A DNA stretch of 64,000 nucleotides from Anaeromyxobacter paludicola (GTDB taxonomy: Bacteria; Myxococcota; Myxococcia; Myxococcales; Anaeromyxobacteraceae), in the NCBI RefSeq assembly GCF_023169965.1, contig NZ_AP025592.1:744001-808000 (forward strand), given 5' to 3'. The position numbers were made by a program, and so were the translations under genes. How positions within the stretch are numbered: position 1 is the stretch's first letter; each line of letters opens with the position of its first letter. This document shows positions 1 through 64,000 of this stretch, piece by piece. The notes under the pieces are model-generated. The model was not told the DNA's origin, ran no database searches, and saw only the letters and a program-made list of their open reading frames with translations.

Positions 1-147
1 GTCTGGAACGCGACCAACAAGATGACCGGGACCGCGGCCAACAAGAACACCGCCGTCCCCTTCACCGTGTACGGCCGCATCGCGGCCGGCCAGGACGTCC
101 AGGCCGACACCTACGGCGACACCGTGGTCGCCACCGTCACGTTCTAG
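1..147 (+). CDS. Spore coat U / Csu-type pilin, C-terminal end
   Basis: Partial gene cut by the left window edge; the last 48 codons and a TAG stop are visible. The end reads YGRIAAGQDVQ...DTYGDTVVATVTF, the typical final beta strands of spore-coat-protein-U (SCPU) domain pilins of archaic chaperone-usher systems (seen motif, family knowledge). It lies 7 bp upstream of the chaperone gene and is followed by the usher, so it is probably a pilin subunit exported and assembled by those two proteins. Whether it is the main subunit or a minor one cannot be told without the N-terminus. Confidence 0.8.
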   Translation, partial: VWNATNKMTGTAANKNTAVPFTVYGRIAAGQDVQADTYGDTVVATVTF

Positions 148-154
148 GGGCCCC

Positions 155-925
155 TTGGTCCACCGCCGCACGCTGCGCCGTCTCCGGCCGCTGGCCCTCG
201 CCGCGCTCGCCGTCCTCCTCCTGCCGGGAGGGCGCGTCCGCGCGGCGGGGCTGGTGGTGAACCCGATCCTGGTGCGGCTGACGGCCGACGAGCGGAACGC
301 CGTGGTCTCGGTGACCAACGACGAGCCCGAGCCGGTCCGCTTCAAGGTCTCGGTGCTCGCCTGGCAGGAGTCGAGCAGCGGCGAGATGCAGCTCGCGCCG
401 GCGGAGGACGTGGTCTGGTTCCCGCAGCTCTTCACCCTGGCGCCCAAGGAGAGCCGCAACCTCCGGGTCGGCACCACCCAGCCGCCCGGGGCGCGCGAGC
501 GGAGCTACCGGCTGTTCGTGGAGCAGCTCCCGCCGGCGGAGAAGCCCGGCGGCCCGAGCGCGGTGCGGGTCCTGTCGCGCGTCGGGATCCCGGTCTTCGT
601 CGAGCCCGCCCAGGCCGCGGCCCGGCCCGAGATCGACGGCGTCGAGGTCCGCGCCGGCCGGGCCAGCTTCGTCCTGCGCAACCGGGGGAACGCGCACTTC
701 CGGCCCACGAGCCTGAAGCTCCAGGCGCGCGGCGCCGCGGGCGAGGTGCTGCACGTCCAGGACTTCAATGGCTGGTACGTGCTCGCCGACGGCGAGCGCC
801 GCTACGACGCGGCCCTGCCCGCCGGCATCTGCGCGCAGGTCCGGAGCGTCCGGGTCGAGGCGGTGCTCGGCGACAAGCCGGTGAGCGCCGAGGCCGCGGC
901 TCCCCATGGCGGCTGCGCTCCGTAG
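155..925 (+). CDS. Periplasmic pilus chaperone (CsuC-like)
   Basis: 256 aa. N-terminal signal peptide (about residues 1-30, Arg-rich then Leu-rich, ending RVRAAG) followed by the PapD-like first domain with LVVNPILVRL and NAVVSVTNDEPEPVRFKV, and the conserved region FTLAPKESRNLRVG around residue 95. Family role: folds pilin subunits in the periplasm by donor-strand complementation and delivers them to the usher. It starts 7 bp after the pilin stop, probably at TTG 155 behind an AGGGG box. Its end overlaps the usher start by 20 bp, so the genes form one operon. Short enough to be a normal two-domain chaperone. Confidence 0.88.
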   Translation: MVHRRTLRRLRPLALAALAVLLLPGGRVRAAGLVVNPILVRLTADERNAVVSVTNDEPEPVRFKVSVLAWQESSSGEMQLAPAEDVVWFPQLFTLAPKESRNLRVGTTQPPGARERSYRLFVEQLPPAEKPGGPSAVRVLSRVGIPVFVEPAQAAARPEIDGVEVRAGRASFVLRNRGNAHFRPTSLKLQARGAAGEVLHVQDFNGWYVLADGERRYDAALPAGICAQVRSVRVEAVLGDKPVSAEAAAPHGGCAP

Positions 926-3263
926 CCACGTCGCCGCCCCGCTGGCGCTGACGCTCGCGCTGCTCGCCGTGCCCGCCGCGCCCGCGGCGGCCGAGGAGTG
1001 GGCCGCCGCGCCCCTGGAGCTCAAGGTCAACGAGGTCGCGCAGGAGGGCGTCGTCACGGTCCTCCTCGGCGCCGACGACGTGCTCCTGCCGCTCGACGTG
1101 GCCACGAGGCTGCACCTCGAGCGGCTCGGCCGGCGGCTCCTCGTCCGCGACGCCCCCTGGCTCTCGCTCCGCTCGATGGCGCCCGAGGTGCGCTACGAGC
1201 TCGACGAGCCCGGGCTCGCGCTCCGGCTGACGGTCGATCCCCGGCTGCTCGGGGCCGCGGTCATCGACTTCGCGCCCCTGCAGCGGCCGGCCGGGCTCGT
1301 GCTGGGCGAGGCCCGCAGCGCGTTCCTCAACTACTCCGTCCAGGGCCGCAGCAACGACCAGGTGGACGCGGCGCTCGAGGGCGGGGCGGGCGCGGGCGGC
1401 CTCCTCTTCACGAGCGGCGTGAGCCGGAACCCGACGGCCGGGTGGGTGCGCGGCCTCTCCGCCCTGACCCTCGACGCGCCGGCCGCGCTCCGGCGCGTGA
1501 CCGCCGGGGAGGCGGTCGCCTCCACCGGCCCCCTCGGCGGCAGCGCCGTCCTGGCCGGCCTCGGGATCTCCCGGGAGTTCTCGCTCGACCCGTACTTCGT
1601 CCGGGGGCCGCTGCCGAGGACGACCGGCCTCGCGACCACCCCGTCCACCGTGGACGTCTACGTGAACGGCGCCCTGGTGAAGCAGGTGCCGGTCGCGCCG
1701 GGCACGTTCGAGCTCGCCAACCTCCCGGTCACCACCGGCAACGGGAACATCCGGACCGTCGTGCGCGACGCCTTCGGGCGGGCCACCGAGCTCGACGCCC
1801 GCTACTACTACTCGTCGGGGCTCCTCGCGAAGGGGCTCGACGACTACGCCTACCAGGCCGGCCTGCTCCGCCAGAACTTCGGGCGGGAGAGCTTCGACTA
1901 CGGGGGGCTCGCCTTCGCGGCCCGCCACCGGTGGGGGCTCACGGAGCACCTCACGGCCGGGTACCGGCTGGAGGGCACGACCGATCGCGTGAGCGGCGGC
2001 GTCACCGCCACCGCCGCGCTCTGGCTGGGAGAGCTGGAGGCCTCCGCCGGCGCGAGCGGGTCGGACCGGCACGGCGGCGGCGCGGGCGCGCTCTCGTGGT
2101 CGTACCGCGGGCGGCAGCTCGGGGTCGGCGGCTACGTCCGGGCGCAGACGGAGCGGTACGCCACGCTCGCCGCCACGGCGCTGGACGACCGCCCCCTGCT
2201 GCAGGCCGGCTCCTTCGTCGGCGTCCCGCTCGGCGACAAGGCCACGCTCAACCTCGAGTACAGCGCGTCGCACTACCGCGACGCCGGCAACCTGGACGCG
2301 GTGCTCCTGCGAACCGACTTCCGGCTCGGCGCCCGGGCGTCGCTCCTCGTCGGCGGCGGCTGGTCGCGGTCTCCCTCGAGCGGCGCGGCCTTCTCGGCGT
2401 CGGCGATGCTGAGCTGGTCCTTCGGCGCCGGGACGCTCGGGGATCTGAGCGCCGACTCCGCCAACGGCGGCGCGGCGTCGGTCGGGCTGCAGCGCAGCCT
2501 CCCGCTCGGCGAAGGGTACGGCTACCAGCTCCGGGCCGGGCAGGGCGACTCGAGCGGGCTCGCGAGCGGGGACCTCCAGTACCAGGGGCGCTACGGGCGC
2601 TACGAGGTGACCTACGACCGGCGGGGCGGGGGATCCCTCGCGTCCGCCACGGTGGCGGGTGGGCTCGTGGCCATCGGCGACCGGGTCCTCCCGACGCGGC
2701 CGGTCCAGGACGGCTACGCGCTGGTCCAGGTGCCGGGGGTGGAGGGGGTGCGGGCCTTCCTGGAGGGACAGGAGGTGGGGCGGACCGACGCCCGCGGCGA
2801 CCTGCTCATCCCCAACCTCCAGGCGTACTACGGCAACCACGTCTCCATCCGAGCCACCGACGTGCCGATGACCTTCGACGTGCCCCGCTCCGAGCTGCTG
2901 ATCGCCACCCCGGTCCGCGGCGGCGCGCTGGCGAGGTTCCCGGTCGAGCCCATCCAGATGGTCGGCGGCGAGGTCCGGCTCGAGGGCCGGCCGGAGGAGC
3001 GCCCCGCCTACGGCGAGCTGACGATCCGCGAGGGGGAGCGCGTCTGGTCCTCGCCCATCGAGAAGAGCGGCCGGTTCTCCTTCGAGCGGCTCCCGCCCGG
3101 CGCCCACCGCGCCGAGGTCGAGTGGCGCGGCGGCCGGTGCGAGGCGCTGCTCCTCGTCCCCGACACGCGCGATCTGATGGTCGAGGTGGGACGGGTCTCC
3201 TGCCGCGCGGCCGCCGCCGAGGTGGCGCAGCGGGTGATCCCCGTGGACCGCGCCGCTCCGTGA
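906..3263 (+). CDS. Outer-membrane usher (CsuD/FimD family)
   Basis: 785 aa. Signal peptide about residues 1-29 (ending PAAPAAAEE), periplasmic N-domain, then a plug-like segment with VDVYVNGALVKQVPVAPG near residue 250 and VVRDAFGRATELDARYYYSSGLLAKG, followed by a long alternating beta-barrel region and C-terminal beta domains ending in VSC. Family role: the 24-strand outer-membrane pore that orders and secretes pilin-chaperone complexes. It overlaps the chaperone gene and is the last gene of the pilus cluster in the window. No tip adhesin (CsuE) follows, so that gene must lie upstream or elsewhere. Confidence 0.9.
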   Translation: MAAALRSHVAAPLALTLALLAVPAAPAAAEEWAAAPLELKVNEVAQEGVVTVLLGADDVLLPLDVATRLHLERLGRRLLVRDAPWLSLRSMAPEVRYELDEPGLALRLTVDPRLLGAAVIDFAPLQRPAGLVLGEARSAFLNYSVQGRSNDQVDAALEGGAGAGGLLFTSGVSRNPTAGWVRGLSALTLDAPAALRRVTAGEAVASTGPLGGSAVLAGLGISREFSLDPYFVRGPLPRTTGLATTPSTVDVYVNGALVKQVPVAPGTFELANLPVTTGNGNIRTVVRDAFGRATELDARYYYSSGLLAKGLDDYAYQAGLLRQNFGRESFDYGGLAFAARHRWGLTEHLTAGYRLEGTTDRVSGGVTATAALWLGELEASAGASGSDRHGGGAGALSWSYRGRQLGVGGYVRAQTERYATLAATALDDRPLLQAGSFVGVPLGDKATLNLEYSASHYRDAGNLDAVLLRTDFRLGARASLLVGGGWSRSPSSGAAFSASAMLSWSFGAGTLGDLSADSANGGAASVGLQRSLPLGEGYGYQLRAGQGDSSGLASGDLQYQGRYGRYEVTYDRRGGGSLASATVAGGLVAIGDRVLPTRPVQDGYALVQVPGVEGVRAFLEGQEVGRTDARGDLLIPNLQAYYGNHVSIRATDVPMTFDVPRSELLIATPVRGGALARFPVEPIQMVGGEVRLEGRPEERPAYGELTIREGERVWSSPIEKSGRFSFERLPPGAHRAEVEWRGGRCEALLLVPDTRDLMVEVGRVSCRAAAAEVAQRVIPVDRAAP

Positions 3264-3429
3264 CTCTCCGTCTCGACGCGCCGCGCCACACTGGCGGTGC
3301 ATCCGGGGCGCTTCTCGGCTCACCTCGAAAGTGGTAGCTTGCCGCCGTCCTCCGGAGGGGGAGGCGCGGCCGGCGAGGCGCTGCATCCACTCGCAACCAC
3401 GGCCGTTTCACGTTTCGGAAAGGACCTGC

Positions 3430-5661
3430 ATGGCCGCCCACGATCCCGCCGCCGGCGAGAGCCTGCGCACGCTGCCCGGTGACGACGTCCGCCAGATCCT
3501 CTGGCGCTTCGCGGACCGCTTCGACCTGCAGATGGTGGTCCAGTCCACCCGCGCGGTGGCGCGCGGGCCGGTGGCCCGCCTGGTCGCGAGCGGCGGCCGC
3601 AACAGCCACGACTGGACGCCCGGGAAGAACGAACTGCTCCGCGCCTACGACGAGTCGGGCATCACCGCCGTCTTCATGGATCCCGAGCAGGGCGGGTTCA
3701 TCGAGGGGCCGAAGAACCTGGCCCTCGCCCTCGTCGCCTTCGAGCTCGCCTGGGTGGACGCCGGGGCCGCCACCGGCGCGCTCGCCGGCAACCTCGCCCT
3801 CTCGCCCATCCACGAGCGCGGCACGAAGGCCCAGGCGGATCACTACATGGCGCTCGCCGCGCCGGCGAAGCCGGGCGAGGACCGCAAGCCCTGGCGTGGC
3901 GCCTTCTGCCTCACCGAGCCGCTCCCGTACGTGGGCGTGGACACGGGCATGCTCTCGGGGAAGGCGACCATCGCCGAGTGGGAGGAGGGCAAGGAGCCCG
4001 TCCTCCAGATCGAGAAGCGCGGCCGCTTCATCACCAACATGGGGTTCGCCAACTTCGTCACCGCCGCGGTGGACTCGGCCGACCCGCGCCTCAAGGGGAG
4101 CTGCATCGTCATCCTCGAGGAGGGCGACCCGGGCACCTTCGACCGCGGCACGCCGACCCGGAAGATGGTCCACCAGCTCAGCTCCACGAGCGACCCGATC
4201 TTCAGCCTGCGCGTGCCCGCCTCGCGGATCGTCGGCGGCTACGAGGTGAAGGACGGCGTCATCGTGCCGCGCTGGGACCACGGCGAGATCATCGAGGCGG
4301 TGTTCAAGCGCACCCGGGTCGGGGTGGCGGTGATGACCGCCGCGAAGCTCCTCAGCGCCGTCGAGCCGGTCATCCGGTACCAGCGCGGCCGCTTCCGCGG
4401 CGCCGAGCAGACGAAGCCCGGCTCGCTCCGGCACGAGCTCGGCCTGCAGCAGCGCGAGGACGCGCTCCACCGGCTCACCGACGTCTGGGCCACCGGCGAG
4501 GCGGCGGCGTCGCTCGCCTTCGCCGCGGCGCGGCTCTACGACGAGGTGGACCCGCTCGAGCGGCGCAAGTCGGAGCTCCTCGCCCAGGCCGGGGTGGGGG
4601 GCGGGCGCGCCGAGTTCGCCTATCTGAAGAAGGTGAACGAGCGCGCCATCGAGTACCTCTCGCTCTCGCGCCTGCCGCAGGGCGAGCGCGACGAGGCGCG
4701 CCTCCTCGAGCTCGCGAACGACGAGCTGGTCCGCTTCGCGCTGGTGGACTCGGAGGCGGGCGTGCTCTGCCCGGCCGCGAAGCTGTGGTGCACCGGCCAC
4801 GGCGCCACGGTCATGCGCGAGGCGGTGAGCCTCGTGGGCGGCTACGGCATCACCGAGGACTGCCCGGGCTTCCTCGGCCACAAGTGGATGGACGCGCAGC
4901 TCGAGGCCACCTACGAGGGGCCGGAGGCGGTGCAGCGGCGGAACCTCTCCGTCACCATGGCCCAGCCGCTCTTCCTCGAGCAGCTGCGCACCTGGGCCGG
5001 CGAGCTGCGCCGCATCGCCGCGGCGCGCCCGGGGACCGGGGCCTGCACCCTCGCCACCGCCTTCCGGCTCTGGCTCTGGACCTTCGACCACCTCACCACG
5101 GCGAAGGACGCCAACGGCGAGAAGCTCTACGTCGGCCCGCGCCAGGGCGTCACCTTCCGGCTCGCCGACGCGCTCTGCTGGCTCCTCGCCAGCCGGGCGC
5201 AGATCCTCGACCTGCTCGAGCTCGCGCGGCGCGGGCCCGAGAGCCCGCTCGCCGGCGAGGGCCTCCCCGGCCTGCTCGAGTTCCTGGGCGACCTCTGCCA
5301 CGTGCAGGCCGCCGCGGCCGCGGGCGAGGTGGGCCGGATCTGCGCCGAGCTCACCTACGGCTACAACCGCCACCCGGCCTGGGACTCCGAGGCGCGCAGC
5401 GTCTGCTACGCCGCCGAGGACCTGGAGGCGCTGGAGGGGATCATCAGCGGCATGGCCGGCTGTGCGACGGACGTGATCGGCGAGGGCGGCGCGCACCCCG
5501 ACAAGGCGGGCCCCTGCGCCAGCTGCCAGGGGCTGCACGACTTCGCCGCGCTCCGGATGAAGCTCGACGGCTGCCTCACCGGCGCCCAGCTCGCGAAGGA
5601 CCGGGCGGCGCAGGCGCTCTCGAAGGTGATGATCCCCGAGGCCCTCGACTACCCGGCCTGA
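3430..5661 (+). CDS. Oversized acyl-CoA dehydrogenase family protein
   Basis: 743 aa starting MAAHDPAAG at ATG 3430, behind GGAAAGGA. The acyl-CoA dehydrogenase core is visible: GAFCLTEPLP around residues 156-165 (FAD/substrate strand), a middle beta domain with ITNMGFANFV, the helical C-domain with VSLVGGYGITED near residue 465 and ATYEGPEAVQRR just after, which corresponds to the usual YEGT..IQR motif. About 240 further residues follow that ordinary 380-aa enzymes lack, with a late Cys-containing stretch (GPCASCQGLHD). It heads an operon with an ETF:quinone oxidoreductase and both ETF subunits, so it likely donates electrons to that ETF. The substrate is not known. Confidence 0.75.
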   Translation: MAAHDPAAGESLRTLPGDDVRQILWRFADRFDLQMVVQSTRAVARGPVARLVASGGRNSHDWTPGKNELLRAYDESGITAVFMDPEQGGFIEGPKNLALALVAFELAWVDAGAATGALAGNLALSPIHERGTKAQADHYMALAAPAKPGEDRKPWRGAFCLTEPLPYVGVDTGMLSGKATIAEWEEGKEPVLQIEKRGRFITNMGFANFVTAAVDSADPRLKGSCIVILEEGDPGTFDRGTPTRKMVHQLSSTSDPIFSLRVPASRIVGGYEVKDGVIVPRWDHGEIIEAVFKRTRVGVAVMTAAKLLSAVEPVIRYQRGRFRGAEQTKPGSLRHELGLQQREDALHRLTDVWATGEAAASLAFAAARLYDEVDPLERRKSELLAQAGVGGGRAEFAYLKKVNERAIEYLSLSRLPQGERDEARLLELANDELVRFALVDSEAGVLCPAAKLWCTGHGATVMREAVSLVGGYGITEDCPGFLGHKWMDAQLEATYEGPEAVQRRNLSVTMAQPLFLEQLRTWAGELRRIAAARPGTGACTLATAFRLWLWTFDHLTTAKDANGEKLYVGPRQGVTFRLADALCWLLASRAQILDLLELARRGPESPLAGEGLPGLLEFLGDLCHVQAAAAAGEVGRICAELTYGYNRHPAWDSEARSVCYAAEDLEALEGIISGMAGCATDVIGEGGAHPDKAGPCASCQGLHDFAALRMKLDGCLTGAQLAKDRAAQALSKVMIPEALDYPA

Positions 5662-5671
5662 GGAGCGCGAC

Positions 5672-7543
5672 ATGGGCGAGACGGAATCGGCGGCCCCCGA
5701 GGCCGCCCGGCAGGAGCTTTCGGCCGACGTGGTCTGCGTGGGCTTCGGCCCGGCGATGGGCGGCTTCCTCACCACGCTGGCGCGCGGGGTGGTGAACCCG
5801 GACGGCAGCACGGCGGTGGAGAGCCGGGTCGCGCCGGGGCTGCCGCTGCAGGTCATCTGCTACGAGCGCGCCGACGACGTCGGCTTCGGCGTCTCGGGCG
5901 TGGTCACGCGGGCGCGGGCGCTGCGGGAGAGCTTCCCGGAGCTCGAGGCGGCGCAGATCCCGCTCGCGGCGCCCATCGCCGAGGAGCGGGTGCTCTACCT
6001 GCTCGATCCCATCGGCGCGAGCCGGCGATCCGCGACGCTGCGCGGGGCCGACCGGCTCCTCCGGGCCGCGCGCTTCGCCCTCCCGGTGGCGGACGAGGCG
6101 CTCGAGCTGCCCTGGACCCCCGAGTTCCTGCACAAGCGCGGCGGGATGGTCCTCTCGCTCGGCCAGCTCAACCAGTGGGTCGCCGGCCAGGTGCTGCAGA
6201 CCGGCGCCGTCCAGATCTGGCCCGGCACCCCGGTCTCGCAGGCGCTCGTCGAGGGGCACGCGGTCACCGGTGTCCGGCTGGTGGATCAGGGCGTGAACCG
6301 CGACGGGACGCCCGCCGAGGGCTACCTGCCGGGCATGGACGTGAAGGCGGCGCTCACGGTGGTGGGCGACGGCCCGGTGGGCCCGGTGGGGCGGCAGCTC
6401 GACGAGGTCTTCGGGATGCCGGAGGGGCACCACGTCCGCGAGTGGGCGGTGGGCTGCAAGATGGTGGTGGACCTCGCGCCCGACCGGCCGGCGAAGCCGG
6501 GGACCGTGCTCCACACCTTCGGCTTCCCGGAGCCGGAGATCTTCGGCTTCCTCTACGTGCACCCGGGCAACGTCGCCTCGGTGGGCATCTTCGTGCCCTC
6601 CTGGTTCGACTGCCCGGCGCGGACCTCGTACCGCTACCTGCAGCACTACGTGCAGCACCCGGCGCTGCAGCGGTACCTCGCCGGCGCGACCCTCCGCTCC
6701 TGGGGCGCGAAGTCGATCCAGGAGTCGGGGCGGCGGGGCGAGCCGCGCCTCGCCGGCGACGGCTGGGCCCGCATCGGCGAGGGATCGGGATCGACCAACG
6801 TGCTCACCGGCTCCGGCGTGGACGAGGCCTGGGCCACCGGCGTGCAGCTGGCGCAGGGGGTGCTCGAGCTCTGCCGCAGCGGCAAGCCGTTCTCGCGCGA
6901 GAACCTCGAGGCGGCCTACGTGGCGCGGCGGCGCGGGAGCTGGGTGGAGGCGGAGGGGAGGGTGGCGGAGCGGGCCCGCGACGGCTTCGGCCAGGGGGTC
7001 GCGACCGGGCTCCTCGGCATGGCGCTCTCCGGCCTCACCGGCGGCAAGGTGAGCCTGGGCCCCGAGCCGGTGCCGCCGCACGAGCGGATCCAGGGCGTCG
7101 AGGGCTGGTACGAGGGGCGCATCCCCGCCGCCGAGGTGGCGGCGCTGCGGGCGGAGTGCGCCCGGAGCGGCCGCCCGCTCCACGACGCGCTGATGGACCG
7201 CGCCGGCTGGCCGCCCATCGCCTGCGACGGGAAGCTGCTCGTGTCGCACCAGGACGCGCTGCTGCTCGGCGGCAAGGTGCAGGCGCCGCCCGGCTACGCC
7301 GACCACGTGGTGTTCCTGCGCCCGGAGCTCTGCAAGGCCTGCGGCGCGCGGACCTGCGTCGCCATCTGCTCCGGCCAGGCGATCACCGACGTGCCGGACG
7401 GCGTCCCGGCCTTCGACCGGGAGAAGTGCGTCCACTGCGGCGCGTGCCTCTGGAACTGCTCGCAGCCGCTCGAGGACGGGAGCGAGCAGGGCAACGTCGC
7501 CTTCCTCGCCGGGGCCGGCGGGCTCCACTCGGCAGAGAACTAG
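5672..7543 (+). CDS. ETF:quinone oxidoreductase-like flavoprotein with C-terminal ferredoxin domain
   Basis: 623 aa. FAD-dependent oxidoreductase fold similar to FixC/ETF-QO: an N-terminal strand VVCVGFGPAMGG, a central FAD region with GSGSTNVLTGSGVDEAWATG near residue 370, and a C-terminal iron-sulfur domain. The last 80 residues carry CKACGARTC...C and CVHCGACLWNC, eight cysteines in two clusters, more than the single 4Fe-4S site of mitochondrial ETF-QO. Family role: passes electrons from reduced ETF to the membrane quinone pool. It lies 10 bp after the dehydrogenase and 20 bp before etfB. It is longer than FixC because the FixX-like ferredoxin is fused. Confidence 0.78.
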   Translation: MGETESAAPEAARQELSADVVCVGFGPAMGGFLTTLARGVVNPDGSTAVESRVAPGLPLQVICYERADDVGFGVSGVVTRARALRESFPELEAAQIPLAAPIAEERVLYLLDPIGASRRSATLRGADRLLRAARFALPVADEALELPWTPEFLHKRGGMVLSLGQLNQWVAGQVLQTGAVQIWPGTPVSQALVEGHAVTGVRLVDQGVNRDGTPAEGYLPGMDVKAALTVVGDGPVGPVGRQLDEVFGMPEGHHVREWAVGCKMVVDLAPDRPAKPGTVLHTFGFPEPEIFGFLYVHPGNVASVGIFVPSWFDCPARTSYRYLQHYVQHPALQRYLAGATLRSWGAKSIQESGRRGEPRLAGDGWARIGEGSGSTNVLTGSGVDEAWATGVQLAQGVLELCRSGKPFSRENLEAAYVARRRGSWVEAEGRVAERARDGFGQGVATGLLGMALSGLTGGKVSLGPEPVPPHERIQGVEGWYEGRIPAAEVAALRAECARSGRPLHDALMDRAGWPPIACDGKLLVSHQDALLLGGKVQAPPGYADHVVFLRPELCKACGARTCVAICSGQAITDVPDGVPAFDREKCVHCGACLWNCSQPLEDGSEQGNVAFLAGAGGLHSAEN

Positions 7544-7563
7544 GCTCACCCCAGGAGAGCGAG

Positions 7564-8370
7564 ATGAACGGACTGCAGATCGTCGTCTGTGGGAGCGTGG
7601 TCCCCGACCCGCTCCAGACCCTCGAGCCCACGGCGGGCCCCGCCGGCCCGGTGCTCAAGAACGAGGCCATGCTCCCGGCGGTGCTCGACCCCTGGGCCGG
7701 CCACGCCCTCTGGGAGGCGGCCCACCTCGCGGCGGCGGTGCCGGGCTCCAAGGTCTGGCTCGTGGCCCTCGGCCCGAAGGCGAAGCTGCAGCAGGTGATG
7801 ATGGTGGTGGGCCAGAAGGTCCCGTTCGAGCTCGTGGCCGTGGACGGGCCGGCGGGCGGGTTCACCGACTCGCACGAGACGGCGGCGGCCCTCGCCGAGG
7901 CGGTGAAGGCGATCCCGGGGCTCGACCGCTCGCGCCTGCTCCTCTTCGGCGGGTGGGAGTCGGCCGCCCGGGGCGCCGGGACCACGCTCGCGCTCGTCGG
8001 CGCGCGGCTCGAGATCCCCGACCTCTTCCTCGGCGTGGACGCGCTCGCGGTCCGCGAGGACGGCAGCCTGGAGGTGCTGGAGCGGATCGAGGGCGGGCGG
8101 CACCAGGTCTCGGTGTGCGCCGGGGCGCCCGCCGTGCTCGGCTGGGCCACCGGCAACCGGCCCGAGCCCCGCAACAACCCGCAGGTCGGCATGCTCAACA
8201 TGCGCGGGATCCTGCCGGCGCTGCAGAAGGCGCGGCCGGCCCCGGCGCTCGGAGGCGGCGTCACCTTCGAGGCGGTCTCGCTGCCGAAGCAGCAGCGCGA
8301 GACCCGCGTGGTCAAGGACCTTCCGGCCGCCGAGATCGCGCGCGAGCTCGTGGCCTGGATCGAGAGCTAG
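7564..8370 (+). CDS. etfB: Electron transfer flavoprotein beta subunit (divergent)
   Basis: 268 aa, ATG 7564 behind AGGAGAG. Shows the ETF-beta layout: an N-terminal CGSVVPDP strand, KNEAMLPAVLDPWAGHALWEAA (equivalent to the family's conserved N.fD..AleeA segment), VWLVALGPKAKLQQVMM, and a C-terminal LP..QQRETRVVKDL motif resembling the usual recognition loop and tail. Family role: binds AMP or FAD and pairs with EtfA to shuttle electrons from dehydrogenases. It sits between the quinone reductase and EtfA in the same operon. Sequence divergence suggests a dedicated partner of the oversized dehydrogenase rather than a general beta-oxidation ETF. Confidence 0.8.
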   Translation: MNGLQIVVCGSVVPDPLQTLEPTAGPAGPVLKNEAMLPAVLDPWAGHALWEAAHLAAAVPGSKVWLVALGPKAKLQQVMMVVGQKVPFELVAVDGPAGGFTDSHETAAALAEAVKAIPGLDRSRLLLFGGWESAARGAGTTLALVGARLEIPDLFLGVDALAVREDGSLEVLERIEGGRHQVSVCAGAPAVLGWATGNRPEPRNNPQVGMLNMRGILPALQKARPAPALGGGVTFEAVSLPKQQRETRVVKDLPAAEIARELVAWIES

Positions 8371-8380
8371 GGAGGACGAC

Positions 8381-9418
8381 ATGGAAAAGGTGCTCTTCAT
8401 CGCCCATCCGGACGCCGACGGGGCGCTGCCCCGCGCGGCCCTCGAGGCCCTCTCCGCCGCCCGCGCGCTCGCCACGTCGCTGGGCGCGCCGCTCACCGTG
8501 GGGCTCTTCGGGGCCGACCTCGCCCGCGCCGCCGCCGCGGTGGCGGGCGCCGGCGCCGACGCGGTCCTGGCCGCCGACGCCCCGGAGCTCGCCGCCGGGC
8601 GGGCCGCGGCCGACGGCGCCGCCTGCGAGGCCCTGTGCCGCGCCGCGCAGGCCACCCTCGTCGTCGCGCCCGGCACCTCGCGCACGGCGCGCGCCTTCCC
8701 GGGCGCCGCCTTCCGGCTCGGCGGCAAGGTGGACACCCACGCCACCGCGCTCGCCGCCTCGGGCGGCGCCGTCGCACTGACGCGCTGGTTCTACAAGCAG
8801 CGGATCGAGGCGCGGCTCACGCGCGCCGAGCGGCCCTGGCTCGTCCTCCTCGACGGCGGCTGCGCGCCGGCCCACGTCGCCGAGGGGAGCGCGCCCGCGC
8901 TGCAGGCCGTCCCGCTCGAGCTCGGAGAGGCGGCGAGGCGCACGCGGGTCGAGGGGGTGCGCGCGCCCGCGGCCGACGCCCAGACCATCCGCCCCGACGC
9001 GAAGCTCCTCTTCGTGGCGGGCGCCGGCTGGACGAAGAAGCAGAAGGATGGGCAGCCGCACCCGGCGGAGGCCGAGGCGCTCATCCTCGGCTTCCTCAAG
9101 GCCTCGAAGGCCTCGCTCGGCTCGTCCAAGTCGCTGGTGGACCAGACCGGCGAGGGGCAGGCGGTGCTCGGGTTCATGAGCCACCTCAACCAGGTGGGCC
9201 AGACCGGCTCGACGCCGCGCCACCCCAAGGGGCTCGCCACCTGCTGCCACGGCGAGGAGCCGCACGTGGTCGGCTGGCGCTTCGTCCACGAGCGCCGGGC
9301 GGTGAACCTCGACCCGGCCTGCGGCTGGGCGCGCGGCAAGGCCGACGTCCTCTACGTCGCCGACGCCTTCGAGGTGGTGCGCGAGCTGAACGCGCTGCTG
9401 GCCGCGAAGGGCGGCTAG
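8381..9418 (+). CDS. etfA: Electron transfer flavoprotein alpha subunit (divergent)
   Basis: 345 aa. N-domain (LFIAHPDADGALP..ALEALSAAR) and a C-terminal FAD domain. The latter keeps VGQTG near residue 270 and ends VADAFEVVRELNALL, matching the canonical ..GQTG..... and ..DLFEVVPEL positions. The usual GISGAIQH segment, which contacts FAD, is replaced by a CCHGEEPH-type sequence. It is the last gene of the ETF operon, 10 bp after etfB. Likely still flavin-binding by context, but the altered FAD loop could change redox potential or cofactor mode (inference). Confidence 0.75.
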   Translation: MEKVLFIAHPDADGALPRAALEALSAARALATSLGAPLTVGLFGADLARAAAAVAGAGADAVLAADAPELAAGRAAADGAACEALCRAAQATLVVAPGTSRTARAFPGAAFRLGGKVDTHATALAASGGAVALTRWFYKQRIEARLTRAERPWLVLLDGGCAPAHVAEGSAPALQAVPLELGEAARRTRVEGVRAPAADAQTIRPDAKLLFVAGAGWTKKQKDGQPHPAEAEALILGFLKASKASLGSSKSLVDQTGEGQAVLGFMSHLNQVGQTGSTPRHPKGLATCCHGEEPHVVGWRFVHERRAVNLDPACGWARGKADVLYVADAFEVVRELNALLAAKGG

Positions 9419-9434
9419 CGGCGCGGTCCCGGAG

Positions 9435-9869
9435 CTACACCGGCTGGGCGCAGGCGCGGCAGCGCTTCGCCTCGGCCGGGATGAGCTCGAGGCACTGCGG
9501 GCAGGCCTTGGTGGCCGGCGCCGGCGGCGGCGCCTTCTCGTGGATCAGCGCCTTCACGATGAGGAAGACCACCCAGGCCACGATGACGAAGTCCACGCAC
9601 CGGCCCGCGAAGTCGCCGAGCAGGAAGGGGCCGACCTTGGCGGTGCGCCAGTCGCCCGACGGCACGAGCAGCCCGACGATCGGCATGATGAGATCGTCCA
9701 CCACCCCGCTGACGATCTTGCCGAACGCGCCGCCGATCACGACGCCGACCGCCAGCGCCAGGGCGTTCTGCTTGAGGAGGAAGGCCTTGAACTCACCGGC
9801 GAGGCGCGTGGCGCTCGCGACCGGGAGGCGGGCGGGACTGTGCGAGGACGTCGAGGGTGCCGTTTCCAT
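9435..9869 (-). CDS. mscL: Large-conductance mechanosensitive channel with zinc-ribbon tail
   Basis: 144 aa. Residues 24-60 contain the MscL signature (EFKAFLLKQNALALAVGVVIGGAFGKIV), the first pore helix; a second helix VDFVIVAWVVFLIVKALI follows. Family role: homopentameric inner-membrane channel that opens under high membrane tension during osmotic downshock. Unusual feature: instead of the normal cytoplasmic helix bundle the C-terminus has CPQCLELIPAEAKRCRAC, a CxxC...CxxC zinc-ribbon. It is transcribed toward the etfA gene, and the two stops are 16 bp apart. Confidence 0.92.
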   Translation of the reverse strand: METAPSTSSHSPARLPVASATRLAGEFKAFLLKQNALALAVGVVIGGAFGKIVSGVVDDLIMPIVGLLVPSGDWRTAKVGPFLLGDFAGRCVDFVIVAWVVFLIVKALIHEKAPPPAPATKACPQCLELIPAEAKRCRACAQPV

Positions 9870-9967
9870 GGCGTGAACTGTAGGCGGGCGGGCGGGCGAC
9901 CGCTACGCGCGTTAGGTTGACCCCGAGCGCCCGCGTCGCGGGCCCAACCCCGGAGGGACACCAAGCC

Positions 9968-10177
9968 ATGCCCGGCACCTACAAGAAGATCGAAGTCGTC
10001 GGAACCTCGCCCAACAGCTTCGCCGAGGCGGTGCGGAACGGGGTGGAGGAGGCCGGCAAGACCCTCCACCACCTCAACTGGTTCGAGGTGGTCGAGGAGC
10101 GCGGGGTGATCAAGGACGGCAAGGTCGCGGAATTCCAGGTGACCATCCGGATCGGCTTCAAGATCGAGGGCCACTGA
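9968..10177 (+). CDS. Dodecin flavin-binding protein
   Basis: 69 aa, ATG 9968 with CCGGAGGG upstream. Matches the dodecin family in length and pattern: YKKIEVVGTSPNSFAEAVRNGVEEA, then LNWFEVVEERGVI with the flavin-stacking tryptophan, and EFQVTIRIGFKIE at the end. Dodecins form 12-subunit shells that store riboflavin, FMN or related compounds. It stands alone, divergent from mscL with about 100 bp between them that must hold both promoters. Confidence 0.93.
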   Translation: MPGTYKKIEVVGTSPNSFAEAVRNGVEEAGKTLHHLNWFEVVEERGVIKDGKVAEFQVTIRIGFKIEGH

Positions 10178-10242
10178 GCGACCCGCGGCGGACCTTCCTC
10201 GGTTCCTCCTTTTCGGTCGGCTCTTTTTCGGCTAGAGCCTAT

Positions 10243-10265
10243 GGGCCCGGACGGGTGCCGGGCCC
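10243..10265 (+). promoter_or_regulatory. Perfect leader hairpin upstream of the uracil permease
   Basis: GGGCCCGG and CCGGGCCC form a perfect 8-bp stem around a 7-nt loop. It ends only a few bases before the AAGGAGA ribosome site of the permease gene. It has no T-run, so it is not a typical terminator. It could mask the ribosome site, stabilise the mRNA or be the end of a pyrimidine-sensing leader; no PyrR-type antiterminator was recognised. Confidence 0.4.
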
Positions 10266-10282
10266 CCGACAAGGAGACGTGA

Positions 10283-11575
10283 ATGGCCGTCACGAAGGTC
10301 GACGTCGAGGAGCGGCTCCCGCTCCTCAAGAGCATCCCCCTCAGCCTGCAGCACCTGTTCGCCATGTTCGGCGCCACGGTGCTGGTGCCGTACCTCGTCG
10401 GGCTCGACACCTCGGTGACGCTCTTCTCGAGCGGCGTCGGGACGCTGCTCTACATCTTCATCACCAAGGGCAAGGTGCCGGCGTACCTCGGCTCCTCCTT
10501 CGCCTTCATCGGCGCCCTCACGGTGCTGCTCGGCGTGAAGCCGGGGCAGGTCGCCGACGCGAGCCACATCGCCACCGCGATGGGCGGCTGCGTGGTGGTG
10601 GGCCTCCTCTACATCCTGGTCGCGCTCGCCATCTACAAGTTCGGCACCGGCTGGATCGACAAGCTCCTGCCGCCGGTGGTCATCGGCTCGGTGGTGGTGG
10701 TCATCGGCCTCGGCCTCGCCCGCGTCGCGGTGGACATGGCGACCGGCGCGGCGATCGGCGGCTACAACTCGACCTCCTTCACGATCGCGCTCATCGCGCT
10801 CGGCATCGCCATCTGCGCCGCCGTCTTCCTGAAGGGCTTCCTCGGCGTCATCCCCATCCTCATCGGGATCGTCGGCGGCTACGCCGTGGCCCTCGCGCTC
10901 GGCAAGGTGGACTTCGCGCCGGTCGCCTCGGCGCAGCTCTTCGCCGTGCCCGGCTTCGTCCTGCCGAGGCTGAGCTGGGGCGCGGTCCTCGCCCTCGCGC
11001 CCATCTCGCTCGTCGTCATCACCGAGCACATCGGCCACCTCATCGTGACCAACAAGGTCTGCGAGCGCGACTTCTTCAAGGAGCCGGGCCTCCACCGGTC
11101 GCTCGCGGGCGACGGCGTGGCCACCGCGGTGGCCGGCATGATGGGCGGCCCCCCGAACACCACCTACGGCGAGAACATCGGCGTCATGGCCATCACGCGG
11201 GTCTTCAGCGTGTGGGTCATCGGCGGCGCCGCCGTCATCGCCATCGTGATGTCCTTCATCCCGAAGGTCGGCACCTTCATCCACACCATCCCGGTGCCGG
11301 TGATGGGCGGCATCTGCATCCTGCTCTTCGGGATCATCGGCTCGCAGGGCGTCCGCATGCTGGTCGAGGCCGGCATCGACTTCTCGCAGAAGCGGAACCT
11401 CATCATCGCCTCGGTGATCCTGGTGATCGGGATCGGCGGCGCCCACATCGACATCGGCGGGGTGACCTTCTCCGAGATGCCGCTCGCCACCTACGTGGGC
11501 ATCCTCCTCAACCTGATCCTCCCGCACACCAAGGCGCTCGAGGGCCAGGCCCCCGTCGCCGAGCCGGACGTGTAG
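10283..11575 (+). CDS. NCS2-family uracil/xanthine permease
   Basis: 430 aa, almost entirely hydrophobic with about 12-14 membrane segments. NCS2 hallmarks: QHLFAMFGATVLVP near residue 16-29, YLGSSFAFIGAL near 70, VITEHIGHLIVTNK near 250 (the E-H substrate region) and GGPPNTTYGENIGVMAITRV near 290. Family role: proton-coupled uptake of uracil (UraA) or xanthine/uric acid. The NTTYGENIG form fits UraA-like uracil carriers best. A monocistronic gene preceded by a leader hairpin and AAGGAG. Confidence 0.9.
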   Translation: MAVTKVDVEERLPLLKSIPLSLQHLFAMFGATVLVPYLVGLDTSVTLFSSGVGTLLYIFITKGKVPAYLGSSFAFIGALTVLLGVKPGQVADASHIATAMGGCVVVGLLYILVALAIYKFGTGWIDKLLPPVVIGSVVVVIGLGLARVAVDMATGAAIGGYNSTSFTIALIALGIAICAAVFLKGFLGVIPILIGIVGGYAVALALGKVDFAPVASAQLFAVPGFVLPRLSWGAVLALAPISLVVITEHIGHLIVTNKVCERDFFKEPGLHRSLAGDGVATAVAGMMGGPPNTTYGENIGVMAITRVFSVWVIGGAAVIAIVMSFIPKVGTFIHTIPVPVMGGICILLFGIIGSQGVRMLVEAGIDFSQKRNLIIASVILVIGIGGAHIDIGGVTFSEMPLATYVGILLNLILPHTKALEGQAPVAEPDV

Positions 11576-11602
11576 CGGGCGCCTTCCGGCGGCGGGCGGG
11601 GG

Positions 11603-12628
11603 TCAGTCCCCGGTCGCCGCCGGAGCCGCGTGCGCCGACGGGCGCCGCCCCGAGCCCCCGAGGCGCGCCCGCACGTGCTCGAGCAGGGCGCGCGCCGGGC
11701 AGTCCTCGCCGCAAGCGGCGCGCGTGAGCCCCCGCAGGAGGGCACGGCCCGCGCCGGCTCCGCCACAGCACGCGTTCCAGTGGCAGCGATCGCCGGAGCG
11801 CGGCTTCGGCCCGGTGCTCGCCCCCCGCGGCAGCGCCGCGAGGTCGAGCTCCTCCAGCCTGCAACATCCCGCCCCGCCGCCGAGCTCCACCTTGCCGTCC
11901 ACCCGGACGGTGAGGGCCTCGCCCTCGCGGGGCCCGCCTCCCTGCGGCCGCTCGGCCAGGACCACCAGGTCGCGGAGGTCGGGCAGGTGGAGCCTGGAGG
12001 GCGCCAGCTCGAGCCAGGCGTCGAAGAGGCGCGCCAGGAGCTGCGCGGCCCGGGCCGGGTCGAGCGGGTCGTCGCCGCTCTCCGGGAGCGCCGCCGGCCG
12101 GAACGACAGCTCGGGCACGCCGGCCCGCTCGAACGAGCGGAGCGCGCGGGCGGGATCGGCCGCCACGTGCTCCAGCCCGGCGAGGACCCGGAACGCGACC
12201 GAGCGCGGGCGGAGCCGCCGGGCGGCGCGCAGGGCGCCGGCGCTCGCCGCCTGCTCGTCCTCCCACGGCTCCGCGCCCGCTGCGCCCGGCAGCCGGAGCG
12301 AGACCTCGAAGCGGCGCGCCGAGAGGAAGTCGGCCCACGGGTCGTCGAGCAGCGCGCCGGAGGTGACCACCTCGTTCTCGAGGCGCTGCCCGGGCCGGGC
12401 GAACTCCTGCTCCAGCGCGACCGCCTTCTCGTAGAACCACCGTCCCGCGGAGAGCGGCTCGGCCCCGTCCCAGACGAACCGGACCGGGCTGGGCGTGGAT
12501 CGGAGCACCCGGTCCACCGCGCTCGCCAGCACCCGGAACGGCATCTGGTGCGGCGCGCTGTCCCCGTCCCCGTCTCCGGGCGGCGGGCGCGAAACCTCCA
12601 GGACCACACGCGTCGGCGCGGTCTGCAC
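11603..12628 (-). CDS. Radical-SAM-like protein lacking the cluster cysteines
   Basis: 341 aa from GTG 12628, chosen because AGGGGGAG lies 7 nt upstream; a longer open frame has no such site. The segment FVWDGAEPLSAGRWFYEKAVALEQEF followed by ENEVVTSGALLDDPWADFLSARRFEVSLRL closely follows the anaerobic sulfatase-maturating / SPASM radical-SAM pattern (f.W.GGEP..., .QTNGtLld..w..f). The CxxxCxxC loop that should precede it is absent: there are no cysteines in the first 150 residues. Cysteines reappear only near the C-terminus (CHWNACCGG...CGEDC), like a residual SPASM/twitch region. Probably catalytically inactive or repurposed; partner unknown. Confidence 0.55.
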   Translation of the reverse strand: MQTAPTRVVLEVSRPPPGDGDGDSAPHQMPFRVLASAVDRVLRSTPSPVRFVWDGAEPLSAGRWFYEKAVALEQEFARPGQRLENEVVTSGALLDDPWADFLSARRFEVSLRLPGAAGAEPWEDEQAASAGALRAARRLRPRSVAFRVLAGLEHVAADPARALRSFERAGVPELSFRPAALPESGDDPLDPARAAQLLARLFDAWLELAPSRLHLPDLRDLVVLAERPQGGGPREGEALTVRVDGKVELGGGAGCCRLEELDLAALPRGASTGPKPRSGDRCHWNACCGGAGAGRALLRGLTRAACGEDCPARALLEHVRARLGGSGRRPSAHAAPAATGD

Positions 12629-12807
12629 GGCTCCCCCTCTAAACGAACGTTTCGCGAGACAGGGTCGGGTATCGGGACCGCCCCGTCGAGGTACCTGTTG
12701 GGGTGCCGCCAAGGACTCGACCGGGACCGGTCCGCGGCGCAGTCGGACCCGCTGCCGAAGGAGGGCACCCAGCCCCACATTGCCGAGGTCCACGCGGGAG
12801 GTGCGCG

Positions 12808-13332
12808 ATGTGGGGTCGAGAGAGGCGGGCCGGGAGCTGGGCGGGGGACGCGCTGCTGGGAGCGCTCGGAGGGCTCGCCGCGTCCTGGGTGATGGATCGG
12901 GTCCAGGCGAGCGTGCTCCAGCGGCTCGGCACCGAGGAGACCCGCCGGAGCGAGCGCGAGGCCTCTGGATCGGGGGAGCCGGCCACCTACCGGGCGGCGG
13001 AGGCGCTGGCGCGACCCTTCGGGATCCCGCTCGACGGCCGGCGCAAGGCGCTCGGGGCCGAGGTCGTCCACTACGCCACGGGCGCGGGGTGGGGGGCGCT
13101 GTACGGGATCGCGGAGCACCGGCTCGGCTGGCCGACCCTGCTCTCGGGCGTCGCCTTCGGGGCGCTGGTGTTCGCGCTAGGCGACGAGCTGATCGTCCCG
13201 CTCCTCGGCTGGGCGGGAGGCCCGAGGCGGTATCCCGCGTCGGTGCACGGCAAGGCGCTCGCGGCCCACCTCGTGTACGGGGCGAGCACCGCCGGGGCGT
13301 GGCGGACGCTCTCCGGCGCCCTTCACTTGTAG
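12808..13332 (+). CDS. Predicted small membrane protein (DUF1440-like)
   Basis: 174 aa, ATG 12808 behind GGGAGGTG. A hydrophobic N-terminal helix (GDALLGALGGLAASWVMDRVQ), a polar stretch, then hydrophobic segments GAGWGALYGIAEHRLGWPTLLSGVAFGALVFALGDELIVPLLGW. The spacing recalls DUF1440-type inner-membrane proteins of unknown function; I recognise the pattern only loosely. Its last 10 bp overlap the end of the convergent DksA-type gene. Confidence 0.65.
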   Translation: MWGRERRAGSWAGDALLGALGGLAASWVMDRVQASVLQRLGTEETRRSEREASGSGEPATYRAAEALARPFGIPLDGRRKALGAEVVHYATGAGWGALYGIAEHRLGWPTLLSGVAFGALVFALGDELIVPLLGWAGGPRRYPASVHGKALAAHLVYGASTAGAWRTLSGALHL

Positions 13333-13715
13333 TCGGTGAGGTGGCGCCGGGTGGCCTGGCGGCGCGGCTCGCGCTTCGCCTGGCACTCGGCGCAGAGGGG
13401 CGCGTAGGGCATGACGGCGAGCCGCTTCGCCGGGATCTCCTCCTCGCAGTCCTCGCACAGGCCGAAGTCCTCGGGCGCGGCGTCGAGCTTGTGCAGCGCC
13501 TTGTCCACGAGCGCGAGGAGGTCGGACTGGCCGCGGTTTCGGGCCGAGGCGAGCGACTGGAGCATCTCGGACAGCGCCTGCGCGTCCTCGTCGGCGACGC
13601 CGGTGGTGGCGGGGTCCTGGCGGTTCGGCTCGATCCGGGCCGGACCGGCGCGCACCAGCTCCTCCCGGAGCCGGAGCAGGGCGGCGCGGACGGCGGCGAG
13701 CTTCTTGGGAGTCAT
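13323..13715 (-). CDS. DksA/TraR-type zinc-finger protein
   Basis: 130 aa from ATG 13715. Coiled-coil N-terminal half (MTPKKLAAVRAALLRLREELV...) and a C4 zinc finger CEDCEEEIPAKRLAVMPYAPLCAEC, the DksA/TraR signature. Family role: binds the RNA polymerase secondary channel and alters initiation, often with ppGpp. The acidic tip DxxDA of E. coli DksA is represented by ADEDAQ in the helical part. It lies just downstream of the selenocysteine tRNA on the same strand, with only 22 bp between, so co-transcription is possible. Confidence 0.85.
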   Translation of the reverse strand: MTPKKLAAVRAALLRLREELVRAGPARIEPNRQDPATTGVADEDAQALSEMLQSLASARNRGQSDLLALVDKALHKLDAAPEDFGLCEDCEEEIPAKRLAVMPYAPLCAECQAKREPRRQATRRHLTDYK

Positions 13716-13737
13716 GTATCGGAGCCTCCCCTGAAAT

Positions 13738-13842
13738 TGGCGGTAGAGCAGGGGAATCGAACCCCCCAACAGCGCCTCTCAGCACCATTCACCGGTTTTG
13801 AAGACCGGGCCCGGCACCAGCCTGGGAAGCCCTACCACCGCC
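13738..13842 (-). tRNA. selC: tRNA-Sec (anticodon TCA)
   Basis: Read on the minus strand: an 8-bp acceptor stem GGCGGTGG/CTACCGCC (one G-U), an anticodon stem-loop CCGGT-CTTCAAA-ACCGG with anticodon TCA at 13799-13801, a long variable arm (about 13760-13785) and a T-arm with GGTTCGATT. An 8-bp acceptor, extended variable arm and UCA anticodon together are diagnostic of selenocysteine tRNA. No CCA is encoded. Its presence means the host decodes some UGA codons as selenocysteine; selA, selB and selD are not in this window. End points are good to a few bases. Confidence 0.9.
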
Positions 13843-13883
13843 GGGTTTATGCGGCGGGCGCTCCCCGGTCAAGCGCGGGCTCG

Positions 13884-15509
13884 CTACCTCGACGCCTTCG
13901 ACCACTTGGAGGGGCGGGAGCCGGCGACCGCGGGGGCGTGCTCGTCGCCGTAGGGGTTGAGCCGGTGCCCCTGCCGCTCGTGCGGCATCGCCGCCCGCAG
14001 CGAGCGGAAGTACTGCATGGGCGAGTAGAAGACGAAGTTGGAGACCCGGCTCGTGTAGAGGCAGGCGTAGTCCTCGATCTGTTCGCCGAAGCGCGAGTTC
14101 TCGTTCCCTTCCTTGAAGGTGAGCCCCCAGTAGCGGTTGTAGCCCTCCTCGATCTGGCCCTGGAGGGCCTCGATGCGGGCGTTGGCGTCGCGGACCGCGT
14201 GGCGGAGCTGCTCGAGCTCGTGCTTCAGCTGGCGCCGCTCGGCGTCGAGCTCCTCGCGCGCGCCGGGCGGCAGGGCCTCCCGGTCGAGGCGCCGGTCGAG
14301 GGCGTTGAGGCCGGTGCGGTGGAGCGAGAGCTCGTCGTCCACGCGGGCCCGGAGCTCCTCGAGCCGCCCCAGCTCCGCGAGCCCCGCCTCGTTCCGCTCG
14401 AGCCAGGCCAGCTCCGGCTCGAGCTCCTGCACGATCATGCAGGTGCGCCAGAGCGAGCTGCGCTTGGTGCGCAGGATGTCGCCGTAGATGTGGTCGCCGA
14501 CGTAGAGCACCCGGTCGCCGCCGATCCCGACCAGCTTCTCGAAGGTGGCGAGGTCGCCGCCCTCGTAGAGGCGGCCGCGCTCCAGGCTGCGCGCCTCGCC
14601 GGCGCGGGCGAGGTCGGGACCGACCTCGAAGAGCGGCCGCCGGTCCGCGAAGAAGCCGGGCTTCCCGGCGCCGGTGATGACCACGTCGAAGTAGTTCCGC
14701 CAGCTCGGGTACTCCGGGAGCACGCCGTCGAGGATGTGCGTCATCACCGCGTCGGTGTAGTCGGCGAGCGAGTTGGTGAGCAGGAAGAGCTTCTTGCCGC
14801 CGGAGCGGAGCTTGTGCAGCGCCGGCCCGAGCTCGAGGTCCTTCACGAGGTACCGGGCGAGGTCCCGCTTCACGATCTCCTTGAGCGTCCCGTCGCGGTG
14901 GACGGTGTCGATCGACTCCCGGATGTCCTCGTAGAGCTTCCCGTAGTCCACCCGCTGCCCCTGCCCCTCGAGCAGCTCGATGATCTCGGCGAAGAGCGCG
15001 GCCTCCGGCAGCGCGAAGAGGGTGTCGATCCAGGCGAAGCGCGGCAGCGAGAGGTGGATCTTCTCGTCCCGGTAGAGCCGGCGCATCTCCTCGTGGGGCA
15101 GCGGCCGCCGGCCGTGGTAGCAGCGGCCGCAGTGGTTGTGCCGGTCCATCTTGAAGATGTTCCCGGTCTGCTTGTCCATCACCAGCCCGCGGATCACGAA
15201 CTCCGCGTCGTACCGGATCGATCCGACCGCCGGCGGGTAGCCGAGCTGGGACACCATCCGCGCCAGCGTCAGCTCGAAGGCGAGCTCCTCGAGGTGGCGC
15301 AGCTGGTAGATGGCGAGCGTGTAGTCCATGTCGAACCCGACGAGCTCGACCTTGTCCATCCGCAGGTTGCGGTTGACGAAGATCTGCCGCGCCCGCGGGA
15401 CCTCGCGGTGGCCGGGGTGCGGCCGGGCGAGGAGCGCCTGCAGCTCGGGATCGTCGTAGGCACGTCCGGGGGAGGCGGTCGCGTCGAGCGGGGCAGGAGG
15501 AGTCGCCAT
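13884..15509 (-). CDS. HAD-superfamily 5'-nucleotidase (cN-II/NT5DC family)
   Basis: 541 aa. HAD motif I is VGFDMDYTLAIY (residues 57-68, nucleophile and acid/base Asp), motif II LLTNSLADYTDAVM, and motif IV VLYVGDHIYGDILRTK near residue 345. These and the length match the IMP/GMP-specific cytosolic 5'-nucleotidase family, common in myxobacteria. A long coiled-coil insert (RLEELRARVDDEL...ALQGQIEEGYNRYWG, about 385-470) follows. Family reaction: dephosphorylation of purine 5'-monophosphates. Monocistronic; a tandem repeat lies in its promoter region. Confidence 0.88.
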   Translation of the reverse strand: MATPPAPLDATASPGRAYDDPELQALLARPHPGHREVPRARQIFVNRNLRMDKVELVGFDMDYTLAIYQLRHLEELAFELTLARMVSQLGYPPAVGSIRYDAEFVIRGLVMDKQTGNIFKMDRHNHCGRCYHGRRPLPHEEMRRLYRDEKIHLSLPRFAWIDTLFALPEAALFAEIIELLEGQGQRVDYGKLYEDIRESIDTVHRDGTLKEIVKRDLARYLVKDLELGPALHKLRSGGKKLFLLTNSLADYTDAVMTHILDGVLPEYPSWRNYFDVVITGAGKPGFFADRRPLFEVGPDLARAGEARSLERGRLYEGGDLATFEKLVGIGGDRVLYVGDHIYGDILRTKRSSLWRTCMIVQELEPELAWLERNEAGLAELGRLEELRARVDDELSLHRTGLNALDRRLDREALPPGAREELDAERRQLKHELEQLRHAVRDANARIEALQGQIEEGYNRYWGLTFKEGNENSRFGEQIEDYACLYTSRVSNFVFYSPMQYFRSLRAAMPHERQGHRLNPYGDEHAPAVAGSRPSKWSKASR

Positions 15510-15533
15510 CTCGCGACGAGATAACCCGCGTCA

Positions 15534-15589
15534 GGGTGCGCTACAAGCGCCACCCGCGTGCGGGTGCGCCACAAGCGCCACCCGCGTGC
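15534..15589. repeat. Two tandem copies of a 28-bp repeat
   Basis: Copies at 15534-15561 and 15562-15589 differ at one base (T/C at unit position 9). Each has inner complementarity (GGGTGCG...CACCCG), so each can fold. A partial third copy may follow (GGGGCGCC). They lie between the divergent nucleotidase gene and the small zinc-ribbon gene and may act as a REP-like or regulatory element. Confidence 0.85.
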
Positions 15590-15649
15590 GGGGGCGCCGA
15601 AGGGAGCGCGCGAAGTTGACCGGGGGAGTCGCTGTGGCAGGCTGCCGGG

Positions 15650-15868
15650 ATGGCTCGTCGCGCCCCCGCCACCCTCGAGGATCTGCTGGCCCGCCTGGCC
15701 TCGCTGGAGGAGCGCGTCGGCCGGATCGAGTCGGGGCGGGCGCCCAGGGGCGACGGTCGGGCGGCGAAGCCGCCGGAGCCGAAGCGGAAGGTGAAGCGCT
15801 GCCCGGGCTGCGGCCTGCCGCTCCGGCGGCGCGCGGGGCGCTGTGTCGAGTGCGGCCGCCCCGACTAG
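15650..15868 (+). CDS. Small coiled-coil zinc-ribbon protein
   Basis: 72 aa. An N-terminal helix with heptad character (LEDLLARLASLEERVGRIES), a basic linker, and a C-terminal CPGCGLPLRRRAGRCVECGRPD with two CxxC pairs that would bind one zinc. No family recognised. It ends at the base before the stop codon of the convergent XRE regulator gene. Confidence 0.6.
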   Translation: MARRAPATLEDLLARLASLEERVGRIESGRAPRGDGRAAKPPEPKRKVKRCPGCGLPLRRRAGRCVECGRPD

Positions 15869-16111
15869 CTAGTCGCCGCAGAGCGAGCTGGTGCCGACGC
15901 CGAGCGCCTGCGCGATCGCCACCACCGTGGTGAACGGTGGGTTGCGGCCGCCGCGCTCGATGAGGCTGACGTAGGCCACGGAGAGATCGAGCGCCTCCGC
16001 CAGATCCTCCTGGGTGAGGCCGCGCTTGCGTCGGAGCAGCCGGATGCGGTCGCCCAGCTCTCGCAGCACCTCTCGCCGGGGGTCGCGCTGGGTCTTGGAC
16101 TTCGTGGCCAT
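15869..16111 (-). CDS. XRE-family helix-turn-helix regulator
   Basis: 80 aa, essentially one Cro/C1-type DNA-binding domain: LGDRIRLLRRKRGLTQEDLAEALDLSVAYVSLIERGGRNPPFTTVVAIAQALGV. The recognition helix is SVAYVSLIER. No sensor domain. It is divergent from the M16 protease operon, with palindromes between them, so it may regulate itself and that operon. Confidence 0.88.
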   Translation of the reverse strand: MATKSKTQRDPRREVLRELGDRIRLLRRKRGLTQEDLAEALDLSVAYVSLIERGGRNPPFTTVVAIAQALGVGTSSLCGD

Positions 16112-16129
16112 CAGTGTGCCCTCGGTGGT

Positions 16130-16147
16130 TGACTTGACGTGTAGTCA
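16130..16147. promoter_or_regulatory. Inverted repeat in the XRE/M16 divergent promoter region
   Basis: TGACT and AGTCA arms separated by 8 bp, within GGTTGACT...AGTCAGCC, about 20 bp upstream of the XRE start. A second inverted repeat, GGGTC-TTCTA-GACCC, lies at 16161-16175. Arms spaced about one helical turn apart fit a small dimeric HTH repressor such as the adjacent XRE protein (inference). Confidence 0.45.
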
Positions 16148-16276
16148 GCCATCTGTCGTAGGGTCTTCTAGACCCTCCCCATCGCCGCGTCCACGGACCT
16201 TCGGTTTGAGCGGGCGCCTTTCATCCAATGGACGCGCCCACCGGTCGCCGCTATCTTGCGCGCCCGGAGGAGACAC

Positions 16277-17560
16277 GTGCCTACACGTACACCCGGTCCG
16301 GTCCTGCCGCTCGAGCGCGTCATCGCCCACACCCTTCCGAACGGACTGCGCGTACGACTCCTCGAAGAGCGCTCCGCACCGACGGTGAGCTACTACACCT
16401 TCTTCCAGGTGGGCTCGCGCAACGAGCGGCTGGGGCTCACCGGGATCAGCCATCTCTTCGAACACATGATGTTCAACGGCGCTTCCAAGTACGGACCGAA
16501 GGAGTTCGATCGGGTGCTCGAGTCGCGCGGCGGAACCTCCAACGCGTACACCTCCAACGACCTGACCGTCTACCACGACGACTCCGCCTCCGACGCGCTG
16601 CAAACGATCGTTGACCTCGAGTCCGACCGGATGCGCTCCCTGGCGCTCACCCCGGAGACCCTCGAGCAGGAGCGCCAGGTGGTGAAGGAAGAGCGCCGGC
16701 TCCGGACGGACAACTCGACCTTCGGCCTGATGGAAGAGCAGCTCGAGTCGCTGGTGTTCCTCTCCCACCCGTACCGCTGGCCGGTGATCGGGTGGATGGA
16801 CGACATCGAGCGGATCTCGCGCGAAGATTGCCAGGAATACTTCCGGACCTATTACGCCCCCAACAACGCGGCGGTCTACGTGGTGGGCGACCTCGACCCG
16901 CGCGCCACGCTGGAGCTCATCGAGCGCCACTACGGGGACATCCCCTCCGGGCCGAGGCCCCCGCCGGTCTGCAGCGGCGAGCCGACCCAAAGGGGCGAGC
17001 GCCGGGCGACCATCCGCTTCCCGGCCCAGGCCCCGGCGCTGCTGGCCGGCTGGCGCGCCCCCGAGGCCCGCAGCCCCGACGCCGCGGCCCTCGACCTGCT
17101 CCAGACCTGCCTCGCCGTGGGCGAGTCCTCGCGCCTGCGCCGCCGGATGGTGGAGCAGGACGAGGTGGTCGTCTCGGTGTCGGCGAGCTACGGCTGGCGG
17201 ATCGACCCCGGCGTCTTCCTCGTCTTCGCCGAGGTGGCGCCAGGGGTGAAGCTGGAGCGCGCCGAGCGCGCGCTCTGGGAGGAGCTGGCGCGCGTCGCCG
17301 CCGGCGGCGTCTCGGCGGGCGAGCTGCGCCGGGCGAAGCGGCTCCTGCGCAGCGCGGTCCTGCACGAGCTCTCGACGCACAACGGCGTGGCCCACGCGCT
17401 CGGCCAGTCCGAGGCGCTCCTCGGCGACTGGCGCGAGGCCGGGCGCACGCTCTCGCAGTACGAGACGGTCACGGCGCGCGACGTGAAGCGGGTCGCGGCC
17501 AGCTGGCTCGATCCGACGAAGCGCTCGGTGGTGGTCCTCGAGCCGGAGGGTGTGCGGTGA
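16277..17560 (+). CDS. M16-family zinc protease, active subunit
   Basis: 427 aa from GTG 16277, with GGAGGAG just upstream. Inverzincin motif H59-L-F-E62-H63 and the downstream zinc ligand E139 (in VVKEERRL) are all present, so this subunit is catalytic. C-terminal repeat domain follows. Family role: clamshell metallopeptidase that degrades or processes peptides, related to mitochondrial processing peptidase and PqqG-like pairs. Translation is coupled to the next gene by a GTGA overlap; the two products probably form a heterodimer. Confidence 0.92.
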   Translation: MPTRTPGPVLPLERVIAHTLPNGLRVRLLEERSAPTVSYYTFFQVGSRNERLGLTGISHLFEHMMFNGASKYGPKEFDRVLESRGGTSNAYTSNDLTVYHDDSASDALQTIVDLESDRMRSLALTPETLEQERQVVKEERRLRTDNSTFGLMEEQLESLVFLSHPYRWPVIGWMDDIERISREDCQEYFRTYYAPNNAAVYVVGDLDPRATLELIERHYGDIPSGPRPPPVCSGEPTQRGERRATIRFPAQAPALLAGWRAPEARSPDAAALDLLQTCLAVGESSRLRRRMVEQDEVVVSVSASYGWRIDPGVFLVFAEVAPGVKLERAERALWEELARVAAGGVSAGELRRAKRLLRSAVLHELSTHNGVAHALGQSEALLGDWREAGRTLSQYETVTARDVKRVAASWLDPTKRSVVVLEPEGVR

Positions 17561-18876
17561 GCGACGAGATCTCCCTGCCGCCGATCGTCGACGAGACGCT
17601 CGAGAACGGCCTCCAGATCATCCTGGCCCGCCGCGAGGGCGTGCCGCTCTGCGCGGTGCGGCTCCTGGTGCGGGCCGGCGCGGCGCTCGACCCGGCCGGC
17701 CGGCACGGCCTGGCGCACCTCGTGGCGCAGGCGGCGCGGCGCGGCACGGCCCGGCGCAGCGGGCGCGAGGTGGACGAGGAGGTCGAGGGGCTCGGCGCCG
17801 AGCTCGGCGCCGGCGCCGACGAGGACGCCAGCTACTTCGGCCTCTCCGCTCCCTCCGAGTTCCTCTCCGAGCTCATCGACGTGGTGGCCGACGTGGTCGC
17901 GGGCCCCACCTTCCCCGCGGGCGAGCTGTCGCGGATCCGGCGCCGCGAGGTGGCGTCGCTGGCGCACCTGCTCGACGAGCCGGGGGCGGTGGCCGATCGG
18001 GCCACCATCGCGGCCGTCTTCGGCAAGCACCCCTACGGCCACCCCGTGGACGGCCGGGCCCGCCACCTCGCGGCCTCGACCCGCGCCGACGTGACCGGCT
18101 TCCACCGGCGCTGGTTCGGGCCGCGCAACGCCGTGCTGGTGGTGGTGGGCGCGCTCGATCCGGCGGCCGCGCTCCGGCTCGTCCGGCGCAAGCTCGGCGG
18201 CTGGCGCTCGCCGGCCGAGCCCGCTCCGGAGCTCGGCGCCCCCGCCGACCCGTCGCGCGAGGTGGTGATCGTGGACCGGCCGGACGCGACCCAGGCGCAG
18301 GTGCGCGTCGCGGTCCCGGCCTTCGCGCGCGCCTCGCCGGAGTACTTCCCGGCGCTGGTGGCCAACGCGGTCTTCGGCGGGGGCTTCACCTCCCGCCTGA
18401 TGGAGGCGGTGCGGGTGAACCGCGGGCTCTCCTACGGCGTGCGGAGCCGGTTCGCCGCGAGCCGCGCGGCCGGCTTCTTCTACATGTCGTCGTTCACCAA
18501 GAACGAGAGCGCGGCCGAGCTCGTGGAGCTGCTCCTCTCGGAGGCGGCCCGCTTCCGCGACGGCGGCCCGACCGAGGAGGAGCTGGAGCGGACCCGCGCC
18601 TACCTCTGCGGCCTCTATCCGCTCGCGCTCGAGACGCACGACCAGGTGGCGGACAAGCTCACCGAGGTCGCCCTCTACGGCGTCGATCGGGACGAGGTGG
18701 CGGGCTACCGGGCGCGGGTCCGCGCGGTCACGCCGTCGGACTGCGCCGAGGTGGCGCGGCGCCACTTCCCGGTCGAGCGCGGGGTGGTGGTGGCCGTGGG
18801 CCCGGCGCGGCAGCTCGAGAAGTCCTTCGCGCGCTTCGGCCCGGTGCGGGTCGTCTCCGGCAAGAGCCTCGTCTAG
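17557..18876 (+). CDS. M16-family protease-like, inactive partner subunit
   Basis: 439 aa. Same fold as its upstream neighbour, but the zinc motif reads HLVAQ at residues 54-58 (Glu to Ala, second His to Gln), so it cannot hold zinc. The C-domain keeps NRGLSYGVRSRF, the Arg/Tyr pair that grips substrate in M16B enzymes. This division of labour, one active and one substrate-binding subunit, is known in the family. Starts inside the stop of the active gene (GTGA). Confidence 0.9.
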   Translation: MSDEISLPPIVDETLENGLQIILARREGVPLCAVRLLVRAGAALDPAGRHGLAHLVAQAARRGTARRSGREVDEEVEGLGAELGAGADEDASYFGLSAPSEFLSELIDVVADVVAGPTFPAGELSRIRRREVASLAHLLDEPGAVADRATIAAVFGKHPYGHPVDGRARHLAASTRADVTGFHRRWFGPRNAVLVVVGALDPAAALRLVRRKLGGWRSPAEPAPELGAPADPSREVVIVDRPDATQAQVRVAVPAFARASPEYFPALVANAVFGGGFTSRLMEAVRVNRGLSYGVRSRFAASRAAGFFYMSSFTKNESAAELVELLLSEAARFRDGGPTEEELERTRAYLCGLYPLALETHDQVADKLTEVALYGVDRDEVAGYRARVRAVTPSDCAEVARRHFPVERGVVVAVGPARQLEKSFARFGPVRVVSGKSLV

Positions 18877-19578
18877 GTGAGCGGGCTCGAGCCCATCCTC
18901 ATCGACGCGCACCTGCTCGCGGTGGCGAAGCCGCCGGGGCGCATCGTCATCCCGGGCCGGGGCGCGCCCGAGCCGACGCTGCAGGAGGAGCTGCAGGCGG
19001 TGCACGGCCGGCTCTGGGTGGTGCACCGGCTCGACCGCGGCACGAGCGGCCTGCTGCTCTTCGCCCGCAGCGCCGAGGCGCACCGCGCCCTGAGCCTCGC
19101 CTTCGAGGGCCGGGCCGTCGAGAAGCGGTACCTCGCGCTGGTGCGCGGCCTGCCGCCCGCCGCCTGGCGCAGCGAGGCGCCCATCGCCGCCGGGCGGAAG
19201 GGGCGGATGAAGGCCGTGGCCGAGGGCGACCCCCGCGGCAAGCCGTCGGCGACCGGCTTCCGCACGCTCGAGCCGCTCCCGGCGAGGCCCGGGAGCGGGC
19301 TGCCCGATCTCGCGCTCGTGGAGGCGCTCCCGGAGACCGGCCGCACCCATCAGATCCGGGTGCACCTCGCCGCCGGCGGGTTCCCGCTCGCCGTGGATCC
19401 GGCCTACGGCGAGGACGCGCCGCTCCGGACCGCCGCCGGCGAGCCGGTGCTGTCCCGCACGCCGCTCCACGCGGCCGGGCTGCGCCTCGCGCACCCGATC
19501 ACGGGCGCCGAGCTGTCGCTGGAGGCGCCGCTCCCGCCCGACCTCTCGCGCGCCCTGGAGGCGGCGCGAGGCGGGTAG
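18877..19578 (+). CDS. RluA-family RNA pseudouridine synthase
   Basis: 233 aa, GTG directly after the previous stop. Catalytic motif HRLDRGTSGLLLFA with Asp53, plus KRYLALV and TGRTHQIRVHLAAGGFPLAVD, all RluA-family signatures. No S4 domain, so it belongs to the short RluA/TruC/RluC-like group. Reaction: uridine to pseudouridine in rRNA or tRNA; target not deducible. Likely co-transcribed with the M16 pair. Confidence 0.9.
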   Translation: MSGLEPILIDAHLLAVAKPPGRIVIPGRGAPEPTLQEELQAVHGRLWVVHRLDRGTSGLLLFARSAEAHRALSLAFEGRAVEKRYLALVRGLPPAAWRSEAPIAAGRKGRMKAVAEGDPRGKPSATGFRTLEPLPARPGSGLPDLALVEALPETGRTHQIRVHLAAGGFPLAVDPAYGEDAPLRTAAGEPVLSRTPLHAAGLRLAHPITGAELSLEAPLPPDLSRALEAARGG

Positions 19579-19591
19579 GGGGCCGGGCCGC

Positions 19592-20011
19592 TCAGGCCTT
19601 GCCGTGCACGAGCACCTTCACCTCGGTGCGGAAGGTGACGGACACCTTCCCGCCGTCCTTCACCTCGGAGACGAAGCCCAGGCCGAAGGTGGGATGCTCG
19701 ATCACCTGGTCCACCCCGTAGGTGACCTTGGGCGAGTAGCGCTGGGCCGCGGCCATGTTCCGCTCGCGGAGCAGCTCGTCGAAGCCGATCACGACCTTCT
19801 GGGCGGCGGGCGCGCGGGCCGGCTTCCCGGCGGCCGAGCGACCGGCGCCGGCCGGCCTGCCGGCGGGGGCGCTGCGGTACTTGTGGACGCCGTGGCAGGT
19901 GTTGCACTCCACCTTCACGGGCTGGTCACCGAGCATCGCGATGACCGTGTGCGCGAGCGTGAGCCCGCACTTCGTGCAGAGACAATCGACTTCGCCGCCA
20001 ACCTTCGCCAT
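19592..20011 (-). CDS. Zinc-ribbon plus Tudor-like domain protein
   Basis: 139 aa. N-terminal zinc ribbon with CLCTKCG and CNTCHG pairs (residues 10-40), an Ala/Gly/Pro-rich linker, then YGVDQVIEHPTFGLGFVSEVKDGGKVSVTFRTEVKVLVHG. The last part resembles the small Tudor-like C-terminal domain of PcrA/UvrD helicases that contacts RNA polymerase. No enzymatic domain. Convergent with the pseudouridine synthase gene. Function unknown; an RNA-polymerase- or nucleic-acid-binding role is inference. Confidence 0.6.
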   Translation of the reverse strand: MAKVGGEVDCLCTKCGLTLAHTVIAMLGDQPVKVECNTCHGVHKYRSAPAGRPAGAGRSAAGKPARAPAAQKVVIGFDELLRERNMAAAQRYSPKVTYGVDQVIEHPTFGLGFVSEVKDGGKVSVTFRTEVKVLVHGKA

Positions 20012-20097
20012 AGGGCGCGGCAGTATAGCGATCTCGCCGCGGAAGTGCGCGCGACGTCCGCTTGACCGGCGCGCCGGTTCGCGTCACCTTCTCCCAC

Positions 20098-21258
20098 ATG
20101 CCGATCCGGCCCACGCTCGCCACCGTCGATCTCGACGCCGTCGCCCATAACTACCGGCTCGCGCGCGCCTCGGCCGGCCGGCCCGCCATCGGGGTGGTGA
20201 AGGCGAACGCCTACGGCCACGGCGCGGTGCCGGTGGCGCGGCGGCTCGCGGCCGAGGGGGCGCCGTTCCTCGCGGTGGCCCTCGTGGAGGAGGGCGTCGA
20301 GCTCCGCGAGGCGGGGCTCGAGGTGCCCATCCTCGTGCTCGGCGCCGCCTACGGCGAGCGCTACGACCTCCTCGTCTCCCACCGGCTGACGCCGCTCGTC
20401 TTCCGCCGCGACCACCTCGCCGGCCTCGCCGCGGCGGCGCGGGCCGCCGGCGTGCGGGCGGCGGCCCACCTGAAGCTCGACACCGGCATGGGCCGCATCG
20501 GCCTCCCGCCCGGCGAGCTGGCGGCGTTCGTGGACGCCGCCCGGGCGGCGCCGGAGGTGGCCATCGAGGGGCTCTGCACCCACTTCGCCTCGGCCGACCT
20601 CGAGGACCGGGAGCTCACCGCGCTCCAGGTCCGGCGCTTCGACGACGCCGCGGCGGCCCTGCAGGCGGCCGGCCTGCCGCTCCGCTACCGCCACCTCGCC
20701 AACTCGGCCGGCACCCTGGAGTTCCCGGAGGCCTGGCAGGATCTGACCCGCCCCGGGATCATGCTCTACGGCTACGTCCCCTTCGCGCCGCCCGGCCCGG
20801 TGCCGCCCCGCGCCGCCGAGGCGGCCGCCGCGCTCCGCCCGGCGCTGCGCTGGACCACCGGGATCACCCACCTCAAGACGGTGCCGGCGGGCACCGCCGT
20901 GTCCTACGGGGGGCGCTGGGTCGCGCCCCGGACCTCCCGCATCGCCACCCTGCCGCTCGGCTACGCCGACGGCTACCACCGGCGGCTCTCCGGCCGCCCC
21001 GGCTTCGGCTGCGGGGAGGTGCTGGTGCGCGGGCGGCGCGCTCCCATCGCCGGCACGGTCTGCATGGACATGTGCATGATCGACGTGACCGACGTGCCCG
21101 GGGTGGAGCTCGGCGACGAGGTGGTGCTCCTCGGCACGCAGGGCGAGGCGCGCATCGACGCCGACGAGCTGGCCCAGAAGGCCGGGACCATCTCGTACGA
21201 GATCCTCTGCAACGTGGGCCAGCGGGTCCCCCGGGCCTACGTGGGGCAGGGCCGCTAG
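20098..21258 (+). CDS. alr: Alanine racemase
   Basis: 386 aa from ATG 20098 (an upstream in-frame TTG is less likely). PLP lysine K35 in VVKANAYGHG, the TLDTGMGRIG-type strand as LKLDTGMGRIGL, and the C-domain tyrosine/Met region ATLPLGYADGYHR ... GTVCMDMCMIDV. Reaction: L-alanine to D-alanine for peptidoglycan, fold type III PLP enzyme. Full length. Followed after about 80 bp by the mla transport genes. Confidence 0.95.
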   Translation: MPIRPTLATVDLDAVAHNYRLARASAGRPAIGVVKANAYGHGAVPVARRLAAEGAPFLAVALVEEGVELREAGLEVPILVLGAAYGERYDLLVSHRLTPLVFRRDHLAGLAAAARAAGVRAAAHLKLDTGMGRIGLPPGELAAFVDAARAAPEVAIEGLCTHFASADLEDRELTALQVRRFDDAAAALQAAGLPLRYRHLANSAGTLEFPEAWQDLTRPGIMLYGYVPFAPPGPVPPRAAEAAAALRPALRWTTGITHLKTVPAGTAVSYGGRWVAPRTSRIATLPLGYADGYHRRLSGRPGFGCGEVLVRGRRAPIAGTVCMDMCMIDVTDVPGVELGDEVVLLGTQGEARIDADELAQKAGTISYEILCNVGQRVPRAYVGQGR

Positions 21259-21336
21259 CCGAGAATGTTTCCCTCCGCCCCCGCGAGAAGGTAAGGGAGA
21301 GGGGCGGCCGGCGCGCGGCCGCCGAGGAGGGTGTCG

Positions 21337-22089
21337 GTGAGCAGGTTCCGGGCGGCGTTCGAGGACTTCGGCGAGCTCATCTTCTTCGCCGGCGAGGTCC
21401 TGGCCTGGACCTTCCGGCCGCCGTTCCGGCTCGCCCTGGTGGTGGGCCAGATGGCCGCCATCGGCGTCGGCTCGGTGATGATCGTCGGCGTGACCGGCAC
21501 CTTCACCGGCATGGTGCTGGCCCTCCAGACCTACTACGCCATGCGCCAGCTCGGGGCCGAGGGGCTGGTGGGCGGCTCGGTCGCCATCGCGCTCGCCCGC
21601 GAGCTCTCGCCGGTGCTCACCGCGCTCATGATCGTGGGCCGCTCCGGCAGCGCCATCACCACCGAGCTCGGCACCATGCGCGTCACCGAGCAGATCGACG
21701 CCATGGAGACCATGGCGGTGAACCCTGTGCAGTACCTGGTGGTGCCCCGGGTGCTGGCGTCGATCGTGATGTTCCCGCTGCTCACCATGCTCTTCAACGT
21801 GCTCGGCTACGCCGGCGGCTACGCCATGGGGGTCGGCGTCTCCCGGATCCCGGCCGGCCCCTTCATCGAGCACACCCGCACCTTCGTGGAGCACAAGGAC
21901 ATCTTCTCCGGCCTCGTGAAGGCCGTGTTCTTCGGCTTCGTGGTGGCCCTCATCACCTGCTACCGAGGCTACCGGGCGAGCGGCGGCGCCAAGGGCGTGG
22001 GCGAGAGCACCACGCGGGCGGTGGTGATGTGCTCCATCGGCATCCTGGTGGTGGACTACCTCATCACCCTCGTCACGGTGGGAGGCTGA
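21337..22089 (+). CDS. mlaE: MlaE-type lipid ABC permease
   Basis: 250 aa, taken from GTG 21337 because GAGGAGG lies 6 nt before it (GTG 21331 sits on the ribosome site). Five or six membrane segments and the family signature ELSPVLTALMIVGRSGSAITTELGTMRVTEQIDAMETM. Family role: permease of the Mla/MCE phospholipid transporter that keeps outer-membrane lipid asymmetry or moves hydrophobic compounds. First gene of mlaE-F-D. Confidence 0.93.
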   Translation: MSRFRAAFEDFGELIFFAGEVLAWTFRPPFRLALVVGQMAAIGVGSVMIVGVTGTFTGMVLALQTYYAMRQLGAEGLVGGSVAIALARELSPVLTALMIVGRSGSAITTELGTMRVTEQIDAMETMAVNPVQYLVVPRVLASIVMFPLLTMLFNVLGYAGGYAMGVGVSRIPAGPFIEHTRTFVEHKDIFSGLVKAVFFGFVVALITCYRGYRASGGAKGVGESTTRAVVMCSIGILVVDYLITLVTVGG

Positions 22090-22091
22090 GC

Positions 22092-22832
22092 GTGATCGAG
22101 GTGGTGGACCTCTGGAAGTCCTTCGGCGAGAACCACGTCCTGAAGGGCATCGACTGCAAGGTCGAGAAGGGCACCACCTTCGTGGTGCTCGGCGGCTCCG
22201 GCTCGGGCAAGACCGTGCTCATGAAGCACGTCATCGGCCTGCTCCACCCGGATCGCGGGCACGTCAGCGTGAACGGCATCGACATGTCGTCGATCTCCGG
22301 GCAGGAGTTGACGCAGGCGCGCCAGATGTTCGGCATGGTCTTCCAGGGCGCCGCGCTCTTCGACTCGATGACCGTGTTCGAGAACGTCTCCTTCCCGCTC
22401 GTCGAGAAGCGGCGGCACATGAAGGCGGACGAGGTGCGCGCCCGGGTGGTCGAGAAGCTGCGGGTGGTGGATCTCGGCGAGGAGGTGCTGCCGCGGTGGC
22501 CCTCCGAGCTCTCCGGCGGCATGCGCAAGCGCGTGGCCCTGGCCCGCGCCCTCGTGACCGACCCGCAGGTGGTGCTCTACGACGAGCCGACCACCGGCCT
22601 CGACCCGATCACCACCGACTCGGTGGACAGCATGATCGACGCCGCGAAGGAGAGGCTGGGGGTGACGAGCATGGTCATCTCCCACGACATCGCCAGCGCC
22701 TTCAAGGTGGCCGACAGGCTGGCGGTGCTCTACGATGGCCACATCGCCGCGCAGGGCACCCCGGAAGAGGTGCGCCACAGCGACGACCCCTTCGTGCGCA
22801 AGTTCCTCTCCTACTGGTTCAAGAAGCAGTGA
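22092..22832 (+). CDS. mlaF: MlaF-type ABC transporter ATPase
   Basis: 246 aa, GTG 22092. Walker A GGSGSGKT near residues 34-41, Q-loop VFQGAALFDSMTVFENV, signature LSGGMRKRVALARAL, Walker B VVLYDEPTTGLDP and H-loop ISHD. GGM in the signature and the A-L-F-D region are typical of MlaF. Drives the MlaE permease. Starts 2 bp after mlaE. Confidence 0.94.
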   Translation: MIEVVDLWKSFGENHVLKGIDCKVEKGTTFVVLGGSGSGKTVLMKHVIGLLHPDRGHVSVNGIDMSSISGQELTQARQMFGMVFQGAALFDSMTVFENVSFPLVEKRRHMKADEVRARVVEKLRVVDLGEEVLPRWPSELSGGMRKRVALARALVTDPQVVLYDEPTTGLDPITTDSVDSMIDAAKERLGVTSMVISHDIASAFKVADRLAVLYDGHIAAQGTPEEVRHSDDPFVRKFLSYWFKKQ

Positions 22833-22848
22833 GGGCGCTCCCCCCCGG

Positions 22849-24525
22849 ATGAACAAGCCGCTCCGAAACAAGGCCCTGGCCGTCGGGATCCTCGCCGCCG
22901 TGTGCGGCGTGGCCTTCCTCGTGGCGTTCACCTTCTTCAAGAAGGGCGGCTACTCCGAGAAGGAGAGCTACGTCGTCTTCGCCTACTTCGACGACGCCAC
23001 CGGGCTCACCTGGAAGAGCCGGGTCGAGATCGCGGGCATCCAGGTGGGCGAGGTCGAGGCGGTGACCCTCGCCGGCGGGCGCGGCCGGCTCGACCTGCGC
23101 ATCAAGCAGGACATCCCGCTGCGCGTGGACGCCTGCGTGACGAAGCGCTTCCCCTCGACGCTCCTGCCGGACGCGGTGCTCGAGGCGTCGCTCGGCTCGG
23201 CGAGCCTGCCGCTGCTCCGCGACCTCCCGGAGAAGGATCGCGAGGTGAAGTGCGTCCGCGAGGCGGCGAGCGTCGCCAAGCTCCTCGAGTCGGTCTCCAA
23301 GATCACGGTGGACCTGCAGACGGTCTCCGCCGGGCTCGCCGACACCGTCACCGGGACCCGCGGCTCGATCCGCCAGATCATCGAGAACCTGCAGAGCATC
23401 TCCAGCAACCTCGACACCGCGGTGGCCGAGAACACCCGGACCGTGAGCGACATCCTGCAGAACGCCGACTCGGTCTCGGCCGACCTGCGCCGCGTCACCA
23501 ACACCGATCGCGACAAGTACATGGCGATCGCGAAGAACCTGCAGGACGCGAGCGAGCAGCTGAAGCAGGTGCTCGCCGGAGTGCAGGCCGTGCTCGGGAC
23601 CCAGGGCGGCGTGCCGGGCGGGGCGGGCGCGCCCGGAGCACCAGGCGCGCCGGGCAGGCCGGCCGCCGCGCCGGGCGGCACGCGCCAGGCCGAGAGCGAG
23701 CAGATGAAGGGCGTCGCCCAGGCGCTCGCCAAGGTGAACGACAGCCTCGAGGACGTGAAGAAGATCTCGTCCAAGATGGCGGCGGGCGAGGGGGTCGCCG
23801 GCAAGCTCCTCACCGACGAGCGGCTCGGGAAGAAGCTCGGCAACGCCATCGAGGGCGCCTCGGACTACGTGGACCGGCTCACCCGGCTCAAGCTCGAGGT
23901 GGGGATGCGCTCGGAGTGGCTCCTCAACGAGCGCGGCTCGAAGACCTACTTCGGGCTCAAGATCCTGCCGCGGCCGGACAAGTACTACCTCTTCGAGATC
24001 ATCAACGACCCGCGCGGCTACAAGAGCGTGGTCAACACCACGACCACCACCGAGACGCGCGACGCCGCCGGCAACCGGATCGGCTACCAGACCACCATCG
24101 CCAGCGCGACCACGCAGGACATCCAGCAGGTGCTCTTCTCGGCCGAGTTCGCGAAGCGGTTCGGGCCGGCCACCTTCCGCATCGGCATCATCGAGAGCTC
24201 GGGCGGCGCCGGCGCCGACCTGCACCTGCTCGACGACGCGCTCAAGATCTCGGTGAACCTCTACCAGTTCTCGCGCCCCGACCAGTCGGTCCTGCCGCGC
24301 GCCAAGCTCTGGGCCGACTACAGCCCGTTCCAGCACCTGTACCTGACGGTCGGGTCGGACGACTTCCTCAACGCCTGGCGCGCCGGCCACTACCCCGGCG
24401 GCCCCAAGTTCGCGCTCGGCAGCGACGTCTTCTTCGGCGCCGGCCTGTTCTTCACCGACGACGACCTGAAGGCGCTCTTCGGGGCGGTCGGCGGCGCGGT
24501 CGGATCGGTGAGCGGCGGCCGCTAG
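22849..24525 (+). CDS. mlaD: MCE-domain protein (MlaD-type), long form
   Basis: 558 aa from ATG 22849. One N-terminal membrane helix (residues 11-29), MCE domain from about 40 (VFAYFDDATGLTWKSRVEIAGIQVGEVEAVTL), then long helical repeats (SKITVDLQTVSAGLADTVTGTRGSIRQIIENLQSISSNLDTAV) and a Gly/Ala/Pro-rich linker near 265. The C-terminal 200 residues look like a beta-rich outer-membrane-associated domain ending in GLFFTDDDLKALFG. E. coli MlaD is only 183 aa, so this version may bridge the periplasm. No MlaC or MlaA gene is adjacent. Confidence 0.88.
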   Translation: MNKPLRNKALAVGILAAVCGVAFLVAFTFFKKGGYSEKESYVVFAYFDDATGLTWKSRVEIAGIQVGEVEAVTLAGGRGRLDLRIKQDIPLRVDACVTKRFPSTLLPDAVLEASLGSASLPLLRDLPEKDREVKCVREAASVAKLLESVSKITVDLQTVSAGLADTVTGTRGSIRQIIENLQSISSNLDTAVAENTRTVSDILQNADSVSADLRRVTNTDRDKYMAIAKNLQDASEQLKQVLAGVQAVLGTQGGVPGGAGAPGAPGAPGRPAAAPGGTRQAESEQMKGVAQALAKVNDSLEDVKKISSKMAAGEGVAGKLLTDERLGKKLGNAIEGASDYVDRLTRLKLEVGMRSEWLLNERGSKTYFGLKILPRPDKYYLFEIINDPRGYKSVVNTTTTTETRDAAGNRIGYQTTIASATTQDIQQVLFSAEFAKRFGPATFRIGIIESSGGAGADLHLLDDALKISVNLYQFSRPDQSVLPRAKLWADYSPFQHLYLTVGSDDFLNAWRAGHYPGGPKFALGSDVFFGAGLFFTDDDLKALFGAVGGAVGSVSGGR

Positions 24526-24544
24526 CGGCGGCCCTCCGCCCCGA

Positions 24545-25771
24545 TCACTCGTAGCGCAGCGCCTCGATCGGATCCAGCCGCGAGGCCCGCAGCGCGGGGT
24601 AGAAGCCGGCCGCCACCCCGGCGAGCCCGGCGAGCACGACGGTGCCCGCCATCACCGTCGGCGAGAGCAGGGTGGGCCACTGGGCCTTCGCCGCCATCAC
24701 CCTGGCGACGACGGCGCCGAGCCCGAGCCCCACGAGGCCTCCCACCACCGCCAGCACCACCGCCTCGGTGAGGAACTGGTAGAGCACGTCGCGCCCGCGG
24801 GCGCCCACCGCCATCCGGATGCCGATCTCGCGGGTGCGCTCGGTCACCGACACCAGCATCACGTTGGCGATGCCGATCGCGCCGACGAGCAGCGAGATGA
24901 GCGCCACCGAGCCGAGCAGGAGGGAGATGGTGGCGGTCTGCTCGTTGGCGGCGTTCTGCATCTCGGTGAGGTTGCGGATCTGGAAGTCGTTCTCGGCGGC
25001 CTCGGCGAGGTGGTGGCGCTGCCGCAGCAGCGCGGTGGCCTCCCGCTGCGCGTCCGCGAGCAGGCCCCCGCTGCGGGCGGTGATCATGAGCATGCCGACC
25101 ACGTCCGACTGCGTGCCCTGGATGCGGCGCACCAGCGTGCTCCAGGGCATGAGGACCACGTCGTCCTGGTCCTGGCCCCAGTTCCCCTGGCCCTTCGGGG
25201 CGAGCACCCCGACCACCTTGCAGGGCACGTGCTTCACGCGGATCTGCTCGCCGACCGGATCGAGCTGGCCGAAGAGCTTCTCCGCCACGGTCTGGCCGAG
25301 GAGGCAGACCTTGGCGCCGGCCGCCTCCTCCTCGCGCCCGAAGGGCTCGCCCGCGGCGAGCGGCCACTGCCGCACCGCGAGGTAGGCGGAGGTGGTGCCG
25401 ATGACCTGGGTGAACCAGTTCTGATCGCCCGCCACCACCTGCGCGCCGGTGCGGTTCACCGGGGCGACCGCGGCCACGCTGCGGCCGAGCTCGCGCTCGA
25501 CCGCCCGGCCGTCGTCCAGGACCAGGTTCTGGGTCGCGCCCGCGCCGGTGGCGGCGCCGTGGCTCATCATCGAGCCCGGGACCACCATGAGGAGGTTCGC
25601 CCCCAGGGAGGCCATCTGGTCGGCCACCTTGGCCCGGGCGCCCTGGCCGAGCGCCACCGTGGCCACCACCGCCGCGACCGCGATGACGATGCCGATCATC
25701 GCCAGGAACGAGCGGAGCTTGTTCCGGCCGAGGGCGCGGAGCGCCGTCCGGATCGAGGCGAAGAGGTTCAC
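24545..25771 (-). CDS. MacB-type ABC permease
   Basis: 408 aa from GTG 25771, coupled to the upstream ATPase by GTGA. N-terminal helix (LRSFLAMIGIVIAVAAVVATVALG), a periplasmic MacB domain with NLLMVVPGSMMSHGAA, and three C-terminal helices with NVMLVSVTERTREIGIRMAVGARGRDVLYQFLTEA, the FtsX/MacB signature, ending SRLDPIEALRYE. Family role: mechanotransmission permease of a tripartite efflux pump. The ATPase is a separate gene, unlike E. coli MacB. Confidence 0.93.
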   Translation of the reverse strand: MNLFASIRTALRALGRNKLRSFLAMIGIVIAVAAVVATVALGQGARAKVADQMASLGANLLMVVPGSMMSHGAATGAGATQNLVLDDGRAVERELGRSVAAVAPVNRTGAQVVAGDQNWFTQVIGTTSAYLAVRQWPLAAGEPFGREEEAAGAKVCLLGQTVAEKLFGQLDPVGEQIRVKHVPCKVVGVLAPKGQGNWGQDQDDVVLMPWSTLVRRIQGTQSDVVGMLMITARSGGLLADAQREATALLRQRHHLAEAAENDFQIRNLTEMQNAANEQTATISLLLGSVALISLLVGAIGIANVMLVSVTERTREIGIRMAVGARGRDVLYQFLTEAVVLAVVGGLVGLGLGAVVARVMAAKAQWPTLLSPTVMAGTVVLAGLAGVAAGFYPALRASRLDPIEALRYE

Positions 25772-26499
25772 GAGCGCGCCTCGCCCGCCGCGAGCCTCCG
25801 CCGCGCCACCGGCACGTCGGAGAGGACGCGCCCGTCCTTGAAGGTGACGATCCGCCGGGCGTGCTCGGCGATGTCCGGCTCGTGCGTCACGAGCAGGATG
25901 GTGAGCCCCTCGTCGTTGAGCTCCTGGAAGATCCGCATCACGTCCACGCTGGTCGCGGAGTCGAGGTTGCCGGTCGGCTCGTCGGCCAGCAGGAGCTTCG
26001 GGCGGTTCACGAGCGCGCGCGCCACCGCCACCCGCTGCTGCTGGCCGCCGGAGAGCTGCGCCGGGGTGTGGTCGAGCCGGTCGCCGAGGCCGACGCGGGC
26101 GAGCGCGTCGGCGGCCCGGGCGCGCCGCTCTCGGGCCGGCACGCCCTGGTACAGCATCGGCAGCTCCACGTTCTCGACGGCGCTCGTACGGGGCAAGAGG
26201 TTGAAGCCCTGGAAGACGAAGCCGATGGCCCGGCCCCGCGCCCGCGCGAGGGCGTCGCGCGGGAGCTTGCCCACGTCCTCGCCGTCGAGCAGGCAGCGCC
26301 CGGCGCTCGGGCGGTCGAGGCAACCGACCAGGTTCATGAAGGTGCTCTTGCCCGAGCCCGAGGCGCCCATCACCGCCACGAACTCGCCCGGGAGCACGTC
26401 GAGGGAGACGCCGCGCAGGGCGGGGACCGTCACGTCGCCCATGCGGTAGACCTTCTCGATGGCCTCGGCGCGGACCACCGGCTGTTCGGAGAGGTTCAT
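25768..26499 (-). CDS. MacB/LolD-type ABC ATPase
   Basis: 243 aa. Walker A GASGSGKST, FQGFNLLPRTSAVENVELPMLYQG, signature LSGGQQQRVAVARAL, Walker B LLLADEPTGNLDS, H-loop VTHEPDIAEHA. The LP..SA.ENVE.P..Y.G pattern is typical of the LolD/MacB group. Powers the permease encoded directly downstream; the periplasmic adaptor is directly upstream. Confidence 0.95.
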   Translation of the reverse strand: MNLSEQPVVRAEAIEKVYRMGDVTVPALRGVSLDVLPGEFVAVMGASGSGKSTFMNLVGCLDRPSAGRCLLDGEDVGKLPRDALARARGRAIGFVFQGFNLLPRTSAVENVELPMLYQGVPARERRARAADALARVGLGDRLDHTPAQLSGGQQQRVAVARALVNRPKLLLADEPTGNLDSATSVDVMRIFQELNDEGLTILLVTHEPDIAEHARRIVTFKDGRVLSDVPVARRRLAAGEARS

Positions 26500-26507
26500 G
26501 GCGCTCC

Positions 26508-27773
26508 CTAGAACGGGCCGCGGCGGGGGCCGCCCGGCGCCTGGCCGCTCGGGCCGCCGGAGTCGCCGACGATCACCTGGTCGCCCTCGGCCAGCCCCGA
26601 GACCACCTCGGTGGCGTGCCCGTCGGAGATCCCGACGAGGAGGTCCACCGGCGCGGGCTTCCCGCCCTGGAGCCGGTAGACCCGGGCCGGGCGGCCCGCG
26701 GGCGGTGCCTCGCCGCCGGCCGGCGGGGTCGAGGCGAGGCTCACGGGGCGCTGGCCGCGCGCCCCGCCCCGCTCCGCGCCGGGCGCGCGCCGCTCGCCGG
26801 GGGAGGCGTCCGGGGCGCCGCGCCCGCCGCCGGCCTCGCCCGCCGGGCGGTAGCGCAGCGCCGCGTTCGGCACGCGGAGGGCGTCGGCGCGCCGGCTGGT
26901 GGTGACGGTCACCGCGGCGGTCATGCCCTGGCGCAGCTTCCGCTCCGGGTTGCGGGCGTCGATCACCGCGGCGTAGGTGACCACGTTCTGGATGGTGCTC
27001 GGCGCCTGCCTCACCTCGCGGATCCGGCCGTGGAACGTCTCCCCGGGGTAGGCGTCCACGGTGAAGCGGGTCTCGAGCCCCTCCTTCACCTTGCCCACGT
27101 CGGCCTCGTCGATGTTGGCGAGGATCTGCATCCGGGTGAGGTCGTTGGCGATGAGGAACAGGGTGGGGGCCTGGAACGCCGCCGCGACGGTCTGGCCCAC
27201 GTCCACGCTGCGCGAGATGACGACCCCGTCGATGGGGCTGCGGATGTGGCAGAGGGCGAGGTTGGTGGCGGCGGTGTCCCGGTCGGCGCGGGCCTGCAGC
27301 ACCTTGGCCCGCGACGACTGGACCTGGGCGGCCGCGGCGTCGCGCGCCGTCTCGGCGTTGTCGAGGTCGGCCTGGGCCACGAGGCTGCGCTGCAGGAGCT
27401 CCCGGTTGCGCTGGAACGTGCGCTCCGCCGCGACCAGCGCCACCTGGGCCGAGACGACGTCGGCCTGCGCGGCGGCGAGCGAGGCGTTGGCGCGCTCGAG
27501 GGCGGCCTGGAACAGGCGGGGGTCGATCTCGGCGAGGATCTGGTCCTTCTTCACCGTCGAGTTGAAGTCCACGTAGAGCTTCGAGATGGTGCCCGAGACC
27601 TGCGAGCCGACGTTCACCGTCACGATGGCGGAGACGTCGCCGGTGGCCGAGACCACCTCGGCGAGGGCGCCGCGGGAGACCGGCTCGGTCCGGTAGCCGG
27701 TCGCGGGGGCGCGGCGGCAGGCGGAGGCGAGCGTGAGGAGGAGCAGGGCGGGGAGGAGCCGGCGTGGGGTCAT
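26508..27773 (-). CDS. MacA-type periplasmic adaptor lipoprotein
   Basis: 421 aa from ATG 27773. A lipoprotein signal with lipobox LASAC at residues 16-20. Barrel-sandwich strand VSATGDVSAIVTVNVGSQVSGTISKLYVDFNSTVKKDQILAEID, a long coiled-coil hairpin (about 90-170), then SPIDGVVISRSVDVGQTVAA. A Gly/Ala/Pro-rich insert near 310-365 and a glycine-rich tail are unusual. Family role: membrane-fusion protein linking a MacB pump to an outer-membrane channel; no TolC-like gene is adjacent. First gene of the operon. Confidence 0.92.
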   Translation of the reverse strand: MTPRRLLPALLLLTLASACRRAPATGYRTEPVSRGALAEVVSATGDVSAIVTVNVGSQVSGTISKLYVDFNSTVKKDQILAEIDPRLFQAALERANASLAAAQADVVSAQVALVAAERTFQRNRELLQRSLVAQADLDNAETARDAAAAQVQSSRAKVLQARADRDTAATNLALCHIRSPIDGVVISRSVDVGQTVAAAFQAPTLFLIANDLTRMQILANIDEADVGKVKEGLETRFTVDAYPGETFHGRIREVRQAPSTIQNVVTYAAVIDARNPERKLRQGMTAAVTVTTSRRADALRVPNAALRYRPAGEAGGGRGAPDASPGERRAPGAERGGARGQRPVSLASTPPAGGEAPPAGRPARVYRLQGGKPAPVDLLVGISDGHATEVVSGLAEGDQVIVGDSGGPSGQAPGGPRRGPF

Positions 27774-27887
27774 GGTGGGAGAGGGCGAGCAGGCGCCCCG
27801 CGTCACGACCCCCGGAGGGGCGCCCGGGTTAACCGCCGCCGTTGGGGTGGGGCGACTCCTTATGCCGCCGCTATACTCGAACACGAA

Positions 27888-28409
27888 ATGACAAGCTGGC
27901 TCAAGCTGCTCGGCCTCGCCGCGGTGGTGGTGATCGCGGCCCAGGTCTGGACCCACCGCGTCGCCCCCACCGCTCCCGCCGGCGCGGCGCCGGCCCTCTC
28001 GCTGCCCACCCCGGACGGCCGGACCGTGGACCTCTCCGCGTACCGGGGCAAGGTGGTCGCGGTGAACTTCTGGGCGACGTGGTGCGGCCCGTGCCGGGCC
28101 GAGATCCCGGAACTGGCCCAGGTCTGGCGCGAGCACAAGGACGGCTGCTTCGAGCTGCTCGGGGTGGCCGAGGAGTCGGGCAAGCCCGCGCAGATCGCCA
28201 GCAAGGCGGCCGAGTACGGCATCCCGTACCCGGTGCTGGTGGACCAGGACGGCGCGGCGGGCGATCGCTACCGGGTGACCGGGTACCCGAACACCTTCCT
28301 CATCGACGCCGAGGGGAAGGTGGCGAAGGTCTTCGCCGGCGCGATCGACCGGGAGGCGCTGGAGCGGGCGCTCCGGCCGCTGCTGCCGGCGACCTGCCCG
28401 CGGGCGTGA
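27888..28409 (+). CDS. TlpA/ResA-like thioredoxin-fold lipoprotein-type oxidoreductase
   Basis: 173 aa from ATG 27888. One N-terminal membrane anchor (LGLAAVVVIAAQVW), then a redoxin domain with FWATWCGPCRAEIPEL (Cys66/Cys69) and the cis-Pro region TGYPNTFLIDAEGKV. Family role: membrane-tethered periplasmic thiol reductase, for example in cytochrome c maturation. It is anchored by a helix, not a lipobox, despite the call of the family. Divergent from the MacA gene; yacG follows after 3 bp. Confidence 0.9.
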   Translation: MTSWLKLLGLAAVVVIAAQVWTHRVAPTAPAGAAPALSLPTPDGRTVDLSAYRGKVVAVNFWATWCGPCRAEIPELAQVWREHKDGCFELLGVAEESGKPAQIASKAAEYGIPYPVLVDQDGAAGDRYRVTGYPNTFLIDAEGKVAKVFAGAIDREALERALRPLLPATCPRA

Positions 28410-28412
28410 TAG

Positions 28413-28610
28413 ATGGGCGGCGTGCGCTGCCCCATCTGCAAGAGCCCCGCGGCGCCGCGGGGCGAGAACCGCCACTACCCGTTCTGCTCCGACCGCTGCC
28501 GCCTCGTGGACCTCGGCAAGTGGCTCTCGGAGGACTACCGCATCCCCGGTCCCCGGCTCGGCGACGAGCCGCCCGCCGGCGAGCCGGCCGACGACGGCGA
28601 CGCCGAGTGA
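28413..28610 (+). CDS. yacG: DNA gyrase inhibitor YacG
   Basis: 65 aa. CPICKSPAA...YPFCSDRCRLVDLGKWLSEDYRIP matches YacG: four zinc cysteines (CxxC and CxxxC) and the conserved RC..VDLG.W..E.Y.IP run. Family role: small zinc protein that binds GyrB and inhibits supercoiling. Acidic tail. Second gene in the thioredoxin transcript. Confidence 0.93.
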   Translation: MGGVRCPICKSPAAPRGENRHYPFCSDRCRLVDLGKWLSEDYRIPGPRLGDEPPAGEPADDGDAE

Positions 28611-28704
28611 TTCCGCCCGGCGGGCTGTGGTATGGGTGCCGCGCCCCGGAGGCGCGCCCGCCGGGAGCGAGCACGGCCCCCGCGGCCGGGGAGCGGCGGA
28701 ACGG

Positions 28705-29796
28705 ATGAAAAGGCTGTTGCAGGCGGTGGCGGGGCTCGCCATCTCGGGCGGCGCGCTCTGGCTGACGCTGCGCGGCAAGGACCTGGGCGCGATCTGGGAG
28801 GCGGCCCGCGCCGCCGACTACCGCTGGCTCGTCCCGTACTTCGCCATCCTCGTCGCCATCCACTTCATCCGGACGGTGCGCTGGGGCATCCTGCTCGAGC
28901 CGGTGGCACGGATCCCGTTCGCCCGGCTGAACGCGGTGTCCGCGGTGGGCTTCATGGCGCTCATGATCCTGCCGTTCCGGCTCGGCGAGTTCGCCCGGCC
29001 CTACCTCGTCGCCGAGCGGCCGCGGGTGCGCGTCTCGGCGGCGCTCTCGAGCGTGGTGGTGGAGCGGGTGGCGGACGGCCTCTTCACCGCCATGCTGCTC
29101 ATCTTCACCCTGCTGGCCGTGCCCGAGGGCACCCCCGGGCTGCACGTGCTCCGCGTGGCCGGCGTGCTGGTGTTCCTGGCATTCGCGGCGCTGCTCGTCT
29201 TCCTCGTGGTCGGCTACCGGAACCGGGCGCTGGCGGTGCGGATCTTCCACCGGCTGCTCGACCCGGTGTCGCCGCGGCTCGCCGAGCGCGCCGCCGGCAT
29301 GGTGGACGCCTTCATCCACGGGCTCCGGCTCGTCCCCAGCAAGCGGAAGGTCGCGCTCTTCTTCCTCCTCACCTTCGTCTACTGGGCGGTGAACGGGGTG
29401 GGGGTGCAGGTCCTCGCTCGCGGCTTCGGCTTCGACCTCGGCTTCGTCCAGGCCTACACCGTCCTCGGCGTGCTGGTGGTCGGGGTGATGATCCCCGCCG
29501 GCCCCGGGATGGTCGGGACCTTCCAGGCGGCCATCATCCTCTCGCTCTCGCTCTTCGCGCCCGCCGAGGCGGTCGCCACGCGCGGCAACGCCTACGCCAA
29601 CGTGATGTGGGCGGCGCAGCTCTTCCAGCAGGTGGCCTTCGGCCTCGCCTTCCTCTTCTCGCGCCACATCAAGCTCGGCCAGATCTTCGCCGCCCCCCAG
29701 GAGATGGAGGAGGGGCTCGAGTCGGAGGAGGCGGAGTACGCCGCGGCCGAGCGGGGCGGCCAGGGGCCGCGCGCCGGCGATGCGCGCGTTCGTTGA
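28705..29796 (+). CDS. Lysylphosphatidylglycerol-synthase-TM / flippase-like membrane protein
   Basis: 363 aa from ATG 28705. About eight membrane segments with the UPF0104 pattern: IHFIRTVRWGILLEP, ALMILPFRLGEFARPYLV, ALSSVVVERVADGLF, and VLGVLVVGVMIPAGPGMVGTFQAAI. The family covers flippase domains of MprF and glycolipid/dolichol-like transport proteins. The soluble MprF synthase half is missing. A Glu-rich cytoplasmic tail follows the last helix. Substrate unknown. The tRNA gene follows after about 40 bp. Confidence 0.85.
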   Translation: MKRLLQAVAGLAISGGALWLTLRGKDLGAIWEAARAADYRWLVPYFAILVAIHFIRTVRWGILLEPVARIPFARLNAVSAVGFMALMILPFRLGEFARPYLVAERPRVRVSAALSSVVVERVADGLFTAMLLIFTLLAVPEGTPGLHVLRVAGVLVFLAFAALLVFLVVGYRNRALAVRIFHRLLDPVSPRLAERAAGMVDAFIHGLRLVPSKRKVALFFLLTFVYWAVNGVGVQVLARGFGFDLGFVQAYTVLGVLVVGVMIPAGPGMVGTFQAAIILSLSLFAPAEAVATRGNAYANVMWAAQLFQQVAFGLAFLFSRHIKLGQIFAAPQEMEEGLESEEAEYAAAERGGQGPRAGDARVR

Positions 29797-29833
29797 CAGC
29801 CCTGCGCCGTTGGCTCTATAAACCGCGCGCCTC

Positions 29834-29907
29834 GGTGAGGTAGCTCAGACGGCTAGAGCGAGGGTCTCATAATCCCTAGGTCGGGAGTTCGATTCTCCCC
29901 CTCACCA
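29834..29907 (+). tRNA. tRNA with CAT anticodon (elongator Met, or Ile2)
   Basis: 74-nt cloverleaf: acceptor GGTGAGG/CCTCACC with discriminator A, D-arm TAGCTCAGACGGCTAGAGC, anticodon loop CTCATAA, T-arm GGGAG-TTCGATT-CTCCC. The loop occurs in both elongator tRNA-Met and the lysidine-modified tRNA-Ile2, so identity needs TilS-determinant checks. No encoded CCA (A then CTG). Followed by a strong terminator. Confidence 0.92.
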
Positions 29908-29929
29908 CTGCACCGCATCGCTGCTCTTC

Positions 29930-29960
29930 GAAGGCCTCCTGGGTTCACCAGGGGGCCTTC
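29930..29960 (+). terminator. Intrinsic-type terminator after the tRNA
   Basis: Stem GAAGGCC..CTGG with loop GTTCA and CCAG..GGCCTTC, 11 paired bases with one 2-nt internal bulge, followed by TTCGT. It lies 22 bp past the tRNA and ends that transcript. Confidence 0.75.
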
Positions 29961-30066
29961 TTCGTATGCCGCGCCGCCGCCTCGCCGCGCCCGCGGGGCG
30001 GCGGACGCGAAGTAGCCGCGCCGGCGGCGGCCAGGCGCCCTAGACTATCTTCCGGAAGGGGCTGCC

Positions 30067-31836
<1,770 letters not shown>

Positions 31837-31933
31837 CCCCGGAGGGTGCCGGCCCGGGGCGCGTTCTTGGCCCCGACCCGCACCTGGGGTAGTAGACTCT
31901 CTCACCCGACCTTCCGCTCCGGAGACGCGCCAC

Positions 31934-32353
31934 ATGACCGAGTCCCAGCGCCCGCTGCGCATCCTCGTCGCCAAGCCCGGCCTCGACGGCCACGATCGCG
32001 GCGCCAAGATCATCGCCCGCGCCCTCCGCGACGCCGGCTTCGAGGTCATCTACACCGGCCTGCACCAGACGCCGGAGATGATCGTCGCCGCGGCGCTGCA
32101 GGAGGACGTGGACGCGGTCGGCATGTCGATCATGTCGGGCGCGCACATGACGCTCTTCCCGGCCGTCACCGACCTGATGAAGCAGAAGCAGATGGACGAC
32201 GTGGTCGTGTTCGGCGGCGGGATCATCCCGCAGGACGACGTCCCGCGCCTCAAGGAGCACGGCATCGCCGAGGTCTTCCTGCCCGGCACCGCGACCCAGG
32301 CGGTGGTGGACTGGATCCGCGCCCACGTGCATCCCCGAGCGGCGGCCGCCTAG
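31934..32353 (+). CDS. Methylmalonyl-CoA mutase, B12-binding (small) subunit
   Basis: 139 aa. Cobalamin-binding motif DGHDRG (residues 18-23, the lower-ligand His) with [30 protein letters not shown] and [10 protein letters not shown], the standard Rossmann-like B12 domain. Pairs with the 589-aa subunit 97 bp upstream. Starts at ATG 31934 behind a weak ribosome site. Confidence 0.95.
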
Positions 32354-32371
32354 GCCGGTTAGCAAGGGGGC

Positions 32372-33331
32372 ATGGCCCCGCACGTCACGGTCTACGAGGT
32401 CGGACCCCGCGACGGACTGCAGAACGAGCCGGCGGTCCTGCCGCTGGAGGAGAAGCTGGAGCTCGTGGCGGCGCTCGCCGCCGCCGGCCTGCAGCGCATC
32501 GAGGCCGGCAGCTTCGTCAGCCCGCGGTGGATCCCGCAGCTCGCCGACTCCGACCGGCTGGTGGAGAGCCTGCCGCCCTCGCCGGAGCTGCGCTACGTGG
32601 CGCTCGTCCCGAACGCGCCCGGGCTCGCCCGGCTGCGGCGCGCGCTCGACCAGGCCGGCGCGAACGGTCCCGCCGTGGACGCCGCGGTCTTCGTCTCGGC
32701 CTCCGAGACCCACAACCGGAAGAACGTCAACAAGACCATCGACGAGACCTTCGCGGCGTTCGACGAGGTCGTCGGCCCGGCGCTGGCGGCGGGGCTGCGC
32801 GTGCGCGGCTACGTGTCGACCGCGTTCGGCTGCCCCTACGAGGGGCCGGTCGATCCCGGCCGGGTGATCGCCCTCGCCCAGCGGCTGCTCGCCCTGGGCT
32901 GCTACCAGGTCTCGCTCGGCGACACCGTCGGCCTCGGGACGCCCAACCAGGTCCGGGAGCTGCTCTCGCGGCTGCTGGCCCGGACCCGCCCGGAGCAGGT
33001 CGCGCTCCACATGCACGACACCCGCGGCTGCGCGCTCGCCAACGTGCTCGTCGGGCTCGAGGCGGGGCTCGCGACCTTCGACGCCTCCATCGGCGGGCTC
33101 GGCGGCTGCCCCTACGCCCCCGGCGCCTCCGGCAACCTCGCGACCGAGGACCTCGTCCACATGCTCCTCGGGATGGGATACGAGACGGGGATCTCCTGGG
33201 AGCGGCTGGTGGACGCGGGCGCCCTGGCGCAGCGGCTCGTCGGCCGCGCCCTCCCCGGGAAGGCGCTCCAGGCGGAGCTTGCCGCGCGAACGGCTGGCCG
33301 GACGCGCTCCGACCCGTTAGCGTCGAGGTGA
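32372..33331 (+). CDS. mvaB: Hydroxymethylglutaryl-CoA lyase
   Basis: 319 aa, HMGL-like TIM barrel. [14 protein letters not shown] at the start, [36 protein letters not shown], the metal-binding HMHDTRG and [25 protein letters not shown] with the catalytic cysteine. Reaction: HMG-CoA to acetoacetate plus acetyl-CoA, last step of leucine breakdown. Next genes supply the hydratase, carboxyltransferase and dehydrogenase of that route. Confidence 0.93.
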
Positions 33332-34107
33332 TGGACGCCTGGAAGGTCGAGGACCTCGGGGAGACCGAGCTCTGGACCATCGATCTCGAGCCGCGGCGCA
33401 ACGCGCTCTCGCGCGCCGTGCTGCGCGGGCTCGCCGAGCTGGGCGCGCGGGCGGCGAGCCGGCGCGAGCTTCGGGCCGTCGTCATCACCGGCGCGGGCGA
33501 CCGGGCCTTCTGCGCCGGCGCCGACCTGAAGGAGCGGGCCTCGATGTCCGACGAGGAGGTCCACGCCTTCCACCGCGAGCTGCGCGAGGGGCTGCGCGGG
33601 CTCGAGCAGTCGCCCAAGGTGACCATCGCCGCCATCAACGGCGCCGCCCTGGGCGGCGGGCTGGAACTCGCGCTCGCCTGCGACCTGCGGCTCTGCACCC
33701 CGGGCGCCGAGCTCGGCCTCCCGGAGGTGTCGCTCGGCATCATCCCGGGCGGCGGCGCCTGCGCGAGGCTGCCGCGGCTGGTCGGGCTGGCCCGCGCCAA
33801 GGAGCTCGTGCTGACCGGCCGGCGGGTCGCCGCCGCGGAGGCGCTGGCGCTCGGGCTCGTGAACCGGATCGCCGCGCCGGGGCGGCTGCGCGAGGAGGCG
33901 CTGGCGCTCGCCGCGGAGGTGGCGAGGAACGCCCCCATCTCGCTGCGCCAGGCGAAGCGCGCCCTCGACGGCGGGTTCCACCTGCCGCTCGAGGAGGCGC
34001 TCGACCTCGAGAACCGGATGTACCAGGACTGCCTCGGCACCCGCGACCGGGTGGAGGCGCTGCGCGCCTTCGCCGAGAAGCGCCGGCCGCGCTTCACGGG
34101 AGAGTGA
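33331..34107 (+). CDS. Enoyl-CoA hydratase/isomerase, probable methylglutaconyl-CoA hydratase
   Basis: 258 aa. Crotonase motifs: [12 protein letters not shown] (oxyanion hole and loop), [17 protein letters not shown] and [25 protein letters not shown]. Starts at ATG 33331, overlapping the lyase stop by one base. By context it likely hydrates 3-methylglutaconyl-CoA to HMG-CoA (LiuC role); the sequence alone only shows crotonase fold. Confidence 0.88.
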
Positions 34108-34108
34108 G

Positions 34109-35653
34109 ATGGCCGACCGGCCCGACGGACCCGACGAGCGGCTGGAGGCGGAGCTCGCGCGCGTCCGCCGCGGCGGCGCCGAGAAGTACCACCGCAAGAA
34201 CGCGGAGCAGGGGAAGCTCTTCGCCCGCGATCGCCTGCGGCTCCTGCTCGACGAGGGCTCCTTCGTGGAGGACGGCGCGCTCGCGAACGCCCTCGACCCG
34301 GAGCTGCCGGCCGACGGCGTGGTGACCGGGCTGGGCGCCATCGAGGGGCGCCCGGTCTGCGTGATGGCCAACGACTCCACCGTGAAGGCCGGGAGCTGGG
34401 GCAAGCGGACGGTGGAGAAGATCCTGCGCGTCCAGGAGGTCGCGGCGGCGCAGCGGCTGCCGCTCTTCTACCTCGTGGACTCGGCGGGGGCGCGCATCAC
34501 CGACCAGCTCGAGATGTTCCCCGGGCGGCGGGGCGCCGGGCGGATCTTCCACAACGAGGTGCACCTCTCCGGCGTGGTGCCGCAGATCTGCCTGCTCTTC
34601 GGCCCCTCCGCCGCGGGCGGCGCCTACATCCCCGCCTTCTGTGACCTCGTGTTCGTGGTGGAGGGGAACGCCTCCATGTACCTCGGCTCGCCGCGCATGG
34701 CCGAGATGGTCATCGGCGAGAAGGTGACCCTCGAGGAGCTGGGCGGGGCGCGGATGCACTGCTCCGTCTCGGGCTGCGCCGACGTGCTCTGCCAGAGCGA
34801 GGAGGAGGCGCTGCGGGAGGCGCGCCGCTGGTTCGCCTTCATGCCCCGGAGCTGCCGGGAGCTGCCGCCCCTCGCGCCGCCCAAGCCGCCGCGCCGGCAG
34901 GAGCGGCCCATCGAGGACCTCATCCCGGCCGACCAGAACCGGCCCTTCGACGTGCTCGCGCTCATCGATGCGCTCGTGGACGAGGGCTCCTTCTTCGAGG
35001 TGAAGAAGCTCTTCGCCGGCGAGCTCGTCACCGGGCTCGCCCGCATCGACGGCCGGCCGATCGGCATCGTCGCCAACCAGCCCAGGGTGAAGGGCGGCGT
35101 GCTCTTCGTGGACTCGGCCGACAAGGCGGCCCGCTTCATCTGGCTCTGCGACGCCTTCAACCTGCCGCTCCTCTACCTGGCCGACGTCCCCGGGTTCATG
35201 ATCGGCACCAAGGTGGAGCGGGCGGGCATCATCCGGGCCGGCGCCAAGATGATCAGCGCCGTCTCCGAGGCCACCGTGCCGCGGATCTGCGTGGTGGTGC
35301 GCAAGGCGTACGGCGCCGGGCTCTACGCCATGGACGGCCCCGGCTTCGCGCCCTCCTGCACCCTCGCGCTGCCGCAGGCGATGATCGCGGTGATGGGGCC
35401 CGAGGCGGCGGTGAACGCCGTCTACTTCAACAAGATCCAGGAGCGGCCGGAGTCCGAGCGGGCCGCCTACGTGCAGGCGCTCCGCGACGACTACCGCAAG
35501 GACATCGACATCGAGAAGCTGGCGAGCGAGCTGGTGGTGGACGCGGTGGTGCCGGGGAGCGGGCTGCGCGACGAGCTGTCGCGGCGGTTCCGCTACTACG
35601 CCGAGGGCTACGCGCCGCCGGCGGGACGCAAGCGGGCGGTCACGCCCGTGTGA
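34109..35653 (+). CDS. Acyl-CoA carboxylase, carboxyltransferase subunit
   Basis: 514 aa. Two crotonase-like halves: [11 protein letters not shown]...[15 protein letters not shown] with [15 protein letters not shown], and [33 protein letters not shown] with [17 protein letters not shown]. Family: PccB/MccB. Joined to leucine-route genes, so methylcrotonyl-CoA carboxylase beta is favoured, but propionyl-CoA fits the mutase. The biotin carboxylase alpha subunit is not in the window and must act from elsewhere. Confidence 0.9.
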
Positions 35654-35660
35654 GGGGCCC

Positions 35661-36800
35661 ATGGACTTCGAGCTCGACGAGGCGCACCTCGAGATCCAGC
35701 GCACGGTCCGGCAGTTCTGCCAGGATCGGGTGAAGGCGCAGGCGCGCGGCTGGGACGAGCGGGAGGAGTTCCCGCTCGAGGTGGTGAAGGAGCTGGGGCG
35801 GCTCGGGTTCCTCGGCATCAACGTGCCCGAGGAGCTCGGCGGCGCGGGGCTCGACGCCGCCGCCACGGCGGTGATCGTCGAGGAGCTGGCCCGCTGGGAC
35901 GGCTCGCTCGCGCTCACGGTGGCGAGCCACAACGGGCTCGGCTCGGGCCACATCCGGCTCTTCGGCACCGACGCGCAGAAGCGGCGCTGGCTGCCCGCGC
36001 TCGCCTCGGGGGAGCGGCTCGCGGCCTGGGGGCTCACCGAGCCCGGCTCGGGCTCGGACGCGGCCGGGCTGCGGACGACGGCGGTCCGGCGCGGCGGCGA
36101 GTGGGTGCTCTCCGGCGCGAAGACCTTCATCACCCAGGGCACGGTCGGCGACGTCTTCGTGATCCTCGCCTCCACCAGCCCGGACAAGAAGCAGAAGGGG
36201 ATCACCGCCTTCGTGGTGGAGCGCGGGGCGCAGGGGTTCGGCCAGAAGCCCATCCACGGCAAGCTCGGGATGCGCAGCTCCGACACCGGCGAGCTGCACC
36301 TCGAGGAGGTGGTGGTGCCCGACGACCACCGGCTCGGGGAGGTGGACCACGGCTTCATCGACACGCTCCAGATCCTCGACCGCGGCCGGATCGCCATCGG
36401 CGCGCTCGGGGTGGGGCTGGCGCGCGGCGCCTTCGAGGAGGCCCGCGCCTACGCCAAGGAGCGCAAGGCCTTCGGCCACCCCATCGGCGACTTCCAGGCC
36501 ATCGCCTTCATGCTGGCCGACATGGCCACCGAGACGAACGCCGCGCGCCTCCTGGTGCAGCGTGCGGCCGCCCGCTGTGACGCCGGGCGCCCGTTCACGA
36601 AGGAGGCCTCCATGGCCAAGCTCTTCGCGAGCGAGGTGGCGATGCGCGCGACCGCGAAGGCCATCCAGATCCACGGGGGCTACGGGTACACCCGGGACTT
36701 CCCGGTGGAGCGGTACTACCGCGACGCCAAGCTCTGCGAGATCGGCGAGGGGACGAGCGAGGTGCAGCGGATCGTGATCGGGCGGGAGATTCTGGGGTAA
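35661..36800 (+). CDS. Acyl-CoA dehydrogenase (possibly isovaleryl-CoA)
   Basis: 379 aa, normal length. FAD/substrate strands [17 protein letters not shown] and [30 protein letters not shown], helical end [36 protein letters not shown]. The Glu in GEGTSE is the usual catalytic-base position for short-chain enzymes. Context (hydratase, lyase, carboxyltransferase) points to leucine breakdown; a general short/branched-chain enzyme is the alternative. Confidence 0.9.
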
Positions 36801-36813
36801 TCTGCCCGACGGC

Positions 36814-38103
36814 ATGTCCGAGGGCGAGCACACCATCATCAGCAAGATCCCGCGCGAGCGGCTGAACCAGATCGCCGCGCGGAAGCTGACCTCGCTCGCG
36901 GTGCCGGTTCGGCTCGCCGCCGACCGGGAGACGCTCGAGGGGGAGCTGCTCTTCCAGGGGAGCGTGCTCCACCCGGCCACCGGCGCCGCCATCGCCCGGG
37001 CCCGGTTCTCGGTCGAGGGGCACGATCGGCTCCGCTTCACCGATCCGCCGCTCTCGGCGCTCGGCCCGGTGCCGTTCTACGACGCCGAGCGGCTCGCGGC
37101 GCTCGAGCAGCGGGTCCTCGACGAGCTCGGCCGGCGCGCCGCGCTGCTGCAGGATCTCGCCGCCCGGCTGCGCGCGCTCCGGCTCGAGCCGGGGCTCGAC
37201 CCCGACCGGCTGGCGGTGCGCGCGGTGGTGAAGACGCCGGGGCACGCCTTCGAGGTCTTCGCCGGCCCGGACGGGCTGCAGGTCACCCGCGTCGCCCCGG
37301 TGGGCGGGCGCCCCTTCGACGTGCCGCCGAGCTTCCGCCGGCTGGAGCTCGCGCGCTTCGAGGGGCCCGGGGAGCTCGAGGCGGAGCTCTCCCGGGCCGC
37401 GCCGGAGCTCGAGCAGCTCGCGGCCGAGCGGCCCGAGCCGGGGGCGCCCGCGGCCGCCGCCGGCGTGGAGGCCACCCCGCCTCCGCGCAACGCGCTCACG
37501 CTCGCCGCCCTCGCCGAGCGCTTCGGGGGCGACGCCATGCTGGCGCCGAACGCCGAGGTGGAGATCCTCCGCGAGTTCGAGTCGGGCGGCACCCGCTACC
37601 GGTTCGTCGCCACCCGCGAGGTCGGCACCACCTTCCGCGGGCGGGTCATCGGCCCCTCCGGCGACCTCTGGAGCGAGCGGTTCGAGCTCGCCGCCTTCGC
37701 CGGCCCGCGGCAGGCGGTCGCGGCCGCGCTCGGGGAAGAGGGCGCGCCGGCGCGGGGCGTCGCGGCAGCCTCCGGCCGGGCCGCGCCCGAGCCTCGGGCG
37801 GGCGAGGTCTGGGTGATGAACGTGGTGGTGGAGGCCCAGGGGCCGGACGAGGTCCGCTACGTCGGCACCGACATCGACGGCCGGCCCTACGGCGCGGCCC
37901 GGGTGCTGAAGCGCCCCGAGTTCGAGGCGGTCTTCTCGCACGAGCGCGGTGGCTGGCGGCTCCTCGTGCTGGTGGACCAGGTCCACGAGGGGGCGGTCAC
38001 CTACCGGCAGCTCGACCGGCTGCGGCAGCCCATCGGCGCGCCGCGGCGGATGGCGAGCTCGATCCTGATGGCGAACTTCGTCCCGGAGGCGGCGACCGCG
38101 TGA
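36814..38103 (+). CDS. Protein of unknown function in the mutase operon
   Basis: 429 aa; no family recognised. Soluble, rich in beta-like stretches (TLEGELLFQGSVLHPATGAAIARARFSVEGHDRLRF), a helical middle (AALEQRVLDELGRRAALLQDLAARLRALRL) and a C-terminal beta region (VWVMNVVVEAQGPDEVRYVGTDIDGRPYGAARVLKR...ILMANFVPEAATA). No signal peptide, membrane helix or nucleotide site. Lies 13 bp after the dehydrogenase and overlaps meaB by GTGA, so it is translated with them. May be an acyl-CoA or mutase-associated accessory factor (guess from position only). Confidence 0.7.
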   Translation: MSEGEHTIISKIPRERLNQIAARKLTSLAVPVRLAADRETLEGELLFQGSVLHPATGAAIARARFSVEGHDRLRFTDPPLSALGPVPFYDAERLAALEQRVLDELGRRAALLQDLAARLRALRLEPGLDPDRLAVRAVVKTPGHAFEVFAGPDGLQVTRVAPVGGRPFDVPPSFRRLELARFEGPGELEAELSRAAPELEQLAAERPEPGAPAAAAGVEATPPPRNALTLAALAERFGGDAMLAPNAEVEILREFESGGTRYRFVATREVGTTFRGRVIGPSGDLWSERFELAAFAGPRQAVAAALGEEGAPARGVAAASGRAAPEPRAGEVWVMNVVVEAQGPDEVRYVGTDIDGRPYGAARVLKRPEFEAVFSHERGGWRLLVLVDQVHEGAVTYRQLDRLRQPIGAPRRMASSILMANFVPEAATA

Positions 38104-39125
38104 GCGCGAACGGCGTGGTGGAGCGGGTGGCTGCGGGCGACGTGCGGGCGGCGGCGCGGCTCATGCGGGACCTCGACGACGGGCTCCCGGCGGCGCGGCG
38201 GCACCTGCAGGCGCTCTTCCCGCGCACGGGGCGGGCCTACGTGGTCGGGCTCACCGGCGCGCCGGGCGCGGGCAAGTCGTCCTTGACCGACCGGCTCATC
38301 GCCCACTACCGCAAGGCCGGCCTGACCGTGGGCGTGGTGGCCGTCGATCCGACGAGCCCGTTCTCCGGCGGGGCCATCCTGGGCGATCGCATCCGGATGC
38401 AGGACCACGCGCTCGACGAGGGCGTGTTCATCCGCTCCATGGCGACCCGGGGCAACCTGGGCGGCCTCTCGCGCGGCACCGCCGAGGTGGTCCAGGTGAT
38501 GGACGCCATGGGCAAGGACGTGGTGATCGTGGAGACGGTGGGGGTGGGCCAGGACGAGATCGAGGTGGCCCAGCTGGCGCACACGGTGGTGGTGGTGTCG
38601 GTGCCCGGCCTGGGCGACGACGTGCAGGCCATCAAGGCCGGCGTGCTCGAGATCGCCGACGTCTTCGCCGTCAACAAGGCCGACCGGGAGGGCGCCGACC
38701 GGACGGTGCGCGATCTCGCCACCATGCTGGAGCTGCGCAAGAGCGCCGCCACCCGCGAGGTGCTGGAGCACGACGACCTCCACCGGATCCGCCGGACCAG
38801 CTCGACCGACCCGCACGATCAGGGCTTCTGGGAGCCGCCCATCGTGAAGACGGTGGCGGTGCGCGACGAGGGGGTGGGGGAGCTGGTCGAGGCGATCGCC
38901 CGGCACCGCCGCCACCTCGACGACACGGGCGAGCGGCGCACGCGCGACGTGGCGCGGGCCCGCGCCGGCTTCCTCGCGCTCCTCCGGGAGCAGCTCCTCG
39001 CCGGCGCGCTGGCCCGGCTCGGCGCGGAGGGGAGCCACCTCGACGCCATCGCGGCCCGGATCGCCGCCCGCGAGGCCGACCCCTACGCCCTGGCCGAGGA
39101 GCTCGCGGCCCGGCTGCGGCGATGA
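38100..39125 (+). CDS. meaB: Methylmalonyl-CoA mutase-associated GTPase MeaB
   Basis: 341 aa, GTG 38100. P-loop GAPGAGKSS (residues 53-61), DPTSPFSGGAILGDRIRMQDH, VIVETVGVGQDEIEVA and NKADREGADR, all MeaB/ArgK signatures. Family role: GTPase chaperone that loads adenosylcobalamin into methylmalonyl-CoA mutase and protects it from inactivation. Its place in the same operon as both mutase subunits supports this over the older ArgK label. Confidence 0.95.
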   Translation: MSANGVVERVAAGDVRAAARLMRDLDDGLPAARRHLQALFPRTGRAYVVGLTGAPGAGKSSLTDRLIAHYRKAGLTVGVVAVDPTSPFSGGAILGDRIRMQDHALDEGVFIRSMATRGNLGGLSRGTAEVVQVMDAMGKDVVIVETVGVGQDEIEVAQLAHTVVVVSVPGLGDDVQAIKAGVLEIADVFAVNKADREGADRTVRDLATMLELRKSAATREVLEHDDLHRIRRTSSTDPHDQGFWEPPIVKTVAVRDEGVGELVEAIARHRRHLDDTGERRTRDVARARAGFLALLREQLLAGALARLGAEGSHLDAIAARIAAREADPYALAEELAARLRR

Positions 39126-39964
39126 ACCCGATGAGCGAGGCGATGGAAGATCCCGAGAAGCGCGCCCCCGCTACCGCCGTTGAAGCTGCCGAAGCCCCCG
39201 AGCCCGAGGTCCGGCCGGGGCCCCCCGACCCCGAGCGCGACCTCGCCGCCGAGCTCTCCCGGCGGCTGGGCGTGGCGGTGGCCCCTGGGCCGCGGCCGCT
39301 GGCCGCGCTGACCCACAAGTCCTACGTCAACGAGCACCGCGGCGAGGGGCTCGCCGACAACGAGCGGCTGGAGTTCCTGGGCGACGCGGTCATCGACCTG
39401 GCCGTCTCCCACCGGCTCATGGAGCGGTTCCCCGGGGCACAGGAGGGCGAGCTCTCCAAGATCCGGGCCTCGCTGGTGGACGAGGCGGCGCTGGCGGGAA
39501 TCGCCCGCACCCTCGGGCTGGGCGAGCTGCTCCGGCTCGGCCGCGGCGAGGAGCTGACCGGCGGCCGCGAGAAGGCCTCGCTCCTGGCGGATGCCATGGA
39601 GGCGGTGGTGGCCTCCCTCTACCTGCAGGGCGGGCTCGCGCTGGTCCTCGAGGTGGTGGACCGGTTCCTGGGCGAGGCCTTCGAGCGCGCGGCGGCGGGC
39701 ACGCTCGACCGCGACTGGAAGACGCAGCTGCAGGAGCAGGCCCAGAGCCGCCTCCGCGCCAGCCCCCGCTACCGGGTGGTGGGGGAGCGCGGCCCGGACC
39801 ACTCGAAGATCTTCGAGGTGGAGCTCGAGCTCAAGGGCGAGGTGCTCGGCCGGGGCGAGGGGCGGTCGAAGAAGGACGCCGAGCAGGCCGCGGCGCGCGG
39901 CGCGCTCGAGGCGCTGGCCGCGCGGACCGAGGGCGAGCCAGCCCCGCCCGAAGCGAAGAAGTGA
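39122..39964 (+). CDS. rnc: Ribonuclease III
   Basis: 280 aa. RNase III signature NERLEFLGDAVID at residues 80-92, ending catalytic region LADAMEAVVASLYLQGG, then a double-stranded-RNA-binding domain from about 195 (DWKTQLQEQAQSRL...GEGRSKKDAEQAAARGALEAL). The first about 40 residues are an acidic Ala/Pro-rich extension not typical of the family. Role: cleaves dsRNA in rRNA processing. It overlaps meaB by 4 bp. Confidence 0.95.
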   Translation: MNPMSEAMEDPEKRAPATAVEAAEAPEPEVRPGPPDPERDLAAELSRRLGVAVAPGPRPLAALTHKSYVNEHRGEGLADNERLEFLGDAVIDLAVSHRLMERFPGAQEGELSKIRASLVDEAALAGIARTLGLGELLRLGRGEELTGGREKASLLADAMEAVVASLYLQGGLALVLEVVDRFLGEAFERAAAGTLDRDWKTQLQEQAQSRLRASPRYRVVGERGPDHSKIFEVELELKGEVLGRGEGRSKKDAEQAAARGALEALAARTEGEPAPPEAKK

Positions 39965-40022
39965 CCGCGAACAGGGCGCTTTTCGTTGCGGGGGCGCCCC
40001 CGCGCGAATAGCATGCCGCCGC

Positions 40023-40652
40023 ATGAAGAAGACCCTCCTCGCGCTCGCCGCCGTCGCCGCGCTCGCCCCCGCCGCCGCCCACGCCGCCAAGAAGGGGAAG
40101 GCGCCGGCGCAGAAGGAGCAGTACGCCGTCTTCGAGACCACCGCCGGGAAGATCGGGGTGAAGCTGCTGCCCCAGGAGGCCCCGGTCGCGGTGAAGAACT
40201 TCGTCGAGCTGGCGCAGGGCAAGAAGGAGTGGACCGACCCGCGCACCGGCGAGAAGACCCGCAAGTCGCTCTACAGCGGCACCGTCTTCCACCGCGTCAT
40301 CCCGAACTTCATGATCCAGGGAGGGGACCCGCTCGGCATGGGCGTGGGGAGCCCCGGCTACACCTTCCAGGACGAGCTCAAGGCCGGCGAGAAGCCGTTC
40401 GACAAGCCCTGCCAGCTCGCGATGGCCAACAGCGGTCCCAACACCAACGGCTCGCAGTTCTTCATCACCGAGGCCCCGGCGCCGCACCTCAACCCGCAGC
40501 CCTGCGGCAGCCCGTCGGGGCTGTGCGGCTACACGCACTTCGGCGAGGGCGTCTGCGGGTGCGACCTCGTGGGCAAGATCGCGCGCGCCGGCAACTCCAA
40601 GACCAAGCTCGAGAAGGTCGTCATCACCAGCACCCGGCCCACCTGCAAGTGA
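40023..40652 (+). CDS. Periplasmic cyclophilin-type peptidyl-prolyl isomerase
   Basis: 209 aa with a signal peptide (MKKTLLALAAVAALAPAAAHA). Cyclophilin core: FHRVIPNFMIQGGDPLGMG, ELKAGEKPFDKPCQLAMAN and NTNGSQFFITEAPAPHLN, with extra cysteines (CGSPSGLCGY, GVCGCDL) that could form disulfides. Speeds proline isomerisation in exported proteins. A cytoplasmic paralogue follows 30 bp later. Confidence 0.92.
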   Translation: MKKTLLALAAVAALAPAAAHAAKKGKAPAQKEQYAVFETTAGKIGVKLLPQEAPVAVKNFVELAQGKKEWTDPRTGEKTRKSLYSGTVFHRVIPNFMIQGGDPLGMGVGSPGYTFQDELKAGEKPFDKPCQLAMANSGPNTNGSQFFITEAPAPHLNPQPCGSPSGLCGYTHFGEGVCGCDLVGKIARAGNSKTKLEKVVITSTRPTCK

Positions 40653-40682
40653 GCCGCGCCACGCCGTAACAGGGAGAAGCCA

Positions 40683-41189
40683 ATGGCCGAGGAAACGTAC
40701 GCGACGTTCACCACCTCGATGGGCGACATCGTCGTGAAGCTCCTTCCCGAGAAGGCGCCCAAGACCGTGGAGAACTTCGTCGGCCTCGCGGAGGGCACGA
40801 AGGAGTGGAAGGATCCGTCGAGCGGCCAGACGGTGAAGCGGCCGCTCTACGACGGGACCGTGTTCCACCGCGTGATCCCCGAGTTCATGATCCAGGGGGG
40901 CGATCCGATGGGCACCGGCTTCGGCGGCCCCGGCTTCCGCTTCGCCGACGAGATCGACGCCTCGAACCGCTTCGACAAGCCGGGCCTCCTCGCGATGGCG
41001 AACGCCGGGCCGAACACCAACGGCTCGCAGTTCTTCATCACCGAGGTCCCGACGCCGCACCTCAACCGCGGCCACACCATCTTCGGCGAGGTGGTGAAGG
41101 GCTTCGACCTCGTCCCCCGCATCGCCCAGGCGGGCAACGCCAAGGTGAAGCTGGAGAAGGTCACCATCACCCGCGGCAAGGCTCCCTGA
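40683..41189 (+). CDS. Cytoplasmic cyclophilin-type peptidyl-prolyl isomerase
   Basis: 168 aa, no signal peptide, GAGAAG just upstream. Motifs FHRVIPEFMIQGGDPMGTG, LLAMANAGPNTNGSQFFITEV and HTIFGEVVKGFDLV. Closely related to the preceding exported copy, suggesting a duplication followed by sorting to different compartments. Era starts immediately after its stop. Confidence 0.94.
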   Translation: MAEETYATFTTSMGDIVVKLLPEKAPKTVENFVGLAEGTKEWKDPSSGQTVKRPLYDGTVFHRVIPEFMIQGGDPMGTGFGGPGFRFADEIDASNRFDKPGLLAMANAGPNTNGSQFFITEVPTPHLNRGHTIFGEVVKGFDLVPRIAQAGNAKVKLEKVTITRGKAP

Positions 41190-42173
41190 GTGGGCAAGAA
41201 GAACCCTCCGAAGACCTCGAAGTCCCCGAAGCCGGCCAAGGCTCCCAGGGCCGCGAAGAAGCTCCGCGCCGGCTTCGTCGCCATCGTCGGCCGGCCCAAC
41301 GTCGGCAAGTCCACCCTCCTCAACCGCGTGCTCGGGGAGAAGGTGGCGATCGTGTCGCCGCGCCCGCAGACCACGCGGACGCGCATCCTCGGCGTCCACA
41401 CCGCGCCCGGGCTCCAGGTCGCCTTCTTCGACACGCCCGGGCTGCACCGGGCCAAGGGCACGCTCAACGCCCGGATGGTCGAGACGGCGCTCACCACGCT
41501 CTCGGAGGTGGACACCGTGCTCGTGCTGGTCGAGTCGGGCACGGGGCCGAACGGGCGCGTCGAGGTCGGGGAGGCCACCTCCTGGGTGATCGACCAGGCG
41601 AAGCGGAGCCGGAAGCCGCTCGTGCTGGGCGTCAGCAAGGCGGACCGCGGGCCGAAGGAGCTCCTGCTCCCGGTCATCGCCGCGTACCAGGGGCTCGCGC
41701 CGTGGGCCGACGTGGTCCCGTTCTCGTCCTTCAGCGGCGAGAACGTGGACGCGCTGCTCGAGGCGCTGGCGCGGACGCTGCCGGAGTCGGACGCGCTCCT
41801 CTTCCCGGAGGACATGCTCACCGACCAGGCGGAGCGGCAGCTCGCGGCGGAGTACGTGCGCGAGCAGGTGATGCTCCAGACGCGCCAGGAGCTCCCCTAC
41901 GCCGTGGCCGTCGAGGTCGAGGAGTTCGACGAGTCGGAGCGGGGGGAGGGGAGGAGCGGGCTGGTGCGCATCTCGGCGCTGCTCTTCGTCGAGCGCGACA
42001 GCCAGAAGGCGATCCTGATCGGCAAGAAGGGCGACATGCTGAAGTCGATCGGGACCCGGGCGCGCGAGGGGCTGGAGCGGCTGCTCGGCTGCAAGGTGTT
42101 CCTGAAGCTCACCGTGAAGGTGGAGGAGCGCTGGAGCGAGCGCGCCGCCTCGCTCCAGAAGCTGGGCCTGTAG
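41190..42173 (+). CDS. era: GTPase Era
   Basis: 327 aa. A Lys/Pro-rich N-terminal extension of about 28 residues, then G1 VGRPNVGKSTLLNR, G2/T region RPQTTRTRI, G3 DTPGLH, and G4 GVSKADRG in place of the usual NKxD. C-terminal KH domain with LLFVERDSQKAILIGKKGDMLKSIGTRAREGLERLLGCKVFLKLTVKV. Family role: 30S ribosome assembly at the 3' end of 16S rRNA. Starts GTG directly after the cyclophilin. Confidence 0.95.
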   Translation: MGKKNPPKTSKSPKPAKAPRAAKKLRAGFVAIVGRPNVGKSTLLNRVLGEKVAIVSPRPQTTRTRILGVHTAPGLQVAFFDTPGLHRAKGTLNARMVETALTTLSEVDTVLVLVESGTGPNGRVEVGEATSWVIDQAKRSRKPLVLGVSKADRGPKELLLPVIAAYQGLAPWADVVPFSSFSGENVDALLEALARTLPESDALLFPEDMLTDQAERQLAAEYVREQVMLQTRQELPYAVAVEVEEFDESERGEGRSGLVRISALLFVERDSQKAILIGKKGDMLKSIGTRAREGLERLLGCKVFLKLTVKVEERWSERAASLQKLGL

Positions 42174-42176
42174 GTC

Positions 42177-43625
42177 ATGACCGAGATCCTCGCGGCCGCG
42201 CGCCCGCTGATCGCCCTCGTGGGCCGCCCCAACGTGGGCAAGTCCACGCTCTTCAACCGGATCGCCGGCCGCCGGATGGCCATCGTCGAGGACGAGCCGG
42301 GCGTCACCCGCGACCGCAACTACGCCGACTGCGAGTGGGACCACCGGGCCATCTCGGTGGTGGACACCGGCGGCTTCGAGCCGGGCGCGCCCGCGGAGCA
42401 CGCGCCGGACCGGCTCATGCGCCAGGTGCGCGAGCAGGCGCAGCTCGCCGTGGACGAGGCCGCCGCGGTGGTGCTGGTCGTGGACGGGCGCGCCGGGCTC
42501 ACCGAGGTGGACCGGTCGGTGGCGGGCCTGCTGCGGCGGGCCGGCAAGCGGCTCTTCGTGGCGGTCAACAAGATGGACAGCGGCGGCACCGAGGCGGAGG
42601 CGCCGCTCTCCGACTTCTACGAGCTCGGGTTCGGGGAGGTCTTCCCGGTCTCCGCCGAGCACGACCGCGGCGTGGGCGAGCTGCTCGACGCCATCGTGGC
42701 CGAGCTGCAGGTCCCGCGCACGCCGGCGCCGGAGGAGCTCACGCCCCTCGACGAGCGCGAGGAGGGAGAGGAGGGCGAGGAGGGCGGTCGCGCCCCGGAT
42801 CCCGACGCGCCCATCCGGCTCGCCATCATCGGCCGCCCGAACGTCGGCAAGAGCACCTTCGTGAACGCGCTGCTCGGCGAGCAGCGGTTCGTGGTCTCCG
42901 CCGTGGCCGGCACCACCCGCGACTCCATCGACAGCGAGATCACCTACAAGGATCGGAAGTTCGTGGTCACCGACACCGCCGGCATCCGGCGCAAGCGGTC
43001 GATCGCGCAGAAGGTGGAGCTGTACTCGGTGGTCCGCGCCATGCGCTCCATCGACGAGGCGGAGGTGGTCGCCTGCCTGCTCGACGCCAGCGAGGCGGGC
43101 GTGGAGCAGGACGCCCGCCTGCTCGGCCTGGTGGCCGAGAAGAGCAAGGTGCTCATCTGCGTCGTCAACAAGTGGGACCTCGCGGAGGCCGAGGAGGCGA
43201 CGCAGGCCTGGTACCGCAAGGAGCTCGCGAAGCGGCTGCCGTTCATCTCCTTCGCGCCGATGATCTTCACCTCCGCGAAGACCGGGAAGAACGTGGCCAA
43301 GGTGCTCGACACCGCGGCGCGCCTGGTGCAGCAGTCGCGGGCGCGGTTCCCGACGCCCGCCCTGAACGACCTCCTCGAGAACGTGCAGCGGGCCCACCCG
43401 GCGCCGCTGGCGCGCGGCAAGCCGGTCAAGCTGTACTACATGGCCCAGGTCGGCTACGCCCCGCCGACCTTCGCCATCCAGTGCAACCGTCCCGAGGCGA
43501 TCTCGGGGGATTACAAGCGCTTCCTCGAGAACCGGATGCGCGAGGCGTTCGGCCTCGAGGTGCCCATCCGCTTCCTCTTCAAGGAGCGGCGCCGGGCGCG
43601 CCGCCGCGGGAAGCCTTCCGCTTGA
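42177..43625 (+). CDS. der: Double GTPase Der (EngA)
   Basis: 482 aa. Two GTPase domains, each with GRPNVGKST (residues about 17 and 219), GVTRDRNY and GTTRDSID switch regions, DTGGFEPG and DTAGIRRKR, NKMD and NKWD; then a C-terminal KH-like domain ending LFKERRRARRRGK. A Glu/Gly-rich acidic linker (EEGEEGEEGG) joins the GTPase domains. Family role: 50S subunit assembly. Adjacent to bamB and a YfgM-like gene, as in enterics but in a different order. Confidence 0.96.
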   Translation: MTEILAAARPLIALVGRPNVGKSTLFNRIAGRRMAIVEDEPGVTRDRNYADCEWDHRAISVVDTGGFEPGAPAEHAPDRLMRQVREQAQLAVDEAAAVVLVVDGRAGLTEVDRSVAGLLRRAGKRLFVAVNKMDSGGTEAEAPLSDFYELGFGEVFPVSAEHDRGVGELLDAIVAELQVPRTPAPEELTPLDEREEGEEGEEGGRAPDPDAPIRLAIIGRPNVGKSTFVNALLGEQRFVVSAVAGTTRDSIDSEITYKDRKFVVTDTAGIRRKRSIAQKVELYSVVRAMRSIDEAEVVACLLDASEAGVEQDARLLGLVAEKSKVLICVVNKWDLAEAEEATQAWYRKELAKRLPFISFAPMIFTSAKTGKNVAKVLDTAARLVQQSRARFPTPALNDLLENVQRAHPAPLARGKPVKLYYMAQVGYAPPTFAIQCNRPEAISGDYKRFLENRMREAFGLEVPIRFLFKERRRARRRGKPSA

Positions 43626-43686
43626 CGGTGCGGTTCGACCCGCCTAATTTGGGCGCGATTTTTCCTCAACTTTTCCGAGAGGCAGC

Positions 43687-44415
43687 ATGTCCAAGACCGA
43701 GGTCATCACCCGCAAGGAGATGAAGGGGCCGGACAAGTTCCAGGTCGCGGCCGGCGAGGCGGCGGGCTGGGCCAGGTCCCACGAGAAGCAGATCGTGGCG
43801 GGCGTCGTGGGCGCCCTCGTGGTCGTGGGCGTCATCCTCGGCATCGGGCAGTACCTCCACGGGCGCGAGCTCAAGGCCGGCGCGCTGCTCTACCGCGCGC
43901 TCGACGCCGCCGACGGCGAGATCTCGACCGTCCCGCTCCCGGGCGTGCAGAAGCCGCTCTTCAAGAGCGAGTCCGAGAGGCAGCAGGCGGTGCTCGCCGC
44001 GGCCGAGGACGTCCGCAAGCAGTACCCGTCGAGCGACGCCGCCCGCACCGCGGCGCTGCTCGCGGCCGACGCGCAGCTCCGGCTCGGGAAGCCGGACGAG
44101 TCGATCGCCACCTACCGGGCCTGGCTCGACGCGGCCGGCAAGGGCGACGCGCTGCGCTTCGCCGCGCTCGAGGGGCTCGCCGCCGCGCACGAGGCCAAGA
44201 ACGACCTCGACGCCGCCGCCAAGGACTACGAGCAGCTCGGCCGCGAGGTGACGTTCTACAAGGATCGCGCCGCGCTCGAGCGGGCCCGCGTGCTCGCCAA
44301 GGCCGGCAAGGCCGACGAGGCGAAGAAGATCCTCGCCACCTTCGCCGACGACTTCAAGGAGTCGCCGCTCAAGACCGAGGCGCAGGAGCGGCTCGCCAGG
44401 CTGGGCGGCAAGTAG
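43687..44415 (+). CDS. YfgM-like membrane-anchored TPR protein
   Basis: 242 aa. One membrane helix at about residues 36-56 (IVAGVVGALVVVGVILGIGQYL), then helical repeat pairs (ARTAALLAADAQLRLGKPDESIATYRAWLDAAGKGDALRFAALEGLAAAH) typical of the YfgM/ancillary SecYEG translocon family. Sits between der and bamB, matching the conserved neighbourhood of yfgM. Likely presents periplasmic TPRs to envelope chaperones. Confidence 0.8.
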   Translation: MSKTEVITRKEMKGPDKFQVAAGEAAGWARSHEKQIVAGVVGALVVVGVILGIGQYLHGRELKAGALLYRALDAADGEISTVPLPGVQKPLFKSESERQQAVLAAAEDVRKQYPSSDAARTAALLAADAQLRLGKPDESIATYRAWLDAAGKGDALRFAALEGLAAAHEAKNDLDAAAKDYEQLGREVTFYKDRAALERARVLAKAGKADEAKKILATFADDFKESPLKTEAQERLARLGGK

Positions 44416-45510
44416 ATGAACGCCGCCAGCGTCGCGCTCGCCCTGGCCCTCTCGCAGGCGCCGGGCGCGGGCGCCCGGCTCGCGCCGGCCCCCATCCAGC
44501 TCTGGCAGGTCGCCTGGACCCGCCCGCTCGTCCCCCCCGGACTGCTCGAGTACAAGCCCCGTGAGCCGGGTGGCCCGGCCATCGACCCGCAGCGCGGGAA
44601 CGTGGTCGTGGGCGCCCGCGACGGCATCCTGCGCGCGCTCTCCGACAAGGGGAAGGTGCTCTGGGAGCTCAAGACCGGCGGGCCGTTCGACGCGGCGCCG
44701 CGGGTCGAGGGCGACACCGTCTACGCCCCGTGCGACGACGGGAAGCTCTACGCCGTCGAGGCGGGCACCGGGAAGGTGCGCTGGAGCTACGACGCACAGG
44801 AGCCGCTCGGGAGCACGCCGGTCCTCGCGAAGGGGCTGGTCTACGTGACCAGCCAGCAGGACACCCTGTTCGCGCTCGACGCCGCGACCGGCGCCTTCAA
44901 GTGGCACCACCGCCGCGAGGGCAAGGAGGGCTTCACCATCCACGGCGCCAGCGGCGCGGCGGTGGCGGGCGGCGTGGCCTACGCCGGCTACTCGGACGGC
45001 TTCGTGGCGGCGCTCGACGCGGCCACCGGCGCGGTCAAGTGGGAGCGGCGCGTCGCCCCGGCGGGCGACTTCCTCGACGTGGACTCGACCCCGCAGGTGG
45101 ACGAGGGCCGGGTGTACGTGACCGCCTTCTCCGGCGCGGTGTACGGCCTCGAGGCCGAGACCGGGAACGCCGCCTGGGAGACGAAGCTCCCCGGGCCGAC
45201 GCGGCTCTCCCTGCTGCAGGGCCGGCTCGTCGCCGTCACCACCACCCGCGTGGTCGCGCTCTCGCCGCGGGACGGCAAGGTCTACTGGAACGCGCCGCTC
45301 GACGGCATGGTCGGCGGCGACCCGGTGATGGCGGCCGGGGCGGTGGTGGTCCCGGCCGGCACCGGTCTGCGCTGGCTCGATCCGGCGACCGGGCGGCTCG
45401 TGAAGATCTTCGATCCGGGCACGGGCGTCACCGCCAGCCCGGCGGTCCGGGCCGGCCGGGCCTACGTGATCTCGAACGCCGGGGAGCTGGTCGCGCTGGA
45501 CCTGAGATGA
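44416..45510 (+). CDS. bamB: Outer-membrane assembly factor BamB-like beta-propeller
   Basis: 364 aa with repeated PQQ-type blades: VLWELKTGGPFDAAPRVEGDTVYAPCDDGKLYAVEAGTGKVRWSYDA and similar units about every 40 residues. A hydrophobic N-terminus (ASVALALALSQAPGAG) suggests export, but no clear lipobox Cys is seen. Family role: BAM complex scaffold. Follows the YfgM-like gene without a gap and is coupled to the Nudix gene. Confidence 0.85.
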   Translation: MNAASVALALALSQAPGAGARLAPAPIQLWQVAWTRPLVPPGLLEYKPREPGGPAIDPQRGNVVVGARDGILRALSDKGKVLWELKTGGPFDAAPRVEGDTVYAPCDDGKLYAVEAGTGKVRWSYDAQEPLGSTPVLAKGLVYVTSQQDTLFALDAATGAFKWHHRREGKEGFTIHGASGAAVAGGVAYAGYSDGFVAALDAATGAVKWERRVAPAGDFLDVDSTPQVDEGRVYVTAFSGAVYGLEAETGNAAWETKLPGPTRLSLLQGRLVAVTTTRVVALSPRDGKVYWNAPLDGMVGGDPVMAAGAVVVPAGTGLRWLDPATGRLVKIFDPGTGVTASPAVRAGRAYVISNAGELVALDLR

Positions 45511-45908
45511 GGTCGGTGCGGGTGGTCGCGGCGGTGATCCGGCGCGGGGGCAGGGTGCTCGTCACCCGCCGCTTCCCGGGCGGGCCGCGCGGCGGCCAGT
45601 GGGAGTTCCCCGGCGGCAAGGTGGAGCCGGGGGAGCCCGAGCCCGACGCCCTGCGCCGGGAGATCTCCGAGGAGCTCGCCTGCGAGGTCGCGGTGGGGGA
45701 GCTGCTCTGCCGGGCGCGCCACCGCTACCCCGATCTCGAGGTCGAGCTCGCCTTCTACGACTGCGCGCTCGCAGCCGGCGCCGAGCCGCGCTGCCTCGGC
45801 GCCGACGCCCTCGAGTGGAGCGGCCCGGACGCGCTCCCGACCTACGACTTCTGCGAGGCGGACCTGCCGGCGCTCCCGGTCATCGCGGCGCGCCTGCGCG
45901 CGACGTAG
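45507..45908 (+). CDS. MutT-type Nudix hydrolase
   Basis: 133 aa. Nudix box residues 37-59 (G...E43...R51E52.SE55E56) with the last Gly of the box replaced by Ala58. The VVAAVIRRGGRVLVTRR start and WEFPGGKVEPGE run fit the MutT/8-oxo-dGTPase group. Role: sanitises oxidised nucleotides. ATGA overlap with bamB. Confidence 0.9.
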   Translation: MRSVRVVAAVIRRGGRVLVTRRFPGGPRGGQWEFPGGKVEPGEPEPDALRREISEELACEVAVGELLCRARHRYPDLEVELAFYDCALAAGAEPRCLGADALEWSGPDALPTYDFCEADLPALPVIAARLRAT

Positions 45909-45940
45909 GCGCCGCCGAGGCGGCCTGACCCGGTGACCGC

Positions 45941-45986
45941 GGCGCCTTCCCAGGCGGCAGCGGGCGCGGGCGAGCCGCCAGGCGCC
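45941..45986. terminator. Possible bidirectional terminator hairpin
   Basis: GGCGCCT...GGCGGC pairs with GCCGCC-AGGCGCC around a 15-nt loop, placed between two convergent genes. No T-run on either side, so termination would be weak or factor-aided. Confidence 0.35.
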
Positions 45987-46016
45987 CCCGATGTCTCGGC
46001 CCGGTCGCCCCGGCCG

Positions 46017-46634
46017 CTACCGGTGCCGCCGGTGACCGCGCTTCGACGGCTTGGCCGCGGCGGGCGCCGCCGGCTTCGTCCCGGTGGTCCGCAGGGCCAC
46101 CGCAGCCGGCGCGTAGACGCGCCCCTGCGCGTCCCGCAGCTCCTTCCCTCCGGCGGTCTCGACCTTGAGCGTGTAGCGCGACCCGGGCCGCAGCGGCTCG
46201 CGGGGCGAGACGCGGAAGAGCGCCTCCTGGCCGAGCTCGGTCGTCCCGGTGGAGGGGACCATGTCGCCCTTCTCGTCGAGGAGCACCGCGTGGGCGTCCA
46301 CCAGGGCGGCGCCGGCGGCGAGCCGGAACGTGCTGCGCGGCTCGACGGCGGTCGGCTCCGCGCCGGGCCCGAGGGGTACCTCGGTCGCGCCCTCCACGGC
46401 GAAGGCCTGGACGGGCAGGGGGAGCGGGCCGGCGGGGGTCGGGGTGGGGGCGGGCTGCGCGGCCGGGGTGGCCGTCCCGGCGCCCGGGGCTGCGGGAGCG
46501 GCGCTGGAGGCCTCGGCCGTCGCCGTCGCGGCAGGCGTGGCCGGCGCTTGCGGCGCAGGAGCTGCCTGGTCGGGGTCGTGCCGGCGGCAGGCGAGCGCGG
46601 CGAGGGCGGCCAGGAGGGCGAGGCGGCGGAGCAT
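46017..46634 (-). CDS. Predicted lipoprotein with low-complexity linker
   Basis: 205 aa. Signal peptide with lipobox LAALAC at residues 11-16, then about 55 residues of Ala/Pro/Thr-rich linker and a beta-rich domain (EVPLGPGAEPTAVEPRSTFRLAAGAALVDAHAVLLDEKGDMV) that resembles an Ig-like bacterial surface domain, ending in a basic tail (KRGHRRHR). No enzymatic motif. Divergent from the next gene. Confidence 0.7.
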   Translation of the reverse strand: MLRRLALLAALAALACRRHDPDQAAPAPQAPATPAATATAEASSAAPAAPGAGTATPAAQPAPTPTPAGPLPLPVQAFAVEGATEVPLGPGAEPTAVEPRSTFRLAAGAALVDAHAVLLDEKGDMVPSTGTTELGQEALFRVSPREPLRPGSRYTLKVETAGGKELRDAQGRVYAPAAVALRTTGTKPAAPAAAKPSKRGHRRHR

Positions 46635-46819
46635 CCGGCGAAAGTATCAGAGGCGGCGGGGCCGGACAGCAATTCGCCGCGAGGAATCCGGCGCGGCCCG
46701 CCCGGTCGGGTCGGCGCCGTCGCGTGACCCCGGTGCGGCGGGCCTGCCGGGAGGTCGCTCGATGGCCATGCTTCGCGCGGCGCGCCGGCCCGAGGTGGCC
46801 GGCGGCGGGAGGTGTCTTC

Positions 46820-47497
46820 ATGGCTCGACTGTCGTGGTGGGCTGCCGTGGGAGCGCTGGTCGTGGGGGGCGCGGCGGGGGCCGCGGAGCCGGGGTCGGCG
46901 CAGGTCCACGTGCGGGGCGACGTGGTGTCGCTCCAGGGGGGCGCGCTCCAGCTCCGGACGCGCTCGGGCGACCTCGTCGCGCTGCAGCTCCCCGAGAACG
47001 CCAAGGTGGCGCTGGTGTCGAAGGGCGACCCGAAGCTCCTGCGCAGCGGCGCCTTCGTCGGCACCGCGGCGGTGCCCGAGCCCGACGGCCGCTTGCGGGC
47101 GCTCGAGGTGCACGTGTTCCCGAGCTCGATGCGCGGCACCGGCGAGGGGCACCATCCCTGGGACCTGAAGCCGGGCAGCACCATGACCAACGCCACCGTG
47201 GCCGAGGTCGGGCCCGGCGGCGCCGGGTCGCAGGGCACCGGGAGCAGCATGACCAACGCGACCGTGTCGAAGGTCGGCGAGAGCGGCGGCGCGCGCGAGC
47301 TGTCGCTGCAGTACCCGGGCGGCGAGAAGAAGGTGCTCGTGCCCGAGGGCACGCCGGTGCTCCAGGTGGAGCCGGGAAATCGCTCGAGCCTCGTGCCCGG
47401 CGCGCACGTCTTCGCGGTCGCCTCGCGCCGGCCCGACGGCACCCTCGTCGCGGAGCGGCTCAACGTAGGGAAGGACGGGGTGGTGCCGCCGATGTAG
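46820..47497 (+). CDS. Secreted protein of unknown function
   Basis: 225 aa from ATG 46820, preceded by GGGAGG. Signal peptide (ARLSWWAAVGALVVGGAAGAAEP), then beta-rich sequence (VHVRGDVVSLQGGALQLRTRSGDLVALQLPENAKV). The motif SSMTNATVSKVGESGG and its earlier copy STMTNATVAEVGPGG form an internal repeat. The pattern loosely recalls DUF5666-type OB-like secreted proteins. No partner genes. Confidence 0.6.
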   Translation: MARLSWWAAVGALVVGGAAGAAEPGSAQVHVRGDVVSLQGGALQLRTRSGDLVALQLPENAKVALVSKGDPKLLRSGAFVGTAAVPEPDGRLRALEVHVFPSSMRGTGEGHHPWDLKPGSTMTNATVAEVGPGGAGSQGTGSSMTNATVSKVGESGGARELSLQYPGGEKKVLVPEGTPVLQVEPGNRSSLVPGAHVFAVASRRPDGTLVAERLNVGKDGVVPPM

Positions 47498-47768
47498 CGG
47501 GCGCCGCGGGGCGGCCGGAGCCCGGGCGCGGCGGCGACGAGTACCGGGAACGGGGCGTGGTGGAGGCGGAGCGTTGTGGAGCGCACCGTGGTGCCGATGT
47601 TGCGTTTTTGCCTGGCCCCGCGTGGGACGCCGAGACCCCGCTCGGTGATGGAGTCGGGCAACTCGACTCACCCGCACCACGCATCAGGGCGTCAGGCTCG
47701 CGACGTAGCCTCGGAGCCCTTGAGCGTCTTGAACGGCGTGTCGACGACGGTGGCGTTGCCCCACGGCG

Positions 47769-48770
47769 TCAGTGCGACGTCAGGCGGCTGCGGGCCTGCT
47801 CCGGCGTGGCTCCGGTCCACGCATGGAACGCGCGGTAGAAGGAGTTGGGGTCCTCGAACCCGAGCAGGAAGGAGATCTCCGCCGCGGTGAGGGCGGTCTT
47901 CCCGAGGTAGTGACGCGCCAGCTCCGCCCGGGTCTCGGCGAGCACCGTCGCGAAGGAGGTCTGCTCGTCGTGGAGGCGACGCTGCAGGGTGCGGCTGCTG
48001 GCGCCGAGCCTCGCCGAAACCGCCTCGATCGACGCCGCGCCGCCCGGGAGCAGCTCCAGGAGCGAGGCCCGAACGCGCTCGGCGGTCGAGGCGCGGGCGT
48101 CGAGTTCGGCGAGCCGGCGCTTTAGCTCCGGCTCGAACGACCGCCACATCGCCTCGTTGGAGGTGAGGAAGGGGCGCCTGGAGTCGGCGGCCGCGAAGGT
48201 CAGCGCGGCGCGGCGGCCGCGGCGGGGTGCGACGCCGAACCAGGAGGTATAGGCGTTCGCTGGCTCCAGGCGGACGGGCGCCTCCACCGCCAGGGGTTGC
48301 ACTCGTGATCGCGTGCCGAGTCGAGCCAGCGCCACGAAGAACACCAGCTCGGTGGCGACGAGCAGCGCGGGAGGGGCCTCGAGCGCGTCGAGCCACGACA
48401 GGACGAGCGTCGTCGTGTCACGGCGAGCCTGCACGTCGAGCCGCATCGGGCACGTCAGGACCTTGTAGAGGGCGATCCGGCCGAGCGCCGTGTCGAGGTC
48501 CGGGCTGCAGAGCGCCGCGAAGAGCGGGGGGTCGAACGACTCCGCCTTGATGGTCGCGCCGATCCGGAGGGGCAGGGTGGGGTCGGAGACCTCCTCCTCG
48601 AACCCCCGCCAGAGGCGGAAGTACTCCGGCTGCGTGAGCGTGACCCGCTCGCGCGAGAGGAGGTCCCCCGGCAGCGATGCCCGGCGGAGGACATCTGCCG
48701 CAGAGACCCCCAGATCCGCCAGGACAACCCGCCACGACTGATCGAACGTGTACGTGCCGATGGTCGTCAT
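47769..48770 (-). CDS. AraC-family regulator with arabinose-binding-like N-domain
   Basis: 333 aa. N-terminal half (ADVLRRASLPGDLLSRERVTLTQPEYFRLWRGFEEE) matches the AraC ligand-domain type of OruR/ArgR-like regulators; the C-terminal AraC HTH pair is RLGASSRTLQRRLHDEQTSFATVLAETRAELARHYL and EISFLLGFEDPNSFYRAFHAWTGATPEQARSRL. Shares a four-base overlap with the membrane-protein gene upstream and follows the dehydrogenase, so it probably controls that set. Confidence 0.92.
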   Translation of the reverse strand: MTTIGTYTFDQSWRVVLADLGVSAADVLRRASLPGDLLSRERVTLTQPEYFRLWRGFEEEVSDPTLPLRIGATIKAESFDPPLFAALCSPDLDTALGRIALYKVLTCPMRLDVQARRDTTTLVLSWLDALEAPPALLVATELVFFVALARLGTRSRVQPLAVEAPVRLEPANAYTSWFGVAPRRGRRAALTFAAADSRRPFLTSNEAMWRSFEPELKRRLAELDARASTAERVRASLLELLPGGAASIEAVSARLGASSRTLQRRLHDEQTSFATVLAETRAELARHYLGKTALTAAEISFLLGFEDPNSFYRAFHAWTGATPEQARSRLTSH

Positions 48771-49333
48771 CGGGCTCCTCCGCGATGCTGCGTGCGGGAT
48801 CCCGGAGCCTCGTGCGTGGGTTCCGCCGGAGGGCCGCCGGGGAGCGCCTCGAGGATCGCCGAGTGGTAGATGCCCGCGCGCTCCTTGGAGAACCCGTCGA
48901 CGATGAAGCCGAAGAGGCCGAAGACCACCAGCGCGATCCCTGCGGCGCGTGCGCGCGCGTCGAGCGTGAGCCAGAACAATCCAGCTGCCACCGCGAAGCA
49001 GATGGGCGCGAGGACGTTCGTGATCCGGTACATGTACTGGAATCCTTCGACCCGCTTCTGCTCGGCCCGGACGAAGGCTGCTGGATCCTCGCGGTAGGCC
49101 TGCTCGTACGCCGGGATGCGGGTGCGGTTCGTTGCGTAACCAGACACGCCGATGGCGACGAAGAAGAGCCCGAGCACCACGAGCGGGACGAGCATCGCCT
49201 TGGCGAGCGGCGTCGAGCCGAGTCGCCCGAAGGCGACCCCGATCACGGCCACCGTGAGCCCGGCTGCAGCGATGAGAGTCATCTCCAGGATCTCACCGCG
49301 CGCCCACTGAACGGAATGACGGACGAAGTCCAT
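48767..49333 (-). CDS. Four-helix membrane protein of unknown function
   Basis: 188 aa. Membrane segments EMTLIAAAGLTVAVIGVAFG, AMLVPLVVLGLFFVAIGVSGY, APICFAVAAGLFWLTL and AAGIALVVFGLFGFIVDGF, with a soluble helical loop between the second and third. No family recognised. Sits between SDR and AraC genes and is coupled to the latter by ATGA. Confidence 0.75.
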   Translation of the reverse strand: MDFVRHSVQWARGEILEMTLIAAAGLTVAVIGVAFGRLGSTPLAKAMLVPLVVLGLFFVAIGVSGYATNRTRIPAYEQAYREDPAAFVRAEQKRVEGFQYMYRITNVLAPICFAVAAGLFWLTLDARARAAGIALVVFGLFGFIVDGFSKERAGIYHSAILEALPGGPPAEPTHEAPGSRTQHRGGAR

Positions 49334-49355
49334 GACGGCCTCGACACCCGGAGGG

Positions 49356-50150
49356 CTACACCTTCTGCATCTCGTGGATCTGGCGCATGAGCAGCTTCTT
49401 CGGCGTGAACGGGACGAGCGAGAGCATCAGCCTCTGGGCGAAGGTCATTCCGGCGACGACGTCCATCTTGCCCTCGAGCATCCCCTCGTAGCCCGCCTTG
49501 GCGACGTCCGCGGCACTCGCCATCTTCGCGAAGAGGGGCGTCTTGTCCATGTCGGCGACGCGGGCGAACTCGGTCTCGGTGGCGCCGGGCAGGAGCGCCG
49601 TGACGGTGATGCCCGTATCGCGGAGCTCCTCGGAGATCGCGTTGCTGAACGATGTCACGTAGGCCTTCGTGGCGTAGTACACGGCCTGAAGCGGGCCGGG
49701 CATCAGGCACGCCGTCGAGGAGACGTTGAGGACCTTCCCGCTGTTGCGCGCCACGAAGTCGGGGAGGAAGAAGCGGGTCAGCGCCGTCAGGGCGACGACG
49801 TTGAGGTCGATCATCGAGAGGTCGTCCTCCCAGCGCCGCTCGTGAAACGCGCCGCGCCCACCGAAGCCGGCGTTGTTGATGAGGTAGTCCACCTCGATCC
49901 CAGCGGCCTTCACCGCGTCGTAGAGCTCTCTCGCGGCGGAAGGCCGGGTCAGATCCTTCGCGATGACGATCACGCGGCAGGAATGCGCCTTCCTCAGTTC
50001 GGCGGCGAGCTCGGCGAGCTTCTGCTCGCTGCGAGCCACCACGACCAGGTCGCCGCCGCGCGCGGCGTGAAGGTGCGCCAGCTCCTTTCCGATGCCGGAG
50101 GACGCGCCGGTGATCAGGGCGACCTTCGGCTTGTTCTCGTTGCTTGCCAT
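49356..50150 (-). CDS. Short-chain dehydrogenase/reductase
   Basis: 264 aa classical SDR. Cofactor motif TGASSGIG (residues 14-21), NNAG, and catalytic Ser plus YYATK (Tyr-x-x-x-Lys). ARSEQKL after beta-2 (Arg rather than Asp) favours NADPH. Unknown substrate. First gene of a probable operon with the membrane protein and AraC regulator. Confidence 0.92.
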   Translation of the reverse strand: MASNENKPKVALITGASSGIGKELAHLHAARGGDLVVVARSEQKLAELAAELRKAHSCRVIVIAKDLTRPSAARELYDAVKAAGIEVDYLINNAGFGGRGAFHERRWEDDLSMIDLNVVALTALTRFFLPDFVARNSGKVLNVSSTACLMPGPLQAVYYATKAYVTSFSNAISEELRDTGITVTALLPGATETEFARVADMDKTPLFAKMASAADVAKAGYEGMLEGKMDVVAGMTFAQRLMLSLVPFTPKKLLMRQIHEMQKV

Positions 50151-50264
50151 GGTTCTCTCTCCTGTGGGCGGTGGCCGTCCCGACGGCTCGCTGTCCGGGC
50201 GGCGAAACGCGAGGTCGTCGCGTCACGCAGCAAGACTAGGGTATTGGGCCGCGCCGTGGCTCCG

Positions 50265-50299
50265 ACGGAACGCGCCAAGTCACCAACGGATCGCGCCAA
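50265..50299. promoter_or_regulatory. Two direct repeats upstream of the SDR operon
   Basis: ACGGAACGCGCCAA at 50265-50278 and ACGGATCGCGCCAA at 50286-50299: one mismatch, 21 bp apart, i.e. two helical turns. A partial third copy (ACGGAACGC) lies at 50321-50329. Direct repeats at this spacing fit an AraC-family activator, such as the one encoded in the operon. Confidence 0.45.
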
Positions 50300-50350
50300 T
50301 GTCGGGCTGGGTGGTGAGCGACGGAACGCAACGGCCCCGAAGGCGTCCGG

Positions 50351-50378
50351 GAGTCCGATAATATGGATTTACTACCGC
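50351..50378 (+). repeat. attL: hybrid dif site
   Basis: Shares the 19-bp core GAGTCCGATAATATGGATT (50351-50369) with the right end. The right arm here, TTTACTACCGC, departs from the usual XerD arm, so this arm is virus-derived. The left arm is chromosomal. Confidence 0.75.
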
Positions 50379-50421
50379 AAATACGGGCTTGTAGGCAAGC
50401 CCTCCCCTGCTGGACAGCTAC

Positions 50422-50574
50422 GCCGCTGCGAGACGGCATCGCACACCCCAAAAAGCAAGGCCCCTGCTCCGAGCTCGCAGACTCGGTGGAGGGGCCCTGC
50501 AGGCTTCGGAGGACGTGTCCGCGTCCGCCCTCAGCCATGCTTCGGATCTTGTAACCCTGGCCGCTGCGAGACGG
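50422..50574. repeat. 15-bp direct repeat pair at the provirus left end
   Basis: GCCGCTGCGAGACGG occurs at 50422-50436 and exactly again at 50560-50574, flanking the terminator hairpin. Exact repeats this long are unlikely by chance in 300 bp; possible Rep-binding iterons. Confidence 0.6.
50450..50500 (-). terminator. Intrinsic terminator of the viral structural operon
   Basis: On the minus strand a 46-nt hairpin (GCA/TGC, GGCCCCT/AGGGGCC and CCGAG/CTCGG paired segments) is followed at once by TTTTT. It lies 177 bp past the last structural gene and points the right way to end that transcript. Confidence 0.7.
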
Positions 50575-50598
50575 TAGGGGGTGAGGCGGGGCGCTTCT

Positions 50599-50648
50599 TT
50601 CGGGCCGGACAGCCCGAACTCCGCGGACAATATTCGGGCCGCCCGAAT
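50599..50648. promoter_or_regulatory. Two related inverted repeats
   Basis: TTCGGGC and GCCCGAA with a 6-bp gap (50599-50618), then the near-perfect palindrome ATTCGGGCCGCCCGAAT (50632-50648). The same half-site twice suggests binding sites for a dimeric protein or paired cruciforms in the viral 3' region. Confidence 0.5.
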
Positions 50649-50676
50649 TGGTCAAGCTCATTGCCGAGCCCCCTGT

Positions 50677-51072
50677 TCAGAGCGGCCGGTAGGAGGTCGC
50701 GGCGGCCTTGTCCGGCGGCGCGCCGATCGAGAACATCCTGATACCGCCCGTGAACCGGGCGACGTCCTGAGCGATGCCGGTCCCGAAGTCCTTGCCGGTG
50801 GTCGGGCCGGTCGCGGGGGCCGCCGGCGTCTGCGCCGTCTGCATCGGGAGGCGCACGCCGATGTCGGAGCCGCCGTTGGAGGCGATCGCCCCCAGCAGGC
50901 CTGGCGCCGCGCTCGAGGCGACGCCGCCGGCGAGCTCGAGGAGCTGCCCGGCGCCGGAGCTGAGCGCGGAGCTCGTGCTCGAGGTGGCCGCGGCCGGCGC
51001 GGTGCGCTGGGCGGCGCGCTTCTTCCCGAACCACCAGGTCATGCCGACGACGGCGAGCGGAAGGACGAACAC
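50677..51072 (-). CDS. Viral small membrane protein (last structural gene)
   Basis: 131 aa. N-terminal membrane segment MFVLPLAVVGMTWWFGKK, then a basic step (KKRAAQR), an Ala/Ser-rich region and a C-terminal part with RMFSIGAPPDKAAATSYRPL. No family recognised. A one-helix protein of this kind fits an internal-membrane component or lysis/entry protein of the virion. The gene is followed only by untranslated DNA and the terminator. Confidence 0.6.
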   Translation of the reverse strand: MFVLPLAVVGMTWWFGKKRAAQRTAPAAATSSTSSALSSGAGQLLELAGGVASSAAPGLLGAIASNGGSDIGVRLPMQTAQTPAAPATGPTTGKDFGTGIAQDVARFTGGIRMFSIGAPPDKAAATSYRPL

Positions 51073-51081
51073 GGGGGCACC

Positions 51082-51645
51082 TCAGTTCGCGACGAAGAGG
51101 ACGAGGGCGCCGAGCGCCAGGAGGGCCAGGATCGCCGTGCCGGAGACCTGGGGCTGCTCCTGGACGGCGACGGTGGTGGTGGGAGCGTCGGTGGCGCCGG
51201 TGACGATGCCGGCGGCCTTCCCCGCGGCGCTGACGACGCCGCCGAGCTGGGCGGCGGTCTGCAGCGCGCCGCCGATGCCGCCGGCGGCGCCCGCGCCGGC
51301 GCTGGCCACGCCGCCGATGGAGCTCAGCACGCCGGCGGCGCTCACCGTGCCGTCGGCCGCGACGGTGCCGGTGGCGATGACGGGGATCGCCTCCGGCACG
51401 GCGCTGGCGGGCACGAGCGCGGCCTCGGGGATGGCGGCGAGCTCGGGCACGGAGTCGATGGCGGCGATCGCGCCCTCGCCGGCCGCGCCCGCGGCGGCGC
51501 CTCCGGCGAGGGTGCCGACAGCGATCGGCCCGCCGAGCATCACCGCGGTGACGCCGACGACCTTCAGGTAGTCGCCGAAGTCCGCGTAGGTGGGCGAGTC
51601 GAGCTCCGGTCGCATCAGCCCGGCGCCGCCGTCGAGCTTGTTCAT
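51082..51645 (-). CDS. Viral Gly/Ala-rich membrane protein
   Basis: 187 aa. Soluble start, then a hydrophobic Gly/Ala-rich stretch (VVGVTAVMLGGPIAVGTLAGGAAAGAAGEG), more Gly/Ala segments (SSIGGVASAGAGAAGGIGGALQ) and a clear C-terminal helix ILALLALGALVLFV. No family recognised. Composition and position match structural membrane proteins of tailless viruses. Confidence 0.6.
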   Translation of the reverse strand: MNKLDGGAGLMRPELDSPTYADFGDYLKVVGVTAVMLGGPIAVGTLAGGAAAGAAGEGAIAAIDSVPELAAIPEAALVPASAVPEAIPVIATGTVAADGTVSAAGVLSSIGGVASAGAGAAGGIGGALQTAAQLGGVVSAAGKAAGIVTGATDAPTTTVAVQEQPQVSGTAILALLALGALVLFVAN

Positions 51646-51654
51646 GACGAGCTC

Positions 51655-51930
51655 CTAGCCGCGGCCGAGCATGTAGCCGACGAGGAACGGCGTCCCGAGG
51701 ACGACGAGCACGGCGCCGATGAGCGGCAGCGGCGAGTACTCCGCCGGCGGCTCGCCCCAGGGGGACGAGGTCTGGTCGCCGAGCGGGGTCCGCACCGTGA
51801 TCTTGGGCGCGGCGAACCGCATGATGAGGTCGGCCAGCGGGCTCCCGGGCGTGCTGGCCGAGCTCGGGTCCACCACGATGGGCGGGAGGATCCGGCTGTC
51901 GATCTCGAGGGTGAGCAGGCCGTCGGACAT
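51655..51930 (-). CDS. Viral protein with C-terminal membrane helix
   Basis: 91 aa. Soluble N-terminal part (LTLEIDSRILPPIVVDPSS...) and a C-terminal anchor LPLIGAVLVVLGTPFLVGYMLG. Two bases separate it from the next small gene. Possibly a capsid-to-membrane linker, with the soluble part reaching the shell (inference). Confidence 0.6.
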   Translation of the reverse strand: MSDGLLTLEIDSRILPPIVVDPSSASTPGSPLADLIMRFAAPKITVRTPLGDQTSSPWGEPPAEYSPLPLIGAVLVVLGTPFLVGYMLGRG

Positions 51931-51932
51931 GG

Positions 51933-52142
51933 CTACCGCACCTGGTACGGCGGGGTCGTGGTGATCACGTTCTGCGGCTGCGCGCCGGCGGTGCCGCCGG
52001 AGATCACGCCGCCGCCGGCGAGGATGGGGGCGAGGATCGCGGCGGCCTTGTAGGCGAGGGTCCAGGGGGCGGCGAAGGCCAGAACGCCAGAGCAGACGAG
52101 GCCGATGCCGAAGGCGAGCTTCTTGAACAGGTCGGAGTTCAT
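51933..52142 (-). CDS. Viral two-helix membrane protein
   Basis: 69 aa. Two hydrophobic stretches, LAFGIGLVCSGVLAFAAPWTLAY and AAAILAPILAGGGVISGG, then a polar tail. Holin-like in size and layout, which would fit the transglycosylase encoded upstream, but no holin family was recognised. Confidence 0.55.
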   Translation of the reverse strand: MNSDLFKKLAFGIGLVCSGVLAFAAPWTLAYKAAAILAPILAGGGVISGGTAGAQPQNVITTTPPYQVR

Positions 52143-52160
52143 GCGGTGCTCCTTGGGGGA

Positions 52161-52343
52161 CTACGGGTCGGTCATGAGCCGCTCGGCGAGCTGCGCGCCG
52201 GGGCAGGTCTTGCGGTGAAGCTCGAGCTGCTTGCGGACGAGGGAGGCGCGGACCTGCTTGCCGAGGAAGGCGCCCAGGAAGGCGCCAACGAGTGGACCCC
52301 AGCGCGGCGCGGACTCGGAGAGGGCGATGAGGAAGGCCGGCAT
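52161..52343 (-). CDS. Viral 60-aa small protein
   Basis: 60 aa, too short to stand out alone, but supported by an ATGA overlap with the spike gene stop. Hydrophobic N-terminal half (PLVGAFLGAFLG) and a basic C-terminal half (KQVRASLVRKQLELHRKTC). Function unknown. Confidence 0.55.
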   Translation of the reverse strand: MPAFLIALSESAPRWGPLVGAFLGAFLGKQVRASLVRKQLELHRKTCPGAQLAERLMTDP

Positions 52344-54010
52344 CAGTACCCCGCGGAGTTGGTCAGGCCGAGGCTGAGGGCGGTGAGGTCGTAGTCGGCC
52401 TCGTAGTCGGCTCCGGCGGAGAGAGCCCAGTCCGCGGAGCCGTTGGCGGTGCGGGTGTCGCCGCTGCGGACCTGGCCGGCGAAGGTGGGCGCGGTGGTCG
52501 TGCTGTGCGTGTCCTGGCTCGAGGCGGTCACGTAGGCCGAGACCGAGGAGTAGTAGGTGCCGTTCCAGGTCACCGCGAGGGTGTTGGCCGAGAAGGCGTT
52601 GTAGTCGGAGGAGAGGGTGGTGCCAGCGGCGGCCTGGATGGCGTCGCGGCCGCCCGAGAAGATGTTGTTCTTGACGGTGAGCGAGCCCGTGTCGGTCTTG
52701 ATCGCGACGAAGGGGAAGCCCGTCGTGTCCACCCAGACGAAGGTGCAGCGCTGGACGTCCACGGTGCCGTTGGCCCAGACGAGCGCGCCGCTCGCCGTTC
52801 GGGCGATGATCCGAACGCCGCGCATCACCAGCGTGGTCGAGGCGGACGGGTTGACGGCGCGGTTCATCAGCGTGCCGTCGGCGGCGTAGGTGTAGCCGTT
52901 GAGGACGCCGCCGATGATCCACACTTTGTCGGCGCCGGAGGTGATGCCCTGGGTGCAGCGGTACGTCTTGCACCGGAGGTAGAGCACGCGGGCCGCGTTG
53001 ATGCCCGAGAAGCCGCCGGAGAGCCCGATCGCCTCGCAGTCCTCGAAGACCATTCGGGCGTGCTTGTAGGAGCCGCCGGAGGTGTGGAAGTAGAAGCCGA
53101 GCGTGCCGCTGGGGGTGGAGGCGATCGCCTTGCAGCGGCGGTAGACCGCCCCTCCGTCGCCGTAGTCGGAGTACGTGACGAACATCGTCGCGGCGCCGGC
53201 GCTCGCGTAGCCCTCGTTCTTCCAGGCGATGCAGTCCTCGGCCGTGCCGGCGTTCCAGAAATTGTGGACCGTCCCGTCTTCGGCGACGCAGTCGCGCGCC
53301 GTGCCGTAGTTGAGCAGGGAGCCGTTGTTGTGCCCCTGGCGCCGGGTGTGGACGCTGACTTCCGTCCCGCCGATCGCCCCCGAGAGGCCGAAGTTGCGCC
53401 GGCTGATCTCGTAGAGGTGCCCGTCGCTTGGAACGGCCGTGCTCCCCACGGCGTTGACATACACGGTGTCGGTGCCGGTGCCGCTGACCACCGCATAGAA
53501 GCTGCCGGGCGTGGCGTCGCAGTTGGCGATGCTCGTGGCGCGCACGAGGCGGGCGCCGTCCTCCCAGACGCTGATCTTCGTCTTGGCGGAGTCGGCGAGC
53601 GAGCTCGTCCAGGTGACCTGGTAGACGTTGGTGTAGCCGCCGGTCTTGGTGAACCCGGCGTTTGCCGCGACGTCCGCTCCGTCGAGCACCGGGCGGGCTC
53701 CCTGGCCGAAGGCTGCCACGCTGGTGCCGATCGGCAGGCTGGAGAGCTCCTCGCGCCAGTAGCCGCCGCGCGCCAGGTAGACGGTTCCGCCGACGGAGAG
53801 GGGCTTGGCCTTCACCGCGGCGATCGTGGCGAGCGCGGTGGAGGGCTTCAGGCCGTCGTTACTGTCGGAGCCGTTGACCGAGTCCACGTAGAACGCGGTG
53901 GGGGCGTAGAGGGTGAAGACCTTGGGCTGCGACGCGGGCCGGAACTGCGCCAGCGCCAGGCCGGGCAGGAGAACGGCGAGCAGGGGCAGGAAGCGGCGGA
54001 GCGAGTGCAT
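52343..54010 (-). CDS. Secreted beta-helix protein, candidate receptor-binding spike
   Basis: 555 aa from ATG 54010, one base overlapping the previous stop. Signal peptide residues 1-22 (RRFLPLLAVLLPGLALAQ). Then FYVDSVNGSDSNDGLKPSTALATIAAVKA, the standard opening of right-handed beta-helix (pectate-lyase-like) surface proteins, followed by about 16 repetitive rungs such as YRRCKAIASTPSGTLGFYFHTSGGSYKHARMVFEDCEAIG. Beta-helices are common in phage tailspikes that bind or cut polysaccharide. The signal peptide is odd for a virion protein made in the cytoplasm, so it may pass the envelope before assembly or modify the host surface. Confidence 0.65.
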   Translation of the reverse strand: MHSLRRFLPLLAVLLPGLALAQFRPASQPKVFTLYAPTAFYVDSVNGSDSNDGLKPSTALATIAAVKAKPLSVGGTVYLARGGYWREELSSLPIGTSVAAFGQGARPVLDGADVAANAGFTKTGGYTNVYQVTWTSSLADSAKTKISVWEDGARLVRATSIANCDATPGSFYAVVSGTGTDTVYVNAVGSTAVPSDGHLYEISRRNFGLSGAIGGTEVSVHTRRQGHNNGSLLNYGTARDCVAEDGTVHNFWNAGTAEDCIAWKNEGYASAGAATMFVTYSDYGDGGAVYRRCKAIASTPSGTLGFYFHTSGGSYKHARMVFEDCEAIGLSGGFSGINAARVLYLRCKTYRCTQGITSGADKVWIIGGVLNGYTYAADGTLMNRAVNPSASTTLVMRGVRIIARTASGALVWANGTVDVQRCTFVWVDTTGFPFVAIKTDTGSLTVKNNIFSGGRDAIQAAAGTTLSSDYNAFSANTLAVTWNGTYYSSVSAYVTASSQDTHSTTTAPTFAGQVRSGDTRTANGSADWALSAGADYEADYDLTALSLGLTNSAGY

Positions 54011-54897
54011 TACCGGCCCTCCACGTGGATGCCGATTTGGGTCACGCCCGTGCCGGCGCGAGAGGGCAGGGTGAATCCGAGGACGTCGGCGCCGACGGGG
54101 ACGTCGAGATCGAACACGAGGCTGGTTTGGGAGACCGCCAGGTCGGAGGCGCCGCCCGGCACCCAGAGCGACTGCTGCGCCGGGTCGGAGAGGCGGGGGT
54201 CGTCCACGTCGAAGCCGTTGGTGTACGTGACCAGGCCGATGGGGTTCACGTACACCTGGAAGTACGGGAGCAGCTTCCAGAGCCGGATCGTGGCGGCGAG
54301 GTCGGCCGGTCGGAGCATTGCCGCCGGGTCGGCCGCGGCGCCCGAGCTCGGCACGACGGTGACGCGGAGCGATTTCAGGCCGCTCGTGACGACGGCCACC
54401 GGCGGGTTGCCGGCGTTCGGGTCGGCGGCGGTGAGGGTGGCGCAGCCCAGCAGCTCCTGCACGCGGGCGCGGCCGGCGCGCTGCGGGTCGAAGGTCGGCC
54501 GGAAGCCGAGCTCGGTCCCGACGAGGAAGCCGACGTAGCCGAGCTGGGGGCCCGCGGCGTCGCCGAACCGAGCCCAGAGGCCGACGGGGTTCCAGGCCTG
54601 GAAGCTTGAGCAGCCCTGGGGCACCGGGAGCGTCTCGCCGGGGCGGAGCAGCACCGGGTTGCCGGAGCCGTTCGGATCGACGGCCATCACCACGCCGGGC
54701 GTCGTGTACTCGGGGTCGAGGGTGATGGAGTACACCGCGCCGCCGCAGTCCACGCGGACGCCGGGCGCCTGGCGCACGGCCGGAACGGCGGCGGTGCCCC
54801 AGGCGGCGTAGCTCGTCTTCCCTCGCTTGAGGCTGGGGTCGTCGGGCAGGAAGACGCGGCGGAAGGTGGGGGGCGCGTTCTGGCGGATCTCGGGCAT
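54010..54897 (-). CDS. Viral structural protein of unknown class (possible penton/minor capsid)
   Basis: 295 aa, soluble, strongly beta-like: RVDCGGAVYSITLDPEYTTPGVVMAVDPNGSGNPVLLRPGETLPVP and the C-terminal SLVFDLDVPVGADVLGFTLPSRAGTGVTQIGIHVEG. No signal peptide or membrane helix. Lies between transglycosylase and spike. The size and fold type would suit a vertex (penton) jelly-roll protein holding the spike; only structure comparison could show this. Confidence 0.45.
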   Translation of the reverse strand: MPEIRQNAPPTFRRVFLPDDPSLKRGKTSYAAWGTAAVPAVRQAPGVRVDCGGAVYSITLDPEYTTPGVVMAVDPNGSGNPVLLRPGETLPVPQGCSSFQAWNPVGLWARFGDAAGPQLGYVGFLVGTELGFRPTFDPQRAGRARVQELLGCATLTAADPNAGNPPVAVVTSGLKSLRVTVVPSSGAAADPAAMLRPADLAATIRLWKLLPYFQVYVNPIGLVTYTNGFDVDDPRLSDPAQQSLWVPGGASDLAVSQTSLVFDLDVPVGADVLGFTLPSRAGTGVTQIGIHVEGR

Positions 54898-54900
54898 GGC

Positions 54901-55488
54901 TCAGCTCTCGGCGTCCTGGCTGTCGGGGTACATGGCGGCTTCGGTGGCGAGCGCCTTGTCTTGGTAGATGGAGGCCGCCGGCCCGCCGCCGTTGTACCGG
55001 CGGACGGCGTCGTACATGTCGCCGCCGGCGGCGTTGAGCTTTGCGCGCCACACGACGGCCGCGGCGTGGATGCAGAAGCTGAGGTCGGTCGCCATGGCGG
55101 CGTAGGCGGCGCGCTCCTGCGCCGCGGTGGCGCCGGCCGGCGGCGCCCAGAGCTTCAGGTCCTTGGCGGTTCCGCGGCTGACCTGGATCGGGCCGACGGA
55201 GGGGCCGACGGCCGCGTTCATGTCACCGACGGCGACGGGGTTGCCGTGCGACTCCACCCAGATCTGGCTCATGAGGAGCCGGGCGATCTCGACCTGGGTG
55301 GCGGTGTCGTAGTCCCAGAAGACGCGGAGCACTTCGCGGCACACGAGCTCGCGGAAGGGCTCCAGCTCGGGGTGGACGCTCTGGGCGGTGGACTCGTAGA
55401 TGTCCTTCACCTTCTTGCCTCCCCAGAGGATCGCCGCGAGCAGGGCGCCGCCGGCGAGCCACCAGACCCAGCGGTCAGCGCCCTTCAT
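54901..55488 (-). CDS. Membrane-anchored lytic transglycosylase
   Basis: 195 aa. N-terminal helix WVWWLAGGALLAAILWGG, then an SLT (Slt/goose-lysozyme-like) domain with catalytic Glu79 in SQIWVESHGNPVAVGD, VGPIQVSRGTAKDL and the late VRRYNGGG. Role: cuts peptidoglycan during DNA entry or exit. A virion- or membrane-bound transglycosylase occurs in PRD1-like and other membrane viruses. Four bases separate it from the next viral gene downstream. Confidence 0.75.
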   Translation of the reverse strand: MKGADRWVWWLAGGALLAAILWGGKKVKDIYESTAQSVHPELEPFRELVCREVLRVFWDYDTATQVEIARLLMSQIWVESHGNPVAVGDMNAAVGPSVGPIQVSRGTAKDLKLWAPPAGATAAQERAAYAAMATDLSFCIHAAAVVWRAKLNAAGGDMYDAVRRYNGGGPAASIYQDKALATEAAMYPDSQDAES

Positions 55489-55497
55489 CGCCGGCTC

Positions 55498-55596
55498 CTA
55501 CGCCGACTTCTTCATGAAGCCGTAGACGGTGAGGCCGAGGGTGAGCGCGGCCGCCGCGAACACGATCATGCCGCCGTACTTGCCGAAGGGGATCAT
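55498..55596 (-). CDS. Viral 32-aa single-helix protein
   Basis: 32 aa, below the size of most gene callers. GAGTGTCCC precedes ATG 55596. MIVFAAAALTLGLTVYGF is a full-length membrane helix ended by FMKKSA. One-helix miniproteins are abundant in the internal membranes of tailless viruses. No family. Confidence 0.6.
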   Translation of the reverse strand: MIPFGKYGGMIVFAAAALTLGLTVYGFMKKSA

Positions 55597-55618
55597 GGGA
55601 CACTCCTTGACTGCGGGT

Positions 55619-56113
55619 TTAGCCTGCGGAGACGACGCCGGCGCGGACCTTCAGCCCGCTCCGGGTGAGGAGGTAGATGAGCCCGGCCGCGACCACCCCG
55701 AGGATGATGAGGGGCTTCGCGACGCCGAGCGAGGCGGAGCCGAGCACGTCGCCGGCGGTGTCGGCCACGGTCTCGGCGACGTGCCCGACGCCCTGGACGG
55801 CGTCGGTCACGACGGTGCTGAGCGAGGTCGGGAAGCTCGCCAGGAACGCGGCCGCTCGAGCGGAGAGCGTGGCGTCGTTGGCGAGGTCGGCGATCTCGCG
55901 GGCGTTCTGCGCGATTTTCCGGCCGGTCTGCTGCCAGGCCGAGAGCTTCGCGGAGTCCTGCGCCGCCGCGTCGGCGAGCTGCTCCCAGTACAAGGCCGAG
56001 GAGTGCCAGGAGTCCACCATGTCGTGGATCCGCTCGTCGGACTGGTACTGGGGCAGAGCGAACAGACCGTCGTTCACCTGCACCATGGCGGCGATCTGTT
56101 CGCTCTGCGTCAT
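55619..56113 (-). CDS. Viral helical protein with C-terminal membrane anchor
   Basis: 164 aa. Helical soluble body (residues 1-100, YQSDERIHDMVDSWHSSALYWEQLADAAAQDSAKL) and a membrane helix at about 132-150 (ASLGVAKPLIILGVVAAGLIYLL) with a short basic tail. Suggests a tail-anchored structural protein. No family. Confidence 0.6.
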   Translation of the reverse strand: MTQSEQIAAMVQVNDGLFALPQYQSDERIHDMVDSWHSSALYWEQLADAAAQDSAKLSAWQQTGRKIAQNAREIADLANDATLSARAAAFLASFPTSLSTVVTDAVQGVGHVAETVADTAGDVLGSASLGVAKPLIILGVVAAGLIYLLTRSGLKVRAGVVSAG

Positions 56114-56117
56114 GCGC

Positions 56118-56327
56118 TCACTCGTCGGAGGTGAGGTTGCCGATCGCGTTGAGGATGCTCGAGGCGGCGTTGCCGGCGGCCTGGACGGTGCCGGGCACGG
56201 CGCTGAAGGTGCCGCCGAAGAGCGTGGAGCCGGGGGCCGGCAGGAGGGTGGTGGTCGAGGGCTTCAGCAGGAAGTACGCGACCACCACGCCGCCGACGCC
56301 GAGCAGGATGAGCGTGCGCGGCTTCAC
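56118..56327 (-). CDS. Viral small membrane protein next to the capsid gene
   Basis: 69 aa. N-terminal helix LILLGVGGVVVAYFLL then a polar, Gly/Ser-rich stretch ending NLTSDE. It starts 3 bp after the capsid-candidate stop. Possible minor membrane structural protein. Confidence 0.6.
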   Translation of the reverse strand: MKPRTLILLGVGGVVVAYFLLKPSTTTLLPAPGSTLFGGTFSAVPGTVQAAGNAASSILNAIGNLTSDE

Positions 56328-56330
56328 GGG

Positions 56331-57449
56331 CTACCCCTTGTGCTGCAGCGGGAGGTACTGCGCCAGGCGCTGCGAGCTCGAGGTGGAACCGTCGGCCGTC
56401 TTGATGTCGAACGAGCCGGACGGGCGGGGGAAGCCGAGCTGGGCGTTCGCCTGCTGGCGCTGCGCCTCGGTGCGCGGCGGGACCGAGCGCCAGCCGACGC
56501 GGAACGCGGTCTTCGAGCCGGTGACGTCGATCACCAGGTTCTTGTTGACCTGGAGGCAGCGGCTCAGGCCGTAGCGCGGGGGCGGGGTGAGGAGCGGAAT
56601 CCACGGCACGGAGACCGTGTTGGCGGCGCCGTTGCCCACGAGCGGGTCGTCCGGCAGGGCCTCGCCGGCCACGGGCGCGGTGGCGCTGTTCACCTGCAGC
56701 GAGCCGCCTTCGGCGTTGAGCCAGTCGAAGTAGCGGACGAGGTCGGCGAGTCGGACCGGGAGGTTCGAGAGCACCTGGCCGTCGGCGGTGAGCTGCACCG
56801 TCGAGACCTGGGTGTCGTCGATCGAGGAGCCGTCCTCGTTGAAGATGGCGAGGTGCGTGTACAGCCGCGACCCCTCGATCACGATGTGCTGGCCGTTCCA
56901 GTCGAGCTTGCCGATCTCGACGTCGGAGGGGAGCACGAGCGGCGAGGCCGGCTCGTTCACGAGGTAGGTGGTGAGCGTGCCGGTGATGCTGGCGACGTTC
57001 GGGAAGAGGCTCGGCAGGTCGCTGAAGTCGATGCTCAGCGGCTTCTGCGCGAAGAGCTCGGGGCGCATGGCGCTGTCGCCGGGGCTCGCGGCGCGCGGGT
57101 CGGAGAAGGGGATCATGACCGCGACGCGCCGGTTGAAGACGCCGGCGTTCGTGGCGGGCACGTCGGCCGGCTGGGAGAACTGCAGGCCGCGCACGTGGTG
57201 GCTCAGGATCCGGAAGTGCTGCCCGGTCGAGAGGATCTTGTCGCCGAGCTGGATGTTCTTGAAGATGCGGTGCAGCTGCTCGCCGGCGATGGCGACGGCG
57301 GCGCCGCCCTGGGTGATGACCAGGTCGAGGACGGCCATGATGGCCGGGGCGCGAACGCCCTGGGGGGTCTCCTTGAGGGAGACCTGGATCGACCCCGGCA
57401 TCGCCAGGGCCTTCTGCTCGAGCTTGAAGAAGGACTGACCACGGAACAT
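56331..57449 (-). CDS. Candidate major capsid protein
   Basis: 372 aa from ATG 57449. Soluble, long alternating hydrophobic/polar stretches suggesting beta strands: GSIQVSLKETPQGVRAPAIMAVLDLVITQGG near the start and ASITGTLTTYLVNEPASPLVLPSDVEIGKLDWNGQHIVIEGSRLYTHLAIFN in the middle, with Pro/Gly-rich turns. No HK97-type, portal or protease companion. It is the largest soluble protein in the block with ATPase and small membrane proteins, as expected for a major capsid protein; size suits a double jelly-roll (PM2 P2 is about 270 aa, PRD1 P3 about 395). Assignment is by context and composition; structure prediction would test it. Confidence 0.55.
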   Translation of the reverse strand: MFRGQSFFKLEQKALAMPGSIQVSLKETPQGVRAPAIMAVLDLVITQGGAAVAIAGEQLHRIFKNIQLGDKILSTGQHFRILSHHVRGLQFSQPADVPATNAGVFNRRVAVMIPFSDPRAASPGDSAMRPELFAQKPLSIDFSDLPSLFPNVASITGTLTTYLVNEPASPLVLPSDVEIGKLDWNGQHIVIEGSRLYTHLAIFNEDGSSIDDTQVSTVQLTADGQVLSNLPVRLADLVRYFDWLNAEGGSLQVNSATAPVAGEALPDDPLVGNGAANTVSVPWIPLLTPPPRYGLSRCLQVNKNLVIDVTGSKTAFRVGWRSVPPRTEAQRQQANAQLGFPRPSGSFDIKTADGSTSSSQRLAQYLPLQHKG

Positions 57450-57460
57450 GGGGGCGGCTC

Positions 57461-57589
57461 CTAGGCGCTCTTCGACGCGAAGAGGGTGGAGAGGTCGAGC
57501 TTCGACTCGAGGCCGGTCGTCTTCAGGATGACGATCACGGCCACGGTCACGGCGGCACAGGTGGCGAGGGCGGCGATGTTGCGCGGCAT
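57461..57589 (-). CDS. Viral 42-aa single-helix protein
   Basis: 42 aa, too short for common gene callers. ATG 57589, ending 11 bp before the capsid candidate. ALATCAAVTVAVIVIL is a membrane helix followed by a polar tail. It might also recall an inovirus major coat peptide, but the neighbours argue for a membrane structural protein. Confidence 0.55.
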   Translation of the reverse strand: MPRNIAALATCAAVTVAVIVILKTTGLESKLDLSTLFASKSA

Positions 57590-57686
57590 GCGATGGTTCT
57601 CCTGAGTGACAAGGCACTCGAAGTGAATGCCGGCACGCTCGCACCTCAGAACGGGCGCCGCGACTTAGTGGTGAGCAAGCAGGAAG

Positions 57687-57905
57687 TCAGGTTTCAGAGC
57701 CGGCCTGGTGCTCGTTGCCGCAGCGCGGGCAGATGCAGCGCGAGCGGAGGAACGACCAGCGGTCGCGCCAGGAGCGGCGGCGCGCCTCGAGGCGGCACTC
57801 GGCGCTGCAGTAGCGCGGCGGAGCGTTGCGGCGCACCGACCACCGGAACGTGCGGCGGCACTCGGCGCAGCGGAGCGTGCGGCTACGGCCAGGTCGTGAA
57901 TGCAC
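57687..57905 (-). CDS. Viral small zinc-finger protein
   Basis: 72 aa with three cysteine pairs: CAECRR, CSAECR (CxxxC) and CPRCG near the end, and many arginines. The first pair of clusters resembles an FCS/MYM-type finger. Likely binds DNA or RNA. Starts inside the ATPase 3' end (23-bp overlap). Confidence 0.65.
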   Translation of the reverse strand: MHSRPGRSRTLRCAECRRTFRWSVRRNAPPRYCSAECRLEARRRSWRDRWSFLRSRCICPRCGNEHQAGSET

Positions 57906-58461
57906 CGACGGCCCTCGAGCTCAGGAGGCGCTGCGCGGCGAGAGCGCTGGTGGCGTCGGGGAGCCAGCCCTCGCGGTAGACCCGCTCCGCGTCCACGAAG
58001 GAGCGCAGCCGTCCGATGTAGATGCGCTGGGAGAGCGAGACCACGTCCGCCGGCAGGTTCGCCGGCCGGTGGGTGGCGAGGAGGGCATGCACGGCGCAGT
58101 TGTCGCCGGCGGCGTTGGGGATGCCGCCCTCGCCGCGCTTCAGGATCTGCAGCAGCGGGTTCTCGTGCCACTTCCCGGACCTGAAGAGCCCGTCGGCTTC
58201 GTCGTCCACCAGGACGACGTCACCGACGTCGATCGCGAGCTGCGCCACCTCGCGCGGGTCGGCGCCGGGGAACCGGCAGAACCTCGGGATGCTCTCCGCG
58301 GCGCGGAGCTGCGCCACCGTGAACGGCGCGCCATCCCAGTCGCCCGGGCGGTGCTCCACGATGAAGAACGCTCGCACGCCGGCCCGGGAGCCGTAGACGT
58401 GCGAGCGCATCAGCGTGGTTTTGCCGCAGCGCGGCTCGCCGAGGTAGAGCGCGACGCTCAC
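57883..58461 (-). CDS. FtsK/A32-like packaging ATPase
   Basis: 192 aa from GTG 58461 (GTGA overlap). Walker A GEPRCGKT (residues 8-15), Walker B VVLVDDE (82-88), then ATHRPANLP at 129-137, a pattern seen in the Zot/HerA/A32 branch (sensor and arginine-type position). Length and lack of a membrane helix favour a viral genome-packaging ATPase, as PM2 P9 or PRD1 P9, over a filamentous-phage Zot protein, which carries a membrane segment. Sits directly before the capsid block. Confidence 0.7.
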   Translation of the reverse strand: MSVALYLGEPRCGKTTLMRSHVYGSRAGVRAFFIVEHRPGDWDGAPFTVAQLRAAESIPRFCRFPGADPREVAQLAIDVGDVVLVDDEADGLFRSGKWHENPLLQILKRGEGGIPNAAGDNCAVHALLATHRPANLPADVVSLSQRIYIGRLRSFVDAERVYREGWLPDATSALAAQRLLSSRAVGAFTTWP

Positions 58462-59240
58462 GCCGCGATCGCTCCCTGGCTGTGCGGCGCCGGCGAGCTC
58501 GCGGGCGCGGCCTTCGGCTCCGGCGGCTTGTTCTTCTCCGCCTCGAGCATTTTCCAGCAGACGTAGCGGTTCACGCCGATCATCGTCAGGCCGATGGCGA
58601 GCGCGACGGCCGGGTCCATGTTGCCGCCGTACTTGTAGATCGTCTCCTCGAGCGGCGTCCGGATCGAGGTCTTCTCTTCGGCGCTCAGCGGCTGGTGCGG
58701 CGGCAGGCGCGCCGCGGCCACGTCGAGCAGGCCGAACACGAAGTCGGCCTCGCTCCGCACGCTCGCCCGGGCGGCCTCGCGCGCCGCCGGGTCTTCGGGG
58801 AGCTCCCGCCGCGCCGGCGGCGCCTCGCCAGCCTGCGCGGGCGCCGCCGGCGACGTCGCAGCGTCGGGCGGCTTGGGGGCATTCTTCGAGCCGGGCGGGC
58901 GGCCCGGCTTACGCTTCGGCGCCAGCTCCGGAGCCGGCAGGCTCGCCAGTGGGTTCGCCGTCGGGTCCGGCGCTTTCGGGAGTCTCTCGGCCGCCGCCGG
59001 CGGCGTGGTCGCCGTCGTCGGAGGGAGGGGGGTCGACGGGGTCGCCGCCGGCGGGGCCGGAGTCGTTGATCTGGAGCTCGGGGGAGGGGTTTTCCTGGCC
59101 GGCGGAGGCGTCGGCGAGGGTTTCCGGGTGGGCGTCGGGGAGGGCATCGGTGGTGGTCTCCTCGCCGAACAGGAAGTCGGCCAAGGCGGAGGAATTGCGG
59201 TTCTCAGCATCCATTTTGGAACCCCTGGAAAATCAACCAC
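58458..59240 (-). CDS. Viral AT-hook-like protein, 3' frame of a frame-disrupted gene
   Basis: Open frame of 260 aa, but only the last about 175 residues look coded. They contain KRKPGRPPGSKN (AT-hook-like DNA-binding element), an acidic/helical middle and a hydrophobic helix MDPAVALAIGLTMIGVNRYVCW near the end. The first about 85 residues are Pro/Thr-rich translation of another frame. Third-codon GC is high from about 59000 downward. The real start lies in the overlapping frame at 59214; a shift near 58988-59005 would join them into one about 250-aa protein. Confidence 0.55.
   Translation of the reverse strand: MVDFPGVPKWMLRTAIPPPWPTSCSARRPPPMPSPTPTRKPSPTPPPARKTPPPSSRSTTPAPPAATPSTPLPPTTATTPPAAAERLPKAPDPTANPLASLPAPELAPKRKPGRPPGSKNAPKPPDAATSPAAPAQAGEAPPARRELPEDPAAREAARASVRSEADFVFGLLDVAAARLPPHQPLSAEEKTSIRTPLEETIYKYGGNMDPAVALAIGLTMIGVNRYVCWKMLEAEKNKPPEPKAAPASSPAPHSQGAIAA
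58909..59214 (-). CDS. Acidic N-terminal part of the frame-disrupted viral gene
   Basis: 101 aa from ATG 59214 with AGGGG 9 nt upstream, the best start signal here. Residues 1-75 are natural-looking and acidic (MDAENRNSSALADFLFGEE...). After about residue 75 third-codon GC falls, while it rises in the overlapping frame. Likely the 5' part of one gene, joined to the AT-hook part by programmed shift or a sequence error in a GC repeat. First gene of the structural operon. Confidence 0.5.
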   Translation of the reverse strand: MDAENRNSSALADFLFGEETTTDALPDAHPETLADASAGQENPSPELQINDSGPAGGDPVDPPPSDDGDHAAGGGRETPESAGPDGEPTGEPAGSGAGAEA

Positions 59241-59305
59241 TTACAGGCGTGGGATTTTCGTTCCGAGTTTCTTCGCTCGGGAATTTCCCTCACCCACCGG
59301 AAACG
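59215..59305 (-). promoter_or_regulatory. Likely promoter region of the viral structural operon
   Basis: The only gap of over 60 bp within the viral block besides the ends. TTGACG is present on the minus strand near 59303, but the matching -10 is weak. An inverted repeat GGGAA-T-TTCCC (59279-59289) and a short hairpin CCGAG...CTCGG (59263-59280) overlap. Probably where late transcription starts and is controlled. Confidence 0.4.
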
Positions 59306-59557
59306 TCAAACGGGGCGTCCGGAAATGCTGGCGCCGCTGGCATCCACCTCGGCCTGGTCGAGCTCGAGGTCGGCGAGCGCCACCAGCACCGGCACCCCGC
59401 CGCCGCGGAGGCAGCCGAACGAGACCCGCGCCGACGGCACGCCGCCGACGTCGAGCAGCTCCAACACGTACCCGGCGCAGTGCTCGGGGAGCGGCTCGAG
59501 GCCGACCGGCGACCACTCGAGCTCGCGCTGCAGGAGGACCGGATCGCCGACTCTCAC
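59306..59557 (-). CDS. Viral 83-aa protein, last of the early operon
   Basis: 83 aa from GTG 59557, sharing GTGA with the gene before. Soluble, beta-like sequence (VLLQRELEWSPVGLEPLPEHCAGYVLELL...). No family. Translation coupling supports it as a real gene. Confidence 0.6.
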   Translation of the reverse strand: MRVGDPVLLQRELEWSPVGLEPLPEHCAGYVLELLDVGGVPSARVSFGCLRGGGVPVLVALADLELDQAEVDASGASISGRPV

Positions 59558-59853
59558 GGCCGGGACTCGAGCTGCAGCGGGGGCAGGGCAGGGGAGTCGT
59601 TCTCGGACTTTCGGCACGTCGGGCAGAGCTCGAGCCCCTCCCGGCCGAGCTGCAGCGGGAAGCGGTGGTCGCCGCACCCGTCGCAGAGCTGGCGCCGGTA
59701 GCCCGGCCGGCGCGCGCCGCCGCGGAGCTCGTGCTTGCGCTTCAGCGCGCACGGCGCCGAGCCGCAGAACACGCGGGCGCGGCCGCGGCGGTGCCGGCGC
59801 ACGGCGAAGGGCTGGTGGCAGTACGGGCAGCGGTTCAGGGTCTGGGGGGTCAC
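59554..59853 (-). CDS. Viral zinc-finger protein downstream of Rep
   Basis: 99 aa from GTG 59853 (GTGA overlap with Rep). Four cysteine pairs: CPYC (9-12), CGSAPC (30-35), CDGC (57-60), CPTC (77-80), with many arginines, so at least two zinc sites. Likely nucleic-acid binding, an accessory or regulator for replication. Confidence 0.65.
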   Translation of the reverse strand: MTPQTLNRCPYCHQPFAVRRHRRGRARVFCGSAPCALKRKHELRGGARRPGYRRQLCDGCGDHRFPLQLGREGLELCPTCRKSENDSPALPPLQLESRP

Positions 59854-61166
59854 GCTGGCGGCTCCTCGGGTGGACCTGCGGCGGACTGCTGAGCGGCGGC
59901 GAGCCGCTCGTACAGCTCGGCGGCGTCGGCGCCGTCGGCGACGATCGAGTGCTGCGCGCCGCACTTCGGGCAGACCTTCGGCGGCGGCTCGAGGCGCTTG
60001 AAGAAGTCGCCGAACCATTGAATCCACTTCGCGTTCCAGCCCGACCAGCCCGCGAAGACTCGAGCCATGTACGTGGCGTGCTCGAAGATGGCGGCCTCGT
60101 TGTCCCGGGTGTCGAACTGCACCCAGACGTCGGGCGAGCAGCGCTCGCGGTACTCGGCGCCGATGATCTGAGCCCACGCCTCGCGGAGCCTCTCGAGCTC
60201 GCCCTCGGTGAGCATGCCCCGGGGCACGTGGCCGCGGCGCCAGGCCGAGGCGTGGGCGGCGCGCTCCATCCAGAAGACGTTGAAGTGCGGCGAGAACTCG
60301 GTGGGGTCCTCGTCGCCCACCGGGTGCACGACGACGCAGGCCCAGGCGGCGTTGAGCGTCGAGCCGTGCTGCAGGAACTTCCAGAGGTTGCGGCGCACCT
60401 CGCGCACGCGCTCGGGGTCCATGAACTGCGCCCGATGCTCGGGCGGCACGGTCAGGACGGCCCGCTTCACCGACCAGAGGGAGGCGTTGGCGCCGCGAGG
60501 CGAGCGGCTGCGGGCGTCGTCGATGCTGGCCAGGATCTTCTCGGCCATCCGCTCGCCGGAGTCCCGGGAGACCACCGGGGCGCAGTAGACGCAGTCGCGG
60601 CGCTCGCACCCCTTGGTCACCAACTTGATCCCGCACAAGCACTTCACCGCCAGCTGAGTGGTCTCGCAGCGTTGCGCGCTTTTCCGTGCTTTCGAGATAA
60701 GGGAAGCAACGTCGGCGAACGCCTCCGGGTTCCACTTCGGCGCCTTCTGAATGCGCCTCGCCTTCGCTCCAACCTCGCGCCCGCAGTCGGGATCCGAGCA
60801 GTCGGACGCCATACGGTCGGTGACGACCCGCGGGCGCGCCCACCGGGCGAGCCGATTCTCAAGGCGATCGCGCGGTACGGCCCTGGCGCGGCCCAGGAAG
60901 CCCGTGCCGGCGTCGAAGGCGTCACGGGCCGCCCAGGCCGGCTCGAAGCCGCTGGCGAGCTCGGCGGCCTCCGTGGCGCGCGCCACCGCGCGCATCTCCA
61001 TCGCCTCGAGCGTCTCCCGGTGCTCGAGCTCCTCGGCCGCGTAGGCGTTCCAGGCGTAGACCTGGCGCTCCTTCGGGCCGGTGCGCTCCGGCTCCTCCCG
61101 GCGCGGCGCGCGGACGGGCCGCACCGGGAAGAGCGAGCGCTGCGGGGTAGCGGCCTCGGAGATCAC
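59850..61166 (-). CDS. HUH-like rolling-circle replication initiator (Rep)
   Basis: 438 aa. A cysteine-rich zinc region (C176, C178, C187, C192, C195; KCLCG...KGCERRDCVYC) precedes SPHFNVFW at 292-299, a HUH-type metal motif with the second His replaced by Asn, and HATYMARVF near 363-371 offers the nicking Tyr (Y366). A CPKC pair sits at 399-402. The order Zn region, HUH, Tyr resembles IS91/PM2-P12/plasmid Rep proteins of the rolling-circle class (family knowledge). Expected role: nicks one strand to start rolling-circle copying. Coupled by ATGA to the gene before. Confidence 0.65.
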   Translation of the reverse strand: MISEAATPQRSLFPVRPVRAPRREEPERTGPKERQVYAWNAYAAEELEHRETLEAMEMRAVARATEAAELASGFEPAWAARDAFDAGTGFLGRARAVPRDRLENRLARWARPRVVTDRMASDCSDPDCGREVGAKARRIQKAPKWNPEAFADVASLISKARKSAQRCETTQLAVKCLCGIKLVTKGCERRDCVYCAPVVSRDSGERMAEKILASIDDARSRSPRGANASLWSVKRAVLTVPPEHRAQFMDPERVREVRRNLWKFLQHGSTLNAAWACVVVHPVGDEDPTEFSPHFNVFWMERAAHASAWRRGHVPRGMLTEGELERLREAWAQIIGAEYRERCSPDVWVQFDTRDNEAAIFEHATYMARVFAGWSGWNAKWIQWFGDFFKRLEPPPKVCPKCGAQHSIVADGADAAELYERLAAAQQSAAGPPEEPPA

Positions 61167-61366
61167 GGCGCCGGCGGCTCCCGAGTGAGCGTCACGCGGA
61201 GCTGCTCGCCGGCGTGGAACGTGGCGAAGACCGCGTCCCCGGTGTCGTTCACGATCTCGATGAACTCGCAGGCGTACTCGATGACCTGGCGCTCGCCGTT
61301 GAGCAGGTGAACGGTGACGGGCTCTTCCGGCAGGGCGCCGAAGAGAACGAGCAGGGGATTCGTCAC
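61163..61366 (-). CDS. Viral 67-aa early protein
   Basis: 67 aa, soluble, acidic middle (VIEYACEFIEIVNDTGDAVFATFHAGEQLRVTL). No family. ATGA overlaps at both ends link it to the early operon and Rep. Confidence 0.6.
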   Translation of the reverse strand: MTNPLLVLFGALPEEPVTVHLLNGERQVIEYACEFIEIVNDTGDAVFATFHAGEQLRVTLTREPPAP

Positions 61367-61599
61367 CCGACCACCTCTTCCGGCATGCCGAGCAGCTCGC
61401 GCGCCAGCGCGTCGAGGCGAAGCGGCTTGGGGGGAGGGGACCAGCGGCGGACGACGGCGGCGAGCGCGGCCGAGAGCTCGAGCTCGCGCGCCTGACGCTC
61501 GAGCGCGGGCGCCTCGAGCACCGCCCTGTGGGCGAGCTCGAGGCGCCGCACGTCGGCGACGACCAGGTGCCGGACGTGGACCACGTCGGGCGAGCTCAC
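61363..61599 (-). CDS. Viral 78-aa early helical protein
   Basis: 78 aa from GTG 61599, where GTGA overlaps the preceding stop. Helical and Arg/Glu/Leu-rich (VADVRRLELAHRAVLEAPALERQARELELS). No family. A longer open frame upstream has no such coupling, so this start is preferred. Confidence 0.55.
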   Translation of the reverse strand: MSSPDVVHVRHLVVADVRRLELAHRAVLEAPALERQARELELSAALAAVVRRWSPPPKPLRLDALARELLGMPEEVVG

Positions 61600-61916
61600 C
61601 GCGCCCTCGTGCGGGCGGCGGGGTGGTCCGGATGGCGCGCGAAGAACGCGACGTTCATCCGCGCCACCTGCGAGCAGTACGCGCGCCAGGGCTTGATGGT
61701 GAACCAGGGGGCGAGCGCCATCAGGTGCTCCACCTCCTCGTAGCGGTCGCGCGCCTTCTCCACGTCGGCGAACGCAGAGAGGAGCTCGGCCTCGGTTCCC
61801 ACCGCGTATCGAGGCGGCGCCGGCGTCGCGGGCCGGAGCGACCACAGGACGGCAAGGGCCGACGTGATGAAGTAGACGAGGACGGTGGCGGCGGCCGCAG
61901 AGGCGAGCGCGCTCAC
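61596..61916 (-). CDS. Viral early protein with N-terminal membrane helix
   Basis: 106 aa. Helix ASAAAATVLVYFITSALAVLWSL then a helical soluble part (ADVEKARDRYEEVEHLMALAPWF). Overlaps its neighbours by ATGA and GTGA. Function unknown; an odd placement for a membrane protein amid replication genes. Confidence 0.6.
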   Translation of the reverse strand: MSALASAAAATVLVYFITSALAVLWSLRPATPAPPRYAVGTEAELLSAFADVEKARDRYEEVEHLMALAPWFTIKPWRAYCSQVARMNVAFFARHPDHPAARTRAR

Positions 61917-62107
61917 GGCGTCGGCTCCGGGTGATCGCTCCAGGCCACCGCAAAGGCCTTGAGGACGCCGCCGATCCGCTCGGCCTCCTCGGGGGTGAGG
62001 TCGCGCGGGACCGTCAACGAGCTGTCGACGGCCATGTGGCTCGAGGACTCGGCCCGCAGCGGCACCTGGTGGGTGAGCATCACGGGGTACTTCTTCGCGT
62101 CGTTCAT
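61913..62107 (-). CDS. Viral 64-aa early protein
   Basis: 64 aa from ATG 62107, with ATGA overlaps on both sides. Soluble: DSSLTVPRDLTPEEAERIGGVLKAFAVAWSD. No family recognised. Confidence 0.55.
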   Translation of the reverse strand: MNDAKKYPVMLTHQVPLRAESSSHMAVDSSLTVPRDLTPEEAERIGGVLKAFAVAWSDHPEPTP

Positions 62108-62571
62108 CGGACCCCTCCGTTCCTGGGAACTCGCTGGTGTTCCGGAACGAGCGGCTCGAGCTCGTCCGCGGTGGCCTCGTCGCCGGCGAGGACGGCGGCG
62201 AGGTAGGCAGCTCGCACGCCGTCGGCGGCGCTCTGCTCGGTCATCAGGGCGGTGGCCTGGCGCTGCGCCATCGCGTTCTCGCGGACGGCGAAGAGCTCGG
62301 CCGCGAGCGCGTCGAGCGCGAACTGGTGGCGCAGCCTGGCGGCGCGGAGCGCAGCCTCGGCGTCGGCGCGCGCGATGCTGCCGACGAGCTCGGCGCCGGC
62401 GGTCTCGGCCGCGGCGATCGCGTCGGCAAGGGCGAGCTGCACCTCGACGACCTCGGGCGGCTGAGCAGCCACCCGGGCGATGTTCACGGCGGCCGCCTTC
62501 GCGGCGCGCACGTTGTAGGAGGCCCCGGCCGCCTGGGGGGCGGCCGCGACCACGGGGCACGGGGCGCGCAT
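62104..62571 (-). CDS. Viral 155-aa helical early protein
   Basis: 155 aa, ATG 62571 with GGGAGG about 7 nt upstream. Ala-rich helices with coiled-coil character (LALADAIAAAETAGAELVGSIARADAEAALRAARLRHQFALDALAAELFAVRENAMAQRQ). Probably the first intact gene of the early operon. Possibly single-strand DNA-binding or regulatory; no family match. Confidence 0.6.
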   Translation of the reverse strand: MRAPCPVVAAAPQAAGASYNVRAAKAAAVNIARVAAQPPEVVEVQLALADAIAAAETAGAELVGSIARADAEAALRAARLRHQFALDALAAELFAVRENAMAQRQATALMTEQSAADGVRAAYLAAVLAGDEATADELEPLVPEHQRVPRNGGVR

Positions 62572-62903
62572 TTAGCGCCTCCCGTCCGGGAATTGCCGCG
62601 CAATCGGCCGGTGCGCGGCTGGATTGCGCGGAGCAAACGGGCGCGGGACCTGGTGCTCGGGGAGTCTCGCCGCGGCGGCGACGAACGGCAGGGCGCTCGT
62701 GCGGACGGTGGCGCCCACGCTCGAGCCTACAGAGCGGAGCACGCGGCGGCAGCTCGGGCAGGTTACGAGCTCGCCCGGCCGGACGCCGGCCGAACAGGCG
62801 GCGTGCGAGCTCGCGCAGGTGCCGGAGCTGCCAGGTCCCCCGCGGACTGAGGAACTGACAACTCCGGCACCCCCCCGGGACGCGAGATATCGACCCCGCG
62901 CAC
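62572..62903 (-). pseudogene. Frame-disrupted small zinc-ribbon gene at the provirus right end
   Basis: Continuous coding character is visible in three consecutive frames. From GTG 62903 a short frame leads to the seven-base homopolymer at 62870-62876; a second frame then shows CRSCQFLSPRGTWQLRHL; after a GC palindrome near 62773-62796 a third frame gives PGELVTCPSCRRVLRS and runs to TAA 62572, touching the next ATG. Joined, the CxxC and CxxC pairs would form one zinc ribbon of about 100 aa. Either two small indels or sequence errors in GC-rich runs. Also holds an exact 10-bp inverted repeat (62596-62605 and 62622-62631). Confidence 0.4.
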
Positions 62904-62933
62904 TCCCGCCCCCCGACTCGGGATTCCGGCCGG

Positions 62934-62947
62934 GGGGGTTAACCCCC
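62934..62947. repeat. Perfect 14-bp palindrome beside attR
   Basis: GGGGGTTAACCCCC, a perfect palindrome 10 bp inside the right att site. May bind a regulator or recombination factor or be part of the virus circular junction. Confidence 0.6.
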
Positions 62948-62956
62948 TGTGACCGT

Positions 62957-62984
62957 GAGTCCGATAATATGGATTATGTCAACT
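62957..62984 (+). repeat. attR: dif-like site
   Basis: Same 19-bp core as attL, followed by right arm TTATGTCAACT, which matches the proteobacterial XerD arm closely. An 11-6-11 arrangement (left arm GAGTCCGATAA, 6-bp spacer TATGGA) is that of a bacterial dif site. This arm is the chromosomal one; the left arm came from the virus. Confidence 0.75.
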
Positions 62985-63041
62985 AGGCGCGGGGCCGGGT
63001 CGGCGCGGAGAACCGCTGGAAACACGGGCCCTTCCGCCGGC

Positions 63042-63542
63042 TCAGCCGTCCTTCCCCGGTCGCCTGCCCCGGTGCTCGCAGAGCCCGTCGCGCGCCAGCA
63101 CCTTCACGATGCGCGGCGTGCCGTGGGCGTCGGCGACGGCGCACGGGCAGCGGCCGGCGGTCTCGCAAGCGAGCCGCTCCTCCATCGCCGCGAGCGCGTC
63201 GGCGAGCTCCCGCTTCACGCGCCGCAGCCGCTCGATCCGCTGCTGCGCCTGGTCGAGGTGCGTGCTCAGGAGCTCGTGGCAGCGGCCGGCGAACTCGGCC
63301 GCGGTGGCGCACCCGGAGCGCAGGTCGAGCACCGCCTTGATCTCGCCGAGCCCGAGTCCGAGCTCGCGCAGGTCCCCGATGAGCCGGAGCCGCTCGAGAT
63401 CCTCGCCGGTGTAGCGCCGGTGGCCGCCCTCCGACACCTGGGCCGGCTTGAGCAGCCCCTGCTCCTCGTAGAAGCGGATGGTCCGCACCGTGGCGCCGGT
63501 CGCCCGGGCCAGGTCGCCGGACGTGAGCTGGGCGCCTCCCAT
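63042..63542 (-). CDS. MerR-family transcriptional regulator
   Basis: 166 aa. N-terminal winged helix SGDLARATGATVRTIRFYEEQGLLKPAQVSEGGHRRYTGEDLERL, a dimerisation coiled coil (HELLSTHLDQAQQRIERLRRVKRELADALAAMEERL) and a C-terminal cysteine set (ACETAGRCPC and CEH). The cysteines hint at metal or redox sensing but match no standard MerR subclass I can name. Directly right of the provirus; its target is unknown. Confidence 0.85.
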   Translation of the reverse strand: MGGAQLTSGDLARATGATVRTIRFYEEQGLLKPAQVSEGGHRRYTGEDLERLRLIGDLRELGLGLGEIKAVLDLRSGCATAAEFAGRCHELLSTHLDQAQQRIERLRRVKRELADALAAMEERLACETAGRCPCAVADAHGTPRIVKVLARDGLCEHRGRRPGKDG

Positions 63543-63597
63543 GCGCCGGGATCGCTAACCGGGCCCGCGCGCCCTGTCAACGCTGGCGCGGGGCGGC

Positions 63598-64000
63598 TCA
63601 GCTCCCGCGGAGCAGGTCGCGGGCGATGACCAGCCGCTGGATCTCGCTCGTCCCCTCGTAGAGCGTCTGCACCCGGGCGTCCCGGAACAGCCGCTCGACC
63701 GGGAAGGCGTCGGTGTAGCCGTAGCCGCCGTGCACCTGCACGGCGCGCGTCACCGCCCGCTGCGCCGCCTCGCTCGCGAAGAGCTTGGCCATCGCCGCCT
63801 CGCGGGTGAACGGCGCGCCGGCCTCCTTCCGCGCCGCCGCGCGCAGCGTGAGGAGCCGCGCCAGGTCGTGATCGGTGGCGACGTCGGCGAGCGCGAACCG
63901 GATCGCCTCGTGCTCGGCGATGGGGACGCCGAAGGCCCGGCGCTCCCGGGCGTAGCGGACCGAGGCCTCGAGGGCGGCCCGGATGGTCCCGGTGGCCTGG
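63598..64000 (-). CDS. Acyl-CoA dehydrogenase, C-terminal part (cut by window edge)
   Basis: About 133 codons to a TGA stop, 5' end beyond the window. The helical C-domain VQVHGGYGYTDAFPVERLFRDARVQTLYEGTSEIQR and RRAFGVPIAEHEAIRFALADVATD are standard; YEGTSEIQR carries the usual catalytic Glu. Substrate not deducible. Confidence 0.93.
   Translation of the reverse strand, partial: QATGTIRAALEASVRYARERRAFGVPIAEHEAIRFALADVATDHDLARLLTLRAAARKEAGAPFTREAAMAKLFASEAAQRAVTRAVQVHGGYGYTDAFPVERLFRDARVQTLYEGTSEIQRLVIARDLLRGS

Follow-up and report, generated by a model that had tools for sequence, protein, structure and literature searches.

A tailspike-like beta-helix protein with a predicted signal peptide in a tailless provirus of Anaeromyxobacter paludicola

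In PM2 and PhiCjT23 the penton and the spike are a single protein, as stated in the available part of PMC9719478, which also outlines a model in which such capsids form around a membrane vesicle and receive their spikes last, and which reports prophages of the PhiCjT23 group at dif. A few tailless Vibrio prophages at dif are likewise reported in the available part of PMC11630473. A precedent of another kind is WceF of Pantoea stewartii, described in the accessible sections of PMC7949094 as an exported glycanase of tailspike fold that carries a Tat signal, forms a trimer and is encoded in an exopolysaccharide gene cluster. The tailspikes of Ochrobactrum phage vB_OspM_OC and Caulobacter phage BL94 (gp048) are homologous to the body of the protein studied here; these are tailed phages whose tailspikes have no N-terminal leader, whereas the present protein has a leader and belongs to a tailless provirus. 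The window analysed was a stretch of 64,000 nucleotides of A. paludicola (NZ_AP025592.1, positions 744,001–808,000), and all coordinates below refer to it unless a locus is named. In the literature searched, nothing was found in print on this finding.

A tailless provirus at the host dif site

The gene of interest lies in a 12.6 kb element (50351–62984) that is flanked by dif-type repeats and sits at the host dif, the arrangement of a XerCD element. Two identical 19-nt repeats begin at 50351 and 62957, 12,606 bases apart, with a chance expectation of 0. The left copy (50351–50369) retains the XerC arm and the dif centre with a diverged XerD arm, and the right end of the element is formed by a 28-nt site (11+6+11; 62957–62984) that we take to be a complete dif by comparison with the E. 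coli motif. A search of 24 family genomes with a relaxed dif pattern (≤3 mismatches) found it in 22, as a single site in 21 of them and as two sites in one, so the right-end site is, from this pattern, most likely the chromosomal dif of the host. The window proteins scanned, a set that leaves out several small ORFs of the element, gave no integrase match, and the element appears to use host XerCD at dif; PhiCjT23-like prophages occupy dif in the same way (available part of PMC9719478). An empty-site comparison through the left flank returned scattered partial matches only. Three relatives of the element carry a tyrosine-type integrase (L008:240–1445 by a PHROG match, L013:14917–15975 and L009:5219–6487 by eye) and, set beside the apparently dif-reliant window element, suggest that the integration strategy changed within one virus group. 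Elsewhere in the window, ARAGORN predicted a selenocysteine tRNA gene (13738–13836).

All genes of the element named here lie on the minus strand and are given in the order in which they are read. A 438-aa candidate rolling-circle replication protein (59850–61166), tentatively labelled from its HFN and YMARV motifs, was found in its own genome only when 60 related genomes were searched, and the true Rep_1 protein of L013 is only weakly similar to it. A Pro/Ala-rich ORF of uncertain start with no Pfam or NCBIfam match (58458–59240) lies upstream of a 192-aa P-loop ATPase (57883–58461), a packaging candidate from profile alignments to P9. The ATPase gene overlaps by 23 nt a 72-aa Cys-rich ORF (57687–57905), weakly zinc-ribbon- or HNH-like by PHROG and Pfam matches, which stands between it and the gene of the 372-aa major capsid protein candidate (56331–57449). 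There follow a 69-aa membrane protein recognized by the rule scan (56118–56327), a 164-aa protein with a C-terminal membrane helix (55619–56113), a membrane-anchored, SLT-like lytic transglycosylase of 195 aa (54901–55488; Pfam SLT E 0.006, below the cut-off; PHROG lytic tail protein 2.9e-7) and a 295-aa vertex or penton candidate (54010–54897), which is conserved in L008 and L009, owes its putative role to its position and matched neither PM2 P1 nor FLiP P12 in profile comparison.

The element is a tailless provirus and most likely has a double-jelly-roll capsid according to the model of its capsid candidate. Among the 50 matches listed for this model, many of them repeat rows, 47 were capsid or scaffold proteins of double-jelly-roll fold, with PRD1 P3 scoring highest (Z 8.1), and the remaining three were glycoside hydrolases; with a pLDDT of 52 and a whole-chain rmsd of about 19 Å, the model carries moderate weight only. 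In hhalign the ATPase candidate scored 84% to PM2 P9 and 74% to PRD1 P9. A PDB sequence search returned nothing up to E 10 with the capsid profile, and scattered weak P-loop and other matches only with the ATPase profile. Relatives of the capsid candidate were found in two other genomes among 145 of the order and, by profile, in three others among 195 of the phylum (L008, L009 and L013), and the group had no match by its capsid protein in the phage and viral-contig (IMG/VR) collections searched. L008 comprises 11,669 nt and is probably circular since its 127-nt ends are identical.

The order of ATPase, capsid protein, membrane proteins and vertex gene recalls PM2 and Vinavirales, as does the ATPase profile match to P9. 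PM2 differs in that its P2 is unrelated by sequence to the window capsid candidate (31 profile columns, probability 7%) and in that its spike and penton are one leaderless protein; profile comparison found no P1-type spike with penton domain, the mark of Vinavirales, in the element. In FLiP, penton and spike are separate (available part of PMC9719478). FLiP and PhiCjT23 differ from the element, whose capsid candidate has no sequence similarity to that of FLiP and which encodes a P-loop ATPase candidate and a far larger, leader-bearing protein. Membership of Vinavirales, Finnlakeviridae or Tectiviridae by capsid was rejected for want of a significant profile match to PM2, FLiP or PRD1, and because the capsid profiles match none of these the provirus is not filed in any named family. 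A tailed-phage setting was likewise rejected: the nameable neighbours point instead to a capsid of double-jelly-roll type and to an ATPase candidate resembling P9. PHROG labels the ATPase “terminase large subunit” and the transglycosylase “lytic tail protein”, and both labels are read as carry-over from tailed phages. The original prediction makes no mention of a tailless virus.

Gene, fold and leader of the beta-helix protein

The original prediction had named a beta-helix spike with a signal peptide at 52343–54010. The beta-helix protein and its leader are confirmed there: the CDS runs on the minus strand from an ATG at 54010 to a stop at 52343, with exact coordinates, and encodes 555 aa plus stop. 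Its ATG overlaps the stop of the vertex candidate gene (TAATG), a GGAGG ribosome site lies upstream, and GC at codon positions 1/2/3 is 0.57/0.55/0.96; by these features it is a real gene. A sigma-70 promoter scan, which is ill adapted to this host and was uninformative, gave no promoter-like match at the gene. Downstream on the same strand lie a 60-aa membrane protein (52161–52343), whose pattern recurs by eye in L008 and L009, a second 69-aa membrane protein from the rule scan (51933–52142), two proteins with a hydrophobic C-terminus (91 aa, 51655–51930; 187 aa and Ala/Gly-rich, 51082–51645) and a 131-aa protein with a hydrophobic N-terminus (50677–51072).

On sequence and model evidence the body is a right-handed parallel beta-helix related to phage tailspikes. 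The best annotated homologue was the vB_OspM_OC tail spike (QIG65904; 27.6% over residues 40–451; tblastn E 5e-24), followed by BL94 gp048 (E 7e-20; 39.5% over residues 61–249), and the closest homologue was L031 (38% identity), from a phage-like metagenomic contig that also carries an Erf-like recombination gene. Body homologues occurred in 9 of 50,697 phage records, 16 of 72,556 plasmid records and seven IMG/VR loci, the last obtained with a four-row spike alignment as query; the window protein alone found no relatives in the viral contigs, and a search with the L031 protein returned only itself. Polar residues such as R86, E87, R224, D245, H249 and H309 are invariant across six homologues. 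The N-terminal cap had profile matches to lacto-N-biosidases (5e-7 and 7e-6), and the Pfam Beta_helix match was sub-threshold (E 0.0011; 19.1 bits vs a cut-off of 25.9). An N-terminal particle-binding domain is absent, the leader and about 15 residues being followed directly by the cap. One leaderless homologue is encoded on an Acuticoccus plasmid amid glycosyltransferase genes (L030:7923–9755).

The AlphaFold model of the protein is of low confidence (mean pLDDT 50; 60–80 across much of residues 231–490), and at that confidence it matched the Sf6 tailspike with Z 22.4 and rmsd 3.0 Å over 270 aligned residues. Other matches were phi29 gp12 (Z 21.8), the lacto-N-biosidase LnbX (Z 20.8) and many secreted lyases, with beta-helix proteins at Z of about 19–22; in BFVD three matches reached E ≤ 0.001 (best A0A6G6XX50), with low TM-scores. 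As modelled, the fold would suit virion spikes and secreted glycan enzymes alike and offers no choice between them. The tailspike-type beta-helix of the original prediction thus stands on both the tblastn and the structural matches, and the word “spike” interprets the data and is not itself observed.

A Sec signal peptide cleaved by signal peptidase I consists of n-, h- and c-regions ending in an AXA site. This layout is present at the N-terminus of the window protein (MHSLRRFLPLLAVLLPGLALA/QF), where an RR pair precedes a hydrophobic core and ALA/Q, and residues 1–21 (53948–54010, minus strand) look like a Sec-type signal peptide. Prediction was by a simple rule, not a trained predictor, and was positive for these residues (net charge +2; 11-residue mean hydropathy 2.6; ALA/Q). 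The rule was passed by 77 of 10000 shuffles of whole-protein composition and by 564 of 10000 shuffles of the protein's own N-terminal 40 residues, and a chance match is unlikely. Signal peptides and short membrane anchors look alike to it, and short membrane proteins pass too: of the 18 CDS of the element that were scanned three passed, the other two being the 69-aa membrane proteins. The same scan gave no hydrophobic N-terminus for the spike or receptor-binding proteins of PM2 and PRD1, nor for the 336-aa product of the gene behind the FLiP penton gene, in line with the earlier statement that leaders are rare on phage spikes. A disulfide argument was discarded, as the protein has 8 Cys and its leaderless homologues 7–16, which does not discriminate.

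The slot behind the vertex gene and leaders among homologues

In the window the order is capsid, two membrane proteins, transglycosylase, vertex, exported protein and 60-aa protein; in L008 it is capsid, membrane protein, vertex, exported protein, membrane protein, 66-aa protein and transglycosylase. The predicted exported protein occurs in these two genomes, and in both its gene comes immediately after the vertex gene, although other neighbours have moved. The L008 slot encodes a 247-aa protein of unrelated body with a GGAGG start and the leader MRRSLALALAVAALTVFFVLVPPSGPAQA/QW; it matches the C-terminal domain of a phage K1-lyase weakly (E 0.0042, below the cut-off) and had no relatives in the viral contigs. 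In L009 the capsid, membrane protein and vertex genes are followed by a membrane protein gene through an overlapping ATGA-type junction; the slot is empty, and the slot gene is therefore dispensable in the group. In L013 a 130-aa leaderless protein stands behind a 321-aa protein, which the vertex profile did not match and which is called vertex by position only; the conserved vertex protein measures 253–295 aa.

The start is visible in the window protein and in six homologues (L033–L036, with starts cut off or uncertain, were excluded), and two of these seven sequences bear a leader. Besides the window protein this is L031 (N-terminus MNRREFLVTGLAAVVQG; coupled start TGATG), with a leader that we take to be twin-arginine-like and that fails the signal-peptide rule; the gene (L031:5917–7635) lies immediately behind a LamG-looking gene. 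The other five (P0001, P0002, P0003, L032 and L037) are leaderless. One body family would thus carry two different export signals, Sec-like and twin-arginine-like. Cellular Myxococcota genomes held 13 matching loci besides the window's own, mostly at the cap, and in four of them (L003, L017, L019 and L020) a lipoprotein-type leader precedes the cap; six were unreadable in the frame used (L016, L018, L022, L023, L025 and L026) and three were truncated or unclear (L021, L024 and L027).

Exported enzyme or virion spike

The original prediction offered an exported spike, an exported host-modifying enzyme or maturation at the envelope. It is partly supported, in the beta-helix, the leader and the rarity of leaders on spikes; a place in the virion and maturation at the envelope stay conjectural, and the enzyme is placed somewhat above the spike. 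In our estimate there is a little under an even chance that the protein is an accessory late product with host glycans as its target, sent out of the cell during infection. Several observations argue for this: the leader has a good start and is joined to a body related to leaderless phage tailspikes, the L008 slot protein bears a leader too, and the lipoprotein-type leaders in Myxococcota and the invariant polar residues count in the same direction. WceF is a precedent, alike in its tailspike-like right-handed beta-helix and export signal and different in being a cellular glycan enzyme with a Tat signal (available part of PMC7949094), where the window protein is viral, with a predicted Sec signal and putative glycan activity; its gene lies in an exopolysaccharide cluster, whereas the neighbours of the window gene are of capsid type. 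The constancy of the slot behind the vertex gene and the different small protein in L013 are the behaviour of a receptor-spike slot and count against an exported enzyme, as do the five leaderless sequences among the seven with visible starts and the rule failure of the L031 leader, assigned from what we take to be the twin-arginine motif.

It is possible, with somewhat less probability, that the protein is a receptor-binding spike that is exported, matures in the periplasm and joins the vertex at lysis or envelope passage as the last step of assembly. Its gene immediately follows the vertex gene with a coupled start, the different bodies in the slot of relatives are what spike swapping would produce, the K1-lyase-like match in L008, weak and below the cut-off, fits a spike, and for capsids of the PhiCjT23/PM2 type the available part of PMC9719478 has spikes added last and proposes that separate spikes are exchanged. 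A leader, however, would send the protein across the membrane from the capsid, the gene is missing in L009, the PM2 and PRD1 spikes bear no such leader, and a vertex protein of 253–295 aa could suffice by itself, given that penton and spike are one protein in PM2 (P1, 335 aa) and PhiCjT23 (283 aa). Under the published model of capsid assembly around a membrane vesicle, a leader-bearing spike would have to reach the particles once the cell has lysed or within the envelope, a step that an exported glycan enzyme does not require. The broader proposal that a tailless icosahedral lineage exports its receptor spikes by Sec, with spikes and capsids each maturing on their own side of the membrane and meeting only at lysis or envelope passage, is doubtful; alongside it stands the L031 homologue with its Tat-like leader on a phage-like contig. 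Three points put the exported glycan-acting protein above the spike: the L009 slot is empty, the leader of the closest homologue is of another kind, and export would take the protein away from the presumed place of capsid assembly.

We consider it improbable that the N-terminus is an uncleaved anchor holding a spike in the internal membrane of the virion through the vertex. Hydrophobic N-terminal segments are frequent in membrane proteins of such viruses, and the rule is also passed by two other proteins that the element encodes; the core, on the other side, is short (about 15 residues), contains two prolines and ends in ALA/Q, and a cytoplasmic RR, as the topology rule for charged residues has it, would point the body toward the periplasm or vesicle lumen and not the capsid exterior. 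Lysogenic conversion, in which the prophage's exported protein would alter the lysogen surface and block superinfection, seems just as improbable: an export leader and a glycan-type fold would suit it, but the start is coupled within a capsid gene block that should be silent in a lysogen, and the poorly suited sigma-70 scan gave no promoter-like match. A small remainder of weight goes to other readings.

For the exported glycan-acting protein we infer the following course. A tailspike-family beta-helix gene would have been acquired horizontally and placed behind the vertex gene, a Sec signal peptide replacing the particle-binding N-terminus of tailed-phage spikes. Of this, the sequence itself supplies the gene, the leader pattern, the fold family, the slot and the dif flanks. 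Translation would come late and be coupled to that of the vertex gene, and the protein would be exported by Sec and cleaved by signal peptidase I after Ala21; the folded beta-helix, probably a trimer, may then bind or cut a polysaccharide in the envelope or matrix of the host, and the benefit may be progeny exit or less re-adsorption to debris.

The finding places an export-tagged protein of the tailspike family at the vertex gene of a virus without a tail. If exported, it would be a phage-made glycan enzyme acting outside the cell before lysis; if a spike, a part of the virion that is added outside the cytoplasm. The host lineage also gains a group of capsid-bearing proviruses that the searches of phage and IMG/VR collections did not match.

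What the first reader, a model, noticed from the sequence alone, without database searches (positions are those of the whole stretch)
56331..57449. Unrecognised 372-aa major capsid candidate
It has no motif I know, but the position, solubility, beta-like pattern and size fit a capsid protein. If confirmed, it anchors a new group.
Basis: inference. Interest (0 to 1): 0.7.

Follow-up and report, generated by a model that had tools for sequence, protein, structure and literature searches.

The report
Myxobacterial tailless prophage with double-barrel capsid
The protein is very probably the double-barrelled main shell protein of a small tailless virus that sleeps in the chromosome of a Myxococcota bacterium, inserted at the spot where the bacterium separates its replicated chromosomes; it belongs to a known kind of virus but to a branch whose sequences resemble no described one.

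Summary
The 372-aa ORF is real, on the minus strand (ATG 57449 to stop 56331; codon-position-3 GC 98%). Three homologues (19-29% identity) occur in other Myxococcota, each with a P-loop ATPase gene just upstream; one sits on a circular 11.5-kb genome, two next to an integrase and a tRNA gene. A model built from the four sequences (mean pLDDT 54.6) shows two jelly-roll-like halves; Foldseek's top PDB matches are double-jelly-roll capsid proteins (PR772/PRD1 P3, E 2e-8; PM2 P2, E 1e-6), and the first barrel scores Z 12 against PRD1 P3. Neighbours fit: packaging-type ATPase, small membrane proteins, transglycosylase, beta-helix spike candidate, rolling-circle Rep candidate. The 12,606-bp element (50351-62975) is flanked by a 19-bp direct repeat; the right copy is a complete dif-like site, present once per genome beside the same MerR gene in relatives. 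No integrase was recognised in it, so it most likely integrates by host XerCD, as reported for NO16 and PhiCjT23 phages. The capsid protein has no detected sequence similarity to known families. The second barrel and the virion are predicted, not shown.

The parts
56331..57449 (-). [quoted passage not shown] barrel 1 about residues 1-171, barrel 2 about residues 172-326
57461..57589 (-). 42-aa single-span membrane protein directly upstream of the capsid gene, in the position of PM2 P7
   Evidence: position compared with PM2
57687..57905 (-). 72-aa Cys-rich (zinc-ribbon-like) protein
   Evidence: sequence only
57883..58461 (-). packaging-type P-loop ATPase (192 aa; Walker A GEPRCGKT, Walker B VVLVDDE)
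   Evidence: just upstream of the capsid gene in all four elements
58458..58958 (-). C-terminal part (about 166 aa) of the protein upstream of the ATPase, in the position of PM2 ORF h; the ORF runs to 59240
   Evidence: homology to ORF h not detected
59554..59853 (-). 99-aa Cys-rich zinc-finger-like protein
59850..61166 (-). replication initiator candidate (438 aa), similar to the Rep of Thermococcus plasmid pTN1
   Evidence: no Pfam family
61163..61366 (-). 67-aa ORF, unknown
61596..61916 (-). 106-aa protein with N-terminal membrane span
62104..62571 (-). 155-aa ORF, unknown
56118..56327 (-). 69-aa membrane protein directly downstream of the capsid gene (PM2 P3 position)
55619..56113 (-). 164-aa membrane protein anchored near its C-terminus; similarly built proteins in L004 and L012
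54901..55488 (-). lytic transglycosylase-like protein (195 aa)
   Evidence: phrog_2013, E 3e-7; PF01464, below cut-off
54010..54897 (-). 295-aa conserved protein, vertex or minor capsid candidate; homologue in L004 (E 5e-9)
   Evidence: no similarity to PM2 P1 found
52343..54010 (-). 555-aa beta-helix protein with N-terminal hydrophobic leader; receptor-binding spike candidate
   Evidence: PF13229, below cut-off
50677..52346 (-). five small, mostly hydrophobic or membrane-spanning ORFs (131, 187, 91, 69 and about 61 aa)
50351..50369 (+). left copy of the 19-bp direct repeat GAGTCCGATAATATGGATT (XerC arm plus centre; XerD arm diverged), element end
62957..62984 (+). right copy with complete 28-bp dif-like site GAGTCCGATAATATGGATTATGTCAACT, element end

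Best explanation
[quoted passage not shown] The phage lies as a 12.6-kb prophage at the dif-like site of a Myxococcota chromosome. Inferred cycle: host XerC/XerD recombine the circular phage genome into dif (no phage integrase recognised); after excision a rolling-circle Rep copies it; capsid trimers assemble as pseudo-hexagonal capsomers over a membrane carrying the small membrane proteins; the ATPase pumps DNA into the shell; a beta-helix spike binds the cell and a virion transglycosylase opens the wall. Shown here: the ORF and its homologues, the ATPase-capsid gene pair in all four elements, the fold match of a modest-confidence model, the repeat boundaries, and the same dif-like site in relatives that lack the element. 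Inferred: assembly, packaging, excision, the roles of single genes, and dsDNA rather than ssDNA in the virion.
For: Foldseek vs PDB: the top eight matches are all double-jelly-roll proteins, E 2e-8 to 9e-6, alignments of 368-519 columns. VIA-align Z 12.1-11.4 vs PR772/PRD1 P3 over model 3-172, well above the non-capsid rows at Z 6-7. Predicted viral structures: AMDV5, Gluconobacter phage GC1, STIV, ascovirus capsid proteins. ATPase just upstream of the capsid gene in four of four elements, profile match to PM2 P9 with probability 86%. Gene order parallels PM2: Rep ... h, ATPase P9, small membrane P7, capsid P2, membrane proteins, spike. One relative is a circular 11,542-bp contig, 127-bp exact terminal overlap; relatives carry integrases, two beside tRNA genes. 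19-bp direct repeat, 0 expected by chance; dif-like site once per genome in seven relatives, beside the same MerR gene in the five checked. XerCD/dif integration is reported for NO16 (PMC9966536) and PhiCjT23-like (PMC9719478) phages.
Against: The model is weak (mean pLDDT 54.6, pTM 0.43) and the angle between the halves is unresolved (full-length rmsd 13-14 A). Barrel 2 alone matches only at Z about 6, the background level. No sequence similarity to any known capsid protein. Only four members are known. The Rep assignment rests on one weak match. No virion, excision or expression evidence.
Confidence: 0.9

Rival explanations
1. It is a filamentous (inovirus-like) prophage: the ATPase is a Zot-type export protein, Rep and dif integration are typical of inoviruses, and the 372-aa protein is an adsorption or accessory protein.
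For: Small genome with a Rep candidate, many single-span membrane proteins, a P-loop ATPase and dif integration.
Against: No Zot Pfam match and no membrane span in the ATPase; a transglycosylase is present; the 372-aa protein's structure matches are double-jelly-roll capsid proteins.
Confidence: 0.03
2. The protein has jelly rolls but is a minor vertex (penton) or spike protein, and another gene, such as the conserved 295-aa protein (54010-54897), is the major capsid protein.
For: The 295-aa protein is also conserved, and only barrel 1 is confidently matched.
Against: Position directly after the ATPase and a P7-like gene is the capsid position in PM2; size and fold match P3/P2 capsid proteins; the 372-aa protein is found in all four elements by homology, the 295-aa protein by BLAST in two only.
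Confidence: 0.04
3. A domesticated or defective element using a jelly-roll protein for something other than a virion.
For: Found as an integrated copy in this genome; no activity evidence.
Against: The main ORFs are intact, a relative is a free circular genome, and the repeats at both ends are exact.
Confidence: 0.03

Closest known systems
Corticovirus PM2 and order Vinavirales (with Vibrio NO16); autolykiviruses
   Same: 10-13 kb genome, Rep, ATPase before a small membrane gene and the capsid gene, membrane proteins after it, fold match (PM2 P2 rank 6), dif integration reported for NO16
   Different: Capsid protein is 372 instead of 269 aa with no significant sequence similarity; PM2 P1 spike and ORF h not detected by sequence; host phylum Myxococcota
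Tectivirus PRD1/PR772
   Same: best fold match of the capsid protein (E 2e-8, Z 12), similar capsid protein length
   Different: no DNA polymerase recognised; the element has a Rep candidate and dif-type ends instead of a linear protein-primed genome
Finnlakeviridae (FLiP, PhiCjT23)
   Same: double-jelly-roll capsid protein, Rep, virion lytic enzyme, dif integration in PhiCjT23-like prophages
   Different: FLiP lacks a packaging ATPase (PMC5894146); no capsid sequence similarity; FLiP capsid structure only Z 6.7
Thermococcus plasmid pTN1 Rep
   Same: C-terminal part of the Rep candidate aligns, 28% identity over 125 aa
   Different: an archaeal plasmid of 3.6 kb with three annotated features and no capsid gene annotated on the stretch read

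Membership tests
[quoted passage not shown]
   VIA-align Z 12 vs PRD1/PR772 P3, Z 9-10.6 vs STIV, over model residues 3-172; model confidence modest
[quoted passage not shown]
   strands predicted at 178-222 and 299-323; Foldseek alignments to P3 and P2 span both halves; barrel 2 alone only Z about 6
[quoted passage not shown]
   four of four elements; PM2 P9 profile match, probability 86%; Pox_A32 hit is weak, E 0.024
[quoted passage not shown]
   needs induced particles
Corticoviridae / Vinavirales | capsid protein homologous to PM2 P2 by sequence profile | tested here: inconclusive
   hhalign probability 11-18%, one short segment
Corticoviridae / Vinavirales | gene order ORF h, ATPase, P7, capsid, membrane proteins | tested here: met
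   by position only; ORF h homology not detected
Corticoviridae / Vinavirales | P1-type spike with penton domain | tested here: inconclusive
   295-aa protein vs P1 gave no match
Finnlakeviridae | no packaging ATPase; FLiP-type capsid protein | tested here: not met
   ATPase present; hhalign with FLiP capsid protein probability 0.6%
Inoviridae | Zot/pI morphogenesis protein | tested here: not met
   ATPase has no Zot Pfam match and no membrane span
XerCD/dif-integrating phages | direct repeats at both ends matching the host dif site, no own integrase | tested here: met
   19-bp exact repeat, right end a 28-bp dif-like site; same site in relatives beside MerR; no integrase in Pfam scans of the main ORFs

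The most novel reading that the evidence does not exclude
The four elements are the first members of a separate family- or order-level lineage of tailless double-jelly-roll phages of Myxococcota, with an ATPase, an archaeal-plasmid-like Rep and, in this member, XerCD-dif integration in place of the integrase its relatives carry; [quoted passage not shown]
Probability: 0.6. Interest if true: 0.62.

Novelty: new member of a known kind. Interest (0 to 1): 0.5.

Why it matters
Double-jelly-roll phages escape sequence searches because their capsid proteins diverge beyond recognition. This case places a previously unseen branch in the Myxococcota (no such prophage was found in the paper library), gives a four-sequence seed profile for finding more, and adds a host phylum and an integration switch (integrase/tRNA versus XerCD/dif) within one small group.

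Tried and rejected
Single-sequence structure model: too poor (pLDDT 40.8), replaced by the four-sequence one. Relatives in IMG/VR by capsid protein and ATPase: none. Phage records by capsid protein and Rep: none; plasmid records by capsid protein: only a chance-level match. Internal repeat between the two barrels by profile comparison: not detectable. Weak phylum-wide matches at E 0.01-1 are short and were treated as chance. Inovirus and FLiP membership rejected (see membership tests). GC-skew sampling to place the terminus was noisy; a sign change near 0.9-1.1 Mb is only compatible with dif at 0.807 Mb. The Rep of the window and the Rep_1 protein of L012 could not be shown to be related.

Full report
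Observation. The 372-aa ORF is on the minus strand, ATG at 57449, stop ending at 56331. Its codon-position GC (65/46/98%) is that of a coding gene, while the overlapping 595-aa plus-strand ORF is not. Pfam, PHROGs, NCBIfam and PDB sequences give no hit.

Relatives. Searching 195 genomes of the phylum found three homologues: two in the same family (E 7e-32 and 4e-17) and one in another family (E 1e-25). Two of these records are titled Myxococcales MAGs, hence Myxococcota for the window's phylum. Whole-protein identity to the window protein is 29, 25 and 19%. In every case a P-loop ATPase gene lies just upstream of the capsid candidate. One relative (L004) is a contig with a 127-bp exact terminal overlap, so a circular genome of 11,542 bp. 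All three relatives carry a tyrosine integrase, and in two the integrase is next to a tRNA gene. No relatives were found in IMG/VR or in phage records; one plasmid match was at chance level.

Fold. A four-sequence model has mean pLDDT 54.6 and two halves with jelly-roll-like strand series. Foldseek against the PDB ranks PR772 and PRD1 P3, an iridovirus capsid, PM2 P2, PBCV-1, Sputnik and poxvirus D13 first, all double-jelly-roll proteins, E 2e-8 to 3e-5; against predicted viral structures AMDV5, phage GC1, STIV and ascovirus capsid proteins are among the best. VIA-align gives Z 12 for residues 3-172 against PRD1-type P3. The second half alone reaches only Z about 6 with polyomavirus VP1, so the second barrel is supported mainly by the full-length alignments. 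Sequence profiles do not connect the family to PM2 or FLiP capsid proteins, apart from one short segment shared with PM2 P2.

Neighbourhood. The main genes from 62571 down to 50677 run on the minus strand with coding-type GC3. The order is: three small ORFs, Rep candidate, Cys-rich protein, a Pro-rich protein in the ORF-h position, ATPase, Cys-rich 72-aa ORF, 42-aa membrane protein, capsid protein, 69-aa and 164-aa membrane proteins, transglycosylase, 295-aa conserved protein, 555-aa beta-helix protein, and five small, mostly membrane proteins. PM2 has Rep, P13, P14, h, P9 ATPase, P7, P2 capsid, P3, P4, P8, j, P1 spike, P5, P6; that P9 is the packaging ATPase is from PMC5894146 and PMC9502842 and established knowledge. 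The ATPase profile matches PM2 P9 with probability 86%. The Rep candidate matches the Rep of the Thermococcus plasmid pTN1 (plasmid search E 8e-3; 28% over 125 aa). The relative L012 has a Rep_1 family protein.

Boundaries. A 19-bp exact repeat, GAGTCCGATAATATGGATT, occurs at 50351 and 62957, 12,606 bp apart, with none expected by chance for its 18-bp core. The right copy continues into a dif-like XerD arm (TTATGTCAACT); the left copy's arm is diverged. The full site, with up to three mismatches, occurs once per genome in seven of the related genomes and in this one, with no control hits. In the five checked it lies within about a kilobase of an orthologue of the MerR gene that flanks the element on the right. 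So the element occupies a conserved dif-like site. XerCD integration at dif is reported for the tailless Vibrio phage NO16 (PMC9966536) and for PhiCjT23-like Flavobacterium prophages (PMC9719478).

Interpretation. The simplest account is a temperate tailless phage with a double-jelly-roll capsid. The packaging ATPase favours packaging of dsDNA, since FLiP with ssDNA lacks one (PMC5894146); this is inference. The mechanism is of a known kind; what is new is the lineage and the host phylum. In the paper library no paper links Myxococcota with double-jelly-roll prophages (the one relevant catalogue paper names other phyla), but the library is partial.

Noticed in passing
L004 (G010:C31, JAJZQX010000030.1) 1-11669: Contig ends overlap exactly by 127 bp, so it is probably a complete circular 11,542-bp phage genome with its own integrase.
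   Followed up: partly
L012 15417-16665 and L005 5219-6757: Integrase genes next to tRNA-Glu and tRNA-Leu: relatives seem to integrate at tRNA genes while the window element uses a dif-like site, an integration switch within one small group.
   Followed up: partly
window 52343-54010 (-): Beta-helix protein with an N-terminal signal-peptide-like leader inside the structural gene block; unusual for a phage spike.
   Followed up: no
window 59850-61166 (-): Replication protein candidate of a bacterial prophage whose only database match is the Rep of an archaeal plasmid (Thermococcus pTN1).
   Followed up: partly
window 13738-13836 (-): Selenocysteine tRNA gene predicted, far from the element.
   Followed up: no
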